Notes under the pieces: generated by a model
The model's input: the letters and a program-made list of their open reading frames with translations, nothing else
What the model was told of the DNA's origin: nothing
Databases searched by the model: none
Shown: piece by piece, positions 1-64,000 of the stretch
How positions within the stretch are numbered: the stretch's first letter is position 1
Layout of the letters: every line of letters starts with the position of its first letter
Position numbers and translations under genes: made by a program
Source of the DNA: Nitrogeniibacter mangrovi
GTDB lineage: Bacteria > Pseudomonadota > Gammaproteobacteria > Burkholderiales > Rhodocyclaceae
Length of the DNA stretch: 64,000 nucleotides
Direction: 5' to 3'
Assembly (NCBI RefSeq): GCF_010983895.1
Contig: NZ_CP048836.1
Location: 3,100,001 to 3,164,000 of the forward strand

Positions 1-357
1 GCCATCGACAACGGCCCCATGGACCCGGCGCTGCTGGCCGAAGGCATGGTCACCCATGTGCGCGCCGACGGCTTCGTGTGGCGCCCCAAGGGCAGCGTGG
101 ACTGGCTGGTGTGCGACATGGTCGAGCAGCCCACGCGCATCGCCACCCTCATGGCCGACTGGTTCCTGCAGAAGAAGTGCCGCCACGCGATCTTCAATCT
201 CAAGTTGCCCATGAAGAAGCGCCACGCGGCCCTGCGCCAATGCATCGACATCATCCGCAGCCGGCTCAAGGGCATCCCGATCACGCTGCGTTTCGCACAC
301 CTCTACCACGACCGCGAAGAGGTCACCGGCTACCTGTGCCGGCAAGACACCCGATAG
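1..357 (+). CDS. rlmM: 23S rRNA 2'-O-ribose methyltransferase RlmM, C-terminal part
   Basis: The gene is cut by the window edge; the frame is open from base 1, so the ATG at 19 is probably internal. RlmM is the SAM-dependent methyltransferase that modifies C2498 of 23S rRNA in the cytoplasm. The visible 118 residues match the C-terminal end of the family: a WLVCDMVE segment, then a conserved FNLKLPMKKR stretch and a terminal LYHDREEVT motif. A stop at 355-357 ends the gene 91 bases before rhlE. Identification rests on the family-specific C-terminal motifs; the SAM-binding part lies outside the window. Confidence 0.88.
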   Translation, partial: AIDNGPMDPALLAEGMVTHVRADGFVWRPKGSVDWLVCDMVEQPTRIATLMADWFLQKKCRHAIFNLKLPMKKRHAALRQCIDIIRSRLKGIPITLRFAHLYHDREEVTGYLCRQDTR

Positions 358-448
358 GGCTCCGAAAAAGCCACCGACCACGTTATACTTGCTTGTTTTA
401 TCGACAGATGCGGCGGACCACCCGCCCGAGCAAGGAACCCGATCCCCT

Positions 449-1870
449 ATGAGCTTTGCCGATCTCGGCCTGATGCCCGAGCTGCTCCGTGCCGTCGAAG
501 ACGCCGGCTACACGCAACCGACGCCCATCCAGAGCGAGGCGATTCCGGTCGTGTTGTCGGGCCGCGACGTCATGGGCGGCGCCCAGACCGGCACTGGCAA
601 GACGGCCGGCTTCACCCTGCCCCTGCTGCAGCGTCTGGCGCCCCATGCCAACTCCAGCACCTCGCCGGCGCGCCATCCGGTGCGCGCCCTCGTGCTGGCG
701 CCGACCCGCGAGCTGGCCATGCAGGTGCACGAGTCGGTGCTCACCTACGCCAAACACCTGCCGCTGCGCGCCACCTGCATCTATGGTGGCGTGGACATGC
801 GGGCGCAAATGGAGATCCTGCGTGGCGGTGTCGAGATCGTCGTCGCCACCCCCGGCCGCCTGCTCGACCATGTGCAGCAAAAGAGCATCCAGCTCAACCA
901 GGTGCAGATGCTGGTGCTCGACGAAGCCGACCGCATGCTCGACATGGGCTTCATCCCCGACATCCGCCGCATCCTCGCCATGCTCCCGGCCAAGCGCCAG
1001 AGCCTGCTGTTCTCGGCCACCTTCTCCAACGAGATCAAGAAGCTGGCCGACCAGATGCTCAACGACCCGCAGCTGATCGAGGTCGCCCGCCGCAACACCG
1101 TGAGCGAAACCATCGAGCACCAGGTCTATCCGGTCAGCGCCCACAGCAAGCGCAACCTGCTCGCCCACCTGCTCAAGAACGAGGTCGCCTCCCAGGTGCT
1201 CGTCTTCGTGGACACCAAGTTCGGCTGCAGCCGGCTGACCCACTACCTGAACAACTGCGGCATCCCGGCCGACGCCATTCATGGCGACAAGAGCCAGCAG
1301 CAGCGCACCGAAGCGCTCGACGGCTTCAAGAACGGCACCACCCGCGTGCTCGTCGCCACCGACGTGGCCGCCCGCGGCATCGACATCGACGACCTGCCGA
1401 TGGTGATCAACTACGTGCTGCCCAACACCGCGGAAGACTACGTCCACCGCATTGGCCGCACCGGCCGCGCCGGCAAGCAGGGCAAGGCCATCTCCCTGGT
1501 CAGCCCGGAAGAGAAAGGCCGCCTGGCCGACATCGAAAAGCTCATCAAGCTCAAGATCCCGCAGCACACCGTCACCGGCTTCGAGTCGGGCCCGGCGGGC
1601 GCCGACGAGGATCGTGGCCGCGGCCGCGGACGGGACCGGGACCGGGACCGGGACCGTGAACGCCGCAGCGAGCGGGACAACACAGGGCGCCGCTCGCGCA
1701 GCGCCCCCAAGGCCGCATCGACGGTCGCGCCCGACGGTTTCGACTACTCCCGACCCTATGAGCCGGCGGCCGACAATCCCTCCGGCAATGCCGGCAAGCC
1801 CGAGGCGCCCAAGCGCGGCGGCAAACGCCCGGTCGCCTTCCTCCTCGGCGGCGCCGGCCGCAAGACCTGA
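449..1870 (+). CDS. rhlE: DEAD-box ATP-dependent RNA helicase, RhlE type
   Basis: This 473-residue protein unwinds RNA duplexes using ATP and is likely involved in ribosome assembly or mRNA decay. The motifs appear in order: the Q-motif region (PTPIQSEAIP), motif I AQTGTGKT, PTRELA, DEAD in VLDEADRMLDMGF, SAT in LFSATFS, and the helicase C-terminal ATDVAARGIDI and HRIGRTGRAG. The basic tail is rich in RGRG and RDRD repeats, then a short KRGGKRP end, as in RhlE proteins. I chose ATG 449 because AAGGA lies at 432-436; the upstream ATG at 389 adds 20 residues that do not resemble the family. A TATACT at 384-389 could be a -10 element, but no good -35 precedes it. Confidence 0.93.
   Translation: MSFADLGLMPELLRAVEDAGYTQPTPIQSEAIPVVLSGRDVMGGAQTGTGKTAGFTLPLLQRLAPHANSSTSPARHPVRALVLAPTRELAMQVHESVLTYAKHLPLRATCIYGGVDMRAQMEILRGGVEIVVATPGRLLDHVQQKSIQLNQVQMLVLDEADRMLDMGFIPDIRRILAMLPAKRQSLLFSATFSNEIKKLADQMLNDPQLIEVARRNTVSETIEHQVYPVSAHSKRNLLAHLLKNEVASQVLVFVDTKFGCSRLTHYLNNCGIPADAIHGDKSQQQRTEALDGFKNGTTRVLVATDVAARGIDIDDLPMVINYVLPNTAEDYVHRIGRTGRAGKQGKAISLVSPEEKGRLADIEKLIKLKIPQHTVTGFESGPAGADEDRGRGRGRDRDRDRDRERRSERDNTGRRSRSAPKAASTVAPDGFDYSRPYEPAADNPSGNAGKPEAPKRGGKRPVAFLLGGAGRKT
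1632..1655 (+). repeat. Hexanucleotide tandem repeat inside rhlE
   Basis: Four exact copies of GGGACC lie in the 3' part of rhlE and encode an alternating Arg-Asp run in the low-complexity tail. Because the unit is six bases, gain or loss of copies by slippage would keep the reading frame. Confidence 0.85.
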
Positions 1871-1955
1871 GCGGTCGTCCGCACGGACACCGCCGCTGCG
1901 CAGGCCGGGCCAGCCCCGTCGGCGCTACGCTCCAGGCGCGTTTCAAAAGGTAATT

Positions 1956-1977
1956 AGCGGGCAAAAGTGCCCGCTTT
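1956..1977 (+). terminator. Probable terminator after rhlE
   Basis: A perfect 7-bp stem (AGCGGGC at 1956-1962 with GCCCGCT at 1969-1975) closes a 6-base loop and is followed by a short T run. It lies about 85 bases after the rhlE stop and before the next gene. The T tract is short, so termination may be partial. Confidence 0.5.
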
Positions 1978-2007
1978 CGGCGTCAAGAGTCCCCCTCGGG
2001 GGCCGAT

Positions 2008-4728
2008 ATGATGGGGACCATCCCAATCATCCAGACACCGTCACCGATGGAACTGGCGCCCGTGCCACGCGACCCCGACGAACCCTTCGTGCCCGACCTC
2101 TCGGAGGGCGCCGAAGCGGGTCTCTACCTGTCCCTGTTCGAGTTGATGAACGAGGGCCTGATCATCACCAGCGATGAAACCATCCTGGAGGTGAACAGCG
2201 CCGTGTGCCGGCTCATGGAACGCAGCTACCGCGATCTGGCCGGGCAACCGCTATCCACCCTGTTTCCCTCCGAACGCGCCTTCCTCAATGCCCGCGCCGC
2301 CCTGTTCATCCAGGGCGAGATGCGCGGCAGCCTGCGGGTCAGGCTCGGCGGCGGGCGCGAGCGCGACCTGGCCTATGTGGCCGCCGCGCGCATCCGGCCC
2401 GGGGTGCACGCCATCATCCTCAGCCCCGATCCGGTCACCGGCCTGGGCGCCGAGGCGCCGCGCCCCGCCGACACGGTGTGGCCGCGTCTGGCCGCCGCCC
2501 TCGATCAACCCGCGCTGGTGATCAACGGTCAGGACCGCATCGTCGCGGCCAACGCGCCGGCGCGACGCCGCTTCGCCGCCAGCGACGACCCTCTGACCGG
2601 CCGCCCCCTCGCGCAGATCTGCCGGCTCTCCGATCCGGACCGCGAACATGGCCCGGTCACCGTGTATCCGGCCGACGATTCGCCAGCGCTGCATGGCCGT
2701 CTTCTCACCGGCCCCGAGCCGGGCTGGCGCATCCTGCTGCTGAGCGGCACCGCTCCGGTCGCCCCGGTGGACGCCCGCAGCAGCCGCGCCTTCCGCCATG
2801 CGCCGATGCCGATGCTGGTGGTGCGGGCCGCCGACGGCCGCATCGTGGCCGCGAACGACGCGGCCGCCACCGTGCACGGCCACGCCCGCCAGAGCCTGCT
2901 GCAGATGCATCTCGATGCCCTGCGCGAGGATGCCCCGGCGGGCGAACCCCTCCGTGGCGGGCTGTGGCGCCTGCGCGGCGCGGACGGCGCTTTCGTGGCC
3001 AAGACCCAGGTCCAGCCGCTCGATGGCGGTCATGACGAGTGGCTGGTGATCCACGACGCCCCGTCCCATCCCTGGCCCACCCACCCGGCGGGCATCGGCC
3101 GACACCTGGCCGGCAGCGCCCATGCGGTGCTGATCACCGATGCGGAGCACCGCGTGGTGTCGGCCAACAGCGCCTTCGAACAGCTCTCCGGCCATGCCGA
3201 ATCGACCCTGCTCGGTGAGCCGCTCGACGCCATCGCCACCAGCCGTCACGATGCCGACCTGTTCGACACCATGCGCACGGCTCTGAGCGAACAGGGCCAC
3301 TGGCAGGGCGAACTGTGGCTGCGCAGCCCCTCGGGGGAGGCCTGCCCGGAATGGATCGCCTTCAACACCGTGCGCGACGCCGGCGGGCGGACCATCGCGC
3401 ATATCGGCCTGTTCAGCGATCTGAGCGTGCGCCAGCAGGCCGAGGCCCGCGCGGAGTACCTGGCCAATCACGACGCCCTGACCGGTTTGCCCAACCAGCG
3501 CTTCATCGAGGCCCGCTTCGACGAGGCCCTGGTCAGCGCCCAGCGGCAGCGCCAGCATCTGGCCCTGGTGTGCATGGACATCGACGGCTTTCGCGCCACC
3601 AACGAGCGCTTCGGCGCCAACGCCGGGGATCTGGTGCTGCAGCAACTGGCCGGGCGCCTGCGTCACAGCAGCACCCGCGCCCAGATCGCGCGCACCGGCT
3701 CGGATCAGTTCTGCGCCCTGCTCTCAGGCATCGACCTGATCAGCGAGGTAGACCGCGAAGTCGAGCATATCCGCGACGCCTTCGCCCAACCCTTCGCGAT
3801 CGACGGCGAGGCTCACGGCATTACCGCCTGCCTCGGAGTCGCGATCTTCCCCGGCGACGGGCAGGACTTCGCCAGCCTGTGGCGCGAGGCGGGCAACGCC
3901 ATGCGCAATGCACGCCTCGAGGGTCCGGGCAGCTGTCACTTCCACACGGCCGAACTGAATGCGGCCAGCCTCGAGCGCATGGCCCTCGAAAGCGCCCTGG
4001 CGAGCGCCGTCGAGCGCGACGCGGTGCGCGTCCATTTCCAGCCGGTCACCGACGCCTCCACCGGCGCGCTGCTCGGTGCCGAGGCGCTGCTGCGCTGGGC
4101 ACATCCCGATCTGGGCCTGCTCAAGCCAAGCCAGTTCATGAGCATCGCCGAGAGCAGCGGCCTGGATTGCGTGATCGGCTTCGAGGTCGTCCGCCTCGCT
4201 TGCCAGCATGCCGCCGAATGGCATCAGGCCCACATCACCGTGCCGGTCGCCATCAACGCCACCGCCAACATGCTTGCCCACGACCACCTCGTCGAACAGA
4301 TCTCGGCCGCCATCACCCAATCGGGGCTGCCCGCCGACACCGTCGAACTGAACGTGCCGGTCCAGTGCCTGCTCGCGCCCGCCGATGCCCTGACCCGGCA
4401 TCTGTTCGCGCTCGACAGCCTGGGAGTACGCATCGCGGTCACCGGCCTCGGCGCCCAGGCCCTGCCGTTGCAGCACATGCTCGACATCCCGGTCCACAGC
4501 GTCAAACTCGATCGCAGCCTGGTGCGCGACTGCCTGCAGGAGGGCCGCGCCCGCCTCACCCGGGCGACCCTCGCGGTCGCCGATTCGCTGGGACTGCGCA
4601 CCCAGGCGGTGGGGGTCGAATCCCAGGCCCAGGCCGAGGCGCTCATGGCACTCGGCTGCACCCGCCACCAGGGGCATCTGTACGGCGCGCCGCTGCCTCC
4701 GGACGAGTTCGCCCAGCTGCTGTCCTGA
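2008..4728 (+). CDS. PAS-domain protein with degenerate GGDEF and EAL domains
   Basis: This is a 906-residue cytoplasmic signalling protein with no clear membrane segment. The N-terminal 460 residues hold several PAS-like units (for example around residues 40-130, 260-340 and 370-480), then GGDEF (about 485-650) and EAL (about 660-905). The GGDEF signature reads GSDQF (564-568). In the EAL domain the EAL Glu (692), the Lys of VKLDR and the Gln of the QGHLYG motif are kept, but the metal-binding Glu of the usual ELEITES motif is Asn (782), the DDFG aspartates read TGLG (812-815) and the Glu of AEGVE is Val (868). By family knowledge such a protein should neither make nor degrade c-di-GMP; a sensor or scaffold role is inferred. 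ATG 2008 follows a G-rich stretch; ATG 2047 is an alternative. Confidence 0.88.
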   Translation: MMGTIPIIQTPSPMELAPVPRDPDEPFVPDLSEGAEAGLYLSLFELMNEGLIITSDETILEVNSAVCRLMERSYRDLAGQPLSTLFPSERAFLNARAALFIQGEMRGSLRVRLGGGRERDLAYVAAARIRPGVHAIILSPDPVTGLGAEAPRPADTVWPRLAAALDQPALVINGQDRIVAANAPARRRFAASDDPLTGRPLAQICRLSDPDREHGPVTVYPADDSPALHGRLLTGPEPGWRILLLSGTAPVAPVDARSSRAFRHAPMPMLVVRAADGRIVAANDAAATVHGHARQSLLQMHLDALREDAPAGEPLRGGLWRLRGADGAFVAKTQVQPLDGGHDEWLVIHDAPSHPWPTHPAGIGRHLAGSAHAVLITDAEHRVVSANSAFEQLSGHAESTLLGEPLDAIATSRHDADLFDTMRTALSEQGHWQGELWLRSPSGEACPEWIAFNTVRDAGGRTIAHIGLFSDLSVRQQAEARAEYLANHDALTGLPNQRFIEARFDEALVSAQRQRQHLALVCMDIDGFRATNERFGANAGDLVLQQLAGRLRHSSTRAQIARTGSDQFCALLSGIDLISEVDREVEHIRDAFAQPFAIDGEAHGITACLGVAIFPGDGQDFASLWREAGNAMRNARLEGPGSCHFHTAELNAASLERMALESALASAVERDAVRVHFQPVTDASTGALLGAEALLRWAHPDLGLLKPSQFMSIAESSGLDCVIGFEVVRLACQHAAEWHQAHITVPVAINATANMLAHDHLVEQISAAITQSGLPADTVELNVPVQCLLAPADALTRHLFALDSLGVRIAVTGLGAQALPLQHMLDIPVHSVKLDRSLVRDCLQEGRARLTRATLAVADSLGLRTQAVGVESQAQAEALMALGCTRHQGHLYGAPLPPDEFAQLLS

Positions 4729-4733
4729 GCACC

Positions 4734-4769
4734 CATGAAAAAACCGCCCCGAAGGGCGGTCTTTTCATG
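4734..4769. terminator. Bidirectional terminator between convergent genes
   Basis: A long inverted repeat sits between the PAS-GGDEF-EAL gene and pntB. The ACCGCCC / GGGCGGT core (4743-4749, 4754-4760) has loop CGAA and is flanked by an A run on one side and a T run on the other, inside outer CATGAAAA / TTTTCATG arms. It can serve both strands. Confidence 0.85.
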
Positions 4770-4781
4770 GCGCGTCGGGGG

Positions 4782-6155
4782 TCACCCCATCGATTTCACA
4801 TGCGAGATGACGTCGCCGATGACTTCCTGCGCGGAGCCATACAGCATCCGGCAGTTCTCCTTGTAGAACAGGGCGTTCTCGACACCGGAGTAGCCCGTGC
4901 CCTTGCCGCGCTTGACCACGATGACGTTCTGCGCCTCGTCGGCGTTGAGAATCGGCATGCCGTAGATCGGGCTCGACTTGTCGGTGCGCGCCGTGGGGTT
5001 GACCACGTCGTTGGCGCCGATCACGAGCGCCACATCGGTCTGGGCGAAATCGGCGTTGATCTCCTCCAGGTCGAAGATCTTGTCGTAGGGCACCCCGGCC
5101 TCGGCCAGCAGCACGTTCATGTGCCCCGGCATCCGGCCCGCCACCGGGTGGATGGCGAAGGACACCTCGACGCCCGCTTCCTCGAGCAGCTCGGTCATCT
5201 CCCATACCTTGTGCTGCGCCCCGGCCACCGCCATGCCGTAGCCCGGCACGATGATGACGCGGCTGGCGTAGCGCATGGTGGCGGCCGCATCCAGCGCGCC
5301 CATTTCGCGCATCGTCCCCTCGATGGCCTCGCCTTCGGCGGCCTCGCCCGTGATCGGGGTGAAGATGATGTTGCGGATGGGACGGTTCATGGCCTTGGCC
5401 ATGAGCTGGGTGAGCAGCGTGCCGGAGGCACCCACCACGATGCCGGCCACGATCAGCGCCGGGTTCTTGAGCACGTAGCCCTCGAAACCCACCGCCAGAC
5501 CGGTGAAGGCATTGAGCAGGGAGATCACCACCGGCATGTCGGCACCGCCGATCGGGGCCGTGATGATGGCCCCGAGGATGAGCGACAGGATGAAGAACAC
5601 CACGATCCAGCCCATGCCCGGATGATCGGCCGAGATGATGGCCAGACCGAGGATCACGGTGATCGCGGCCAGCACGATGTTGACCGCGTCCTGCTTGGGC
5701 AGGCGGAACGCCTTCTTCATGATGCCCTGCAGCTTGGCGAAGGCGATGCACGAGCCGGAGAACGCCACCGAACCGATGAGCGCACCCAGCACCGCCAGGG
5801 CCGCGGCCACCATGCCATGCACCTCGCCCTTGGTGAACTCGAGCAGGGCGATGGCGGCGGCGGCACCGCCACCCATGCCGTTGTAGATGGCGACCATCTG
5901 CGGCATGTCGGTCATGGCGACCTTCTTGCCGGACCACCAGGCCACCGAGGCCCCGGCGAGCATGGCCACGATCATGAGGGCGAAGTTCTGCATGCCCGGA
6001 AAGAACAGGGTGACGAGCGTGGCCGCCACCATGGCCCAGCCGGCCCAGACGATCCCCTTGCGCGCCGTGACCGGCGAGCTCATGGCTTTCAGGCCGAGGA
6101 TGAAGACGACGGCGACGGCCACATAGGCCAGATCGATGAACAGATTGCTATGCAT
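4782..6155 (-). CDS. pntB: Proton-translocating NAD(P) transhydrogenase, beta subunit
   Basis: PntB carries the NADP(H)-binding domain III and part of the proton channel of the inner-membrane transhydrogenase, which uses the proton gradient to reduce NADP+ with NADH. The protein has the normal 457 residues: a polytopic membrane half, then a soluble C-terminal domain with the GYGMAVAGAQH nucleotide-binding segment and the conserved ALVIGANDVVNP and VVKRGKGTGYSG motifs. It is the last gene of pntAA-pntAB-pntB; its ATG directly follows the pntAB stop codon, so the two are surely co-translated. It ends before a bidirectional hairpin. Confidence 0.97.
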   Translation of the reverse strand: MHSNLFIDLAYVAVAVVFILGLKAMSSPVTARKGIVWAGWAMVAATLVTLFFPGMQNFALMIVAMLAGASVAWWSGKKVAMTDMPQMVAIYNGMGGGAAAAIALLEFTKGEVHGMVAAALAVLGALIGSVAFSGSCIAFAKLQGIMKKAFRLPKQDAVNIVLAAITVILGLAIISADHPGMGWIVVFFILSLILGAIITAPIGGADMPVVISLLNAFTGLAVGFEGYVLKNPALIVAGIVVGASGTLLTQLMAKAMNRPIRNIIFTPITGEAAEGEAIEGTMREMGALDAAATMRYASRVIIVPGYGMAVAGAQHKVWEMTELLEEAGVEVSFAIHPVAGRMPGHMNVLLAEAGVPYDKIFDLEEINADFAQTDVALVIGANDVVNPTARTDKSSPIYGMPILNADEAQNVIVVKRGKGTGYSGVENALFYKENCRMLYGSAQEVIGDVISHVKSMG

Positions 6156-6455
6156 TTACGCGCCCCCCTTCTTCTTGTCCGACTTGAACATGGCGAGCAT
6201 GCGCTCGGTCACCACGTAGCCGCCGGCCGCGTTGGCCGCGCCGAGGAACACGGCGAAGAAGCCGATCGCCAGTTGCACCGGGCTGTCCGGATCGGCGTGC
6301 CCCATCACCACCATGGCGCCGACGAGCACCACGCCGTGGATGAAGTTGGAACCGGACATCAGGGGGGTGTGCAGGATCACCGGCACACGGGAAATGACTT
6401 CGTAGCCGGTGAACGCCGCCAGCACGAAGACGTACAGATAGACGATACCTTCCAT
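6156..6455 (-). CDS. pntAB: NAD(P) transhydrogenase alpha-2 membrane subunit
   Basis: This 99-residue protein corresponds to the membrane part (domain II) of the E. coli PntA C-terminus. Many proteobacteria encode it separately, as here. It shows about three hydrophobic segments and the conserved PLMSGSNFIHGVV motif, then a KSDKKKGGA tail. It lies between pntAA (14 bases upstream) and pntB (no gap) and forms part of the proton channel. The split alpha subunit is a normal variant, not a frameshift. Confidence 0.95.
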   Translation of the reverse strand: MEGIVYLYVFVLAAFTGYEVISRVPVILHTPLMSGSNFIHGVVLVGAMVVMGHADPDSPVQLAIGFFAVFLGAANAAGGYVVTERMLAMFKSDKKKGGA

Positions 6456-6469
6456 GGTCTTTCTCCTTC

Positions 6470-7594
6470 TTACAGTCCCAGGGTCTGCCTGACGCCGTCG
6501 TGACGCACCTGTCCTTCGTGCGTCAGGCAGCAGCCGGCGATGACTTCATCTTCCCAGTCGAGCGCGAGCTCGCCGTCCTTGATGAAGGGGCTGATGAAAT
6601 TGAACAGGTTCTTCGCGATCATCTCCGAGGCATGCACGGGCATGCGGCTGGTGATGTGCGTCGGACCCACGACCAGGACGTCGCCGACCCAGGTTTTGTC
6701 GCCGGCGACGGTACCTTCCACGTTGCCGCCCGATTCGGCGGCCATGTCCACCACGACGGAGCCGGGCTTCATGCGCGCGACCATGTCGGCGGTGATGATG
6801 ATCGGCGCCTTGCGGCCCGGGATCGCCGCGGTGGTGATGAGGGCATCACAGTTGGCGACCGCCTTGGCCAGCTTCTCCGCCTGCTGGGCCTTTTCCTCGT
6901 CCGTCAGCTCGCGTGCGTAGCCACCGGTACCGGCGGCGGACACACCCGTGTCGACGAACTTGGCGCCGAGCGATTCGATCTGCTCGCGCGTTTCCGGACG
7001 CACGTCGTAGGCCTCGACCATGGCGCCGATGCGGCGCGCCGTGGCGATGGCCTGCAGACCGGCCACGCCGGCCCCGATGACGAGCACCCGCGCCGGACGG
7101 ATCGTGCCGGCCGCATAGGTAAGCATCGGGAAGAACTTGGGCGAATGATCGGCCGCGATGAGCGCACACTCGTAGCCGGCCACGGCCGCCTGCGAGGAGA
7201 GCACGTCCATGCTCTGGGAGCGGGTGATGCGCGGCAGCAGCTCGAGCGCGAACGTGGTGACGTTCTTCTTGAGCAGCTTCTCGACCCGCGCCTTGTCCGA
7301 CCAGGGCTGCAGCATGCCCAGCCACACCGCGCCGGCCTTCATCTTGCCGATGTGGGCCTGGCTTGGCGGCTGGACGCCGAACACGATGTCGGCCGAGGCA
7401 AACACTTCGTTGGCGTCGTCCACCCATTTGACGCCTTCGAAGGCCTCATCCGGGTAATGCGCCGGCGCACCGGCCCCCTTTTGCATGACGACTTCGGCCC
7501 CGAGGCCGATGTACTTCTTGACCACGTCCGGTACAACCGAGACACGACGTTCTCCGGACACGGTCTCCGCTGGCACTCCAATGACCAGTGGCAT
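6470..7594 (-). CDS. pntAA: NAD(P) transhydrogenase alpha-1 subunit (NAD-binding)
   Basis: This 374-residue soluble subunit binds NAD(H) (domain I) and passes hydride to PntB. It resembles alanine dehydrogenase: an N-terminal IGVPAET..GERRVS start, then a Rossmann core with VIGAGVAGLQAIATARRLG-like sequence and the AYDVRPE acidic end. ATG 7594 (MPLVIG) is the likely start because GGAGGTG sits 4 bases upstream; an in-frame TTG four codons earlier would place that site inside the gene. It heads the pnt operon, with a promoter candidate about 115 bases upstream. Confidence 0.96.
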   Translation of the reverse strand: MPLVIGVPAETVSGERRVSVVPDVVKKYIGLGAEVVMQKGAGAPAHYPDEAFEGVKWVDDANEVFASADIVFGVQPPSQAHIGKMKAGAVWLGMLQPWSDKARVEKLLKKNVTTFALELLPRITRSQSMDVLSSQAAVAGYECALIAADHSPKFFPMLTYAAGTIRPARVLVIGAGVAGLQAIATARRIGAMVEAYDVRPETREQIESLGAKFVDTGVSAAGTGGYARELTDEEKAQQAEKLAKAVANCDALITTAAIPGRKAPIIITADMVARMKPGSVVVDMAAESGGNVEGTVAGDKTWVGDVLVVGPTHITSRMPVHASEMIAKNLFNFISPFIKDGELALDWEDEVIAGCCLTHEGQVRHDGVRQTLGL

Positions 7595-7707
7595 AGTCAC
7601 CTCCAAATGATGATGTGAAACCGTGGTAGGGGTGCGTCATCTTCTGCTGCGGCGTAACTCCCGATCCGTGCCGGCGGTGCGAGCGACTGCGGTATCCCAA
7701 CCGCCGC

Positions 7708-7735
7708 ATCATAACCAATCGGTACTTGCGCGCAA
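7708..7735 (-). promoter_or_regulatory. Candidate sigma-70 promoter of the pnt operon
   Basis: Reading the minus strand there is TTGCGC (7735-7730), a 16-base spacer and TATGAT (7713-7708). This leaves about 105 bases of leader before pntAA. The match is fair and the position suits the first gene, but no start site is known. Confidence 0.42.
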
Positions 7736-7824
7736 CCCCCGCGTTTTCCCTAGGCGCGTGCGAAACGGGGCCACCGGCCGCAGCTCGCGGCCGCCCGGCT
7801 TACCCACGATGCGTATTTTCCCGC

Positions 7825-8631
7825 TCAGTGGAGCAGGCGGGGGAACCCTGCGTTTGCGGGGGGCTCGGTCGCCGGATTGCCCGCATCGGTCTCCACCAGG
7901 CGGACGACCGCCAGGGACAGGTTGTCGCCCTCGCCGCCAGCGCGCTCGCGGGCCCGCGAGATCAGCGTCTGGCAGGCATCCCGCGCGTTCTGGGTGGCGA
8001 GCACGGCCCCCAGTTCGGCGTTGTCGAAATACGCCCAGATGCCGTCCGAGCAGAGCAGGAAGCTGTCGCCGCCGGCCAGCGGCGCGACGCCGCCCAGATC
8101 GACGCGCGGCTCGCGCTCGGCGCCCAGGCAGGACAGCAGCACGTTCCGGTGCGGGTGGTTGAGGGCATCGGCTTCGCTCAGCCGGCCCTTGCGCTGCAGT
8201 TCGCCGACCAGGGAGTGATCGGGGCTGCGATAGACGAGGCGGTCGCCACGGAAATGATAGAAGCGCGAATCGCCGCAATGCACCCAGTCGGCGCGATTCT
8301 TCTGCAGCATGAACACCACCGCGGTACTGTGCGGATCCTGCTCGCTGGTGAACCGGGTCAGCTTGATGACCACGTGGCTCTCCTGGACGATGCCGGCGAG
8401 CAGGCGCTCGGGGGTCTCTTCCTTGGGCGCGAAGGACTCGAAGTTCTGCTTGGCCTTGAGGAGCACCTGCTCGGCCGCCATGGCGCCGCCGGTGTGCCCG
8501 CCCATGCCGTCCGCGAGCACGGCCATGAGCATGCCGGGCATCGCCGGGTGGCCGAAGATCGCCACCTGGTCCTGTTGTTCTTCGCGATCGCCCTTGTGCC
8601 GGGCTGCGCAGGTTTCTACTTTGATCGCCAT
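7825..8631 (-). CDS. PP2C-family protein serine/threonine phosphatase
   Basis: This 268-residue protein is a metal-dependent phosphatase that removes phosphate from Ser/Thr. The metal-binding motifs appear in order: GDREEQQDQ near the N-terminus, LADGMGGHTGG, HCGDSRFYHFR, LCSDGIW and a terminal GDNLSLAV. It is close to a bare catalytic domain, as in Stp/PrpC and type VI PppA proteins, with no membrane segment. No partner Ser/Thr kinase is nearby, so its substrate is unknown. It is preceded at 186 bases by the HDOD gene on the same strand. Confidence 0.9.
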   Translation of the reverse strand: MAIKVETCAARHKGDREEQQDQVAIFGHPAMPGMLMAVLADGMGGHTGGAMAAEQVLLKAKQNFESFAPKEETPERLLAGIVQESHVVIKLTRFTSEQDPHSTAVVFMLQKNRADWVHCGDSRFYHFRGDRLVYRSPDHSLVGELQRKGRLSEADALNHPHRNVLLSCLGAEREPRVDLGGVAPLAGGDSFLLCSDGIWAYFDNAELGAVLATQNARDACQTLISRARERAGGEGDNLSLAVVRLVETDAGNPATEPPANAGFPRLLH

Positions 8632-8817
8632 GATTCGATTCGGGGTGTTACGGGGTCGGAAAATCTCGCAAAGCCGCGCTGGGCGCCATTCGCGGCGGAG
8701 GCGCTATCGTAGCGACATTGCGCCGTCGGCGCGAAAATGGGGACGGCGGCGGGCACCAACGGCACCTGCGGCGGGACAGCCGGTTGCGGCGCGACGCGCA
8801 GGAAACGATCGGGCCGC

Positions 8818-9684
8818 TCAGGCGAATTCATCACTCACCCGGTCGCGCAGGTCGTCGCAGTATTCATCGAGCCCCTCGGCATAGATGCCCAGTTCCTCCA
8901 TCACGTCCTCGCGGATGAGCAGCCATTCCGGCCAGGTCATGCGGTGCTCGAGCACGAACAGGTAGGTGGCCAGTTGCAGGATCGCCACCATGCTGCGCGC
9001 CGGATGCCTGTCGATCAGATGCAGATCGTGGTGATGCCGGATCGCGTCGATGACGAAGGCCGGCAGCCCCCAGTGGCGCGCCACCAGGGAGCCGACCACG
9101 CAGTGGTCGAGGTCGAGGCGACGATCTTCCTCGCGCACGCTCACCCATTGCGCCGAGGCCGCCGCGCCGGCGGCCAGCTCGCAGTAGTCCGGATAGCGCT
9201 GCATCAACAGCGGAATGCCGCAGTCGTGGAAGATACCGGCCAGAAAGGCCTGGTCCGGGAAGATGTTGCACACCGCGACCCGGTCCGCGGCAATGGCCGA
9301 AGCGTAGAGCGCCACATGGCCGGAACGGGCCCAGAAGCGCTGCATGGTTGCCGCATCGCCCGCGACCGCCTGCATGAGCGCAAAGCAGCGCGCCACGTTG
9401 AGCGACTGCTTGGTGCCCAGCAACTGCAGCACCTGCTCCAGGCTCTGGGGCGGTGCCGAGCGCCCGTAGCGCGACATGCGTGCCACCTTGAACAGCATCG
9501 CGACCAGGCCGGCGTCCGAGGCCATCTCGCGCGCCATGGAGCGGGTGTCGGCCTCGCCGGCGAGCACCATTTCCTCGATCCGCAGCAACAGATCGGGCCG
9601 TGGCGGCAGACGCAGCCCCGGGGCCAACGCGGCTTCGAGCAGCGCATCGCAGCCGTCGGACAGGGTCGGATTCGGGGCATTCAT
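8818..9684 (-). CDS. HDOD-domain signalling protein
   Basis: This 288-residue protein consists mainly of an HDOD domain, a divergent relative of HD hydrolases used in bacterial regulation. Features include an LRIEEMVLAGEAD start, a KVARMS..LEQVLQLLGTKQSLN helical region, FLAGIFHDCGIPLL, and a C-terminal DLDHCVVGSLVARHWGLP..IRHHHD segment. HD-like histidines and aspartates are present, but catalytic activity is not implied for this family. Start at ATG 9684 (MNAPNP); the longer open frame upstream is only an antisense-free extension through the glcF region. It lies 71 bases after glcF and may be read from the glc operon. Confidence 0.88.
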   Translation of the reverse strand: MNAPNPTLSDGCDALLEAALAPGLRLPPRPDLLLRIEEMVLAGEADTRSMAREMASDAGLVAMLFKVARMSRYGRSAPPQSLEQVLQLLGTKQSLNVARCFALMQAVAGDAATMQRFWARSGHVALYASAIAADRVAVCNIFPDQAFLAGIFHDCGIPLLMQRYPDYCELAAGAAASAQWVSVREEDRRLDLDHCVVGSLVARHWGLPAFVIDAIRHHHDLHLIDRHPARSMVAILQLATYLFVLEHRMTWPEWLLIREDVMEELGIYAEGLDEYCDDLRDRVSDEFA

Positions 9685-9755
9685 GCGCGTAGTTATCGGC
9701 CCGGCAGGCGCCGACTTGAGACCGGGTTCGCCCTCCGACCGGCGCCGCGCCGAAG

Positions 9756-10988
9756 CTACCCGTTCAAGCGCCGGTCGATCAGCTCGATCCAGTGCACCAC
9801 GGGGGTGTCGGTGCCGGCCGCCAGATGGGAGATGCAGCCGACATTGGCCGAGGCGATCTGGCCGGCACCGCCCGACGCCAACGCCGCCAGCTTGTTCTCG
9901 CGCAACCGGTTCGACAGCGCCGGCTGCAGCAGGGAGTACGTCCCCGCCGAACCGCAGCACAGGTGGGCGTCCGGCACCGGCGTGAGCACGAAGCCGGCCG
10001 CCATCAGCACCGACTCCACCCGGGTCTTGAGACGCAGGCCGTGCTGGAGCGTACACGGCGCGTGAAAGGCGAGCGGCTCGGGGCGCGCGCGCGCCGGCAG
10101 GCAGCGCTTGAGCGCATCGATGCGGTCGGCCAGCACCTCGCCGATGTCCTGCGTCAGCGCCGCCACGCGGGCGGCCTTGTCGGCATAGGCCGGATCGCCG
10201 GCCAGCAGGTGGCCGTAGTCCTTCACCTGCACGCCGCACGCCGAGGCGGTCATGACCAGGGCCTCGACCTCGCCGCGCTCGATGAGCGGCCACCAGGCGT
10301 CGATATTGCGTCGCGCGTCCGCCCGGCTGCCGCCGTGGTCGCTCAGGTGATGACGCACCGCGCCGCAGCATCCCGCGCCCGGCGCCTCGATCAGGGAAAT
10401 GCCCAGGGCGTCGAGCACGCGCGCGGTGGCGGCATTGACCGAAGGCATCATCGCCGGCTGGGCGCAACCGGCCAGTGCCAGCATGCGCCGCGCATGACGC
10501 GGCGCCGGCCAGGCCCCGGCCGGACGCAGCGGCGGCACCTTGTCCTTGAGCGTAGCGGGCAGCAGGGGGCGCACCATCCGCCCCGCCTTCATGGCCAGCC
10601 CGAACACGCCGGGGCGCGACACCAGCTCGCGCAGCGCCCAGCGTACGGTGCGCGCACCCGCCGGACGCCGTACCCGCTGATCGACCAGCACCCGCCCCAG
10701 ATCCACCAGGCGGCCGTAGGCCACGCCCGAGGGGCAGGTGGTCTCGCAGGCGCGGCAGGTCAGGCAGCGATCGAGGTGTTGCTGGGTCTTCGCCGTGACC
10801 GGCGCGCCTTCGAGCATCTGCTTGATCAGATAGATGCGTCCGCGCGGCCCGTCGAGCTCGTCGCCCAGCAACTGATAGGTCGGACAGGTGGCGGTGCAGA
10901 AGCCGCAATGCACGCACTTGCGCAGGATCGCGTCGGCCTCGCGCCCCACCTCGGTGTCCTTGATGAATTCGGCCAGTCGTGTCTGCAT
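9756..10988 (-). CDS. glcF: Glycolate oxidase iron-sulfur subunit
   Basis: GlcF passes electrons from the GlcD/GlcE flavin unit to the respiratory chain during glycolate oxidation to glyoxylate. The 410-residue protein shows two 4Fe-4S ferredoxin motifs (CVHCGFCTATCPTY near residue 25 and CLTCRACETTCPSGV near 77) and two CCG-type domains (GAGCCGAVRHH and LCCGSAGTYS), as in heterodisulfide-reductase-like proteins. It begins 3 bases after the glcE stop codon, so the two are co-translated. Confidence 0.96.
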   Translation of the reverse strand: MQTRLAEFIKDTEVGREADAILRKCVHCGFCTATCPTYQLLGDELDGPRGRIYLIKQMLEGAPVTAKTQQHLDRCLTCRACETTCPSGVAYGRLVDLGRVLVDQRVRRPAGARTVRWALRELVSRPGVFGLAMKAGRMVRPLLPATLKDKVPPLRPAGAWPAPRHARRMLALAGCAQPAMMPSVNAATARVLDALGISLIEAPGAGCCGAVRHHLSDHGGSRADARRNIDAWWPLIERGEVEALVMTASACGVQVKDYGHLLAGDPAYADKAARVAALTQDIGEVLADRIDALKRCLPARARPEPLAFHAPCTLQHGLRLKTRVESVLMAAGFVLTPVPDAHLCCGSAGTYSLLQPALSNRLRENKLAALASGGAGQIASANVGCISHLAAGTDTPVVHWIELIDRRLNG

Positions 10989-10991
10989 GGT

Positions 10992-12056
10992 TCAGCGTCC
11001 GTCGTAGAGCCGGCCCGGGCCGAAGATGCCGGCCGGATCGAATGCGTGCTTGAGGCGGGCCTGGAGGGTGTCCATGACCGGGTCGAGGGGGTGGAACACA
11101 CCGGCGGCACGGTCGCCGCCGCGAAACAGGGTGGCATGGCCGCCCAGCGCCCGGATCTGCTCGCGCACCTGCCCGGCGCGCTCCTCGCAGCGGAACCAGC
11201 GCTGCGCGCCGCCCCATTCGATGAGGCGGGCGCCGCCGAGCCCGAGCGGCGGGGTCACCGAGGGCAGCGACAAGCGCCACAGGGGTGCCTCAGCGGCAAA
11301 AAAGTCGTGCCGCTGCTCCCGAAGCCCGCGCCAGAACGCTTCCGCCGCAGCCGGCTCGAGCCGGTCGCCGCCAAGCTGACGGGCCGCGGCGGCCACCGCG
11401 GCCTCCGCCCCGGACAGGCGCACCCAGGCCTGCCCGTCGCACCATGCGGTAGCCGACACCGGCAGGGGCTCGCCAGCCCACTCGTTGAAGATCTCGATGG
11501 CGGAGGCCCCTTCCATCTCGAACTGCAGGGTGATCTCGGCCGCGGGCCGCGGCAGCACCTTGAAGGACACCTCGGTGATCAGCGCCAGGGTGCCGAGGGA
11601 GCCGGCCATGAGCCGCGACACGTCGTAGCCGGCGACGTTCTTCATCACCTCGCCGCCGAAATGCAACGCCTCGCCACGCCCGTCGATGACGCGCACCCCG
11701 AGCACGAAGTCGCGTACCGCGCCCGCCGTGGCGCGCCGGGGCCCCGACAGTCCGGCCGCCACGCAGCCCCCCACGGTGGCCCCTTCGCCGAAGTGCGGAG
11801 GTTCGAAACCGAGCATCTGTCCCTGCTCGGCCAGCACCCGCTCCAGCTCGGCCAGCGGCGTGCCCGCTCGCGCCGTCACCACCAGCTCGGTGGGCTCATA
11901 GCTGACGACGCCGGCGTGCGCGCGCGTATCGAGCACCTCGCCCGCCAGATGCTGCCCGTAGAAATCCTTGGTGCCGCCACCGCGGATGCGGATCGGCTGG
12001 CCACTCGCGGCGGCCTCGCGCACCCGCGCGCACCACGCCTCGATCTGATCGCTCAT
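10992..12056 (-). CDS. glcE: Glycolate oxidase FAD-binding subunit
   Basis: GlcE is the second, shorter FAD-binding protein of glycolate oxidase. The 354-residue sequence has a PCMH-type FAD domain: PIRIRGGGTKDF, VVSYEPTELVVTARAGTPL, GATVGGCVAAGLSGPRR and KNVAGYDVSRLMAGSLGTL. ATG 12056 is preceded by AAGGA and overlaps the stop codon of the small upstream gene by ATGA. A longer in-frame extension upstream lacks family similarity. It works with GlcD and GlcF at the inner membrane. Confidence 0.95.
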   Translation of the reverse strand: MSDQIEAWCARVREAAASGQPIRIRGGGTKDFYGQHLAGEVLDTRAHAGVVSYEPTELVVTARAGTPLAELERVLAEQGQMLGFEPPHFGEGATVGGCVAAGLSGPRRATAGAVRDFVLGVRVIDGRGEALHFGGEVMKNVAGYDVSRLMAGSLGTLALITEVSFKVLPRPAAEITLQFEMEGASAIEIFNEWAGEPLPVSATAWCDGQAWVRLSGAEAAVAAAARQLGGDRLEPAAAEAFWRGLREQRHDFFAAEAPLWRLSLPSVTPPLGLGGARLIEWGGAQRWFRCEERAGQVREQIRALGGHATLFRGGDRAAGVFHPLDPVMDTLQARLKHAFDPAGIFGPGRLYDGR

Positions 12057-12175
12057 GTGTTGTCCTTGTCCTGCGGCCGCCGCCGCCCCGGCAATGCGCG
12101 CAACGCCAGCCACGCCCCGATCAGGGAGAGCACCGGCACCGCGACGAAGAGAAACTGCACCCAGCCCCGGTGCAT
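12053..12175 (-). CDS. 40-residue single-span membrane peptide within the glc operon
   Basis: This small gene fills the space between glcD and glcE exactly. Its ATG overlaps the glcD stop (TGATG, bases 12177-12173) and its TGA overlaps the glcE ATG (ATGA, 12056-12053). GGAG lies about 7 bases before its start. The product begins MHRGW, has one hydrophobic helix of about 22 residues and ends in a basic hydrophilic tail (RRRPQDKDNT), so the N-in or N-out orientation should put the tail in the cytoplasm. I do not recognise a family. Overlaps on both sides and a ribosome site support a real gene. A membrane anchor or assembly peptide for GlcDEF is inferred only. Confidence 0.68.
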   Translation of the reverse strand: MHRGWVQFLFVAVPVLSLIGAWLALRALPGRRRPQDKDNT

Positions 12176-13686
12176 CAGAAGCGCTCCAGCTCCGGATGCG
12201 CCAGCTGGCCCTGATGCACATGCATGTGGCCGAACTCGGCGCAGCGATTCAGGGTCGGAATGGCCTTGCCCGGGTTGAGCAGGCCCTTCGGATCGAAGGC
12301 TGCCTTGACGCGGAAGAAAGTGGCGCGCTCGGCCTCGTTGAACTGCACGCACATCTGGTTGATCTTCTCCACCCCGACCCCGTGCTCGCCGGTCACCGTG
12401 CCGCCCAGGGCCACCGACAGCTCCAGGATCTCGCTGCCGAAGTGCTCCGCACGTTCCAGCTCGCCGGGCACGTTGGCATCGAAGAGGATGAGTGGATGCA
12501 GGTTGCCGTCACCGGCATGGAACACGTTCATGCAGCGCAGGCCGTACCGGGTCTCCATGTCCGCGATCGCCTGAAGCATCTCGCCCAGGCGTTTGCGCGG
12601 GATGGTGCCGTCCATGCAGTAGTAGTCGGCCGAAATCCGCCCCGCCGCCGGGAAGGCCGCCTTGCGCCCGGCCCAGAACACCAGCCGCTCGCCCTCGTCG
12701 CGCGAGACCCGGATCTCGGTGGCGCCGCTGGCCTCCAGCACCTGACGCACGCGCGCCACCTCCTCGGCCACCTCCTCGGGGGTGCCGTCCGACTCGCACA
12801 GCAGGATCGCCTTGGCGTCGAGCGGATAGCCGGCATGGACGAATTCCTCCACCGCGGCCGTCGCCGGCTGGTCCATCATCTCGAGCCCGGCCGGGATGAT
12901 GCCGGCGGCGATCACCGCCGCCACCGCATCGCCCGCCTTGATCACGTCGTCGAAGGCGGCCAGCACGCATTGGGCCAACAGCGGTTTGGGCGTGAGTTTG
13001 ACGGTGATCTCGGTGATGACCGCCAGCATGCCTTCCGAGCCATGCAGCAGCGCCAGCACGTCGTAGCCCGGCGCATCCAGGCCGAGGCCGCCGAACTCGA
13101 CGATGTCGCCCTCGATGGTCACCGCACGCACGCGCAGGACGTTGTGCACCGTGAGCCCGTACTTGAGGCAATGCACCCCGCCCGCGTTCTCGGCCACGTT
13201 GCCGCCGATGGAACAGGCGATCTGGGAGGACGGATCGGGCGCGTAGTAAAGCCCGTGGACGGCGGCTGCCTCGGAGATGGCGAGGTTGCGCACGCCGGGC
13301 TGGACCGTGGCGGTGCGCGAGCGCGGATCGACCGTGACGATGCGATTGAACCGCGCCAGCGACAGCAGCACGCCATGGGCGTGGGGCAAGGCGCCACCGG
13401 ACAGGCCGGTACCCGAACCGCGCGCCACCACCGGCACCCCCATGGTCTGGCAGATGCGCAGCACCTCGACGACCTGCGCCTCGGTATCCGGCAACGCCAC
13501 CGCCAGCGGCACCTGCCGGTAGATGGACAGGCCGTCGCACTCGTAGGGACGCAGATCCTCCTCCTCGTGCATCAGCCCGTGTGCCGGCAGCACCGCCGCC
13601 AGCGCCGCCAGTACGGCCGCGCGATCCACCGCCGAGAAGTCGGCATCGCGCGCCGCGTTGGCGGGCACGTCGGTCATCGTCGTCAT
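12175..13686 (-). CDS. glcD: Glycolate oxidase subunit GlcD (FAD-linked)
   Basis: GlcD is the main FAD-linked subunit that oxidises glycolate (and possibly D-lactate) to the oxo acid. The 503-residue protein has the PCMH FAD fold (PVVARGSGTGLSGGALPH, SSQIACSIGGNVAENAGG, KYGLTVHNVLRVR) and a FAD-oxidase C-terminal domain ending with NVFHAGDGNLHPLI and TGEHGVGVEK. ATG 13686 follows a GGAGGGGGAG sequence and overlaps the stop of the GntR regulator by ATGA. Three in-frame upstream starts would lengthen it by up to 15 codons without gain. Confidence 0.96.
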   Translation of the reverse strand: MTTMTDVPANAARDADFSAVDRAAVLAALAAVLPAHGLMHEEEDLRPYECDGLSIYRQVPLAVALPDTEAQVVEVLRICQTMGVPVVARGSGTGLSGGALPHAHGVLLSLARFNRIVTVDPRSRTATVQPGVRNLAISEAAAVHGLYYAPDPSSQIACSIGGNVAENAGGVHCLKYGLTVHNVLRVRAVTIEGDIVEFGGLGLDAPGYDVLALLHGSEGMLAVITEITVKLTPKPLLAQCVLAAFDDVIKAGDAVAAVIAAGIIPAGLEMMDQPATAAVEEFVHAGYPLDAKAILLCESDGTPEEVAEEVARVRQVLEASGATEIRVSRDEGERLVFWAGRKAAFPAAGRISADYYCMDGTIPRKRLGEMLQAIADMETRYGLRCMNVFHAGDGNLHPLILFDANVPGELERAEHFGSEILELSVALGGTVTGEHGVGVEKINQMCVQFNEAERATFFRVKAAFDPKGLLNPGKAIPTLNRCAEFGHMHVHQGQLAHPELERF

Positions 13687-14444
13687 TGCTCCCCCTCCCA
13701 TTCGGGCACCATCCGTGGTGCCTCGTCCCAATCACTTGCATCCACACCCAGGCGCGCCGCCGCATGAACCAGATGGGCGCGGGCCGCGGCCCGCGCCGCA
13801 CTGACATCCTGCGCCAGGATGGCGTCGAACAGCTGGTGATGCTCCCGCTGCGAATCGCGCGCCCAGCCCTGGGCATGGCCCCGCGCATCCCAGGTGGGCA
13901 CGCGCGAGGCGAAGAACTGTCCGCCCATGAAGCGGATGAAGCGCCCCACGGCCGGGTTGCCGGTCGCCGCGGCCACCGCGGTGTGGAAGGCGTCGTCGGC
14001 TTCGGTGCCGTCCTCGCCACGGGCCAGCGCGTCGTCCATACCCCCGAGCGCCTCGCGCAGCGCCGCCAGATCGGCCGCCGTGCGCCGGCGCGCGGCCATC
14101 GCCGCCGCCGCCGTCTCGACGATGTAGCGCAGCTCGAAAACATGGTCGAGGGCTTCGCCCGCTGCCCCCGCCCCCGAGGCCGCGAGCCGGAACGTGGCCG
14201 CCCCCGGGCGCGCCGCCACGAAGGCACCGGCGCCCTGCCGGGTGGTGATCAAGCCCTCCGCCTTGAGCCGGGACACGGCCTCGCGCACCACCGCGCGTGA
14301 GACGCCGAACTCGCTCGCCAGGGTCTTTTCCGTCGGCAGGCGACCTCCGGGCGCGAGGCGGCCGTCGCGGATCCACTGCTCGATGGACTGCGACACGGTC
14401 TCGCTCAGATGAGAAGGACGCACCAAGGGCGCCATTGGCGTCAT
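13683..14444 (-). CDS. FadR-subfamily GntR transcription regulator of the glc operon
   Basis: This 253-residue regulator has a GntR winged-helix domain (residues about 15-80, with LPTEKTLASEFGVSR and AVVREAVSRLKAEGL) and a C-terminal FCD effector domain whose His residues (FHTAV, REHHQLF, HLVHAAA) fit metal or carboxylate binding. It overlaps glcD by ATGA. A glycolate- or lactate-type hydroxy acid as ligand is inferred from context, as in GlcC and LldR. A perfect 13-bp palindrome lies 13 bases upstream of its start, so autoregulation together with the operon is likely. Whether it represses or activates cannot be seen. Confidence 0.92.
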   Translation of the reverse strand: MTPMAPLVRPSHLSETVSQSIEQWIRDGRLAPGGRLPTEKTLASEFGVSRAVVREAVSRLKAEGLITTRQGAGAFVAARPGAATFRLAASGAGAAGEALDHVFELRYIVETAAAAMAARRRTAADLAALREALGGMDDALARGEDGTEADDAFHTAVAAATGNPAVGRFIRFMGGQFFASRVPTWDARGHAQGWARDSQREHHQLFDAILAQDVSAARAAARAHLVHAAARLGVDASDWDEAPRMVPEWEGEQ

Positions 14445-14457
14445 ATGAATTGATCAG

Positions 14458-14470
14458 GTTGTCTGACAAC
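14458..14470. promoter_or_regulatory. Palindromic operator for the GntR regulator
   Basis: GTTGTCTGACAAC is a perfect inverted repeat around one central base. It contains the TnGTnnnACnA pattern typical of FadR-subfamily operators and lies just upstream of the regulator gene, in the 152-base divergent region shared with sulP. Confidence 0.7.
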
Positions 14471-14596
14471 TTTGATGCAAAGTGTAGCGACCCGCCACCA
14501 AAATGCAAGTGGCACGGCGGCACGCCTCGCAACGCCGGCGTGCGCCCCGTCAGCAGACGCGGTTTGCTAACATGCGGCGACATCCCAAGAGCCGCC

Positions 14597-16330
14597 ATGA
14601 ACGACCATCGCCCCGTATTGCCGCGACTGCTCCCCTTCCTGCGCTGGCCGGCGGTGTGGGCGCAACAGGGCCTGCGTGGCGACCTGATCGCCGGCATCAG
14701 CGTGGCGCTGGTGATGGTGCCGCAATCGCTCGCCTACGCCCAGCTGGCGGGCTTCCCGCCCCAATACGGCCTGTACGCGGCCATGCTGCCGGCCATCGTC
14801 GCCGCCCTGTTCGGCTCCTGCGCCTTCCTGTCGACCGGCGCCGTCGCCCTCACCGGCATGCTCACCGCCGCCAGCCTGTCGCCACTGGCGCCGGGTGGAT
14901 CGCCTGCCTTCATCGCCCTCGGCGTCACCCTGGCCCTGGTCGCCGGCCTCATCCAGCTACTGCTCGGCCTGCTGCGCCAGGGCTGGGTACTGAACCTGTT
15001 CTCGCGGCCCGTATTTTCCGGCTTCACCAACGCCGCCACGCTGCTGATCTGTTTCTCCCAGTTGCCGATCCTGATCGGCGCCCCGGGACAACGCTCGAGC
15101 CACCTCGCGGACGAGTTCATGCGCATCGCCAACACGCTGATGCACCCCCATCTCCCCACCCTGGGTTTCGGCCTCGCGACCCTGGCGGCCCTGCTGCTGC
15201 TCCGGCGCTTCGCGCCGCGCCTGCCCGGCGTGCTGATCGTCGTGGTGGCGGCGCTTGCCGCCTCGGACATGCTTGGTTTCGCGGCGACCGGCGGTGCCGT
15301 GGTCGGCCACGTTCCACGCGCCCTGCCCCACCTCGGCTGGCCGCCCCTGCCCGACTGGGACACGCTGGGCAACCTGCTGCCCGTCGCGTTCGTCGTCGCC
15401 CTGGTGAGCTTTCTCGAGGCCGCCGCGAGCGCCAAGCGCCTGTCGGATCAAGCCGGCGCGCACTGGGATGAAAACCAGGAGCTGATCGGGCAGGGCCTGG
15501 GAAAACTGGCCGCCGCGCTGTCGGGCACGCTGCCGACCAGCGCCTCGTTCTCACGCTCGGCCCTGAATTTCAGCACCGGCGCCCGCACCGGACTGTCCCA
15601 ACTCATCACCGCCGGCCTCGTCGTCGCCGCCACCGTCAGCCTCGCCCACCAGCTGTACGCGCTGCCCAAGGCAGTCCTTGCCGCGATCATCCTGCACGCG
15701 GTCGGCAATCTGTTCGACCGGCGCGCCATGGCCCGCGCCTGGCACGTGGACCGGGACGACGGCGTGGCCGCGTGGGTCACTTTCGCGGCCACGCTGGTGT
15801 TCGCCCCCAACATCCAGAACGGCATCCTCACCGGACTGCTGCTGTCGCTCTCGCTGTTGATCTGGCGCAGCATGAAGCCGCGCATCGCCCTGCTCGGTCT
15901 GCACGAGGACGGCACCTATCGCGACCTGGAACGCTTCGATCTCGCCCACCCCCATCCGCGCATGACCATTCTCCGCTTCGACGGCGCCCTGCATTTCGTC
16001 AACGCCGTACGGTTCACCGAAGCAGTCGACTGGGCGCGCCGGGCCCAGCCCGAGGTGGCGATCGTGCTGCTCTCCGGCGCGGGCATCAACGCCATCGACA
16101 GCACCGGGCTCGACGCCCTGGCACAGGTGACCCAACGCATGCACGACGCCGGCCAGACCCTGGCCATCTGCGGCCTGAAGAAACAGGTCGTCGATGTGCT
16201 CGAACGCGACGCGCTCTGGCGGCAGCTGGCACCCCATGCCGCCTACCGCCACGAACAAGCCGCCATCGAGGCGCTGCGTCCTCTCCTGAACCCGGAAAAA
16301 ACCTTTGACAACACGAACTTGCACCCATAG
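14597..16330 (+). CDS. SulP-family anion transporter with STAS domain
   Basis: This 577-residue inner-membrane protein belongs to the SulP (SLC26) family of sulfate, bicarbonate or dicarboxylate carriers. The signature [24 protein letters not shown] is at the N-terminus, about 12-14 membrane spans follow, and a cytoplasmic STAS domain starts near residue 455 ([15 protein letters not shown], then [18 protein letters not shown]). ATG 14597 is the start; a longer open frame upstream covers the intergenic region and the divergent regulator. The substrate is not predictable from sequence. Its TAG stop lies inside the -10 box of the rplU promoter. Confidence 0.93.
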
Positions 16331-16333
16331 AAT
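16305..16333 (+). promoter_or_regulatory. Sigma-70 promoter for rplU-rpmA
   Basis: TTGACA (16305-16310), a 17-base spacer and TAGAAT (16328-16333) make a near-consensus promoter 41 bases before rplU. It overlaps the last codons and the stop codon of sulP. Confidence 0.8.
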
Positions 16334-16373
16334 TTCGTGTTTCGCGTTTTTCCGATTAACTGGAGCACATTCC

Positions 16374-16685
16374 ATGTATGCGGTCATAAAAACCGGTGGC
16401 AAGCAGTATCGCGTGTCGGCCGGCCAAAAGATCAAGGTAGAACAGATGCCGGCAGACGTGGGCTCGGAAATCACCCTCGACCAGGTTCTCATGGTCGGGG
16501 AAGGCGAGTCGGTCAAGATCGGCACGCCGGTGGTTGACGGTGCCACGGTGAAAGCCACGGTGCTTTCGCAAGGTCGTCACGACAAGGTCAAGATTTTCAA
16601 GATGCGCCGTCGCAAGCACTACATCAAGCATCAGGGCCATCGTCAGAACTACACCGAACTTCGCATCGAGGCGATTTCGGCCTAA
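16374..16685 (+). CDS. rplU: 50S ribosomal protein L21
   Basis: L21 binds 23S rRNA in the large subunit. The 103-residue protein begins [14 protein letters not shown] and carries the C-terminal [20 protein letters not shown] signature. ATG 16374 is preceded by GGAG at 16362-16365. It heads the usual rplU-rpmA-obgE cluster, with a strong promoter just upstream. Confidence 0.98.
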
Positions 16686-16703
16686 CCGGACAGGAGATAC
16701 GTC

Positions 16704-16967
16704 ATGGCACACAAAAAAGCCGGCGGTAGTTCCCGCAACGGTCGCGAATCAGAATCAAAACGCCTGGGCGTCAAGCGCTACGGTGGTCAGCTGGTTCCGG
16801 CAGGCAACATCCTCATCCGCCAGCGTGGTACCGAGTATCACCCGGGTGAGAACGTGGGCATCGGCAAGGACCACACCCTGTTCGCGCTGAAAGACGGCAC
16901 GGTTCAGTTTTCCGTGCGCGGCAAGAACAAGCGCCGTACCGTGTCCATCGTGCCGGTGACCGAGTAA
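16704..16967 (+). CDS. rpmA: 50S ribosomal protein L27
   Basis: L27 sits at the peptidyl transferase centre. The 87-residue protein has the typical [16 protein letters not shown]-like N-terminus with no removable leader, and ends with [19 protein letters not shown] lies at 16692-16696. It is 18 bases downstream of rplU and followed by a strong terminator-like hairpin. Confidence 0.98.
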
Positions 16968-16994
16968 CGCTCGGTCGCTCGCAGGACACGACAG

Positions 16995-19229
<2,235 letters not shown>

Positions 19230-19265
19230 CCCCGAAGGCCACATCCAAGATGTCAGCAGGTCAAC

Positions 19266-19296
19266 AAAAAAACAGCCCCGAAGGGCTGTTTTTTTT
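19266..19296. terminator. Bidirectional terminator between proB and the PEP-CTERM gene
   Basis: An A run, ACAGCCC, the loop CGAA, GGGCTGT and a long T run form a symmetric hairpin that can end both convergent transcripts. Confidence 0.9.
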
Positions 19297-19309
19297 GGGC
19301 TGGATCCGA

Positions 19310-20275
19310 TCAGGCCTTGCGGCGACGGGAAGCAGCCAGACCGAGAAGACCGAGGCCGAGGATCGACAGGGTCGCCGGCTCCGGCACGCGGTTGATCGTC
19401 GCCGGGTCGTTACTGGCGAAGATGAACGGAGAGGCACCGTTCCCGAGCAGCACGTTGCTGGAGTTGTACTCGATCTCCGACGTTGCCACGAACTGCGTGC
19501 AGTTGACCGCCGGGTTGGCGATCTCGGCCGGCGAGCAGATCTGGCTGGCGGACACGCCACCGACGAGGCTCTCGTTCAGGTCGTTGATGAGGTTGAGCGT
19601 ACCGCCGTTGTAGGCAGCGCCCAGCAGCATCAGGTTCAGACCGAGGTAGCTCTCGGTGGTGGTCGCGGTACCCGGCGCGGTCTGATCGTCAATCGCGTAG
19701 GCGAAGCCACCGTTGTTGCCGGCCGCGATGCCGAGGCTGGCCCAGAGGGTGCCGTCGGTCGCCAGGTTGATGATGTCCATGACGCTACCGCTCGTGGTCT
19801 GCGTGAAGGCCGTTGCGCCGCCATCCACGTAGAAGCGGAACATCTCACCAGCAGCCAGGATGCCGAACGGATCGGAAGCCACGGTACCGAAGGTGATCTG
19901 GGCGGCTGCCGAACCGGCAGCGCTCAGCCCCGTCACTTCCTGGGCAAAGTAGCCCTGGAACTGATCGGTGCCGGACTGATACCAGGAGCTGCCGTCCGCG
20001 TGATCGATGTTCTGAACGCGCAGGACACCGGCGAACACGTCACCGACCATCACGTTACCGGCGATGGTCGGGTCGACCAGCTGGTAGCCAGCCGGGGCGT
20101 CTGCGTTTGCCAGACAGCCGCCAGCGGCCGCGCACTGTGCGTCGGTCCGGTACTGGTTTTCGAGGTTGTTGTAATAGATGCTGTTGCTACCGGCTTCGAT
20201 CACCGGCGCGGCAAAGGCAGAGCCAACCACCAGGCTTGCGGCTGCCGCGATCATCGCATGTTTGACTTGTTTCAC
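19310..20275 (-). CDS. PEP-CTERM sorting-domain surface protein
   Basis: This 321-residue protein is a substrate for an exosortase. It has a signal peptide (cleavage likely after residue 22, SAFA|AP), a low-complexity Ala, Gly, Thr and Asn-rich body with no recognised catalytic motif, and a C-terminal tail with VPEP at 297-300, a hydrophobic helix of about 14 residues and the basic end SRRRKA. Exosortase is expected to cut near the PEP motif and free the protein for the surface or the extracellular matrix. The start codon is GTG, 8 bases after GGAGAAG. A sigma-54 promoter lies about 55 bases upstream. Four Cys residues occur in the mature part (two near 43-54). Confidence 0.93.
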   Translation of the reverse strand: MKQVKHAMIAAAASLVVGSAFAAPVIEAGSNSIYYNNLENQYRTDAQCAAAGGCLANADAPAGYQLVDPTIAGNVMVGDVFAGVLRVQNIDHADGSSWYQSGTDQFQGYFAQEVTGLSAAGSAAAQITFGTVASDPFGILAAGEMFRFYVDGGATAFTQTTSGSVMDIINLATDGTLWASLGIAAGNNGGFAYAIDDQTAPGTATTTESYLGLNLMLLGAAYNGGTLNLINDLNESLVGGVSASQICSPAEIANPAVNCTQFVATSEIEYNSSNVLLGNGASPFIFASNDPATINRVPEPATLSILGLGLLGLAASRRRKA

Positions 20276-20328
20276 AATTCTTCTCCGGTCGGTTAGGAGG
20301 CTGTGCCGTTGTTGGCTGGCTCTCTATA

Positions 20329-20344
20329 AGCACGTGGCATGCCA
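20329..20344 (-). promoter_or_regulatory. Sigma-54 (-24/-12) promoter of the PEP-CTERM gene
   Basis: On the minus strand the sequence TGGCATGCCACGTGCT matches the RpoN consensus TGGCACGNNNNTTGCW at 10 of 12 fixed positions and has the required GG-N10-GC spacing. It leaves a leader of about 45 bases. Upstream, TTGT-TTTT-ACAA (20369-20380) is an inverted repeat that could bind an activator. Confidence 0.72.
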
Positions 20345-20462
20345 GCATTGAACACAATACGTATGACTTTGTTTTTACAAGGCTTTTTCAACGATCGGCG
20401 AGCATGCCTCGGTGCCGCGGATCGGTGGTGTAAATTCTGCCGACACCGCCGCGCCGTACGCT

Positions 20463-21380
20463 TCACCGTGCGATCAATCGCCAGAAACGCTCCACCGCCG
20501 CACGATCTCCGGTCACTTCGGCGGCATAGGCCATCTGCTGCCGCTGACAGTCGTCCCGACCGTCGAAAAATTCACGAAACTGACTGGCATAACACATCAT
20601 CGCGTCAACCTTGATGTCAGCACGATGGTCAAGAATGTCGACATCCGGCGCCAGTCGCCAACGGTCGGCAAAACACGGGTCGCGCCGGTGCTGCCCGAGC
20701 AGCCGATAGAAATAGACGCCGGTTACCGGTACCGCGGCCAGGCGCACGGGCCACGGTTCGAGGTGTTTCATGATCGCGGTGCTGGCGTAGCTGCGCATGG
20801 CATCCCACGCCGTACGCAGGCGTCCCGGCAGCGGCACGGCCGCTTCGTCCTCCGGCGACAAGTCCGCGAGGCGAGCGGCGGCAGCACGGTCGACGTAACA
20901 GTAGGGGGCATCCTCATACAAGCGCAGGCGAGGATCGCCCCACCAAGCCTCACCCAGGAAGAAGGTGAGCAGGTGATCCACATGCCAGCCGATGGCCAAC
21001 GGCACGTAGATCTCGTCGAAATCGACACCCTCCAGACGCGTCAGCACCTTCCGGCGCAAGGCCTCGAGAAAGGCCCCGGTGTCCTCGCCGACGGGCGGCC
21101 GGAACACGTTGGAGATGGCGCGATACGCCTCGCGCCGGCACGAGGCATCCACCTTGTGCAGGTTTTCCGACTCGAATCCCAGCAAGCGCGCCGCCCGGCT
21201 TTCCTCCTCGTAGCGCTCCGGACCGAGGACGACGGCCCGCGACTTGATCTGTTCCGGGAACTCCGTAAACAGGTTGAGCACCAGCACCGGCCCTTCCGTC
21301 ACCAGCGACGCGATACGCCCGCCGCAGGAGAAGACCGCGTCATCCAGATGGGGGGAGAGAATGACCGCGCGGTATTTCAT
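20463..21380 (-). CDS. PIG-L/LmbE-family N-acetylglucosamine-type deacetylase
   Basis: This 305-residue cytoplasmic enzyme is a zinc-dependent deacetylase of the LmbE fold. Zinc-binding motifs are clear: SPHLDDAVFS (His11, Asp13, Asp14) and GWHVDHL (His133, Asp135, His136). Family members remove an acetyl group from N-acetylglucosamine-bearing molecules, as in MshB and BshB. It overlaps the GT4 gene by ATGA, so the two are co-translated, and a substrate made by that glycosyltransferase is inferred. The C-terminal 150 residues, with an HRRDPCFADRW segment, are less conserved. Confidence 0.88.
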   Translation of the reverse strand: MKYRAVILSPHLDDAVFSCGGRIASLVTEGPVLVLNLFTEFPEQIKSRAVVLGPERYEEESRAARLLGFESENLHKVDASCRREAYRAISNVFRPPVGEDTGAFLEALRRKVLTRLEGVDFDEIYVPLAIGWHVDHLLTFFLGEAWWGDPRLRLYEDAPYCYVDRAAAARLADLSPEDEAAVPLPGRLRTAWDAMRSYASTAIMKHLEPWPVRLAAVPVTGVYFYRLLGQHRRDPCFADRWRLAPDVDILDHRADIKVDAMMCYASQFREFFDGRDDCQRQQMAYAAEVTGDRAAVERFWRLIAR

Positions 21381-22567
21381 TCGAAAACTCCGGAGGCTGC
21401 GCCGGTCGGGCGCCCGCGCTGTCGGCAGACGTCGAGGTAGAGCTCAAGCAGCTCGCCGACGATGGCCGCGGGGGTGTAGTGCGCAGCGCGCTCCCGTCCC
21501 GCCGCGCCCATCTGCAGGCGCCCGGTGTCGTCCTGGGCGAAGGCGATCATGCGCTCGGCCAGGTCGGACGGATCCGCCGGGTCGACGATCTGGCCGGTCA
21601 CACCCGGTTCGACCATCTCCCGCGCCGCCGCGATGGCCCGGGTCACGATCACCGGTTTGCTGAACCACATGGCCTCGAGCACCACCAGCGGCTGCGCCTC
21701 CTCGACCGACGGCAGCACGAACAGATCGCAGCTGCGGTAGCGCGTCGCCAGCATGGCCGGATCGAGGAAGCCGAGGAAATCCACCTGGTCGCGGATACCG
21801 AGCTCGCCGGCCAACGCCTCCAGCGACGGCCCGGTCGGCCCGCGCCCCGCAATCCACAGGCGCGCGTCGGGCACCGCCTCGCGCAGCCGGCGGAACGCCC
21901 GCAGCAGCAGTCCGATATTCTTTTCCGGCCCGAGGCGACCGGCGTAGAGGACGACGAATGCGCCATTGCGTTGTGCCGGCGACACCGCCGCCGGGTCACC
22001 GAAGCCGACCGGGTTGCTGATGTGCCGGAGCGGTACGGTCACGCCATCGGCACGCAGGCGCTCGCTCAGACTCGACGAAGGCACGATCACCACGTCGCAG
22101 CGATTGCTGTAGGCCACCATCTGCGCGCGAATAATGCCGCGCATGGGGCGCATCACGAGCGGCTGGGTCAGGACTTCGGCGCTGAAATGGTGGGTCGACA
22201 CCTGGGGCAGCCCGAGTCGCGCCGCCACCGCCAGAACCCGCTTCATCATCAGGCTGGCGTAATGGTGATGGACCAGGTCGACGCCTTCCTCGGTCAGGAT
22301 GTCGCGGATGCGCCGCTTCGAGGGCAGCCCCTGGTAAAAGCCGAAGACCCGCACGGACGGCACCCGATGGATCCGGACCCCTTCCCAGTCTTCGATCTCC
22401 GGCTGCCCGGCACGCCGGGTGGTGACGAGCACGACCCGATGGCCACGGGCGACCATCTCCCGTGCAATGAGCTGGATGTGGGTCCCGACCCCGGTCATCG
22501 CCGGAATGGCGTCGTCGGACACCAGGCACACAGTCAGCGGGCTGGAGGGGGGCATCTCGGTGGTCAC
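21377..22567 (-). CDS. Family 4 glycosyltransferase
   Basis: This 396-residue GT-B enzyme should move a sugar from a nucleotide-sugar donor to an unknown acceptor in the cytoplasm. It has the N-terminal acceptor domain with TGVGTHI, and a donor domain with YAGRLGPEKNIGLLLRAF and the EX7E motif (EAQPLVVLE). GTG 22567 is preferred as start since AGAGGAG lies 6 bases before it; a TTG two codons upstream would touch that site. It lies between the nitroreductase-like gene (13 bases upstream) and the PIG-L gene (overlap). The GT4-plus-PIG-L pairing recalls MshA/MshB and BshA/BshB in low-molecular-weight thiol pathways, though the substrate here is unknown. Confidence 0.88.
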   Translation of the reverse strand: MTTEMPPSSPLTVCLVSDDAIPAMTGVGTHIQLIAREMVARGHRVVLVTTRRAGQPEIEDWEGVRIHRVPSVRVFGFYQGLPSKRRIRDILTEEGVDLVHHHYASLMMKRVLAVAARLGLPQVSTHHFSAEVLTQPLVMRPMRGIIRAQMVAYSNRCDVVIVPSSSLSERLRADGVTVPLRHISNPVGFGDPAAVSPAQRNGAFVVLYAGRLGPEKNIGLLLRAFRRLREAVPDARLWIAGRGPTGPSLEALAGELGIRDQVDFLGFLDPAMLATRYRSCDLFVLPSVEEAQPLVVLEAMWFSKPVIVTRAIAAAREMVEPGVTGQIVDPADPSDLAERMIAFAQDDTGRLQMGAAGRERAAHYTPAAIVGELLELYLDVCRQRGRPTGAASGVFE

Positions 22568-22580
22568 GCGCAACTCCTCT

Positions 22581-23678
22581 TCATGCCGCCTCGACGGTAT
22601 CGTGGCCGTCGACGACGATCAGGTCGTCCAGATCGAGCCGCAGCGAACGGGACGTCGGCGGCGCGCCACGCCCGACCCGCCCCATGAACACGGCCGGGGC
22701 CTCCGCGCTTACCGACCACACGTCGTTGAAGCGCTCTGCCACCGCGGCGGCGGCGGCGTTGACCGGCGCACGCGCGGACAGCGCCTGCCCGTCCTGAACG
22801 TACCAGCGGAAGATGACCGGCGTCATCTCCGGCTGGAATCCGAGGCCAAGGCGCGCGGCGGTGAGCCACACGCGCTGCATCGCCATGCCGGCCTGCACCT
22901 GCTCCCGGTCGGATCGCGCCGGTTGCCGCGGCCGAATCAGGAAATGCCCGGCGCACGCCAGCCCCGGAATGAGATCGAGCTGAATGCGCGGCATCACCGT
23001 GCCGGCCAGATAGGTGTTCAGAAAATCGACACGCTTCCAGTCGGCGAGCACCCAGCGCATGAGTCGCGCCGTCAGACTGTCGACCCCGACCGCGCGCTCC
23101 GGGATGCGGTCCTTGCTGAACCGGACGCCCCATTCGATGATGCGGCGGTGGGTTTCGTAGGCCTCCGGGCAGATCAGGCGCACCCGGGCGCTGTGCCACA
23201 GCAGTTTGGCGACCTCGAGACGCTCGCGAGCGCCGGTGCGGAAGTCGACGTGGTAGTCGGGGCCTGCCGCCTCCGTCAACGCGGCCATTTCCGCGCTCGT
23301 AAGCGCCGGTGTGCGCATGGGGCGCCGCTGCACACAGCGGGATTCGACGAAGGGCAGCAGCGGGTCGGGCGCGAGTGCGTCCGCCGGCTCGAAGCCGATC
23401 TCGTAGACCGGCGCCGTCTCGTCGCCTCCCTCACGCAGGCGCCAGCCCATGCGGGCCTGCTGCTCGGTGGCCGCGATCCGCAGGGTCTCCAACAGGGCCC
23501 CATGCGCCATGCGGCTGGGAATGCCGCGGTAGTCGTAGAGGCACCAGCTGCGGGTATCGCTGCCCAGCACCTCCACGGTGCGCGCGCCGGTGATCCGGAA
23601 ACGCCACGGTTGCGTGTTGTCGCCGCTGGGGGCCCAGCGGCCGAGATCGAGCATCCGCCTCAGATCGAGATCAGCCAT
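22581..23678 (-). CDS. Nitroreductase-fold protein paired with a ThiF-like E1
   Basis: This 365-residue protein has a nitroreductase (FMN-dependent) fold. The N-terminal RWAPSGDNTQPWRF segment (14-27) is the usual phosphate-binding APS-N-QPW signature, and a GLGFQPEMTPV segment with Gly and Pro occurs in the last third. The length exceeds simple nitroreductases (about 200) and suggests a tandem or extended fold. It overlaps the ThiF gene by 8 bases. Mycobacterial MoeY-type proteins fuse ThiF and nitroreductase domains, so the two may work as one enzyme here. No reaction can be assigned. Confidence 0.75.
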   Translation of the reverse strand: MADLDLRRMLDLGRWAPSGDNTQPWRFRITGARTVEVLGSDTRSWCLYDYRGIPSRMAHGALLETLRIAATEQQARMGWRLREGGDETAPVYEIGFEPADALAPDPLLPFVESRCVQRRPMRTPALTSAEMAALTEAAGPDYHVDFRTGARERLEVAKLLWHSARVRLICPEAYETHRRIIEWGVRFSKDRIPERAVGVDSLTARLMRWVLADWKRVDFLNTYLAGTVMPRIQLDLIPGLACAGHFLIRPRQPARSDREQVQAGMAMQRVWLTAARLGLGFQPEMTPVIFRWYVQDGQALSARAPVNAAAAAVAERFNDVWSVSAEAPAVFMGRVGRGAPPTSRSLRLDLDDLIVVDGHDTVEAA

Positions 23679-24555
23679 GGCTTGCCTGCCCCATCTTCTT
23701 GAGCTGACGGCGCGCGATGGCCAGGCCCAGACGCTGGATCGGGTTGCGATTGCCCCACGGCCGCCAGGTGTGCACCAGCCGGTTGCGATACACGTCGAAC
23801 TGGAAGCCGCGCGGCGCGCTGGGCACCTGCCCGCGACCGAGCAGCAGCTTGACCGCCTCGGCGCAGATGACCCCGGCGCACAGCTGGCAGGCGGCGATGG
23901 TCGACGGCCCCTTGCGCGCGCGCAGGTCCACCCGCGAGGGATCGGCGATGTAGCCGCGCTGCAGCATGGCGGGCGACAGACCGAGGACGAAGCGCAGGGC
24001 CATTTCCTCCTCGTCGGCCGCGCTCGCGAACTGGAAGTAGTCGTCGAAGGACATGCCCTTTGGATCAAAGTAGAGAAAGGCCACCCCGAAGCCGAGCGGC
24101 GCGGCGGTCACCGCCGGGATGCCGCGCGCCCGGCAGGCCGAGAACACCAGCCGGCGCGCCTCGAAGGCGAAGAAATCGAGGCTGTCCACATACAGATCCA
24201 CGCCGTCGAGAAAGGCATCGACATTGGCGGCCGACACCGCCTCGGGCAGCACGTCGAGACGCGCCTCCGGGTTGATGTCGCGGGTCATGGTCGCCAGCAC
24301 CGTGCTCTTGGGCTGCCCGAGGGTGGAGCACAGGGCACCGGCCTGACGATTGAAGTTCACAATGTCGAAAGAATCGAAATCCGCGATCCGGAACCCCCCG
24401 ACACCCAACCGGGCCAGCGTCAACAGATGGGCACCGCCCACCCCGCCGAGCCCTGCAATCGCCACCGTCTTACCCCTCAGACATGCCTGCTCCGCTTCCG
24501 TTACCCAGCCGATATTGCGCGAGAACGCGGCATCATAATCAAAGCCGTGGCTCAT
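23671..24555 (-). CDS. ThiF/MoeB-like E1 adenylyltransferase
   Basis: This 294-residue protein belongs to the E1-like superfamily, which activates a carboxylate by adenylation. Visible motifs: FSRNIG (12-17), the GLGGVGG nucleotide loop (35-41), the acidic DFD (59-61), NFNRQ (67-71), K83 and VDSLDFF (123-129). A CQLC pair (223-226) and Cys231 are the only late cysteines, so the usual four-Cys zinc site is not evident. No ubiquitin-like partner such as ThiS or MoaD is encoded nearby, so the substrate may be a small molecule or peptide. It leads a four-gene unit (ThiF, nitroreductase, GT4, PIG-L) and is divergent from the permease genes by 67 bases. Confidence 0.85.
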   Translation of the reverse strand: MSHGFDYDAAFSRNIGWVTEAEQACLRGKTVAIAGLGGVGGAHLLTLARLGVGGFRIADFDSFDIVNFNRQAGALCSTLGQPKSTVLATMTRDINPEARLDVLPEAVSAANVDAFLDGVDLYVDSLDFFAFEARRLVFSACRARGIPAVTAAPLGFGVAFLYFDPKGMSFDDYFQFASAADEEEMALRFVLGLSPAMLQRGYIADPSRVDLRARKGPSTIAACQLCAGVICAEAVKLLLGRGQVPSAPRGFQFDVYRNRLVHTWRPWGNRNPIQRLGLAIARRQLKKMGQASHG

Positions 24556-24622
24556 TCAGGTCCTTCATTCCGATTCCATGGTGCCGTTATGATAGGCAAG
24601 CCCGACGACTCATGAAACCACG

Positions 24623-25867
24623 ATGACGAACAAATCACTCCAGTTGGGGCTGCAGGATCTCAAGCTCGCGGCGCGCAGCCTGCTGCGCCACCGCCGCCGC
24701 TCGGCACTCGCGGTCGGCATCGTAGCCGGCGGGGTGATCGCGTTTCTGCTCGCCGGCGGCTTCATCAACTGGATTCTGGTCAGCATGCGCGAGGCGACGA
24801 TCCACTCGCAGCTGGGCCACGTCCAGATCACCCGCCCGGACTATCTGTCCAAGGGCGTGGCCGATCCTTACCGGTACCTGCTGCCCGAAGTCAGCACCCA
24901 GGAGGCGGCCATCAAACAGGTCAAGGGCCTGAAAACGATCACGCCGCGACTGGCGTTCAGCGGCCTCATCAGCAAGGACGACGCCACCATCTCCTTCCTG
25001 GGCGAAGGCATCGATCCGGTCTCGGAGGCACCGATCACCGACGAGATCTCCATCGTCTCGGGCAAGGATCTGACCGAGAGTCCGCCCGACTCGGTGATCG
25101 TCGGCCAGGGGCTGGCCGCCAGCATCGGCGCCAAGGCCGGCGACCGCCTGGTGCTGCTCTCGACCACCCGCAGCGGTAGCCTCAATGCGGTGGAGGCCAC
25201 CGTGGCCGGCCTCTTCGTCACCGTCTCCAAACCCTACGACGACAGCGTGCTGCGTGCGCCCATCGAGCTGGCGCGCCGTCTGGTCGGCGTCTCCGGCGCC
25301 ACCAGCTGGGTGGTGCTGCTCGACGAGACCGACGAGACCGACGCGGCCGTCGCGACCCTGCGTCGCACGCTCGACCCGGCACAGTTCGAGGTCACCCCAT
25401 GGACGGCGCTGGCGGATTTCTACAACAAGACGGTGGAGCTGTTCTCCAAGCAAGTGGGCATCGTGCGCCTGCTGATCGGCATGATCGTCATCCTCAGCAT
25501 CACCAACACCCTGACCATGTCGGTCATGGAGCGGACCAACGAGATCGGCACCGCCATGGCGCTGGGCATCGCGCGCGTGGGCATCCTGCGCCAGTTCCTG
25601 TTCGAGGGCGTGCTCATCGGCATCGTCGGCGGCATCGGCGGCAGTGTCGTCGGCTGGCTGCTGTCGGTGTCGATTTCCGCCGTGGGCATCCCGATGCCCC
25701 CCGCGCCGGGCATGACCGAAGGCTACCTGGGGGAGATCCAGCTGTCGCTGCCGCTCATCCAGGATTCGCTCACGCTGGCGATCTTCACCACCCTCCTGGC
25801 GAGCCTGTTTCCGGCCTGGAAGGCTTCCCGGATGGCCATCGTCGACGCACTTCGCTACCAGCGCTAG
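24623..25867 (+). CDS. FtsX-like ABC transporter permease (first of a pair)
   Basis: This 414-residue inner-membrane protein has one N-terminal membrane helix (about 24-45), a periplasmic region of about 220 residues (MacB-type core domain) and three C-terminal helices with the typical FtsX stretch MERTNEIGTAMALGI. Such permeases work with a separate ATPase to drive lipoprotein sorting or efflux from the periplasmic side (LolCDE, MacB family). No ATPase gene follows. It is 13 bases upstream of a second permease that shares its plan. Confidence 0.9.
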   Translation: MTNKSLQLGLQDLKLAARSLLRHRRRSALAVGIVAGGVIAFLLAGGFINWILVSMREATIHSQLGHVQITRPDYLSKGVADPYRYLLPEVSTQEAAIKQVKGLKTITPRLAFSGLISKDDATISFLGEGIDPVSEAPITDEISIVSGKDLTESPPDSVIVGQGLAASIGAKAGDRLVLLSTTRSGSLNAVEATVAGLFVTVSKPYDDSVLRAPIELARRLVGVSGATSWVVLLDETDETDAAVATLRRTLDPAQFEVTPWTALADFYNKTVELFSKQVGIVRLLIGMIVILSITNTLTMSVMERTNEIGTAMALGIARVGILRQFLFEGVLIGIVGGIGGSVVGWLLSVSISAVGIPMPPAPGMTEGYLGEIQLSLPLIQDSLTLAIFTTLLASLFPAWKASRMAIVDALRYQR

Positions 25868-25880
25868 GAAAACGCAACAC

Positions 25881-27095
25881 ATGATCGTCAAACTCGCCCT
25901 GCGCAACGTGTTCCGCCAGAAGGCCCGCACCGCCATGACCCTGGCGGCCATCGTCTTCGGTGTCGCCGGGCTCATCATCGCGGGCGGCTTCGTCCAGGAC
26001 GTCTTCATCCAGCTCGGCGAAGCGGTCGTCCACACCCAGACCGGCCACGTCCAGGTCTTCCGCAAGGGCTTCTTCGAGCATGGCACACGCCGCCCCGAGC
26101 AGTACCTGATCGACGACGCCGGCGCGATCAAGCAAGCGCTGGCCAAGCTGCCCCATGTGCAACACGTGAGCGCCCGGCTCAATTTCTCCGGCCTCATGAA
26201 CAACGGCAAGCGGGACTTCCCCATCGTCGGCGAGGGCATCGAGCCCAAGGTCGAAGCCAAGCTCAGCGATTACCTGAAGATCACCGCCGGGCGCACTCTC
26301 GGCGACGACGACCGCTTCGGCATGCTCGTCGGCCAGGGCGTCGCCGAACACCTGCAGCTGTCGCCGGGCGATCATGTGACGCTGGTGATCAACACCGCCG
26401 CGGGCGCGCTCAACTCGCTCGATTTCACCGTCGTCGGCGTGTTCCAGAGCTTCTCCAAGGACTTCGATGCGCGCGCGGTGCGCATTCCGCTCCAGGCCGC
26501 CCAGACGCTCATGAACACCGACGGCGCCAACGTCCTCGTGATGGTCGCCGACGACACCGAGCACACCGACGCGGTCCTCGCCGCCACCCGGGCGCAGCTG
26601 GCCGGCGGCCCGCTCGAAGCGCGCTCGTGGCGCCAGCTGTCGGACTTCTTCGACAAGACCGTCCAGCTCTATGACGCCCAGTTCGGCTTCCTCAAGTTCA
26701 TCATCCTGGTCATGGTGATCCTGTCGGTGGTCAACAGCGTGAACATGAACGTGTTCGAGCGCATGAGCGAATTCGGCACCATGCGGGCCATCGGCACGAC
26801 ACCACGCAATGTGTTCGTGCTCCTGGTGGTGGAAAACACCTTGCTCGGCTGTGGCGGCGCCCTGCTCGGCGTTCTCATCGGCATGCTGGTGGCGCTCATC
26901 GTCTCGGCGATCGGCATCCCCATGCCGCCACCCCCCAACGCCAGCCTCGGCTACACCGCCTACATCCGGCTGGTGCCCAGCACCATCGCCGGCGCCTTTC
27001 TGGTCGGTGTGCTCGCCACCGTGCTCGCAGCCCTGCTGCCGGCACGTCGCGCCGCCCACCGGCCCATCGTCGATGCACTACGGCAGGGCACCTGA
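25881..27095 (+). CDS. FtsX-like ABC transporter permease (second of a pair)
   Basis: This 404-residue protein has the same plan as its neighbour: a first helix near 20-40, a periplasmic core with GHVQVFRKGFF, and three C-terminal helices containing FERMSEFGTMRAIGT. Shared segments such as TGHVQV/LGHVQI and GEGIEP/GEGIDP show tandem duplication and divergence. The pair may form a LolC/LolE-like heterodimer. It lies 27 bases before the exosortase-associated acyltransferase, so a role in exporting an acylated product is possible but unproven. Confidence 0.9.
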   Translation: MIVKLALRNVFRQKARTAMTLAAIVFGVAGLIIAGGFVQDVFIQLGEAVVHTQTGHVQVFRKGFFEHGTRRPEQYLIDDAGAIKQALAKLPHVQHVSARLNFSGLMNNGKRDFPIVGEGIEPKVEAKLSDYLKITAGRTLGDDDRFGMLVGQGVAEHLQLSPGDHVTLVINTAAGALNSLDFTVVGVFQSFSKDFDARAVRIPLQAAQTLMNTDGANVLVMVADDTEHTDAVLAATRAQLAGGPLEARSWRQLSDFFDKTVQLYDAQFGFLKFIILVMVILSVVNSVNMNVFERMSEFGTMRAIGTTPRNVFVLLVVENTLLGCGGALLGVLIGMLVALIVSAIGIPMPPPPNASLGYTAYIRLVPSTIAGAFLVGVLATVLAALLPARRAAHRPIVDALRQGT

Positions 27096-27122
27096 CCATG
27101 GCCCTGCCCCTTGGAGAATCAC

Positions 27123-27875
27123 ATGTCGCTGTTTGACCGCTTCAACCTCGGCGCGGGTTTTAGCAAGTATTTCCAGATCGAAGCCGCCGCCGACGACACC
27201 ATCCGCGACGAGGTGTATCGCGTCCGCCACGAAGTCTATTGCGAGGAGCTCAAGTTCGAGCCCGAGCGACCCGACCGCCGGGAGATCGACGTCTACGATG
27301 CCCACAGCGTGCACTGCCTGCTGCGCTCCGCACGCGATCCGTTCGCGCCCGTCGGCTGCACCCGACTGATCCTGGCCGACCCGGAGGATCTGGACGCCCC
27401 GCTGCCCTTCGAGGCGGCCTGCGCGCATACCCTCGATCGCTCGCTCATCGATCCGGCGCGGCTGGATCGGCGCCGGATCGCCGAAGTGTCCCGGCTGGCC
27501 GTGCGCTCGGCCTACCGCCGGCGCCGGGGCGAACGCCACGTGGCGGTCGCCCTCGACGAGTCGGATTACAACGACAGCGAAGATCAGCCGCGCTTCCCGT
27601 ACATCCCCATCGGCCTGTATCTGGGTGCCGTGGCGCTGGCCGCGCGCAACGGCGTCGATACCCTGTTCGTGCTGACCGAGCCACGCCTGGCCTCCCATTT
27701 CGGCAAGCTCGGCGTCGAGATCCGCCAGATCGGCGGCCCCATCGAACATCGGGGCACCCGCGTGCCGTCGATGATGGATGTCCAGTCGATCATCAAGGGC
27801 CTGCGCTTCATGGTCAAACCCATCTGGCGGGTCGTACAGGGGCAGATCGAGAACAGCTACCGACATGACCGCTGA
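27123..27875 (+). CDS. PEP-CTERM/exosortase system-associated acyltransferase
   Basis: This 250-residue protein belongs to the GNAT-fold family found with XrtA exosortase systems (TIGR03694), related to autoinducer synthases. Typical features: a YRVRHEVYCEELKFEP start, GCTRLILADPE, RRRIAEVSRLAVRSAYRRR and the FLVTEPRLASHFGKLG-like segment. It probably moves an acyl group to an amino group; the substrate is unknown. ATG 27123 is preceded by TTGGAGAATCAC; an in-frame TTG four codons earlier overlaps that site and is rejected. It ends the permease operon and is followed by a strong terminator. Confidence 0.85.
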   Translation: MSLFDRFNLGAGFSKYFQIEAAADDTIRDEVYRVRHEVYCEELKFEPERPDRREIDVYDAHSVHCLLRSARDPFAPVGCTRLILADPEDLDAPLPFEAACAHTLDRSLIDPARLDRRRIAEVSRLAVRSAYRRRRGERHVAVALDESDYNDSEDQPRFPYIPIGLYLGAVALAARNGVDTLFVLTEPRLASHFGKLGVEIRQIGGPIEHRGTRVPSMMDVQSIIKGLRFMVKPIWRVVQGQIENSYRHDR

Positions 27876-27891
27876 GCCAGTGCCGGCATGA

Positions 27892-27920
27892 AAAAGGCCC
27901 GCCGTGATGGCGGGCCTTTT
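27892..27920. terminator. Bidirectional terminator between acyltransferase and prpE
   Basis: AAAAGGCCCGCC, the loop GTGAT and GGCGGGCCTTTT form a perfect 12-bp stem with A and T runs on both sides, between two convergent genes. Confidence 0.93.
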
Positions 27921-27939
27921 CGTTCCGGGGTGCCAGCAA

Positions 27940-29832
27940 TCAGACGCCCAGCACGGTCCGGATCTGCTCGAGGGCGGTCGGATCCTCGATGGTGGTCAGA
28001 TCCCCCGGGTCGCGCCCTTCGGCCAGCGCCTGGATGGAGCGGCGCAGCAGCTTGCCCGAACGGGTCTTGGGCAGGCCGGCGATGAAGTGCACCCGGCCCG
28101 GACGCGCGATGGCGCCGAGCATGCTGTCGACCTTCTTCATCACATCCTTCTCGAGGGCCACCCGCTTCTCTTCGGTGTCGACGGTCGCAGCGTCCTTGAC
28201 CACCGCGAAGGCCATGGGCATCTGCCCCTTGAGCGAATCGGCGACACCGACCACGGCGACCTCGGCGATCGCCGGATGCGCCTGCACGGCCTCCTCGATC
28301 TCGCGGGTGCCCAGACGGTGGCCGGCCACGTTGATCACGTCGTCCATGCGGCCGAGGATCGTGTAGTAGCCGTTGTCGTCGCGGATGCCCCAGTCGGAGG
28401 ACGAGTAGATGACCGGATCGGCAAAGGTGGAGAAGTAGGTCGAGACGAAACGCTCGTCCTGCCCCCAGACGGTGGACAGGCAGCCCGGCGGCAGCGGCGG
28501 CACGATGCCGACGATGCCCTTCTCGTTGGCGCCGGCCTCGCTGCCGTCCTCGCGGAACAGGCGCAGGTCGTAGCCATAGACCGGGAAGGCCGGGGAGCCG
28601 AGCTTGATCTTGCTGTCCTCGACGCCGCGGCAGATGGCCAGGATCGGCCAGCCGGTCTCGGTCTGCCAGTAGTTGTCGATGACCGGGATGCCCAGTTCGC
28701 TCATGATCCACTCGTGCGAGGTTTCGTCGAGCGGCTCGCCCGCCAGGAACAGGTGCTTGAGCGAGGACAGGTCGTATTTCTTCAGGAAGGCCGGATCCTG
28801 TTTCTTGAGCACACGTACCGCGGTCGGTGCCGAGAACATGACGCTGACCTTGTATTTCTCGACGATGGACCACCACACGCCGGCATCGGGGCGCAACGGC
28901 GTGCCTTCGTACATGATCGTGGCCACGCCGGCGAGCAGCGGCCCGTAGACGATGTAGGAGTGTCCGACCACCCAGCCGATGTCGGAGGTGGAGAACATGG
29001 TCTCGCCCGCATCCCCCATGAAGATGTGCTTCATGGACGCGGCCAGGGCCACCGCGTAACCGCCGGTATCGCGCTGCACGCCCTTGGGCTTGCCGGTGGT
29101 GCCGGAGGTGTAGAGGATGTAGCTCGGTTCGGAGGATTCGACCCAGGTGACCGGCACCTGGGCATCCATATGCTTGGCGCGCAGGGTGGCGTAGTCGACG
29201 TCGCGACCTTCCACCTTCGGGAAGCCCTTGTCGAGCCCGCGGTCAATGATCAGCACGTTGCGCGGCGGGAACTCGGCGATGTTGCAGGCCTCGTCCACCA
29301 GGTGCTTGTAGGGCACGGCCTTGCCGTTGCGCATGCCGGCGTCGGAGCTGACCATGAGCACCGGCTTGGCATCGTCGATACGGGTGGCCAGCGAGCCGGA
29401 GGCAAAGCCGCCGAACACCACCGAGTGGATCGCCCCGATGCGGGCGCAGGCGAGCATGGCAAAGGCCGCCTCGGCGATCATGGGCATGTAGATCAGGACA
29501 CGGTCGCCCTTCTTGACGCCCAGATCCTGGTAGATGGCCGCCATGCGCTCCACTTCGCGCTGCAGCTGCGCGAAGCTGTAGACCACTTCTTCGTTGGTCT
29601 CGGTGGAGATGTAGATCAGCGCCTTGTCGTCCGGGCGCTTGGCGGCATGGCGATCGACGGCGTTGTAGCACAGGTTGGTCTCGCCCCCCTTGAACCACTT
29701 GACGAAGGGCGGCCGCGAATAATCGCAGATCTGCTCCGGCGCCTTGTGCCAGTCGATGAGTGCCGATTGCTCTTTCCAGAACCCGTCACGGTCCTCGATC
29801 GAGCGCTTGTGAAACTCCTTGTATGTCGTCAT
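27940..29832 (-). CDS. prpE: Propionate--CoA ligase
   Basis: PrpE activates propionate to propionyl-CoA through propionyl-AMP. The 630-residue protein belongs to the acetyl-CoA synthetase family: the AMP-binding motif YTSGTTGKPKG, the WVVGHSY and YWQTETGWP segments, and the C-terminal LPKTRSGKLLRR with the acetylatable Lys. The overall sequence is closer to PrpE than to Acs, for example in the IYMPMIAEAAFAMLACARIGAIHSVVFGG region. It may feed the methylcitrate cycle, whose genes are not in the window. The nearby acuI-like gene also handles C3-CoA compounds. Confidence 0.92.
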   Translation of the reverse strand: MTTYKEFHKRSIEDRDGFWKEQSALIDWHKAPEQICDYSRPPFVKWFKGGETNLCYNAVDRHAAKRPDDKALIYISTETNEEVVYSFAQLQREVERMAAIYQDLGVKKGDRVLIYMPMIAEAAFAMLACARIGAIHSVVFGGFASGSLATRIDDAKPVLMVSSDAGMRNGKAVPYKHLVDEACNIAEFPPRNVLIIDRGLDKGFPKVEGRDVDYATLRAKHMDAQVPVTWVESSEPSYILYTSGTTGKPKGVQRDTGGYAVALAASMKHIFMGDAGETMFSTSDIGWVVGHSYIVYGPLLAGVATIMYEGTPLRPDAGVWWSIVEKYKVSVMFSAPTAVRVLKKQDPAFLKKYDLSSLKHLFLAGEPLDETSHEWIMSELGIPVIDNYWQTETGWPILAICRGVEDSKIKLGSPAFPVYGYDLRLFREDGSEAGANEKGIVGIVPPLPPGCLSTVWGQDERFVSTYFSTFADPVIYSSSDWGIRDDNGYYTILGRMDDVINVAGHRLGTREIEEAVQAHPAIAEVAVVGVADSLKGQMPMAFAVVKDAATVDTEEKRVALEKDVMKKVDSMLGAIARPGRVHFIAGLPKTRSGKLLRRSIQALAEGRDPGDLTTIEDPTALEQIRTVLGV

Positions 29833-29904
29833 GACAATCCCTCTCCCAGTTTTCCCTTCGATTGTGAGCGACGTTGAGTCGGATGAATGAACGCTGTTCT
29901 CGCG

Positions 29905-31104
29905 TTATAGCTTTGTTGTTGTGCCCTCGTGGGGGTGGTCCTCGCCATCGGCCTGCCGCGATGTCTGCGGATGACGCAGCGCATCGAGCGGCAAGCCGCA
30001 GTGAAGTTCGTCTTCGATCAGCTCGAGCAGGGGCATGAGCGTCGCAAGCACATCGGGCAGGCGCAACGCGACTTCCTTGTCCGCGCCGACCCGCACCTGC
30101 ATGAGGGCATGATCGATGCTGACCGGCAGGCGGGCGAAGCGTTGCAGCTGGCGCGGATCGATCTCGCCCACTTCGGAGATCACCCGGTTGCCGCCGGCGT
30201 CCAGGCCGGTCTTGACCCGCTGCACCGCAAGGCCGATGAGCTGGCTGAGCGTCAGCGCCTCGTTGCTGCCTGAGCCGGCCGCGATGCCCACCGTCACCGT
30301 CATGCGGATCTGCCGGTTGCGGTAGGTCATGACCAGCTTGTCGATGGCCCGCTGCAGGCGCAGGGCGAAGGCGGCGCAGCCGTCGATGTTGGTGCCCGGG
30401 CACAGCACCGCGAACTGCCCCGGCGCCATCTGCGAGACGGTGTCTTCCTTGCGCACCTTGGAGGACAGGATCTTCGACAGCTTGCGGTTGATCAGCTCGG
30501 TGATATGCACGCCGTAGTCGGCCAGCAGGCGGTCGAACTGGTCGATCATGATGACCATGGCCGCCAGATCGCCATTGCGCCGGCGCGCCAGCGCCAGTTC
30601 CTGGTTGCCGTGCCACTCCATGTAGGCCTTGGTGGCCAGCCCCGAATGGGGGTCGACCGGGCTGCCCAGCGCCAGCGCCTCGCGGCTCTGCTCCAGTTCC
30701 CGGGTGGCCTTGGCCAGGCGCGTCAGGGCATCGAGGCGGCTGACGAGCTCGACCGTCCCGATGCCCTTGGTGATGAAGTCGGTGGCGCCCAGCTCGCGGG
30801 CCTTGACGCGAGCCTGATCGTCCTCTTCGCCGGAGATGATGATCACCGGCAGCTCGCTGATGCGCGAGAGCTTGGAGGCACGAATCCGCTCGAGCAGCCC
30901 GTAACCGTCGAGCTTCGGCATGCCCAGGTCGGAAATCACCACCTGGATGGACGGATCGACCAACAGCGCCTGCCACCCGTCCTCGCCGTCGGCCTCCTCG
31001 CGCACGTCGAAACGATCGCGGATGTTCTTGCTGATCGACGCACGCACCATGCGCGAATCATCGACGATCAGTACGCGCGGCAGCGGGATGTCTTCGTCAC
31101 TCAA
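29905..31104 (-). CDS. Response regulator with degenerate GGDEF domain
   Basis: This 399-residue protein has an N-terminal receiver (residues 10-125; Asp15, Asp16, phospho-acceptor Asp59, Lys113) joined to a GGDEF-like domain (about 145-300). The signature position reads APGQF, so cyclase activity is not expected. The remainder (300-399) is unassigned and ends with a His/Asp-rich tail. No partner kinase is adjacent. The start is a TTG with GGAG 10 bases upstream. A role as an inactive c-di-GMP-type receptor or interaction module is inferred. Confidence 0.85.
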   Translation of the reverse strand: MSDEDIPLPRVLIVDDSRMVRASISKNIRDRFDVREEADGEDGWQALLVDPSIQVVISDLGMPKLDGYGLLERIRASKLSRISELPVIIISGEEDDQARVKARELGATDFITKGIGTVELVSRLDALTRLAKATRELEQSREALALGSPVDPHSGLATKAYMEWHGNQELALARRRNGDLAAMVIMIDQFDRLLADYGVHITELINRKLSKILSSKVRKEDTVSQMAPGQFAVLCPGTNIDGCAAFALRLQRAIDKLVMTYRNRQIRMTVTVGIAAGSGSNEALTLSQLIGLAVQRVKTGLDAGGNRVISEVGEIDPRQLQRFARLPVSIDHALMQVRVGADKEVALRLPDVLATLMPLLELIEDELHCGLPLDALRHPQTSRQADGEDHPHEGTTTKL

Positions 31105-31126
31105 ACTGCTCGTCTCCAGACCGGCC

Positions 31127-32125
31127 TCAGGCGCCGATGCGAACCACGGTGCGTCCGCGAATGCGGCCCGCGATGAAATCTTCGAAAGCGGCCGGCAACG
31201 CGTCGAACTCGATGACGCGCGTCACCGCCGCCAGATGCCGCGGATGCAGATCCCCGGCCAGACGCTCCCACACGCGCTGGCGCGTCGGGAAGCCCATGTA
31301 GCCCGAATCGACACCCAGCAGGCTCACGCCGCGGAGGATGAAGGGGAACACGGTGGTGGAAATGTCGAAGCTCGAGGCATTACCGATGCTCGCCACCGTC
31401 CCGGCCTGCTGCATGGTGGCAAGGATCCAGTGGAGCACCTGCCCCCCCACGTTGTCGACCGCACCCGCCCAGCGGGCCCCTTCGAGCGGACGAACGGCCT
31501 CGAAATCGATCGCGTCACGCAACAGGATGTCGTGCGCGCCCAGCATGGTGAGGTAGTCGCGCTCCTGCGCCTTGCCGGTCAGCGCGGTCACGGCGTAGCC
31601 CGCCGCGGCCAGCATGTCGATGGCGAGGCTGCCGACACCGCCGGTGGCGCCGGTCACCAGCACCGGACCGTTTTCCGGCGCCAACCCGTTGGCCTCCATG
31701 CGCACGATGCCCAGCGCCGCCGTGAAGCCGGCAGTCCCCAGCGCCATCGCGTCGAACAAGGTCAGCCCGGCCGGCAGCGGCACCACCCACTGCGCGGGAA
31801 TCCGTGCCATGGCGGCGTATCCGCCATGATGCGAGACGCCGATGTCGAAGCTGGTGGCGATCACCGGATCGCCGGGAGCGAAGCGCGCATCGGACGATTC
31901 GACCACCTCGCCGGCCAGATCGATGCCGCCAATGCAGGGAAAGCGCCGGATGATCTTGCCCTTGCCCGTGGCCGCGAGCGCATCCTTGTAGTTGATGCTC
32001 GAGTAGTGGGTGCGGATCAGCACCTCGCCCGGATCGAGCGCATCCGGGGTCCACTGACGAAATCCGGCACTTACGGACTTGTCATTTCCCCGATCGATCA
32101 CGAACGCCTTGAAGGACACACCCAT
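31127..32125 (-). CDS. acuI: NADPH acryloyl-CoA reductase / YhdH-type quinone oxidoreductase
   Basis: This 332-residue protein is a zinc-free medium-chain dehydrogenase of the AcuI/YhdH family, which reduces acryloyl-CoA to propionyl-CoA with NADPH. Evidence: NYKDALAATGKGKIIRRFPCIGGIDLAG at the N-terminus, the nucleotide-binding VLVTGATGGVGSLAIDML, and DNVGGQVLHWIL. The neighbourhood of prpE fits a C3-CoA route, though the two are separated by the response regulator gene. The family also includes general quinone reductases, so the substrate is a probable, not proven, call. Confidence 0.85.
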   Translation of the reverse strand: MGVSFKAFVIDRGNDKSVSAGFRQWTPDALDPGEVLIRTHYSSINYKDALAATGKGKIIRRFPCIGGIDLAGEVVESSDARFAPGDPVIATSFDIGVSHHGGYAAMARIPAQWVVPLPAGLTLFDAMALGTAGFTAALGIVRMEANGLAPENGPVLVTGATGGVGSLAIDMLAAAGYAVTALTGKAQERDYLTMLGAHDILLRDAIDFEAVRPLEGARWAGAVDNVGGQVLHWILATMQQAGTVASIGNASSFDISTTVFPFILRGVSLLGVDSGYMGFPTRQRVWERLAGDLHPRHLAAVTRVIEFDALPAAFEDFIAGRIRGRTVVRIGA

Positions 32126-32274
32126 TCCCGTTTGCTGTCGGCTAATCCGAAAAGATTATAACGAAAACACCTGAGCCGTCTCGCCGAACGCACCCGGGCC
32201 CGCGCACGGGCGTGGAGACTCAAGTTCTTCGCCTCCAGTGACGATAACGCTGTATTGGTTTTCGGTTCGTGACA

Positions 32275-33138
32275 ATGCTGCGCATCCAACATCCGCTTGC
32301 GTCTCTGGACGCCTATGTCAGCTGCTTCTCCAGCGAGCCCATCCCGGTGCTCAAGCGCACCGCGCAACAGCTGGACGCGCTGCGGGCGCAGGAGGACGCG
32401 GTCAGCGGCAAGCAATTGACCGCCGTGGTGCTCAGCGACCCGCTCATGACCCTGCGCCTGTTGAGCCACATGGAACAGAACCGGCGGCGTTCGCAGAATC
32501 ACGACATCACCACCATCGACCGCGCGATCATGATGATCGGCATCTCGCCGTTCTTCCGCATCTTCGCCGACCAGCCGACGCTGGAAGCGCGCCTGGCGGA
32601 CGTGCCCAAAGCGCTCGTCGGCGCCCTGCGCGTCATCGCCCGCGCCCGCCGCGCGGCCCACTTCGCGCGCGACTGGGCCATCCTGCGCCACGACCTGGAC
32701 GTGGAGGAAATCACCGTGGCGGCCCTGCTGCACGACGCCGCCGACGTGCTGTGCTGGACCTTCGCGCCGGAACTCACGCAGCGGGTCTACGACATGCAGC
32801 GGCTCGACCGCGGCCTGCGCAGCGCCACCGCCCAGCGCGAGGTGTTCGGCTTCACGGCCAGCGATCTCCAGCTGGCCATCACCAAGGCCTGGCATCTGCC
32901 CGATCTGCTCGTCTCGCTCATGGACGGCGACAACGCCGGCAACCCGCGCGTACGCACCGTCAAGCTGGCCAATCACCTGGCCCGGCACAGCGCACGCGGC
33001 TGGGACAACGCCGCCATCCCGGACGATCTGGCCGCCATCTCCGATCTGCTCCGGGTCAACCGCACCCAGCTGATCAAACACCTGGCCATCCCCCAGGAAG
33101 ACGCCGAACGCCTGCTGCCGCCCGACGGCGAGCAATGA
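32275..33138 (+). CDS. HDOD-domain protein (second copy)
   Basis: This 287-residue protein has an HDOD domain with the AVVLSDPLMTLRLLSHMEQN segment, a TTIDRAIMMIGISPFFRI region and VAALLHDAADVLCW. It differs clearly from the copy at 8818-9684, so the two are not recent duplicates. ATG 32275 is chosen; an in-frame GTG two codons earlier is equally possible because no strong ribosome site is visible. It lies before lemA on the same strand, with 88 bases between them. Confidence 0.82.
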   Translation: MLRIQHPLASLDAYVSCFSSEPIPVLKRTAQQLDALRAQEDAVSGKQLTAVVLSDPLMTLRLLSHMEQNRRRSQNHDITTIDRAIMMIGISPFFRIFADQPTLEARLADVPKALVGALRVIARARRAAHFARDWAILRHDLDVEEITVAALLHDAADVLCWTFAPELTQRVYDMQRLDRGLRSATAQREVFGFTASDLQLAITKAWHLPDLLVSLMDGDNAGNPRVRTVKLANHLARHSARGWDNAAIPDDLAAISDLLRVNRTQLIKHLAIPQEDAERLLPPDGEQ

Positions 33139-33226
33139 CCGGACAGAACGCCGCGATGGGCGCTGTGCCGGCCGCCGATTACAATCCCGTTTTCCCCATC
33201 CGATCCCGCCCGACCGAGGAACATCG

Positions 33227-33802
33227 ATGTCCGTGACTGCCATTGTCGTGCTCGCCCTGATCGCCATCGCCGTCCTGTACGGCATCGTGATCTACAACAA
33301 CCTGGTGCGCCTCAAGCACAACATCGCCAAGGCCTGGGCCAACATCGACGTGCTGCTCAAGCAGCGTCACGACGAGTTGCCCAAGCTTGTCGAGGTGTGC
33401 CGCCAGTACAAGCAGTTCGAGGAGCGCACGCTCACCCGCGTCATCGAGGCACGCAGCCGGGTCTCCGAAGCGCGGGCGCAGCAGGACGTGCCCGCCCTGG
33501 GCGCCGCCGAAGGCATGCTGCGCATGGGCCTGGGCCAGCTGTTCGCGGTGGCCGAGGCCTATCCGGAACTGAAGACCAACGAACACTTCATGCAGCTGCA
33601 GACGCGCATCACCTCGCTCGAGAACGCCATCGCCGACCGCCGCGAGATGTATAACGAAAGCGTGAATGTGCACAACGTGCGCATCGAGCAGTTCCCGGAC
33701 CTGCTCGTCGCCCGCCTGCTCCAGTTCGCCGCCCGGCCGCTGCTCGAGTTCTCCACCGCCGAGAAGGCGGATGTGGACCTGAAGACCCTGTTCGACAACT
33801 AA
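33227..33802 (+). CDS. lemA: LemA-family membrane protein
   Basis: This 191-residue protein has one N-terminal membrane helix (4-24) followed by the helical LemA domain: YNNLVRLKHNIAKAWANIDVLLKQRHDELPKL, then YPELKTNEHFMQLQTRITSLENAIADRREMYNESVNVHN. Its function is unknown. It is frequently paired with a GIDE-domain or rhomboid-type membrane protein; here a GIDE-type gene follows after 18 bases, which suggests a complex. Confidence 0.93.
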   Translation: MSVTAIVVLALIAIAVLYGIVIYNNLVRLKHNIAKAWANIDVLLKQRHDELPKLVEVCRQYKQFEERTLTRVIEARSRVSEARAQQDVPALGAAEGMLRMGLGQLFAVAEAYPELKTNEHFMQLQTRITSLENAIADRREMYNESVNVHNVRIEQFPDLLVARLLQFAARPLLEFSTAEKADVDLKTLFDN

Positions 33803-33820
33803 GCCCCGCCCGGTCGCGCC

Positions 33821-34717
33821 ATGCTGGTTTCGCTGCGTCCGGACCGCACCGGCACCACCCTGATCTCCGGGGTCGCCGGGCTGGCCTTCGCCGCGGCGCA
33901 CCTGTCCGCAGACACCTACCCGGTACTGGGCGCACTGGCGGCCGCCATCGCGCTGTTCGGCTGGCTGCGCTCGGTCCATCATTCGCGCCTGATTCTCGAC
34001 ACCCCGACCTCCCGGATCGCCTCGGCCTCGCAGGGCTATACGGAGCTGTTCGGCGACGGTGAGCCCCTGAGCGGCACGCCCCTGCTCTCCCCGGTCAACG
34101 GCCTGCCGGTTTTGTGGTACCGGCTGATCGTCGAAGAGCGCCGGGGCGACAAATGGGTGCGGACCGACCTCGACGAGAGCGACGCCTCCTTCCTGCTCGA
34201 CGACGGGTCGGGCCAGTGCGCCGTCGACCCGACCGGTGCCGAGATGCTCATCTCGCGCAAGGACGTGGAGCGCCGCGGCGACCTGCGCTACACCCAGTGG
34301 TGCCTCATCAAGCACGACCCGATCTACGTGATCGGTGAATTCACCACGCTCGGCAGCATCGATCCGGCCCACGACACCGCCCGCCAGGTGCGTGAACTGC
34401 TGGCGCACTGGAAGACCGATCATGCCGGGCTGCTCGAGCGTTTCGACCTCGACGGAAACGGCCAGATCGACCTCAAGGAATGGGAGCTGGCCCGCGCCGA
34501 AGCCAAGCGCGAAGTCCACCGCCAGCAGGCCGAACTGCATGCCGCCCCCGAGGCCCACGTGATGCGCAAGCCCGACGACCGCCGGCTCTACCTCATCTCG
34601 GACCTGGACCCCAACGCCCTCGGGCGCCGCTATCAGATCTGGGGCTGGGTCTTCCTGGCGATCCTGATCGGCACCGGTGCCACCACCCTCTGGCTGCTGA
34701 GCCTCCGACCGCTGTAG
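33821..34717 (+). CDS. GIDE-domain membrane protein with an EF-hand
   Basis: This 298-residue protein has two N-terminal helices (about 13-50), a central GIDE/MUL1-like domain (about 55-195) and a C-terminal membrane helix (about 275-293). GIDE is the non-RING part of mitochondrial E3 ligase MUL1; bacterial members lack the ligase domain. Inside the C-terminal half is a canonical EF-hand loop, DLDGNGQIDLKE (209-220), with all calcium ligands (D209, D211, N213, D217, E220). It is co-oriented with and adjacent to lemA. A calcium-responsive LemA partner is inferred. Confidence 0.8.
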   Translation: MLVSLRPDRTGTTLISGVAGLAFAAAHLSADTYPVLGALAAAIALFGWLRSVHHSRLILDTPTSRIASASQGYTELFGDGEPLSGTPLLSPVNGLPVLWYRLIVEERRGDKWVRTDLDESDASFLLDDGSGQCAVDPTGAEMLISRKDVERRGDLRYTQWCLIKHDPIYVIGEFTTLGSIDPAHDTARQVRELLAHWKTDHAGLLERFDLDGNGQIDLKEWELARAEAKREVHRQQAELHAAPEAHVMRKPDDRRLYLISDLDPNALGRRYQIWGWVFLAILIGTGATTLWLLSLRPL

Positions 34718-34774
34718 GGCAGGGTTCAACCCGCCGGCTTGCCAGCGGTCATCGATGGCAGATTGCCGTCCGCC

Positions 34775-36670
<1,896 letters not shown>

Positions 36671-36780
36671 GGTCGCGTCCGAACAAGGCAAAGACGCAAT
36701 TCTATCGCGCCACCACGGCGAACCCCATTGCACCACGTTTCAGGGTAGACTTTCGCCTCGCTCGCGCAACGCGGGCGCGC

Positions 36781-36855
36781 CTCTCCGTAGTTCAATGGAT
36801 AGAACGAGCGCCTCCTAAGCGCTAAATGCAGGTTCGATTCCTGCCGGGGAGGCCA
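36781..36855 (+). tRNA. tRNA-Arg (anticodon CCT)
   Basis: The cloverleaf folds fully: acceptor CTCTCCG/CGGGGAG, D arm GTTC/GAAC, anticodon arm AGCGC-CTCCTAA-GCGCT (anticodon CCT), T arm GCAGG-TTCGATT-CCTGC. CCA is encoded. The first base pair begins with C rather than G, which is uncommon. It reads AGG codons. Confidence 0.93.
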
Positions 36856-36922
36856 TACCCTCCCCTCCCCAACGCCCCTTCCCGGATCCGAGCCTGCCAC
36901 GCCGTCGACGGTCGTGTGACCA

Positions 36923-36949
36923 TCAAGTTTTTCGTTTGGATTCCGTTAC
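36923..36949 (+). promoter_or_regulatory. Candidate sigma-28 (FliA) promoter of the chemoreceptor gene
   Basis: TCAAGTTT, an 11-base spacer and TCCGTTAC resemble the flagellar consensus TAAAGTTT-N11-GCCGATAA (7 of 8 and 5 of 8 positions). It is 47 bases before the start of the Aer-like receptor, which has a strong GGGGGGAG ribosome site. Confidence 0.5.
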
Positions 36950-36996
36950 CTGGCTCGTAAGGCGGCAAAAACCGATCTTCTCCGGGGGGAGACGCG

Positions 36997-38589
36997 ATGA
37001 AGAACAATCAACCCGTCACGAACGTCGAGCACTTTCTGCAGCCCGGCCAGCCCATCGTCACGCGCACCGACCTGAAGGGCTGCATTACATACGTCAATCC
37101 GGCCTTCATCGAGATCAGCGGTTTTTCCTCGCAAGAACTGCTCGGCGCCAACCACAACATCGTGCGCCACCCCGACATGCCGGTCGAGGCCTTTGCCGAT
37201 CTGTGGCGAACGGTGAAGTCCGGCCACACCTGGCGGGGTCTGGTGAAGAACCGCGCCAAGGACGGCGGCTTCTACTGGGTGGACGCCTTCGTCACCCCGG
37301 AGACACGCGACGGCCGCACGGTCGGCTACATGTCGGTCCGCAATGCTCCGGCACGGAACGACGTCGCGGCCGCGGAGACGCTGTACGCGAACGTCCGCGA
37401 CCGACGCGCCCCGCTGCCTGCCACGTGGACGCCGCCGCCCCTCGCCCGCGGCCTGGTGGCCGTCCGCGTTCCGATCACCGCTGCCGCCCTGCTCGCCGTG
37501 GCCGGCGCCATGCTGTCGGGCCCGTGGGCGATGGCCGCCGGCGCAGGCGCCGCACTGTGCAGCCTGGCGGCGCTGGCGACTTTCGAAACACGTCTGGCCC
37601 GACCGCTGCACCTTGTGTCGGCGCATATCGAAGCGCTCGACGAGGGGCGCCTGGACCGACGCATCTCGCGCCAGGACGGCGGCGCCATCGCCAGCGTCTT
37701 CGGCCAGCTCGAAGCGATGCGCGTTCATCTGCGCGCCATGTTTGCCGACGTTCTGACAGCCACCGGTAGCGTTCACATGCAGTCGGCTGCACTGGAAAAC
37801 GAAACACAGGCCCTGCGCCAGTCCAGCGAAACCCAGGGTGAAGAAGTGATGCAGGCCGCAGCGGCCATGGAACAGATGAGCGTGTCGGTCAACGAGATCT
37901 CAAGCAACACGGAGGTCGGCGCACAAGCGGCTCGCGATACGGCCCAGGCGGTCGATGACGCCCGCCAGGCGATCCTGGAAGGCGTGAACAGCAGCGCCCA
38001 GGCGGCACAGGTCGTCGCGACCGCACGCGATCAGATTGCCGCGGTCCATACCTCGGTGCAGAAAATCGGCGAAATCAGCCAGATCATCGAAGACATCGCC
38101 GAGCAGACCAACCTGCTTGCCCTCAACGCCGCCATCGAGGCTGCGCGAGCCGGCGAGCAGGGGCGTGGCTTCGCGGTCGTCGCGGACGAGGTGCGCAAGC
38201 TCGCCGAGCGCACCACGGCCAGCACGGCCGACATCAGCCGTTCCCTGGCGCAGATCACCGAACAGTCGAAGGCGGCCGTCACCACCATGGACAAGGCGGC
38301 GCGGGACGTGGCCGCCAGCAGCGACCAGGTGGGCAGCAGCGCGGGCAGCCTCGATCTGATCAGCGCCGCGAGCCAGCGCGCCAGCGGCGTCGCCACCGAC
38401 ATCCGCACCATGCTTGAACAGCAGACCACCGCGTCGCATGAAGTCGCCACGGCGATGGAAGCGATCTCGAGCAACGTCGAGCGCAACAACGCGAGTCTCT
38501 CGCAAATCGACAGGGCCGCCGCCGATCTGAATCGCACCGCTGCCGATCTGCGTGCCCTGATCCAGCATCTGGAGAACGCGCTCAAATGA
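36997..38589 (+). CDS. Aer-like PAS methyl-accepting chemotaxis protein
   Basis: This 530-residue receptor probably senses redox or energy state. It has an N-terminal PAS domain (about 15-115) with the [14 protein letters not shown] segment that resembles the FAD-binding Aer type, two closely spaced membrane helices (about 150-195), a HAMP-like linker and a long coiled-coil signalling domain. The conserved hairpin tip is [43 protein letters not shown]. It should signal to CheA via CheW and control flagellar direction. A sigma-28-like promoter upstream fits a motility regulon. Confidence 0.93.
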
Positions 38590-38611
38590 GCGCACGGCGC
38601 CGCTTGGACGC

Positions 38612-39364
38612 TCAGCGCTTGTCGACCAGGCTGCGCAGGTAACGCACCGGGATCGCGTAACTGATGCCCGAGGGCTTGCTCAGCACGTCTTCCTTGGTCT
38701 CCTTGACGAAGACCATGTTGACGATGCCGATGACCTGACCGGTCTCCGGATCGAACATCGGGCTGCCACTGTTGCCCGGGTAGGCCGTGGCGTCGAGTTG
38801 GTACACCGAAAACGCGCTGTTCGCCAGCCGATGGATCTGGCGCGCGTTCAGTTCGCGCGCGTTGCCGCGCGGAATGCTGATGGGGGTGATGGCGGAGATG
38901 ATGCCGCGATGGGTCACCGGACGCAGACCGAGGGCGCTGCCGATCGGGAATCCGGTAAAGGCGACCGACTCGCCCTCTTCAGTCGGCCCTTCGGCGAGTG
39001 TCAGGGTCGGCAGGGGCGCACCGGCGGCAATGCGCAGCACGGCCACGTCGTGATCCGGATCGGTGCGCAGCTTTTCCACCCGACGCACGTTGATCCGGTC
39101 GCCCAGCGGCACCACAATGGCGAGAGATTCGAGTTTGTCGGTGTCGAGCACGTCGGGCAGGACATGCGCGTTGGTGGCGATGGTCAGGCCGTCCGCGACG
39201 GCAAAGCCGGTGCCGAGGAACCGGAACGCGGGGCTGCGGGTAGGCTGATAGGTGCCGACAGCCACCACGGCGGGCTTGATCTGACGGATGGCCGCAGGCA
39301 GGTCGGCCCATGCGCAGTGCATCCATGCGACGCAGGCCAGGGCGATCAGCAGGCGTCGGCCCAT
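38612..39364 (-). CDS. Periplasmic trypsin-like serine protease
   Basis: This 250-residue protein has a signal peptide (cut after residue 20, CAWA|DLPAA) and a trypsin-like fold of the S1C type without a PDZ domain. The catalytic triad is visible: His67 (NAHVLP), Asp106 (DHDVAVL) and Ser199 (GNSGSPMF). It is the last gene of the large minus-strand unit that begins with the sugar transferase at 49305, 12 bases after the lytic transglycosylase. A role in processing or quality control of exported proteins is inferred. Confidence 0.87.
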   Translation of the reverse strand: MGRRLLIALACVAWMHCAWADLPAAIRQIKPAVVAVGTYQPTRSPAFRFLGTGFAVADGLTIATNAHVLPDVLDTDKLESLAIVVPLGDRINVRRVEKLRTDPDHDVAVLRIAAGAPLPTLTLAEGPTEEGESVAFTGFPIGSALGLRPVTHRGIISAITPISIPRGNARELNARQIHRLANSAFSVYQLDATAYPGNSGSPMFDPETGQVIGIVNMVFVKETKEDVLSKPSGISYAIPVRYLRSLVDKR

Positions 39365-39376
39365 GAGGAAACTCCG

Positions 39377-40297
39377 TTATTCGCTGGTCAGCCGCAGTTT
39401 CGTCATCAGGGGCGAAGCATCAACCACGCGGCTGTCATAGGGGTGGGTATCGCCACGATAATACCCCACAACCCGGTCCACATACGCGCGCGTCTCGGGA
39501 AACGGCGGCACCCCGCCGTAGCGCTCCACCGCCCCTTCACCGGCATTGTAGGCTGCAGCCACCAGGCGCACGTCCCCCTCGAAGTAGGCCAGCAGCCAAC
39601 GCAGGTAGGCCAGCCCGCCGGCAATGTTCTGACGGGCATCGAAGGTGTCGCCGACCCGGAACCGGGCCGCCGTTTCCGGAATCAGTTGCATCACGCCCAT
39701 GGCCTGCTTCGGCGACACCGCGTCGGGATTGAAGGCGGACTCGACGGCAGCGATGGCGAGCGCGAAGCGCGGCTCGATGCCGTAATCGGGCGCCATGTTC
39801 ACCACCAGGCGGACGATCTTGCGGCGCGCGGGCGCCATGCGCGCGACGAGGCGGTCGATCAGACCGTCATACTGCTCCCACGCCGGCGCGTCGAGGCACG
39901 CCGGCACGGTGCCGACGTACTCGCCGGTATAGCGCTGCATGCGCGCCGCCTGGGTGTGGCCGAGCATGGCCGCCATGGCGAACAGGGTGCCGGCATAGGC
40001 GTCGTTGCGTGCCACGCCGCGGCCGTTGGCATACATCCAGCCCAGGCCGTACATGCCCTCCGCGTTCCCGAGACGGGCGGATTCGCAGTAGCACGCGGCG
40101 GCACGCGCCGGGTCGCGCTCGACGCCTTCACCGTGTTCGAAGGCCACGCCGCGACCGGCCAGATAGGCGGCCTGTTGCGCCATCGCAGCCTTCACGCGGG
40201 TCGCATCGGGCGACGGGTTTCGACCCTCCGCGGCGTACGCGGCCATTCCATGGAGCGCGGCCATGAGCAACAGCAAAAGCGCGCGCTTGCCGATCAT
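39377..40297 (-). CDS. Lytic transglycosylase with Sel1-like repeats
   Basis: This 306-residue secreted enzyme should cleave peptidoglycan. It has a signal peptide (MIGKRALLLLLMAAL, cut near AAYA|AEG), two Sel1-like repeats (about 45-110: YCESARLGNAEGMYGLGWMYANGRG) and an SLT domain (about 165-295) with catalytic Glu in AAVESAFNPDAVS and the MGVMQLIPETAARF and AYNAGEGAVERYGG motifs. ATG 40297 is chosen; an upstream extension would add 31 residues that precede the signal peptide. It lies 13 bases from the UDP-sugar dehydrogenase and probably opens cell wall for polysaccharide export. Confidence 0.88.
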   Translation of the reverse strand: MIGKRALLLLLMAALHGMAAYAAEGRNPSPDATRVKAAMAQQAAYLAGRGVAFEHGEGVERDPARAAACYCESARLGNAEGMYGLGWMYANGRGVARNDAYAGTLFAMAAMLGHTQAARMQRYTGEYVGTVPACLDAPAWEQYDGLIDRLVARMAPARRKIVRLVVNMAPDYGIEPRFALAIAAVESAFNPDAVSPKQAMGVMQLIPETAARFRVGDTFDARQNIAGGLAYLRWLLAYFEGDVRLVAAAYNAGEGAVERYGGVPPFPETRAYVDRVVGYYRGDTHPYDSRVVDASPLMTKLRLTSE

Positions 40298-40310
40298 GGC
40301 CCGCTGCCGG

Positions 40311-41591
<1,281 letters not shown>

Positions 41592-41634
41592 GGGTCGGAT
41601 TCCTAATATCGATGGGTTGAATGAGCAAAGTGTC

Positions 41635-44424
41635 TTACAGGCCACCGCGCAGGGCGACAGCCTCGTCGTGCACCGAGGTGCCGACCGGGTAGTCGGTGAC
41701 CAGCTGGTCGAGGATTTTACGCGCATCGTCCTTGCGCTTGGCGGCGATGTAGCCCTTGGCCAGATTGAGCTTCAGCGCCGGCGTCTTCGGCGCCAAGCTG
41801 ACGGCTTTCTCCATCTTCGTGACTCCCGATGCCGCATCGCCGTGGCCGACCTCGATCATGCCGACCGTGTCAAGGATGGCCGCGCTCTCGGGGGACAGTT
41901 CGATGGCGCGCTTGCCGTAGCCCATCGCCCGAGGATCGCCCAGCTCGTTCGCCACCCAGGCAAGGTTGTTGAGGATGCCGGCCCGGTTGGGCTCCAGTTC
42001 ATCGAGCTTCTGATATTGCGCAAACGCTTTGTCCAGCTGCTTGCGGGACAGATAGTAGTCGGCCATGTAGGCGGTGACCTGGGTATCCTTCGGCGACTTC
42101 TTCAGCCAGTCCGCCATCAGTTTTGCCGCCTCGTCCGTACGCTGGCTCCGGCTCAAGGCGTCATGCAGCTTGATGAGCGTCGCCGAGCTGGGCGCGGTCT
42201 CGTGCGCCTTGCGGAACATGGCGAGCGCCGCATCGCCGTCCCCTTTGGCGGTGAGCACATCGGCCTCGAACAGGTAGCCCTGCGCCAGTTTGGGCGCGGC
42301 CTTCTGCAACTGGCGCGCGGTATCCACGGCCTTGCCATACTGCTTGTTCTTGACGTACTGGCCGATCAGGAAGCGATAGGTCTCGACGTTGGCGGGATTG
42401 AGCTCGAGCGACTTTTGCAGGGCCTCGACGGCCGCCCGGCCGTCGCCGGACATCTGCAGCACGCGACCGAGATCCAGCCACGCGCCGGCATCTTCGGGCC
42501 GGGTGTCCACCCATTTGCGGAAGGCCGTCGCGGCCTGCTCGAGGTCGCCGTTCGCCATCAGGGCCCGGCCCAGCATCTCCTGCACGGCGGGGTTCGTCGG
42601 TTCGAGTGCCGCGGCGTCGCGAACCATGGCCAGGGCCTCGGTGCGCGCATTGGTGCGCAGCATGAAATCGGCCATGCGCAGTTTCGGGGCCGCCTGGTCG
42701 GGCGCGGCATCGACGGCACCCTGGAGGTATTGCTTCACCTTCTCGGGATTCTTGTCGGTGGCTTCCTCCAGTTGCGCGAGGGCGAAGTAGACATCGGGCC
42801 GCTGCTTGTTGCGCGCGAGCATGTCGGTGAACAGCTTGCGGGCCGCAGGAACATCGCCTTTCTTGACCTCGAGGCGCGCCAGGTTGGTCGCCGCCGGCAG
42901 AAAGTCGGGGTCGACCTCGAGCGAGCGCCGGAAGGCCTTCGCCGCCGCCTCGGGATCGCCCTTGCCGAGCATGATGCCGCCGCGCAGGTTGTAGGTCAGC
43001 GGATTGTTCGGCAGCTTCTTCTCGAGCGTCTCCTGGGCCTTGAGGGCCTCGTCGAACTTCTTGCCGAGCAGGAGCACGGTGATGCGCGCGAAGTCCGGGT
43101 AGGTCTGCTTTTCGTCCAGCGAACTGGCGGTGCTCAATTCCTCCAGACCCTTGTCCACCTCGCCCGAGGCGAGCCGGGTGATGGCCAGCCGGGTCAGGGC
43201 GCGGGCATCGTCCGGCGCACGCTCGACCTGGCGGCCGAAGAACTCCGCCGCCTTGTCGAGATTGCCTGCGAGCAGGTTGGCCTGACCAGCCAGGCGCAAC
43301 ACGTCGGGAGAATCAGGCATTTTCTTCAGCAAGGGCTCGAGCGCTTTGAGCGCACGCTCCGCATCGCGCTGGGCGATGAAGGACATCACCAGCCAGCGGC
43401 TGGCGACCGGATTGCCCGGCGACACCTCAAGCACCTTGTTCAGGTTCGCCTGGGCCTGCAGCTGATCGTTGAGACGGTAGAACACCGCACCGGCGAGCAG
43501 GCGGGCCGGCATGTAGTCCGGGGCCTTGCCGATGACTTCCTGCACCGCGTCCCGCGCCGCCTCCAGCTTGCCGGTGCGAAAATCCAGATAGGCCTGCAGG
43601 TACCACACCGCCGGCGATTTGCCGACCGCCTTTTCCATGGCCGCGAGTTCCTGTCGCGCCTCGTCGACCCGGTTGGTCTGCAGCAGGGTCGTCACCACCG
43701 GCACGTAGAGCTGCTGCTGCTTGGGCGCCAGACCAATGGCCTTGTGGAAGGCCGCCATGGCCCCGTCCGCATCACGCGCCCCCAGCAGGGCATTGCCCTT
43801 GAGCTCATAGGCATCGACCAGATCGGGGCTCTCGGCGATCACGGCATCGATCATGCGCACGGCTTCGTTGAAGTTACCGGCCAGCGCCTGCAACCGCGCC
43901 AGACCGACCTTGGCATGGGCATTGCTGGGGTTGGCCTTGATGGCCGCGCGGTAGTCACGCTCCGCTTCACCGCGCTTGTCGCGCGAGCGCGCGTCTCCGA
44001 GCACGGTCAGCAACTTGGACAGCTCGACCGGATCCTTGAGCGAGGTGCTCGAGTAGGTCTTGATGACCTCCTCGCGCTGCCCCTGCGCGATCAGCGCACG
44101 CGCGAGCATCGGAATCGCATCCTCACCCTGATAGCCGAGGCTGATGGCGTGGCGCAGCTCCTTGGCCGCATCGGCCATGTCGCCACGCTCGAAATAGATC
44201 TTGCCGAGCAGGTAGCGCGCCTCGGTCAGCTCGGCGTTCTTCTGCAAAGCGTTCTTGAGCTGAATGACCGCCGCGTTGTAGTCCTTCTTCTGGATATAGT
44301 CCTGCGCCGACTTGACCATGTCGTCCGGATTGCCGCCACAGGCGGTGAGCAGCATCCCGGCGAGGATCAGGGGCATCACGCGGGCGGCACGGGACAAGGG
44401 CTTCTTCGATGAACGCTTGCTCAC
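41635..44424 (-). CDS. prsT: XrtA/PEP-CTERM system TPR lipoprotein PrsT
   Basis: PrsT is the large TPR protein that goes with exosortase XrtA and polysaccharide genes (TIGR02917). The 929-residue protein has a lipoprotein signal with Cys29 in LLTACGG and more than 20 TPR units, many with the A..L..Y..A pattern (for example MADAAKELRHAISLGYQ, DAAAKAFRRSLEVDP, EQAATAFRKWVDTRP). It is thought to help polysaccharide export across the outer membrane. It begins 2 bases after the prsR stop codon, so it is co-translated with it. Confidence 0.96.
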   Translation of the reverse strand: MSKRSSKKPLSRAARVMPLILAGMLLTACGGNPDDMVKSAQDYIQKKDYNAAVIQLKNALQKNAELTEARYLLGKIYFERGDMADAAKELRHAISLGYQGEDAIPMLARALIAQGQREEVIKTYSSTSLKDPVELSKLLTVLGDARSRDKRGEAERDYRAAIKANPSNAHAKVGLARLQALAGNFNEAVRMIDAVIAESPDLVDAYELKGNALLGARDADGAMAAFHKAIGLAPKQQQLYVPVVTTLLQTNRVDEARQELAAMEKAVGKSPAVWYLQAYLDFRTGKLEAARDAVQEVIGKAPDYMPARLLAGAVFYRLNDQLQAQANLNKVLEVSPGNPVASRWLVMSFIAQRDAERALKALEPLLKKMPDSPDVLRLAGQANLLAGNLDKAAEFFGRQVERAPDDARALTRLAITRLASGEVDKGLEELSTASSLDEKQTYPDFARITVLLLGKKFDEALKAQETLEKKLPNNPLTYNLRGGIMLGKGDPEAAAKAFRRSLEVDPDFLPAATNLARLEVKKGDVPAARKLFTDMLARNKQRPDVYFALAQLEEATDKNPEKVKQYLQGAVDAAPDQAAPKLRMADFMLRTNARTEALAMVRDAAALEPTNPAVQEMLGRALMANGDLEQAATAFRKWVDTRPEDAGAWLDLGRVLQMSGDGRAAVEALQKSLELNPANVETYRFLIGQYVKNKQYGKAVDTARQLQKAAPKLAQGYLFEADVLTAKGDGDAALAMFRKAHETAPSSATLIKLHDALSRSQRTDEAAKLMADWLKKSPKDTQVTAYMADYYLSRKQLDKAFAQYQKLDELEPNRAGILNNLAWVANELGDPRAMGYGKRAIELSPESAAILDTVGMIEVGHGDAASGVTKMEKAVSLAPKTPALKLNLAKGYIAAKRKDDARKILDQLVTDYPVGTSVHDEAVALRGGL

Positions 44425-44426
44425 AG

Positions 44427-45788
44427 TCAGGCTTCCTTCTTGATTCCGAATCGGTTCATGAGGTCGTACAGGGTCGGGCGGCTGACGCCCAGCACTTCGG
44501 CGGCGCGCGCGATATTGCCGTTGACCCGCGACAGGACGTTGGCGACCGCGGCCCGCTCGGCCGCTTCGCGTACCTGGCGCAGGTTGAGCATCTCGAGTGC
44601 CTCGTCGGGCGCGGCCAGACCCAGGTCTTCGGCCGTGACGCGGTTGTCCTCGGCCATGATGACTGCACGCTTGACGCAGTTCTCCAGCTCACGAACGTTG
44701 CCAGGCCACCGGTGCGCCTCGATGGCGCTGACCGCATCGTCGGACAGGCGCATGGTGCCGCGCCCGTTCTCGGACGCGAAGCGCTGCACGAAGGCGTGGG
44801 CCAGCAGGCTGGCATCCCCCGGCCGATCCCGCAGGGGCGGGATGTCGATCACGATTTCGGCCAGGCGGTAGTACAGATCCTCGCGGAAGGCGCCGGTTTC
44901 GATGAGGCGTTTGAGATTCTGATGGGTCGCGCACACCACACGCACATCGACCGGAATCTCGCTGCGTCCGCCGATACGCTCGATGACCCGCTCCTGAAGG
45001 AAACGCAGCAGCTTGGCCTGCAAGGGCATGGGCAGATCGCCGATCTCGTCGAGGAACAGCGTCCCCTTGTCCGCGGTCTCGATCTTGCCGGGGGTCTGCT
45101 TGACCGCGCCCGTGAACGCGCCCTTTTCGTAGCCGAACAGCTCCGCCTCGAGCAAGGTGTCGGGAATCGCGGCGCAATTGATGGCAACGAAGCGCTCCTT
45201 GGCGCGCGACGACAGGGTGTGCAATCCGCGGGCGAGGACCTCCTTGCCGGTGCCGCTCTCGCCCAGCAAGGCCACGGTGACATTGTGGGCCGAGGCCACC
45301 TTCTCCACCGTCCGGCACACCTTGAGCATGCCGGCGTCCCGAGTCAGCACGCCCTCGAGGGCCGCGCCGCTGGCCGCCTTGAGGCGGGTATTTTCGCGCT
45401 GCAGATCGTAGAGCCGGAAGGCACGGTCGATGGTCAGGGTCAGCAGCTCGGGCTCGAAGGGTTTGGCGAAGAAATCATACGCACCCAGACCGACCGCTCG
45501 AACCGCATTCTCACGGTCATGCTGGCCGGTCAGCACGATCACCTTGGTATCGGGCGCCAGCGACAGCATCTCCTGCAGGAGTGCAAAGCCCTCGCTCACG
45601 CCATCGGGATCGGGCGGCAGCCCGAGATCCATGGTCACGACCGGCGGCTCGTGCCGGCGCAGCTGCGTGATCGCGCTTTCGCGATCGCTGGCAAGAACGG
45701 TCTCGTAATCGTCGAACGCCCAGCGCATCTGCTTCTGCAGCGCCGGGTCGTCCTCGACCACCATCAATGTACGTTGTTTGTCGCTCAT
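44427..45788 (-). CDS. prsR: PEP-CTERM-box sigma-54 response regulator PrsR
   Basis: PrsR is an NtrC-type activator (TIGR02915). The 453-residue protein has an N-terminal receiver (Asp13, Asp14, phospho-acceptor Asp54, Lys in FFAKPFEP), a sigma-54-interacting AAA+ domain ([15 protein letters not shown] loop, [18 protein letters not shown]) and a Fis-type helix-turn-helix ([22 protein letters not shown]). It drives sigma-54 promoters of PEP-CTERM genes in related species. Its start overlaps the prsK stop by ATGA. The PEP-CTERM gene at 19310-20275 has a -24/-12 promoter and is a likely target. Confidence 0.96.
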
Positions 45789-47863
45789 GAATTCGCTTCG
45801 GATTGCGCCGGGTCCGCCGGTCCGGTCGTGGGCAACATCAATTCCATGGTGGTCCCGACCTTCGGGGTGCTTTCGACGACGATATCCCCGCCCAGCTCGC
45901 GCACGTACTGGCGCGCTTCGAACACCCCGATACCCATGCCACTGGCCTTGGTGGTGTGGAACGGCTTGAACAGCTGGTCGCGCACGAATTCGGGAGTCAT
46001 GCCACTGCCGGTATCACTCACGCGGATGATCGCCCGATCCTCTCCCGCGCTGCTCAAACATGCACTCACCATACCATCGTCGTCGGTCGCGTCGAGGGCA
46101 TTTTGCACGATATGCCCAACGACTCGCTCCAGGCGCTCGGGGTTGGCGCGCACCCACACCGGCGCCTCGGGGACGGATACGTCCACCGCCGGCCGATACT
46201 GGCTGCGATGCGACGCGATCCGGGCCAGCATCTGGCCCAGTTCCACCGGGCGATCCCGGTCGATGGCGGTCTTCTTCTGCAGCTGCTGCATCAGATCGCG
46301 CATCTTGTGTTCCACATGCGCCACCGTCTCCAGCATGTCCGCCTGGAACTCGGGGTTGTCCTTGTATTTTTCCGCATTGCGCAACATCAGGGACAGCTGG
46401 GCCACGAGATTCTTGAGGTCGTGAACCACGAAGGCCGACATTCGATTGAACGCATCGAACTTGCGCGCCTCGATGAGTGCCTCGGCCACCTGCATGCGCG
46501 CCAGATAGCTGGCGGCCTGGCGCTGGGCCGTCTTGAGCAGGTCGAGCACCTCCCAGTTGATCTCCACCGGCGTGCGCGGCGCCAGCAGCACCACGAAGCC
46601 GATCAGGTCGTCGCTGGCGATGAGCGGCACCACGAGCCAGGCGTCCGGCAGCTCGGACAGCCAGCGCGGCGGTCGCAGCGCACCGTAGGTCCCCGGCCGG
46701 ATGCGGAATTCCTCGAGATTGAAGATCCAGCCCTCGCGTGCGAGAAATCGGCACAGCGCGCTATCGGACGGTTCGGTGGCCTCCGCCTCGGGCATGTTCA
46801 ACCGTGCCCGCAGCGTCATCTGCCCGCCGCCGCCATCCATCCACAATCCCCCGCCGGCGCTCTCCACCAGGTCGGCCAGGGCCGCAATGGTGGCCTGCCC
46901 CAGATCGTGCCCGCCCTCGCCGGCATCCAAGGCGCGGGTAAACTTCAGCCATTCGGCGCGGTAATCGTATCGATACGGAAACAGGTGCTTGTTGATGAAC
47001 ACCCGCAGCCGCGCCCGCTGCGCGCCGGAGAAGGCAACCACGCCGAGCACCACTGCGCCGGTGAAGAACAGCGCGATCTGCAGCGCGCGTCCCCAGTCGC
47101 CGCCGAAGTAACGCACGTAATACCCTGCGGCGGCCACGACGAGGAGGTACACCCCCGAGACCGCGAGCGCGGTGGAATGGAACACCAGCTCCCGGGACAC
47201 CGACAGGCGGATCGCCCAGCCCGGCACACGTGCGGCGGAAATGGCGATCAGGGGCAGCACCATGGCGTGTACCAGGCCCCGGATACTCCAGATTTCAGGA
47301 TCGATGCCGCCGAACAGGAACGCGTCGGCGAACAGGTACAGATCGAACACCGACGTCGCCGCAATGGCCAGACAGAACGGCTTGAGCCCCCACCGCGACT
47401 CGGCGGGCAGCAATCGATACAGCTGCTCGACGAGCACCAGCGAGAAGACCGCGGCGAACAATTGCGCCAGGATGCCGAGACGGGCCGGGTCGCCCAGCGC
47501 GGCAATCCCGAACGCGGCGAGCAGCAGGGTGACGAAGCGGACGCCGATCACCCCGATCGTCACGCGCCGCGGCCAGCGGCGGCGGCTACCGTCGATCTGG
47601 CGCACCAAGCCGAGGGTGAACCACAACCAGGCACCGTCCCGCAGCACCGTCGCCAACCCCTGAAGCAGGGCACCATAGCGCAGCCCCGAACTGGCGAACA
47701 CACTGGTCACGCACCACAGCGTGCTGGCAGCCAGGGCCAGCAGCAGCATGTTGCCGGCCCCCTGACCACGCCGGGCCGCCGCCACGTACAGGCCAAAAAG
47801 GAAAAACGCCACGGCCGCAAGGGCATACCCCCAGACGGCCACATGCGTCAGTTCAGCGACCAT
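45785..47863 (-). CDS. prsK: XrtA/PEP-CTERM system histidine kinase PrsK
   Basis: PrsK is the membrane sensor kinase that partners PrsR (TIGR02916). The 692-residue protein has eight or so N-terminal membrane helices (about 1-280), a GAF-like domain (about 320-450), a phospho-acceptor His in FVVHDLKNLVAQLS, and a HATPase domain with VQNALDATDDDG and DTGSGMTP. The HDLKN variant of the H box is typical for this family. It overlaps prsR by ATGA and sits 59 bases after the sugar transferase. Confidence 0.95.
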   Translation of the reverse strand: MVAELTHVAVWGYALAAVAFFLFGLYVAAARRGQGAGNMLLLALAASTLWCVTSVFASSGLRYGALLQGLATVLRDGAWLWFTLGLVRQIDGSRRRWPRRVTIGVIGVRFVTLLLAAFGIAALGDPARLGILAQLFAAVFSLVLVEQLYRLLPAESRWGLKPFCLAIAATSVFDLYLFADAFLFGGIDPEIWSIRGLVHAMVLPLIAISAARVPGWAIRLSVSRELVFHSTALAVSGVYLLVVAAAGYYVRYFGGDWGRALQIALFFTGAVVLGVVAFSGAQRARLRVFINKHLFPYRYDYRAEWLKFTRALDAGEGGHDLGQATIAALADLVESAGGGLWMDGGGGQMTLRARLNMPEAEATEPSDSALCRFLAREGWIFNLEEFRIRPGTYGALRPPRWLSELPDAWLVVPLIASDDLIGFVVLLAPRTPVEINWEVLDLLKTAQRQAASYLARMQVAEALIEARKFDAFNRMSAFVVHDLKNLVAQLSLMLRNAEKYKDNPEFQADMLETVAHVEHKMRDLMQQLQKKTAIDRDRPVELGQMLARIASHRSQYRPAVDVSVPEAPVWVRANPERLERVVGHIVQNALDATDDDGMVSACLSSAGEDRAIIRVSDTGSGMTPEFVRDQLFKPFHTTKASGMGIGVFEARQYVRELGGDIVVESTPKVGTTMELMLPTTGPADPAQSEANS

Positions 47864-47922
47864 GGATCATCTGCGCGGACCGGCCTCCAGCGGAGCAGCG
47901 ATGGCGCGCGAAGACGGCCGTC

Positions 47923-49305
47923 TCACTGGGCGCCTTCACCCGTGAGCACCACCCGCACCGTTTCGGCCAGCACGACCAGATCCAGCAACAGCGTATGGTT
48001 CTTCACGTAGTACAGATCGTACTGAAGCTTCTGTACCGCATCATCCACCGACGCGCCGTACTGGTATCGCACCTGCGCCCAGCCCGTCACGCCCGGTTTG
48101 ACACAGTGACGCACGGCATAGAAGGGAATTTCGGAGGTCAGCTGGTCGACGAAATAGGGACGCTCCGGACGCGGCCCCACGAGGCTCATGTCCCCCATGA
48201 GCACGTTGAACAGCTGGGGCAGCTCATCGATGCGCAGCTTGCGGATCAGACGGCCGGTGCGCGTGATGCGATCATCGTTGGCAATGGCCCACTTGGGTTT
48301 GCCATCCTTCTCCGCATCGGTGCGCATGCTGCGGAACTTGGTGACCTTGAACTGGCGACCGTTCTGGCCGACACGGATCTGGCGGTAGAAGATCGGCCCG
48401 CCATCCTCCAGCAGGATGGCCACCGCGGTGACGAGCATCACCGGCAGGGCAAGCACCAGCAGGACGGACGAGGCGACGAGATCGAAAAAGCGCTTCACCA
48501 CGGTGCGCGTCACCCCCTGACGAAAACCTTCACCGTAGATCAGCCAGCTGGCGCGCAGGGAATCGATGCGCACCTGCCCGCGGGCGCGCTCGAAGAAGGA
48601 CGACAGATCGAACACCTTGACGCCGCGCATCTTGCAATCGAGCAGTTCGCGCAACGGGAGCACACCACCGCGACGCTCGCGCACCGCCACGATGATCTCG
48701 TTGACGTTCTCCTGGTCGATGATGTCCAGCAACTCCCGCCCACGGAAAACCTGGTCCGCATTGACCGCCACCGGCTCGTCGTTGCCCAACGGCATGAACC
48801 CGATGATGCGCAACCCCCGCAACGACGGATCGTGCAGCGCGCGATCGACCGACTCCGCCTCCGCACCGGTTCCCAGCACCAGCACCCGACGGGTCAGCAC
48901 GGCACTCATCGGGCCGCGGTTGGAGAAGGCACGCACCGCCAGGATGAGGCCGAGCACCAGCACCACCGACACCTCGACCGCCTCGGAAGCGAACTCCCCC
49001 CAGGGCAGCACGCTGAACACGGCGTAGGCCACGGGAATGCTCACCACGACCCCCACCAGAATGCGTGCCACGACATCCTTGAGACGCTGCCCCGCGACGG
49101 GACGGTAGAAACCGGTCGCGCCGTTGAGCACCACCATGGCGATGGCGAAGCACAACGCCGATGGCAGGACCGTGCGCCAGGCACCGATCCCGTCGCTCGA
49201 CTGCAGCAGGACCGCGGCCATGACGCCGACGAACAGGATCAGCGCATCGACGATGAGCTGAAACAGGGTATGCGTCGGAAAATAGTGACTGAAGATCTTC
49301 AGCAT
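47923..49305 (-). CDS. XrtA-associated undecaprenyl-phosphate sugar transferase (EpsB-like)
   Basis: This 460-residue polyprenyl-phosphate sugar phosphotransferase (TIGR03013) starts exopolysaccharide synthesis by moving sugar-1-phosphate onto undecaprenyl phosphate. It has four N-terminal helices, a CoA-binding-like middle domain (LVLGTGAEAESV), another helix (about 270-295) and the C-terminal sugar transferase domain with KRFFDLVASSVLL, KFRSMRTDAEKDGKPKWA and RIDELPQLFNVLMGDMSLVGPRPERPYF. It is the first gene of the prsK-prsR-prsT-tviB unit. A weak G/T-rich region upstream gives no clear promoter. Confidence 0.93.
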   Translation of the reverse strand: MLKIFSHYFPTHTLFQLIVDALILFVGVMAAVLLQSSDGIGAWRTVLPSALCFAIAMVVLNGATGFYRPVAGQRLKDVVARILVGVVVSIPVAYAVFSVLPWGEFASEAVEVSVVLVLGLILAVRAFSNRGPMSAVLTRRVLVLGTGAEAESVDRALHDPSLRGLRIIGFMPLGNDEPVAVNADQVFRGRELLDIIDQENVNEIIVAVRERRGGVLPLRELLDCKMRGVKVFDLSSFFERARGQVRIDSLRASWLIYGEGFRQGVTRTVVKRFFDLVASSVLLVLALPVMLVTAVAILLEDGGPIFYRQIRVGQNGRQFKVTKFRSMRTDAEKDGKPKWAIANDDRITRTGRLIRKLRIDELPQLFNVLMGDMSLVGPRPERPYFVDQLTSEIPFYAVRHCVKPGVTGWAQVRYQYGASVDDAVQKLQYDLYYVKNHTLLLDLVVLAETVRVVLTGEGAQ

Positions 49306-49779
49306 GGCTCCACTCGGCTCTTATCGGGGCGGCGCGGAAGCTGTCCACGACCGCCGGTTATCGTTGTTCGATGCCTACGATACCCGACGGACCATGAAGG
49401 CCCCGTGAAGCACATCACAGGAGCATGATGGGCCCGGTCCACACGGATGGCAAACCCTGATCGCAATTAAAACAAACGTTCAATTTCAACGGCTTGAATA
49501 CCGAGTGGGCGGGAACGTGAAATTGCCCGCCCCATGCCGCCCCGGCCCGGTACCGGACGGGTGGCGCCACGGCGGCCGCCATTTAACACCATCGCCATAT
49601 GGCATTTCAATAGACGCGAGACCGAAGCGGCACCGCAACCACCCGAACAGCATCATGAATGCCCGGCCGGGCTGACCGAATCGACCGTCAGGGCATGGGT
49701 TTTCCACATGGCGCAGCCTTGGGTTTGCTGCTACCGTGACGGCACCCATTCGCCCAAAGCGGCCCTACAGCGGAATAGC
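49306..49779. other. 474-base non-coding region between divergent genes
   Basis: This gap lies between the sugar transferase (minus) and the HD-GYP gene (plus). It is mostly G+C rich, with an A/T-rich patch at about 49458-49500. A 7-bp hairpin (GGGCGGG at 49507-49513 with CCCGCCC at 49526-49532) has a 12-base loop and no T tract. I found no tRNA, repeat array, clear sigma-54 or sigma-70 promoter or convincing gene in it; an 87-codon frame at 49486-49749 on the minus strand has no recognisable similarity. Confidence 0.6.
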
Positions 49780-50910
49780 ATGACCATGGACGCCCGGCGG
49801 CTGTCGCCCATCGATCATATCGACCACGTCCTTCTCGACACCTTCATCCAGAAGTCGCTCCCAGGCATCCTGGCGCCACTGCAACGCACGCTTGCGGCGC
49901 GCTTGCCGCATCCGTGCCAATTGCAGGTGCTGTGGCTGGCCCCGGACCGGGCGGAGATCACCGCCCGGATCGATCCCGCTGGGCACCGAAACGCACATGC
50001 CCCCTGCCCGGTTGACGACAGCCCCACCCTGCGCCACGGCATCGAACAGGGCAAGGCGGTGCACCAGCCAAGCCTCGACGACCCGCTCATGGCCTGGGCC
50101 GGCGGCGATGAGTGCCAGCCCCTGGTGTGCTTTCCGCTCCGCCACGGTCAGCACTGCATCGGTTTTCTGCTGGTGATGCATCACATGGGCAAGCCGCCGA
50201 GTGACCCGGCGCAGGCGGAACTGCTCGCCTGGTTGCCGATGATGGCCACCCTGCTCATGCACGAGATCGACGCCATCCACGGCCTGTTCGGCGCGGTCCG
50301 CTTCGCACGCGACTTCGCGCTCATGCGGGACACGGAGACCGGTCAGCACCAGCTTCGGCTGGGCGGCTATGTGGATCTGCTCGCCTCGGCCATGAGCCAG
50401 GCCCACGGCCTCGCCGACGGCTTCGCCCAGGAGGTTGCGCTGTACGCCCCCCTGCACGACATCGGCAAGATCGGCATACCCGACGAGATCCTGCTCAAGC
50501 CCGGCGCCTTCGACGCCGAGGAGCGGGAGCGGATGAAGGCCCACGTGACCAACGGCACAGCCCTGATCGACCGCCTGATCGAGGATTTCGGCCTCGCCAA
50601 CAACCCGCGTATCGACGTGTTGCGCAGCGTGGTGGCCTGGCACCACGAATATCTCGACGGCAGTGGCTATCCGGAGGGCCTGTCAGGCGACGCCATTCCC
50701 CTGGCGACCCGCATCATCACCGTGGCGGACATCTTCGACGCCCTGACCAACCTGCGCGCCTACAAGAAACCCTGGTCGATCGACGAAGCCTTCGACCTGC
50801 TGCGCAAGATGGCGGGCAAGCAGCTGGACCGCGAGTGCGTGCAGGCCTTCATCAGCGAGCGCAAGCGCATCACCGGCATCTGGGAACATTACGCCGCCCA
50901 CGGCGCCTGA
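49780..50910 (+). CDS. HD-GYP c-di-GMP phosphodiesterase-like protein
   Basis: This 376-residue protein has a GAF-like N-terminal half (about 35-160) and an HD-GYP domain (about 180-370). The HD-GYP motifs are intact: ETGQHQLRLGGY, HDIGKIGIPDEILLKPG, AHVTNGTALIDRLI, AWHHEYLDGSGYPEGLSG and DIFDALT. c-di-GMP hydrolysis is expected from family knowledge. ATG 49780 is preceded by GGA; a much longer in-frame extension upstream (82 codons) runs through non-coding sequence. It is the only cyclic-dinucleotide enzyme in the window with all motifs kept. Confidence 0.87.
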   Translation: MTMDARRLSPIDHIDHVLLDTFIQKSLPGILAPLQRTLAARLPHPCQLQVLWLAPDRAEITARIDPAGHRNAHAPCPVDDSPTLRHGIEQGKAVHQPSLDDPLMAWAGGDECQPLVCFPLRHGQHCIGFLLVMHHMGKPPSDPAQAELLAWLPMMATLLMHEIDAIHGLFGAVRFARDFALMRDTETGQHQLRLGGYVDLLASAMSQAHGLADGFAQEVALYAPLHDIGKIGIPDEILLKPGAFDAEERERMKAHVTNGTALIDRLIEDFGLANNPRIDVLRSVVAWHHEYLDGSGYPEGLSGDAIPLATRIITVADIFDALTNLRAYKKPWSIDEAFDLLRKMAGKQLDRECVQAFISERKRITGIWEHYAAHGA

Positions 50911-50925
50911 GCGCCCGGCAGCCGG

Positions 50926-51924
50926 TCAGCGGACGCCCAGCCCCTCGGCCAGCGCCGCGCCGATGACATCCACGGCCTGATTCGCCTGCGGGAAGTACCC
51001 CCCGAGGATCGCGAAGCCGTGGACCATGCCGGCGAATTCCCGCTCGACGACCGCCCCGCCCTCGGCGCGCACGCGCGCGGCAAAGGCCTTGCAGTCATCG
51101 GTCAGCGGATCGCACTCGGCCGTCACCATCACCATCGGTGGCAGATCGGCCAGGGATTCGGCGCACATGGGCGAGGCGCGCCAGTCCGAGGCCGTGCCTG
51201 CGGGCAGATAGCGGGAGAAGAACCAGCGCAGGGATTCGCGATCAAGGAAGTAGCCGTCGCCGTAGGTCGCGCGCCCGGGCCGGTCGCTCTCGATCTGGGT
51301 GCACGGATAGATCAGCGCCAACTGCCTGAGCGGGGGCGAGGCGTGGCGCTCGCGGCGCGCAATGGCCACGGCAAGACTCAGGTTGCCACCCGCACTGTCA
51401 CCGCCCATGGCCACCCGCGCCGGGTCGATCCCGAGCAGATCGGCATGCTCGATCGCCCAGTCCACCGCCAGATCGGCATCCAGGAAGCCCGCGGGGAAGG
51501 GGTGCTCGGGCGCCAGACGATAGTCCACCGACAGCACCGCCACGCCAGCACCGTTGGCCAGCTGGCGGCAGAAGACATCGTAGCTTTCGATATCACCGAT
51601 GCACCAGCCACCGCCGTGGCAATACACCAGCAACGGGAGGATATCGGCGGACGCCGCCCGAAGGGGCCGATACAGCCGCGCCATGAGCACGCTGCCGTCC
51701 GCGCGCGGCACCGGCACATCGGTCACCGACGCCACCGCCGGGGCATCCGGGCGCAAGGCGAAGGCCAGCTTTTCGAAGGAGCGTCTGGCCTGGTCTTCGT
51801 TCAGGTCATGAAAGCGCGGCGCGCCGACACGATAGACCATGTCGAGCAGCCCCTGGGCTTTGGGATCGAGCGGCACGCGAAAGGACTCCGTGGCCGTGGC
51901 ACCACCGGTGGCGGAACACGGCAT
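50926..51924 (-). CDS. HSL-type alpha/beta hydrolase (esterase)
   Basis: This 332-residue enzyme belongs to the hormone-sensitive lipase family of esterases. The oxyanion HGGG motif (YCHGGGWCIG), nucleophile motif GDSAGGN, catalytic Asp (ECDPLTDD) and His (GMVHGFAI) are all seen. There is no signal peptide, so it acts in the cytoplasm on short acyl esters; the natural substrate is unknown. The start at ATG 51924 is moderately supported; a further upstream open frame overlaps the tRNA-Leu gene and is discarded. Confidence 0.88.
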   Translation of the reverse strand: MPCSATGGATATESFRVPLDPKAQGLLDMVYRVGAPRFHDLNEDQARRSFEKLAFALRPDAPAVASVTDVPVPRADGSVLMARLYRPLRAASADILPLLVYCHGGGWCIGDIESYDVFCRQLANGAGVAVLSVDYRLAPEHPFPAGFLDADLAVDWAIEHADLLGIDPARVAMGGDSAGGNLSLAVAIARRERHASPPLRQLALIYPCTQIESDRPGRATYGDGYFLDRESLRWFFSRYLPAGTASDWRASPMCAESLADLPPMVMVTAECDPLTDDCKAFAARVRAEGGAVVEREFAGMVHGFAILGGYFPQANQAVDVIGAALAEGLGVR

Positions 51925-51960
51925 GACACTTGGCAAGATAGCTGCGCGACGGCTAAGATT

Positions 51961-51977
51961 GCGGGCTTTTCGCCCGC
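51961..51977 (-). terminator. Possible terminator after tRNA-Leu
   Basis: GCGGGC-N5-GCCCGC forms a 6-bp stem just downstream of the tRNA on the minus strand. The T tract is absent, so it may also be a processing signal. Confidence 0.4.
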
Positions 51978-51984
51978 CTCGCGC

Positions 51985-52071
51985 TGGTGCCGGGAGAGGG
52001 ACTCGAACCCTCACGATGTTACCATCGGCGGATTTTGAATCCGCTGCGTCTACCGATTCCGCCACCCCGGC
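51985..52071 (-). tRNA. tRNA-Leu (anticodon CAA)
   Basis: On the minus strand the acceptor GCCGGGG pairs with TCCCGGC, and discriminator A plus CCA are encoded. The anticodon arm GCGGA-TTCAAAA-TCCGC gives anticodon CAA, and the variable arm is long (about 13-15 bases), as expected for a type II leucine tRNA. It reads UUG codons. Confidence 0.94.
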
Positions 52072-52118
52072 CGGCGTAGCCGCGCATTATCGCCAAAAGC
52101 CGGACGTACTTCAAGCGC

Positions 52119-54274
<2,156 letters not shown>

Positions 54275-54286
54275 ATTACAAGCAAC

Positions 54287-54295
54287 TGCTATACT
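54287..54295 (+). promoter_or_regulatory. Extended -10 promoter candidate for yajC-secDF
   Basis: TGC directly followed by TATACT forms an extended -10 element between tgt and yajC. No matching -35 box is obvious, which extended -10 promoters can tolerate. It starts 38 bases before yajC. Confidence 0.4.
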
Positions 54296-54332
54296 GCCCG
54301 CCTTTCGAAGACAACCTGAACCGGAGTCCAAC

Positions 54333-54659
54333 GTGCTGATTTCGAACGCCTATGCCCAAGCTGCCGGCGCAGCGGCCGAACCGACCAACGGCTTCCTGGG
54401 CCTGCTGCCCATGCTGCTGATGTTCGCGGTGCTGTATTTCGTCATGATCCGCCCGCAGATGAAGCGCGCCAAGGAACACAAGAACCTGGTCGAGGCGCTC
54501 GCCAAGGGCGACGAAGTCATCTTTGCCGGCGTGGTCGGCCGCGTCACCGCCGTCGGTGACACCTATGCCGAGGTCGAGGTCGCCGACAACGTGGTGGTCA
54601 AGATCCAGAAGCAGGCCGTGGCCAACGTGCTGCCCAAGGGCACCCTCAAGAGCATCTGA
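54333..54659 (+). CDS. yajC: Sec translocon accessory protein YajC
   Basis: YajC joins SecD and SecF in the inner membrane. The 108-residue protein has one membrane helix (about 22-40) then the cytoplasmic FVMIRPQMKRAKEHKNLVEALAKGDEVIFAGGV-like segment and a terminal VQKQAVANVLPKGTLK stretch. ATG is used, preceded by CGGAG. It is 80 bases upstream of secD. Confidence 0.97.
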   Translation: MLISNAYAQAAGAAAEPTNGFLGLLPMLLMFAVLYFVMIRPQMKRAKEHKNLVEALAKGDEVIFAGVVGRVTAVGDTYAEVEVADNVVVKIQKQAVANVLPKGTLKSI

Positions 54660-54739
54660 GACCCATTCATCGCGGGCGGCCTGGCCGCCCGCGCCACATC
54701 TGACGTCCTCCGAACCTCGCCGGCCCAGGCGCAACCGAC

Positions 54740-56599
54740 ATGAACCGCTACCCTCTCTGGAAAAACCTGATGATCATCCTCGTGCTGATCCTCGGGGCCG
54801 TCTATACCCTGCCCAACTTCTACGGTGAAGTCCCGGCCGTGCAGGTATCGTCCGGGAAAGCCACGATCAAGATCGACGCCACCATGGAAACCCGGGTCAA
54901 GAGCATCCTCGACGATGCCGGCATCCCGACCACCGGCGTGTTCCGTGACCCGAACAGCGTCCGGGTGCGGGTGGCCAACACCGACATCCAGCTCAAGGCC
55001 AAGGACGCCATCGAACACGCGCTGAATCCGGACGAGAGCGACCCGGACTATGTCGTCGCGCTCAACCTGCTGTCCGCCTCGCCCAACTGGCTGACCTCGC
55101 TCAACGCCCTGCCCATGTATCTCGGTCTGGACCTGCGCGGCGGGGTGCACTTCCTGCTCCAGGTGGACATGGACGCCGCGCTCACCAAGCGCATGGACGC
55201 CATCGCTGGCGACCTGCGCACCCTGATGCGCGACGAGAAGATCCGTCACGCCGGCATCCGCCGTATCGGCAACACCGTGGAGATCCGCTTCCGTGACGCC
55301 GAGCAGCGCGCCGCCGCGCGCGAGGCGATCGCCAAGTCGAACAACGACCTCCAGCTCGAGGAGCGGGATGACAGCGACACTCCGCGCCTGCTCGGTTCGC
55401 TGACCGCCCAGGCCGCCAAGACCCTGCGCGAGTTCGCCATCAAGCAGAACATCTCCACCCTCAACAACCGGATCAACGAGCTGGGCGTGGCCGAGCCGGT
55501 GATCCAGCAACAGGGCGCCGACCGCATCGTGGTGCAGCTGCCGGGCGTGCAGGACGTGGCCAAGGCCAAGAACATCCTCGGGCGCACCGCGACGCTGGAG
55601 ATTCGCCTGGTGGACGACACCCCGGGACACCTCGAGGAAGCGCTGGCCGGCAAGGTGCCGTTCGGCACCGAGCTGTACACCGAGCGCGGCGGCCAGCCGC
55701 TGCTGGTGCGCAAGCAGGTGGTGCTCACCGGCGACCGCCTCACCGACGCCCAGCCCGGCTTCGACGGCCAGACCCAGGAACCGGCGGTGCACCTGACGCT
55801 CGACGCTGCCGGCGCGCGTATCTTCCGCGACGTGACGCGCGAGAACGTCAACAAGCGCATGGCCATCCTGCTCATCGAGAAGGGCAAGGGCGAGGTGATC
55901 ACCGCCCCGGTGATCCGCACCGAGATCACCGGCGGTCGGGTGCAGATCTCCGGCGCCATGACCACCACCGAGGCCAATGACATCGCCCTGCTGCTGCGTG
56001 CCGGTTCGCTGGCCGCGCCGATGGAGATCATCGAGGAGCGCACCGTCGGCCCGAGCCTGGGCGCCGAGAACATCGAAAAGGGCTTCGATTCCACCCTGTG
56101 GGGTTTCCTCACCATTGCGGTGTTCATGAGTGCCTACTACATGCTCTTCGGCGTGGTGTCGGTGCTGGCCCTGTCGGCCAACCTGCTGCTGCTGGTGGCG
56201 GTGCTGTCGATGCTGCAGGCCACGCTCACCCTGCCCGGCATCGCGGCCATCGCGCTCACCCTCGGCATGGCCATCGACGCCAACGTGCTCATCAACGAGC
56301 GCATCCGCGAGGAATTGCGCAACGGCTCGAGCCCGCAGGCGGCCATCGCCGCCGGCTACGACCGCGCCTTCGACACCATTCTCGACTCGAACATCACCAC
56401 CCTGATCGCAGGCATCGCCCTGCTGGTGTTCGGCTCCGGTCCGGTGCGCGGCTTCGCCGTCGTCCATTGCCTGGGCATTCTCACCTCCATGTTCAGCGCC
56501 ATCCTGGTCTCGCGCATGATGGTGAACTTCATCTACGGCCGCCGCCGCAAGATCGATTCGCTGTCGATCGGTCAGGTCTGGAAACCCTCGGGGCAGTGA
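54740..56599 (+). CDS. secD: Protein translocase subunit SecD
   Basis: SecD works with SecF to pull proteins across the inner membrane using the proton gradient. The 619-residue protein has a first helix (8-25), a large periplasmic region with GLDLRGGVHFLLQVD, the P1 and P4 domains, and five C-terminal helices with ANLLLLVAVLSMLQATLTLPGIAAIALTLGMAIDANVLINERIREEL. The stop codon at 56597-56599 is directly followed by the left arm of an inverted repeat that flanks the next, unexpected gene. Confidence 0.97.
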   Translation: MNRYPLWKNLMIILVLILGAVYTLPNFYGEVPAVQVSSGKATIKIDATMETRVKSILDDAGIPTTGVFRDPNSVRVRVANTDIQLKAKDAIEHALNPDESDPDYVVALNLLSASPNWLTSLNALPMYLGLDLRGGVHFLLQVDMDAALTKRMDAIAGDLRTLMRDEKIRHAGIRRIGNTVEIRFRDAEQRAAAREAIAKSNNDLQLEERDDSDTPRLLGSLTAQAAKTLREFAIKQNISTLNNRINELGVAEPVIQQQGADRIVVQLPGVQDVAKAKNILGRTATLEIRLVDDTPGHLEEALAGKVPFGTELYTERGGQPLLVRKQVVLTGDRLTDAQPGFDGQTQEPAVHLTLDAAGARIFRDVTRENVNKRMAILLIEKGKGEVITAPVIRTEITGGRVQISGAMTTTEANDIALLLRAGSLAAPMEIIEERTVGPSLGAENIEKGFDSTLWGFLTIAVFMSAYYMLFGVVSVLALSANLLLLVAVLSMLQATLTLPGIAAIALTLGMAIDANVLINERIREELRNGSSPQAAIAAGYDRAFDTILDSNITTLIAGIALLVFGSGPVRGFAVVHCLGILTSMFSAILVSRMMVNFIYGRRRKIDSLSIGQVWKPSGQ

Positions 56600-56624
56600 T
56601 TGGTGACTGGTCATGGGAAATTGG
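56600..56624. repeat. Left arm of inverted repeat around the four-helix gene
   Basis: The bases from the secD stop onward (TTGGTGACT..ATGGG..ATTGG) match, in reverse complement, the arm at 57004-57029. In the first 18 positions 16 agree; ATTGG also matches after one gap. Confidence 0.75.
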
Positions 56625-56632
56625 AGGAGGCC

Positions 56633-57010
56633 ATGCCGAATGAGCGACCACATCGGCGCCTGCTGGCGTGGCAGGAAAGCATGAAATTGGCCACTCACGT
56701 CTATGCCCTGACAAACCTTCTTCCTGCCGAAGAACGGTTTGCTTTGAGCAGCCAGATGCGCCGTGCGGCCATTTCCATTCCCTCCAACATCGCCGAGGGG
56801 GCTGCCCGCGGCAGCAAAAAGGAATTTGTCCATTTCCTTGGACTGTCCCGCGGCTCCCTGAGCGAACTCGATACCCAGATCACCCTGGCGAAGGACTTGG
56901 GCTTCGTCATGGACACGGCTGCCGTCGAAGCGCAGGTGAACCGCATCTTTCGTCTCATCAACGGTTTGATCTCGAGCACGCGCGCCACGCTCGAGACCAA
57001 TCACCAATAA
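56633..57010 (+). CDS. Four-helix-bundle protein inserted between secD and secF
   Basis: This 125-residue protein belongs to the 23S-rRNA-intervening-sequence/S23 family of four-helix bundles (TIGR02436, close to diversity-generating-retroelement Avd proteins). Helices are marked by LLAWQESMKLATHVYALTNLL, FALSSQMRRAAISIPSNIAEG, KEFVHFLGLSRGSLSELDTQI and a final LINGLISSTRA. ATG 56633 follows GGAGGAGG at 56623-56630. The gene interrupts the usually contiguous secD-secF pair and has an inverted repeat at its edges, with the right arm covering its last codons. Its function is unknown, possibly nucleic-acid or ribosome binding. No reverse transcriptase or rRNA is adjacent. Confidence 0.88.
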   Translation: MPNERPHRRLLAWQESMKLATHVYALTNLLPAEERFALSSQMRRAAISIPSNIAEGAARGSKKEFVHFLGLSRGSLSELDTQITLAKDLGFVMDTAAVEAQVNRIFRLINGLISSTRATLETNHQ

Positions 57011-57029
57011 CCCCATCACGAGTCACCAA
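57004..57029. repeat. Right arm of inverted repeat around the four-helix gene
   Basis: This 26-base arm is the reverse-complement partner of 56600-56624 and covers the last codons of the four-helix gene through to just before secF. RNA from this region could form a long stem enclosing the whole insert. Confidence 0.75.
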
Positions 57030-57031
57030 AA

Positions 57032-57964
57032 ATGGAATTCTTCCGAATCAAGAACGACATCCCGTTCATGAAGCACGCGTTGATCTTCAACGTGATCTCG
57101 TTCGTGACCTTCCTGCTCGCGGTGATCTTCCTCGCCACCCGGGGCCTGAACCTCAGCGTCGAGTTCACCGGCGGCACGATCATGGAACTGAACTACCCGC
57201 AGGCAGCCCAGGTCCAGCAGATCCGCGACGCGCTGGCCGAAGATGGCTACGCCGATGCGCAGGTGCAGAACTTCGGCAGCGCCCGCGACGTGCTCGTCCG
57301 CCTGCCCAACAAGCACGGCCTGGACAGCAACCGCATCTCCGAAAAGGTGATGGCCACGCTGGACAAGGCCGACAGCAACAAGCCGGAGCTGCGCCGGGTC
57401 GAGTTCGTCGGCCCGCAGGTGGGCAAGGAACTGGCGGCCGACGGCGGCATGGCGCTGCTGCTGGTGATCATGGGCATCATGATCTATCTGGCGCTGCGCT
57501 TCGAGTGGCGCTTCTCGGTCGCGGCGATCATCGCCAACCTCCACGACGTGATCATCATCCTGGGCTTCTTCGCCTTCTTCCAGTGGGAGTTCTCGCTGGC
57601 GGTGCTGGCGGCGGTGCTCGCGGTGCTGGGCTACTCGGTCAACGAATCGGTGGTGGTGTTCGACCGCGTGCGAGAGACCTTCAAGAAGAAGCGCGGCATG
57701 GACACCCCGGCGGTGCTCAACCATGCGATCACCAGCACCATCTCGCGAACCGTGATCACCCACGGCAGCACCCAGGTGATGGTGCTCTCCATGCTGCTAT
57801 TCGGTGGCGAGACGCTGTACTACTTTGCCCTCGCGCTGACCATCGGCATCTGCTTCGGCATCTATTCTTCGGTGCTGGTCGCCAGCCCGATCGTGATGTG
57901 GCTGGGCGTCTCGCGCGAACAGTTCATGAAGCCGCCCAAGCAGAAAGAAGAAGCCGTCGTGTGA
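57032..57964 (+). CDS. secF: Protein translocase subunit SecF
   Basis: SecF forms the other half of the SecDF pump. The 310-residue protein has an N-terminal helix, VEFTGGTIMELNY (periplasmic P1-like), then five helices with LRFEWRFSVAAIIANLHDVIII and GYSVNESVVVFDRVRE and a NHAITSTISRTVITHGSTQ segment. The sequence directly before ATG 57032 comes from the inserted arm and has no good ribosome-binding purine run, so initiation may be weaker than normal or depend on coupling to the four-helix gene. Confidence 0.97.
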   Translation: MEFFRIKNDIPFMKHALIFNVISFVTFLLAVIFLATRGLNLSVEFTGGTIMELNYPQAAQVQQIRDALAEDGYADAQVQNFGSARDVLVRLPNKHGLDSNRISEKVMATLDKADSNKPELRRVEFVGPQVGKELAADGGMALLLVIMGIMIYLALRFEWRFSVAAIIANLHDVIIILGFFAFFQWEFSLAVLAAVLAVLGYSVNESVVVFDRVRETFKKKRGMDTPAVLNHAITSTISRTVITHGSTQVMVLSMLLFGGETLYYFALALTIGICFGIYSSVLVASPIVMWLGVSREQFMKPPKQKEEAVV

Positions 57965-57999
57965 ACGGCACCACGGGCCGCTGAGGGAGAAAACGGACC

Positions 58000-58380
58000 A
58001 TGACCATCGATATCTTCGCGCTGCTGCTCTACCTCGGCCTGTTCGGCCTGGCCGCGCTCATGCTCTCGCGCGCGTGGCGCATCGGCAAGCACAACCGGCT
58101 CGATCTGGTCGCCAACTGGAGCAACAAGCCGCTGGCGAACCCGGAGCGCTACAAACCGCACTACATCACCATCAACCTGATCGGCGGCATCGCCCTGCTA
58201 GCCCTGGCCGCCCTGGTCCTGATCGTGGGCCTGCCATACAAGCTCTGGGCATCGCTCGCCGCCCTGATCTTCTGGGCCTACTTCTTCACCTATCACTTCA
58301 TGTACTTCAGCAGCCGCAAGAAGGCGGCCCTGGAGGAAAAGCAGAAGGAAGCGGCCGCCAAGGCCAAACCCGCCAAATGA
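58000..58380 (+). CDS. Hypothetical three-span membrane protein
   Basis: This 126-residue protein is not one I recognise. It has hydrophobic helices at about 5-25, 56-80 and 83-104, a positively charged loop (RIGKHNRLDLVANWSNKPLANPERYKPHY) and a Lys/Ala/Glu-rich C-terminal tail. It is 35 bases downstream of secF on the same strand, so it is probably in the sec operon. Its stop codon lies in a 15-bp perfect hairpin. Confidence 0.75.
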   Translation: MTIDIFALLLYLGLFGLAALMLSRAWRIGKHNRLDLVANWSNKPLANPERYKPHYITINLIGGIALLALAALVLIVGLPYKLWASLAALIFWAYFFTYHFMYFSSRKKAALEEKQKEAAAKAKPAK

Positions 58381-58409
58381 ACAAAGCCGGCATCTGCCGG
58401 CTTTGTTCA
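58378..58409. terminator. Terminator hairpin after the sec operon
   Basis: A 15-bp perfect stem (58378-58392 with 58395-58409) has a 2-base tip, so the real loop is 4 bases. The stem includes the stop codon of the upstream gene. A long T tract is lacking. Confidence 0.6.
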
Positions 58410-58449
58410 TTCTGCAGGGCGGATTCATCCCGCCCGCCTGACACCGGCC

Positions 58450-58767
58450 CTACACCGCAAACACCTGCTTGACCCGCAAGGTCTCGTCGCGCTCGACCAG
58501 CCCGACGAGCCGGTCGATGTTCGGATGCTTGCCCGGGCTCTGCAGCGCGTCTTCCGTATGCTCCGCATACAGTTCCAGCCCCTTCTTCGCCGCATCCGGC
58601 GAAATCGCGCCGTAGAGTTGCGCCAGGTGGTTGTACACCGCGAGCGAACCGGCCTGCCCCGGCTTGTTCTCGATCCGCGCCACTTCCTGCCCCTCGGCAT
58701 CGATCAGCACCATCGCCGCCAGGTGGGACACCTTGGGCAGATCCTTCAGATTGTCGGCAAACGCCAT
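58450..58767 (-). CDS. DUF2322-like protein
   Basis: This 105-residue cytoplasmic protein resembles the betaproteobacterial DUF2322 family. The pattern ENKPGQAGSLAVYNHLAQLYG, GLELYAEHTEDALQSPGKHPNIDRL appears to match. Its role is not known. ATG 58767 is preceded by GGAG; a longer frame adds 19 codons that do not look coding. It lies 70 bases downstream of purB on the same strand. Confidence 0.8.
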   Translation of the reverse strand: MAFADNLKDLPKVSHLAAMVLIDAEGQEVARIENKPGQAGSLAVYNHLAQLYGAISPDAAKKGLELYAEHTEDALQSPGKHPNIDRLVGLVERDETLRVKQVFAV

Positions 58768-58837
58768 GCCTGTTCTCCAGTCAAAATGACACGGGGCGCC
58801 TCCACTGAGGCGCCCCGCGTTCAACGAACATGAATGC

Positions 58838-60256
<1,419 letters not shown>

Positions 60257-60332
60257 TCAAAGCTTTATGGCTTAGGTTGATCCTCACCCTTCAGTGACTG
60301 CCAAAATTCGTCTGAAAACAGCGCCATTAAAG

Positions 60333-60360
60333 AAAAAAGCCCAGCACTAAGCTGGGCCTT
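60333..60360 (-). terminator. Rho-independent terminator of pilA
   Basis: On the minus strand GCCCAGC pairs with GCTGGGC around a 5-base loop and six T follow. It lies 24 bases after the pilA stop. Confidence 0.9.
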
Positions 60361-60383
60361 TCGAAACTGAACCGGCCTTCAGA

Positions 60384-60845
60384 TTAGACGCCAGTCTTCG
60401 ACTTCGTACAACCGGTACCCGAGGTTACATAAGTCCAGTTGATCTTGTCAGCAGCCACGGTACCTGTCGCGGTAATAACGCAACTGCTAAGAGTAGAATC
60501 ACCAGTCACGGTGAAGATTGCAGTTCCGCCAAGACCACCCGTACCGGCGGTAAAGGTGCCACGAGCGATCGTAATCTTGCCGCCGGCCGCACTGGTCGAC
60601 ATGGTCGTACCGACTTTAGTGTCAGTGTCGCACGCCGTCGGATCACCACCATTTTCTTGGATACACACGGCGGTTGCCGTTTTAACGGCTTCAATGGAAG
60701 CTAAGCCGTCCTGGTACCGGGCACGGGTTACATAATCCTGATACTGCGGAATCGCGATGGCGGCCAAGATACCGATAATCGCCACAACGATCATCAGTTC
60801 GATCAGGGTAAAACCTTGCTGGGCGCGCTTCATGGTGTTTTTCAT
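60384..60845 (-). CDS. pilA: Type IV major pilin-like protein
   Basis: This 153-residue protein has a short basic leader of 11 residues ending in Gly, the [27 protein letters not shown] start of the mature pilin (Phe12 is methylated, Glu16 conserved) and a globular part. The C-terminal disulfide loop is likely formed by SSCVIT and TGCTKS; another Cys pair lies near [16 protein letters not shown] 60845 is preceded by GGAGAG. It is controlled by a sigma-54 promoter upstream and ends before a strong terminator. It can serve twitching, adhesion or DNA uptake. Confidence 0.93.
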
Positions 60846-60903
60846 GAGTACTCTCCTCTGAGAATTCGGTTGGTCACGGATCAGCTCCGCTCGCAGAACA
60901 CTA

Positions 60904-60919
60904 CGCATCGCACGTGCCA
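60904..60919 (-). promoter_or_regulatory. Sigma-54 promoter of pilA
   Basis: On the minus strand TGGCACGTGCGATGCG matches TGGCACGNNNNTTGCW at 10 of 12 fixed positions, with a perfect -24 half and GG-N10-GC spacing. The leader would be about 48 bases. In other bacteria pilA uses PilS/PilR and RpoN. Confidence 0.8.
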
Positions 60920-61050
60920 GTTTTTCGAAAAAACCCCAATCGATTGAATTTTATGCGTTTTTAAAACATCTCGCTCGACCATGACGCGGCACCAACGTCA
61001 TATGCCCCCAGCAAAAGTGACGAATTCCGTCACCCCGATGACATTCCACG

Positions 61051-63408
61051 TCACCGCACGCACACCTTGCGCACCTGCGCCATGTCGGTGATGCCGGCGA
61101 GCACCTTTTCGATGCCGTCCTGGCGCAGGGTGCGCATGCCCTCTTCGAGGGCGAGGGCGAGCAGTTCGGCGACGCGGGCGCGTTCCTGGATGCGCTTCTT
61201 GGTGTCGTCGGTGCCGAGCATGAGTTCATGCAGACCGACGCGGCCGCGGTAGCCCTTGGTGCAGTCGTCACAACCGACCGGTTTGTAGAACGTGAATTGG
61301 CCCTGCTTGTCGGCGTAGGTGGTTTGCCATTGCTTGGCGACGGCCTTGCGCGCGGCGTCGGCGTCTTCCTTGAAGGGCGTCGTCATCTGCAGGTCGAGAC
61401 AGTACTCGTCGAGCAGGTTGGACATTTCGGCTACGTCGGGGTGATAGGCCGCCTTGCACTTGGGGCACAGGCGCTTGGCGAGGCGCTGGGCGAGCACGCC
61501 GAGCAGGGCATCGGCAAAGTTGAAGGGGTCCATGCCCATGTCGAGCAGGCGCACGATGGATTCGGGGGCGCTGTTGGTGTGGAGGGTGGAGAACACCAGG
61601 TGGCCGGTCAGCGAGGCCTCGAGGCCGACCGCAACGGTTTCGTGATCACGCATCTCGCCGACCATGATCACGTCCGGGTCGGCACGCAGGAAGGCGCGCA
61701 TCATGGTGGCGAAATCGAGGCCGGCTTTGCGGTTGACCTGGACCTGGCGCAGGCCTTTCTGGGTGATTTCCACCGGGTCCTCGGCGGTCCAGATCTTGGT
61801 GTCGGGGGTGTTGATGTGGCCGAGGATGGAGTGCAGCGTCGTGGTCTTGCCCGAGCCGGTCGGGCCGCAGACGAAGAAGATGCCGTAGGGCTTGGTGATG
61901 GCGCTCATGAGCCGCGACAGGTTGTTCTCGGTCAGGCCGAGCTTGTCGAGCGGAATCGGCTCGCTGTTGGCGAGGATACGCATGACCACGTCTTCGAGCC
62001 CGCCCGCGGTGGGCAGGGTGGCGACCCGCAGCTCGATGTCCAGCGGCGAGTACTTGCGGAACTTGATCTTGCCGTCCTGGGGCTTGCGCCGCTCGGAGAT
62101 GTCGAGGTCGCACATGATCTTGATGCGCGTGACGAGCGGGTTGCGGTAGCTGGCCGGCACCTCGATGTAAGGGACGAGCGTGCCGTCCTTGCGGAATCGG
62201 ATGAGGGTCTTTTCCTTGCCCGGGCGCGGCTCGATGTGGATGTCCGAGGCGCCCTGCTTGTAGGCGTCGACGATGACCTTGTTGACGAGTTTGACCAGCT
62301 CGTTGTCGGCGGCGGCCGACAGCTCCTCCGCCATCGAGCTGTCCTGCTCGTCCTCGACGAGATCGGAGAGCAGGTCGTCCACCGAGCCCATGTCGAGGCT
62401 CGCTTCGAAGAACTGGTCGACCGTCTTGCGGAACTCGCGCACGGTGGTCGCGCGGATCACGATGTTCTTGTTGGGGAAGACGTTGTGCGCCACGCGGGAG
62501 GCGCGGATCTGCTCCGGGTCGGTCGCCATGATGACGACCCCTTCCTCGTTCTCCTCGAGGGGCAGCCAGTGGCTCTGCTCGACGAATTCGCGCTTGATGT
62601 TGACCAGCAGATCCACCGGCTTGATCCGGTCGGAGTGGAAGGGCTCGTACTTCACGTTGAAGAAGGTCGCGACCGCCTGGCCGATTTCCTCCTGGCCCAG
62701 GCCCATGTCCTCGATCAGCACCTCTTCGGTGGGCACCTTGCGTTCGCGGGCCTTGCGGGTTGCAGCGTCGAGTTCCTCACGGGTGATCTTGGCTTCCGTC
62801 ACCAGCAGGTCATAACGGGAGCGCGGCGCGGCGGGGGCCTTGGTGCGCTGAGCGAAGGCGACGCCGAGCGTCTGCGCCAGCCCCAGCAGGCCTTCCTCGG
62901 CGATCGGCGTGAACGGCTGGCCATCGACCGAGTTGATCAGCTGCAGCACGCCTTCGAGTTCGCCCTTCTCGTTCGAGACGATCGGCGCCACCAGCATCTG
63001 CTTGCTGTGGTAGCCGGTCACCTCGTCCACTTCCTTGCGAAACTCCAGATGCGGGCTGATGGCGCGCAGCGCGGCCTCGTCGTAGACATCCGGAATGTTG
63101 AGCATCTTCTTCGCGTAGGCGACGTAGCCGGCGATGCTGTTTTCCGAGATTGGCAGGCGGATGCTGTTGACCTTGTGCAGCCCCATCTTCACTTTCGAGA
63201 CGATGGCGTTGCGCGCGTCGTCGACCGTGTAGATGGTCAGGCGCTCGGCGCCGAACAGCTCGCACAGATCGGCGGACAGCTCGAAGATGATTTCATCGAT
63301 GTTGTGGGTGGCATGGATGCGGGTCGTGATCGCCTGCAAGCCCTTGAAGAAGGCCAGGCGCGTGGCGACACCACCCGAGGTCGGACTTTTCCCGGCGGCA
63401 AGCGTCAT
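61051..63408 (-). CDS. GspE/PilB-type assembly ATPase with N-terminal GAF domain
   Basis: This 785-residue ATPase belongs to the type II secretion / type IV pilus family. An N-terminal GAF domain (about 20-185, ELSADLCELFGAERLTIYTVD, then GVLQLINSVDGQPFTP) is fused to the usual GspE N-domain (about 200-360) and a C-terminal ATPase. The Walker A GPTGSGKTTTLHSIL is near residue 515, and the Walker B region and zinc cysteines (LCPKCK and GCDDC) follow. It sits upstream of pilA on the same strand, in opposite functional order, and may act in a non-canonical secretion or pilus system. The GAF fusion is unusual for the family. Confidence 0.9.
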   Translation of the reverse strand: MTLAAGKSPTSGGVATRLAFFKGLQAITTRIHATHNIDEIIFELSADLCELFGAERLTIYTVDDARNAIVSKVKMGLHKVNSIRLPISENSIAGYVAYAKKMLNIPDVYDEAALRAISPHLEFRKEVDEVTGYHSKQMLVAPIVSNEKGELEGVLQLINSVDGQPFTPIAEEGLLGLAQTLGVAFAQRTKAPAAPRSRYDLLVTEAKITREELDAATRKARERKVPTEEVLIEDMGLGQEEIGQAVATFFNVKYEPFHSDRIKPVDLLVNIKREFVEQSHWLPLEENEEGVVIMATDPEQIRASRVAHNVFPNKNIVIRATTVREFRKTVDQFFEASLDMGSVDDLLSDLVEDEQDSSMAEELSAAADNELVKLVNKVIVDAYKQGASDIHIEPRPGKEKTLIRFRKDGTLVPYIEVPASYRNPLVTRIKIMCDLDISERRKPQDGKIKFRKYSPLDIELRVATLPTAGGLEDVVMRILANSEPIPLDKLGLTENNLSRLMSAITKPYGIFFVCGPTGSGKTTTLHSILGHINTPDTKIWTAEDPVEITQKGLRQVQVNRKAGLDFATMMRAFLRADPDVIMVGEMRDHETVAVGLEASLTGHLVFSTLHTNSAPESIVRLLDMGMDPFNFADALLGVLAQRLAKRLCPKCKAAYHPDVAEMSNLLDEYCLDLQMTTPFKEDADAARKAVAKQWQTTYADKQGQFTFYKPVGCDDCTKGYRGRVGLHELMLGTDDTKKRIQERARVAELLALALEEGMRTLRQDGIEKVLAGITDMAQVRKVCVR

Positions 63409-63564
63409 GAGATCGGTTCCTGCGTCATCAAACGGGCGCGGCGGCTCGCCGGCCCTGAAACATGGCTCATTCTAACGACATCGCCGGCGGGCTTGCGCGA
63501 CGACGGAAAGACTCGGATCTCAGTATCCCCCATGCGCGGGCGACCTGAACGCCGGAATACCGGG

Positions 63565-64000
63565 TCAAAACTCCAGCACTTGACCGTTTTGCAGACGTGT
63601 CGGCTTGAGCTTGCCCGGATAGACGCCGATCTGCGCCATGGTGCGCTCGCCGTGGCCCGGTTTGAGGTGGCTGATGTGGACCTGCGGCTCCACGGTCAGG
63701 GCATCAAGAAACTGCGCCAGCAGTGCCGGGCACATGTGACGCGAGGCCAGCGCCAGCCCATGCTCGGCGTCGGAAAATGCGGTCTCGATCACCAGGTGGC
63801 GCAGCTCGGGCAAGGCGTTGACGGCATCGATGAGGGCTGGCGTGAGCGTGGTGTCACCGGAGAACACCAGTTGCCCTGCACCACTGTCCAGCGCGTAGGC
63901 CACGGCGGGGACGGTATGAAAGGCGGGGAGCACGGAAATGCGGCGACCATCCAGCACGGCCTGTTCGCCGATACGCAAGGGCTGAAAGCGCATGAAGGGG
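63565..64000 (-). CDS. Metallo-beta-lactamase-fold hydrolase, C-terminal part
   Basis: The frame stays open to the window edge, so the N-terminus and the HxHxDH motif are outside. The visible C-terminal 145 residues show AFHTVPAVAYAL, the QLVFSGDTTLTPAL Asp segment, VIETAFSDAEHG and a HISHLKPGHGE segment. The fold resembles class II cyclic-nucleotide phosphodiesterases (PDE) and ribonuclease Z-type enzymes, but a substrate cannot be given. It has 157 bases between it and the GspE gene. Confidence 0.75.
   Translation of the reverse strand, partial: PFMRFQPLRIGEQAVLDGRRISVLPAFHTVPAVAYALDSGAGQLVFSGDTTLTPALIDAVNALPELRHLVIETAFSDAEHGLALASRHMCPALLAQFLDALTVEPQVHISHLKPGHGERTMAQIGVYPGKLKPTRLQNGQVLEF

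Follow-up and report, generated by a model that had tools for sequence, protein, structure and literature searches.

We find that the E1-like and nitroreductase genes of a compact four-gene unit in Nitrogeniibacter mangrovi, together with a neighbouring N-acyltransferase gene, correspond by sequence to an oxazolone/N-acyl-dehydro-amino-acid module of the kind represented by OxzAB, TyzABC and TrzAS. The unit also encodes a GT4 glycosyltransferase and a PIG-L deacetylase, and the combination suggests that a ring-shaped acyl-amino-acid lipid route has been extended to an as yet undescribed surface lipid decorated with sugar. A preliminary description of the window (the whole 64,000-nucleotide stretch of DNA analysed) had held that the set was assignable to no known pathway. 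That statement no longer stands for the E1, nitroreductase and N-acyltransferase, and its suggestion of a small-molecule route activated by an E1 and a flavoprotein matches the oxazolone module.

The four frames are open and contiguous on the minus strand (20463-24555), in the order E1, nitroreductase, GT4 and PIG-L (Table 1). The E1 and nitroreductase genes overlap by 8 bases, a 13-base gap leads to the GT4 gene (GTG start at 22567, alternative TTG start at 22573), and the GT4 and PIG-L genes share a 4-base ATGA overlap. The Pfam scores of all four proteins exceed their respective cut-offs. The earlier view that these genes form one unit held: coordinates, overlaps and gap were all verified, and the E1-nitroreductase-GT4-PIG-L order was found again in three other genomes. 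Comparison with the nearest relative sharing this order gave pN/pS values of 0.29 for E1, 0.18 for the nitroreductase, 0.13 for GT4 and 0.47 for PIG-L, and sequence divergence indicates that all four genes are under purifying selection. The recurrence of the order and the pN/pS values thus make the arrangement more than chance. Three elements of Table 1, the N-acyltransferase gene, the PEP-CTERM gene and prsT-prsR-prsK, were absent from the preliminary description.

Table 1. Features of the locus and associated genes in the window.
Feature	Position	Strand	Details
PEP-CTERM surface protein, type accompanying GT4-PIG-L	19310..20275	-	TIGR02595 23.6 bits, cut-off 16
Sigma-54-like -24/-12 site, upstream of PEP-CTERM gene	20329..20345	-	CTGGCATGCCACGTGCT, score 18.5 of 20.5
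PIG-L family deacetylase	20463..21380	-	305 aa; Pfam PIG-L 36.8 bits; HLDD and HVDH motifs intact
GT4 glycosyltransferase	21377..22567	-	GTG start; Glycos_transf_1 136 bits, Glyco_transf_4 92 bits
Predicted desaturase: flavin-dependent oxidase, nitroreductase superfamily	22581..23678	-	365 aa; Pfam Nitroreductase 40.7 bits
ThiF/E1-like adenylating cyclase, NCBIfam PRK08223 family	23671..24555	-	294 aa; Pfam ThiF 139.5 bits
LolC/E- or MacB-like ABC permease 1	24623..25867	+	FtsX, MacB_PCD; lolCE 110 bits, under cut-off
LolC/E- or MacB-like ABC permease 2	25881..27095	+	FtsX, MacB_PCD; lolCE 111 bits, under cut-off
N-acyl amino acid synthase (PEP-CTERM/exosortase-associated acyltransferase)	27123..27875	+	PF13444 61.7 bits; TIGR03694 258.3 bits, cut-off 112
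prsT, prsR, prsK (XrtA/PEP-CTERM TPR protein, sigma-54 response regulator, histidine kinase)	41635..47863	-	TIGR02917 792.5, TIGR02915 749.8, TIGR02916 836.5 bits, all over cut-offs

The E1-like protein best matches the PRK08223 profile (NF006077; 463 bits, cut-off 266), followed by the E1-nitroreductase fusion profiles PRK14851 (302 bits) and PRK14852 (240 bits). Residues R70, K83, D124 and D127 are invariant among 26 homologues, and the adenylation aspartates D124 and D127 align with the Asp pair of E. coli ThiF. These 26 homologues contain no invariant Cys column, C226 being nearly invariant. The nitroreductase AlphaFold model (pLDDT 89.9) has Acg (2YMV) as its best PDB match (E 1e-11; second match 9.7e-5), and the TrzS authors report Acg as the nearest structure for their protein too (PMC12856293). 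Nitroreductase residues R167 and Q282 do not vary among 27 sequences and fall, placed by offset only, near the offset of the TrzS oxidase residues Arg540 and Gln651 in the PRK07877 match. Neither the E1 (67 bits) nor the nitroreductase (104 bits) reaches the 476-bit cut-off of the Rv1355c (MoeY/TrzS) family NF005901. The comparison with Rv1355c/MoeY drawn in the preliminary description proved a useful lead, and the right one, because Rv1355c (TrzS) has been shown to be a ThiF cyclase fused to a flavin oxidase, with tryptazolones as product (PMC12856293). The third core gene of the module, and its predicted first enzyme, is the N-acyl amino acid synthase, which is divergent from the four-gene unit with the two ABC permease genes in between.

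This core recurs widely. Gene calling overlooked E1 at 12 of 147 loci, as well as nitroreductases in at least four genomes; the main numbers come from six-frame counts instead. Across 99 non-redundant E1 loci that have 5 kb of flanking sequence, a nitroreductase lies within 5 kb of E1 in 78, a PEP-CTERM gene in 74 and a synthase in 62, the last being missing at that distance in 37. The E1 and nitroreductase occupy a single open segment in 18 of 136 loci, and a 989-aa plasmid protein of Nitratidesulfovibrio vulgaris unites FeeM, ThiF and nitroreductase domains in a single polypeptide, adjoined by XrtA genes and two PEP-CTERM genes. The genes conserved next to E1 encode synthase, nitroreductase, transporter and PEP-CTERM proteins. 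A GT1 gene is weakly enriched (17/736 near genes vs 1/317 far, p 0.02); hexapeptide acyltransferases are not enriched (11/736 vs 3/317, p 0.57), and the enrichment of LolA-like genes is not significant (16/736 vs 2/317, p 0.12). A full-length nitroreductase is absent genome-wide from 11 of 15 E1 genomes, chosen for gene calls without a nitroreductase near E1 (one being included to check that), so the E1 has some role without desaturation.

We favour, with modest confidence, a route from acyl amino acid to oxazolone or dehydro-amino-acid lipid that carries a sugar cassette. Enzyme families, gene order and genomic links are established by the data above, and we infer the reactions from characterised homologues. 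The synthase would N-acylate an amino acid. Using ATP, the E1-like protein would then adenylate the carboxylate, and attack by the amide oxygen would close the oxazolone ring, a step for which a ubiquitin-like carrier would be unnecessary. With O2, the flavoprotein would desaturate the amino acid side chain. Outward movement of the lipid may involve the two permeases along with an ATPase, a LolA-like carrier and a DUF1302 protein that are encoded at the XrtA locus elsewhere in the same genome. GT4, in this lineage as in three other genomes of the sample, would place an N-acetylated sugar on the product or its carrier, and PIG-L would strip the acetyl group to leave a free amine. The assignment of GT4-PIG-L as a glycosylation/de-N-acetylation cassette acting on the acyl-amino-acid product seems to us evenly balanced, and the lipid as substrate of both enzymes is a guess.

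The GT4-PIG-L cassette is a rare add-on to E1 and nitroreductase. Among 136 E1 loci it is present in 4, which fall into two distinct parts of an E1 tree that needs at least two changes to account for its presence, and every case has the same four-gene order followed by a related PEP-CTERM protein. The neighbourhood check proposed in the preliminary description thus argues against a chance arrangement and also makes the cassette optional: missing from 132 of the 136 loci, it cannot be essential to the core. A first pass found no cassette in 40 family loci, leading us to reject it as a general feature of E1 loci, and its presence in G808, Thiobacillus RS341 and G921 refutes an accident private to this genome. 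The GT4 orthologues of the three other same-order loci are 90, 57 and 55% identical to that of the window. Junctions are overlapping or tight in the window and two of these loci (L105, L193), and the nitroreductase-GT4 gap is 129 bases in the third (L224). A search with PIG-L by itself found three orthologues at 48% identity or more (window, G808 and G921), all in this gene order. PIG-L residues H11, D13, D14, H133, D135 and H136 are invariant in six homologues; its predicted model (mean pLDDT 52, from a 3-row alignment) was not used.

The window locus is linked to the XrtA/PEP-CTERM system: exosortase XrtA is encoded in this genome (334.7 bits at G000:C1:2889449), a PEP-CTERM gene stands at the locus and prsTRK lies in the window. 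The previously suggested test for co-occurrence with XrtA came out positive (40 of 45 genomes with E1 vs 25 of 105 without). The window's PEP-CTERM protein is 66, 64 and 39% identical to those of the other three loci. Outside GT4-PIG-L loci it has no homologue at E<1e-10 among 2493 proteins of the fetched loci (duplicates included), nor any at E<1e-8 in 149 other family genomes. The cassette thus travels with one PEP-CTERM type, confined to such loci in the proteins and genomes searched, so modification of a protein or polysaccharide fits as well. Under this alternative, which we consider unlikely but the most serious, the core is as proposed and GT4 and PIG-L instead act by glycosylation and de-N-acetylation on the neighbouring PEP-CTERM protein or on an exopolysaccharide unit, the operon being merely shared. 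Glycan-type loci that lack E1 (L140, L225) have adjacent GT4 and PIG-L genes as well. In R. gelatinosus, the available part of the source places ThiF genes inside a polysaccharide cluster, without an asterisk in its gene table. However, the four biosynthetic genes are tightly packed, whereas the PEP-CTERM gene is set off from PIG-L by 187 bases and has its own sigma-54-like promoter. At a cut of 17.5, picked after the scores were known, such sites precede 72 of 79 PEP-CTERM genes near E1 vs 5 of 101 E1 genes; a threshold of 12.5 does not discriminate (77/79 PEP-CTERM genes, also 468/705 other genes). The glycan reading also leaves unexplained why a glycan enzyme pair was joined to E1 and nitroreductase in two lineages.

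An improbable alternative is that the E1 acts in ligation to a neighbour's substrate rather than in oxazolone formation. Some E1 loci have no nitroreductase; two synthase-like genes, a LolA-like gene, DUF1302 and an RND-type transporter often accompany E1 there (L067, L068). No oxazolone has been reported from N-acyl-dehydrotyrosine producers, for which ThiF is described as having an enigmatic role (PMC12479983, PMC7293339). However, TyzB and TrzS have been shown to cyclise their substrates in an ATP-dependent manner, and the characterised oxazolone pathways include no ligation partner (PMC10404671, PMC12856293). More doubtful still is a scheme for a new kind of glycoconjugate, in which E1 would activate a dehydro-N-acyl-amino acid, as adenylate or oxazolone, for ligation to the PIG-L-freed amine of a GT4-placed N-acetylhexosamine on a carrier, yielding a lipo-aminosugar that anchors or tunes the matching PEP-CTERM protein in the matrix. 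Were this true, the oxazolone would be an acyl donor, not an end product, in the position that the MshC/BshC cysteine ligases occupy in thiol pathways. An E1 whose role lies with thiamine, with molybdopterin or with a ubiquitin-like carrier is very improbable, and so is the bacillithiol/mycothiol-like thiol pathway evoked in the preliminary description, despite Pfam-level kinship and partial GT4 matches to BshA and MshA. The E1 is far below the curated ThiF (90 bits, cut-off 275) and MoeB (48, cut-off 377) thresholds and has no invariant Cys column across the 26 homologues, on which grounds we reject a sulfur-carrier or ubiquitin-like E1. GT4 and PIG-L are far under the thresholds for BshA (86 vs 274), MshA (80 vs 463) and BshB1 (22 vs 183), and the conserved E1 neighbours are those given above.

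Descriptions of oxazolone lipids date from 2021 onwards and assign them no role. In the mycobacterial papers their physiological function is described as unresolved (PMC10404671, PMC12856293). Oxazolones are destroyed by acid and by methanol (PMC12856293). In many proteobacteria the E1 loci connect oxazolone-type enzymes with the surface system of XrtA and PEP-CTERM proteins, among them PepA, which has a role in Aquincola floc formation. This offers the extracellular matrix as a testable site for the lipids. From the GT4-PIG-L cassette we predict that the oxazolone family has a glycosylated member, whose chemistry would be new, and the matching PEP-CTERM type gives a means of learning what is bound or carried by exosortase substrates.

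A comparison with known systems places the window among several arrangements of the same core. The OxzAB oxazolone synthetase of Pseudoalteromonas rubra (covered in PMC12856293 and PMC10404671), like the window, combines an N-acyltransferase, a ThiF cyclase and a flavin oxidase; de Rond, Asay and Moore are said to have described it in 2021 as a simple gene pair with OxzB fused. The window departs from OxzAB in its separate E1 and oxidase genes, in a divergent synthase gene placed beyond the two permease genes, and in having GT4 and PIG-L after the oxidase. The synthase, ThiF and nitroreductase types are used by TyzABC, TrzAS and the N-acyl-dehydrotyrosine producers alike (PMC10404671, PMC12856293, PMC12479983, PMC7293339). 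In the mycobacterial systems, TyzB and TyzC are separate proteins as in the window, and Acg is the nearest solved structure to the oxidase in both; however, these systems belong to another phylum and are without GT4 or PIG-L, and the available parts of the papers name no PEP-CTERM or exosortase link (PMC10404671, PMC12856293).

The kyonggic acid (Massilia), thalassotalic acid and stieleriacine clusters likewise contain NAS, ThiF and nitroreductase genes (PMC12479983, PMC7293339), with operon-like packing in two producers. Their products are open-chain, and the tailoring gene in Stieleria encodes a methyltransferase where the window has a glycosyltransferase. The stieleriacine cluster does contain a PEP-CTERM gene, like the window. 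Craig, Cherry and Brady (2011) is cited for N-acyl amino acid synthases linked to PEP-CTERM/exosortase systems (PMC7293339, PMC4897644, PMC8776678), and the window has both this synthase family and its PEP-CTERM link.

The preliminary description had placed four genes, encoding a ThiF-like E1, a nitroreductase, a GT4 glycosyltransferase and a PIG-L deacetylase, on one strand with short overlaps and a small gap, and reading frames and Pfam families confirmed all of this. Directly upstream of E1, on the opposite strand, are two LolC/E- or MacB-like permeases and then a 250-aa protein that had not been tied to the unit. A whole-genome search matched this protein to PF13444, and it scores 258 bits against TIGR03694 (PEP-CTERM/exosortase-associated acyltransferase; cut-off 112), identifying it as the N-acyl amino acid synthase. 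A PEP-CTERM protein gene lies downstream of the unit and, 17 kb further on, the window contains prsT, prsR, prsK and an XrtA-type sugar transferase. The XrtA gene itself is 234 kb from the unit on the single 4.24-Mb contig, beside the export, chain-length and kinase genes of its system. Adjoining these are genes for a DUF1302 protein, an ABC ATPase and a LolA-like protein (families assigned via reference members). In several relatives this trio sits directly beside E1 and the permeases, so a single transport system seems to be split between two sites in N. mangrovi. The genome also has a second exosortase relative, which at 137.6 bits falls short of the XrtA cut-off and adjoins a further polysaccharide locus that encodes a PEP-CTERM protein.

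Positions of the features discussed
Feature	Sequence	Position	Strand
PEP-CTERM gene	window	19310-20275	minus
Sigma-54-like site	window	20329-20345	
Four-gene unit	window	20463-24555	minus
Nitroreductase-GT4 block	window	21401-23650	
N-acyl amino acid synthase	window	27123-27875	plus
Window	N. mangrovi genome	3,100,001-3,164,000	
XrtA gene	N. mangrovi genome	2,889,449	
Stretch with second exosortase relative (locus L139)	N. mangrovi genome (G000:C1)	735001-755000	
989-aa fused protein	Nitratidesulfovibrio vulgaris DP4 plasmid pDVUL01 (L227)	7068-10037	

E1 matches PRK08223 with 463 bits, its next best models being the E1-nitroreductase fusions PRK14851 and PRK14852, and the closest structure to the predicted nitroreductase model (pLDDT 89.9) is Acg of M. 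smegmatis. E1 and nitroreductase are encoded in one segment at 18 of 136 non-redundant loci, and a single pDVUL01 protein carries FeeM, ThiF and nitroreductase domains; its gene has XrtA polysaccharide genes as neighbours, along with two PEP-CTERM genes of the THxN kind. These fusions support the grouping of synthase, E1 and nitroreductase as a trio. Alongside the enzyme families, gene order, genomic links and conservation that we observe, homologues point to a route in which the synthase would N-acylate an amino acid, E1 would close a ring at the expense of ATP and the nitroreductase would carry out an O2-dependent desaturation. As a guess, the permeases might export the product together with the LolA-like and DUF1302 proteins.

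E1 is present in 45 of 150 family genomes and nine of ten genus genomes (E<=1e-30), and in 26 of 274 class genomes (E<=1e-35). Besides N. mangrovi, E1 occurs in 44 of these family genomes and 25 of these class genomes, and we took 20-kb stretches from 40 and 19 of them, respectively, as well as from the six genus genomes not already covered. We added the G921 locus through its PIG-L rather than its E1 match, and kept the best 80 of at least 526 E1 relatives from a scan of named genomes. With the window, this gave 147 loci, or 136 once redundant E1 sequences are set aside; of the latter, 99 have 5 kb on both sides of E1 and form the basis of neighbour counts. Within that distance are a nitroreductase (78/99), the synthase (62/99), both (46/99), a PEP-CTERM gene (74/99) and XrtA polysaccharide genes (25/99). 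Counted by gene, PEP-CTERM proteins are encoded by 71 of 736 genes within four places of E1 versus 2 of 317 at seven or more. The preliminary description had proposed examining co-occurrence with XrtA, and the outcome was positive: of the 45 genomes that have E1, 40 carry an XrtA above its cut-off, versus 25 of the 105 that lack E1 (by genus, 23/25 versus 11/43), and the two genes are at most 21 kb apart in 14 of the 22 genomes that carry both on one contig. Since the rows are related by descent, p-values for these neighbour and XrtA counts are only a guide.

The GT4-PIG-L cassette is much rarer. PIG-L of the window type was found in none of the other family genomes (150 searched), and occurs in 2/10 genus, 3/399 order and 2/398 phylum genomes (one of these last matches being half-length), counts that are not additive since the samples overlap. 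Full-length proteins of at least 48% identity come from the window, G808 and G921, and in each case the gene order is E1, nitroreductase, GT4, PIG-L, PEP-CTERM. A search for the four-gene order, also proposed earlier, recovered it in G808, G921 and L193, a Thiobacillus MAG locus reached through the E1 scan (best 80 of at least 526 relatives). Another genome, G841, encodes a 37% PIG-L relative next to a divergent GT4, and its 20-kb stretch lacks E1. The HLDD and HVDH motifs, the metal and catalytic sites, are intact in all six aligned PIG-L proteins.

Protein identity (%) of the other cassette loci to the window
Locus	E1	Nitroreductase	GT4	PIG-L	PEP-CTERM
G808	75	85	90	55	66
L193	65	51	57	51	64
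G921	60	46	55	48	39

The four cassette loci belong to two clades of an E1 tree (122 proteins), whose well-supported branches require a minimum of two changes; the cassette was thus gained twice, transferred or lost often. DNA identity between the window and the G808 locus, in 150-base bins, is 0.71-0.89 over the nitroreductase-GT4 block, 0.61-0.80 over E1 and the permeases and 0.47-0.75 over PIG-L, and the block looks, from these sequences, to have been exchanged between lineages. Outside the cassette loci, no homologue of the cassette-type PEP-CTERM protein reaches E<1e-10 in the fetched loci, which encode 2493 proteins counting duplicates, and 149 further family genomes contain none at E<1e-8; close congeners have a different PEP-CTERM type at the corresponding place. 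GT4, PIG-L and this PEP-CTERM type thus seem to travel together.

We guess that GT4 would glycosylate the lipid and PIG-L de-N-acetylate it. A GT1-type glycosyltransferase, an unrelated enzyme type, lies within 5 kb of E1 at 23 of the 99 loci, a modest enrichment (p 0.02, only a guide among related rows), and this recurrence of glycosylation hints weakly that a sugar is part of the product. The GT1 genes are EryCIII/MGT-like, and a hexapeptide acyltransferase is encoded near E1 at 12 of 99 loci. Both could be alternative decoration genes, and loci with such genes include L036, L040, L049, L058, L063, L181 and L198.

Near-consensus sigma-54-like -24/-12 sites (score >=17.5, a threshold picked after the first scores were seen) precede 72 of the 79 PEP-CTERM genes near E1, including the window's, and 5/101 E1, 3/63 synthase and 35/618 other genes; in shuffled sequence the counts were 0/79 for PEP-CTERM and 22/618 for other genes. 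With sites before PEP-CTERM genes and few before E1, the PEP-CTERM gene is probably transcribed separately. Together with prsK and prsR in the window, the sites suggest a putative PrsR regulon motif. PMC9850573 describes a PEP-CTERM gene that depends on RpoN and serves in floc formation.

Fifteen E1 genomes, chosen mainly because gene calls gave no nitroreductase near E1, were re-examined with a nitroreductase alignment. Four have a full-length nitroreductase beside E1, and in 11 this search found no full-length orthologue genome-wide (L067, L068, G112, G033, G130, G119, G006, G372, G396, G273 and G805); E1 therefore also works without desaturation. L067 and L068 instead encode two TIGR03694-type acyltransferases or relatives, a LolA-like protein, DUF1302 and an RND-type transporter, and loci of this type would represent a version of the pathway lacking desaturation.

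In the open-licence literature, which leaves subscription journals mostly outside, we did not find ThiF, nitroreductase and PEP-CTERM together. Oxazolone appears with exosortase or PEP-CTERM in one paper, where methanobactin is concerned, and one paper pairs ThiF with exosortase; among 25 of 30 papers listed for two of five terms of this system, the sole one to have PIG-L beside another term reviews human GPI disease. Parts of the setting are published: N-acyl amino acid synthases have been linked to PEP-CTERM systems (Craig 2011, as cited in PMC7293339 and PMC4897644), a PEP-CTERM gene is noted in the stieleriacine cluster (PMC7293339), and a Rubrivivax gene table places ThiF genes within its PEP-CTERM polysaccharide cluster (PMC3684757). 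Also described are OxzAB, TyzABC and TrzAS, in which an N-acyltransferase, a ThiF cyclase and a nitroreductase-type oxidase yield acyl-oxazolones, TyzB and TyzC being separate proteins as are E1 and the oxidase in N. mangrovi (PMC10404671, PMC12856293), and the same three genes in producers of kyonggic acid, thalassotalic acid and stieleriacine, whose products are open-chain N-acyl-dehydrotyrosines (PMC12479983). The preliminary description's proposal of a candidate for an undescribed system thus holds for the GT4-PIG-L sugar cassette, which is conserved and without a description found in the open-licence literature, but not for E1, nitroreductase and synthase, which are a known core pathway in a known setting.
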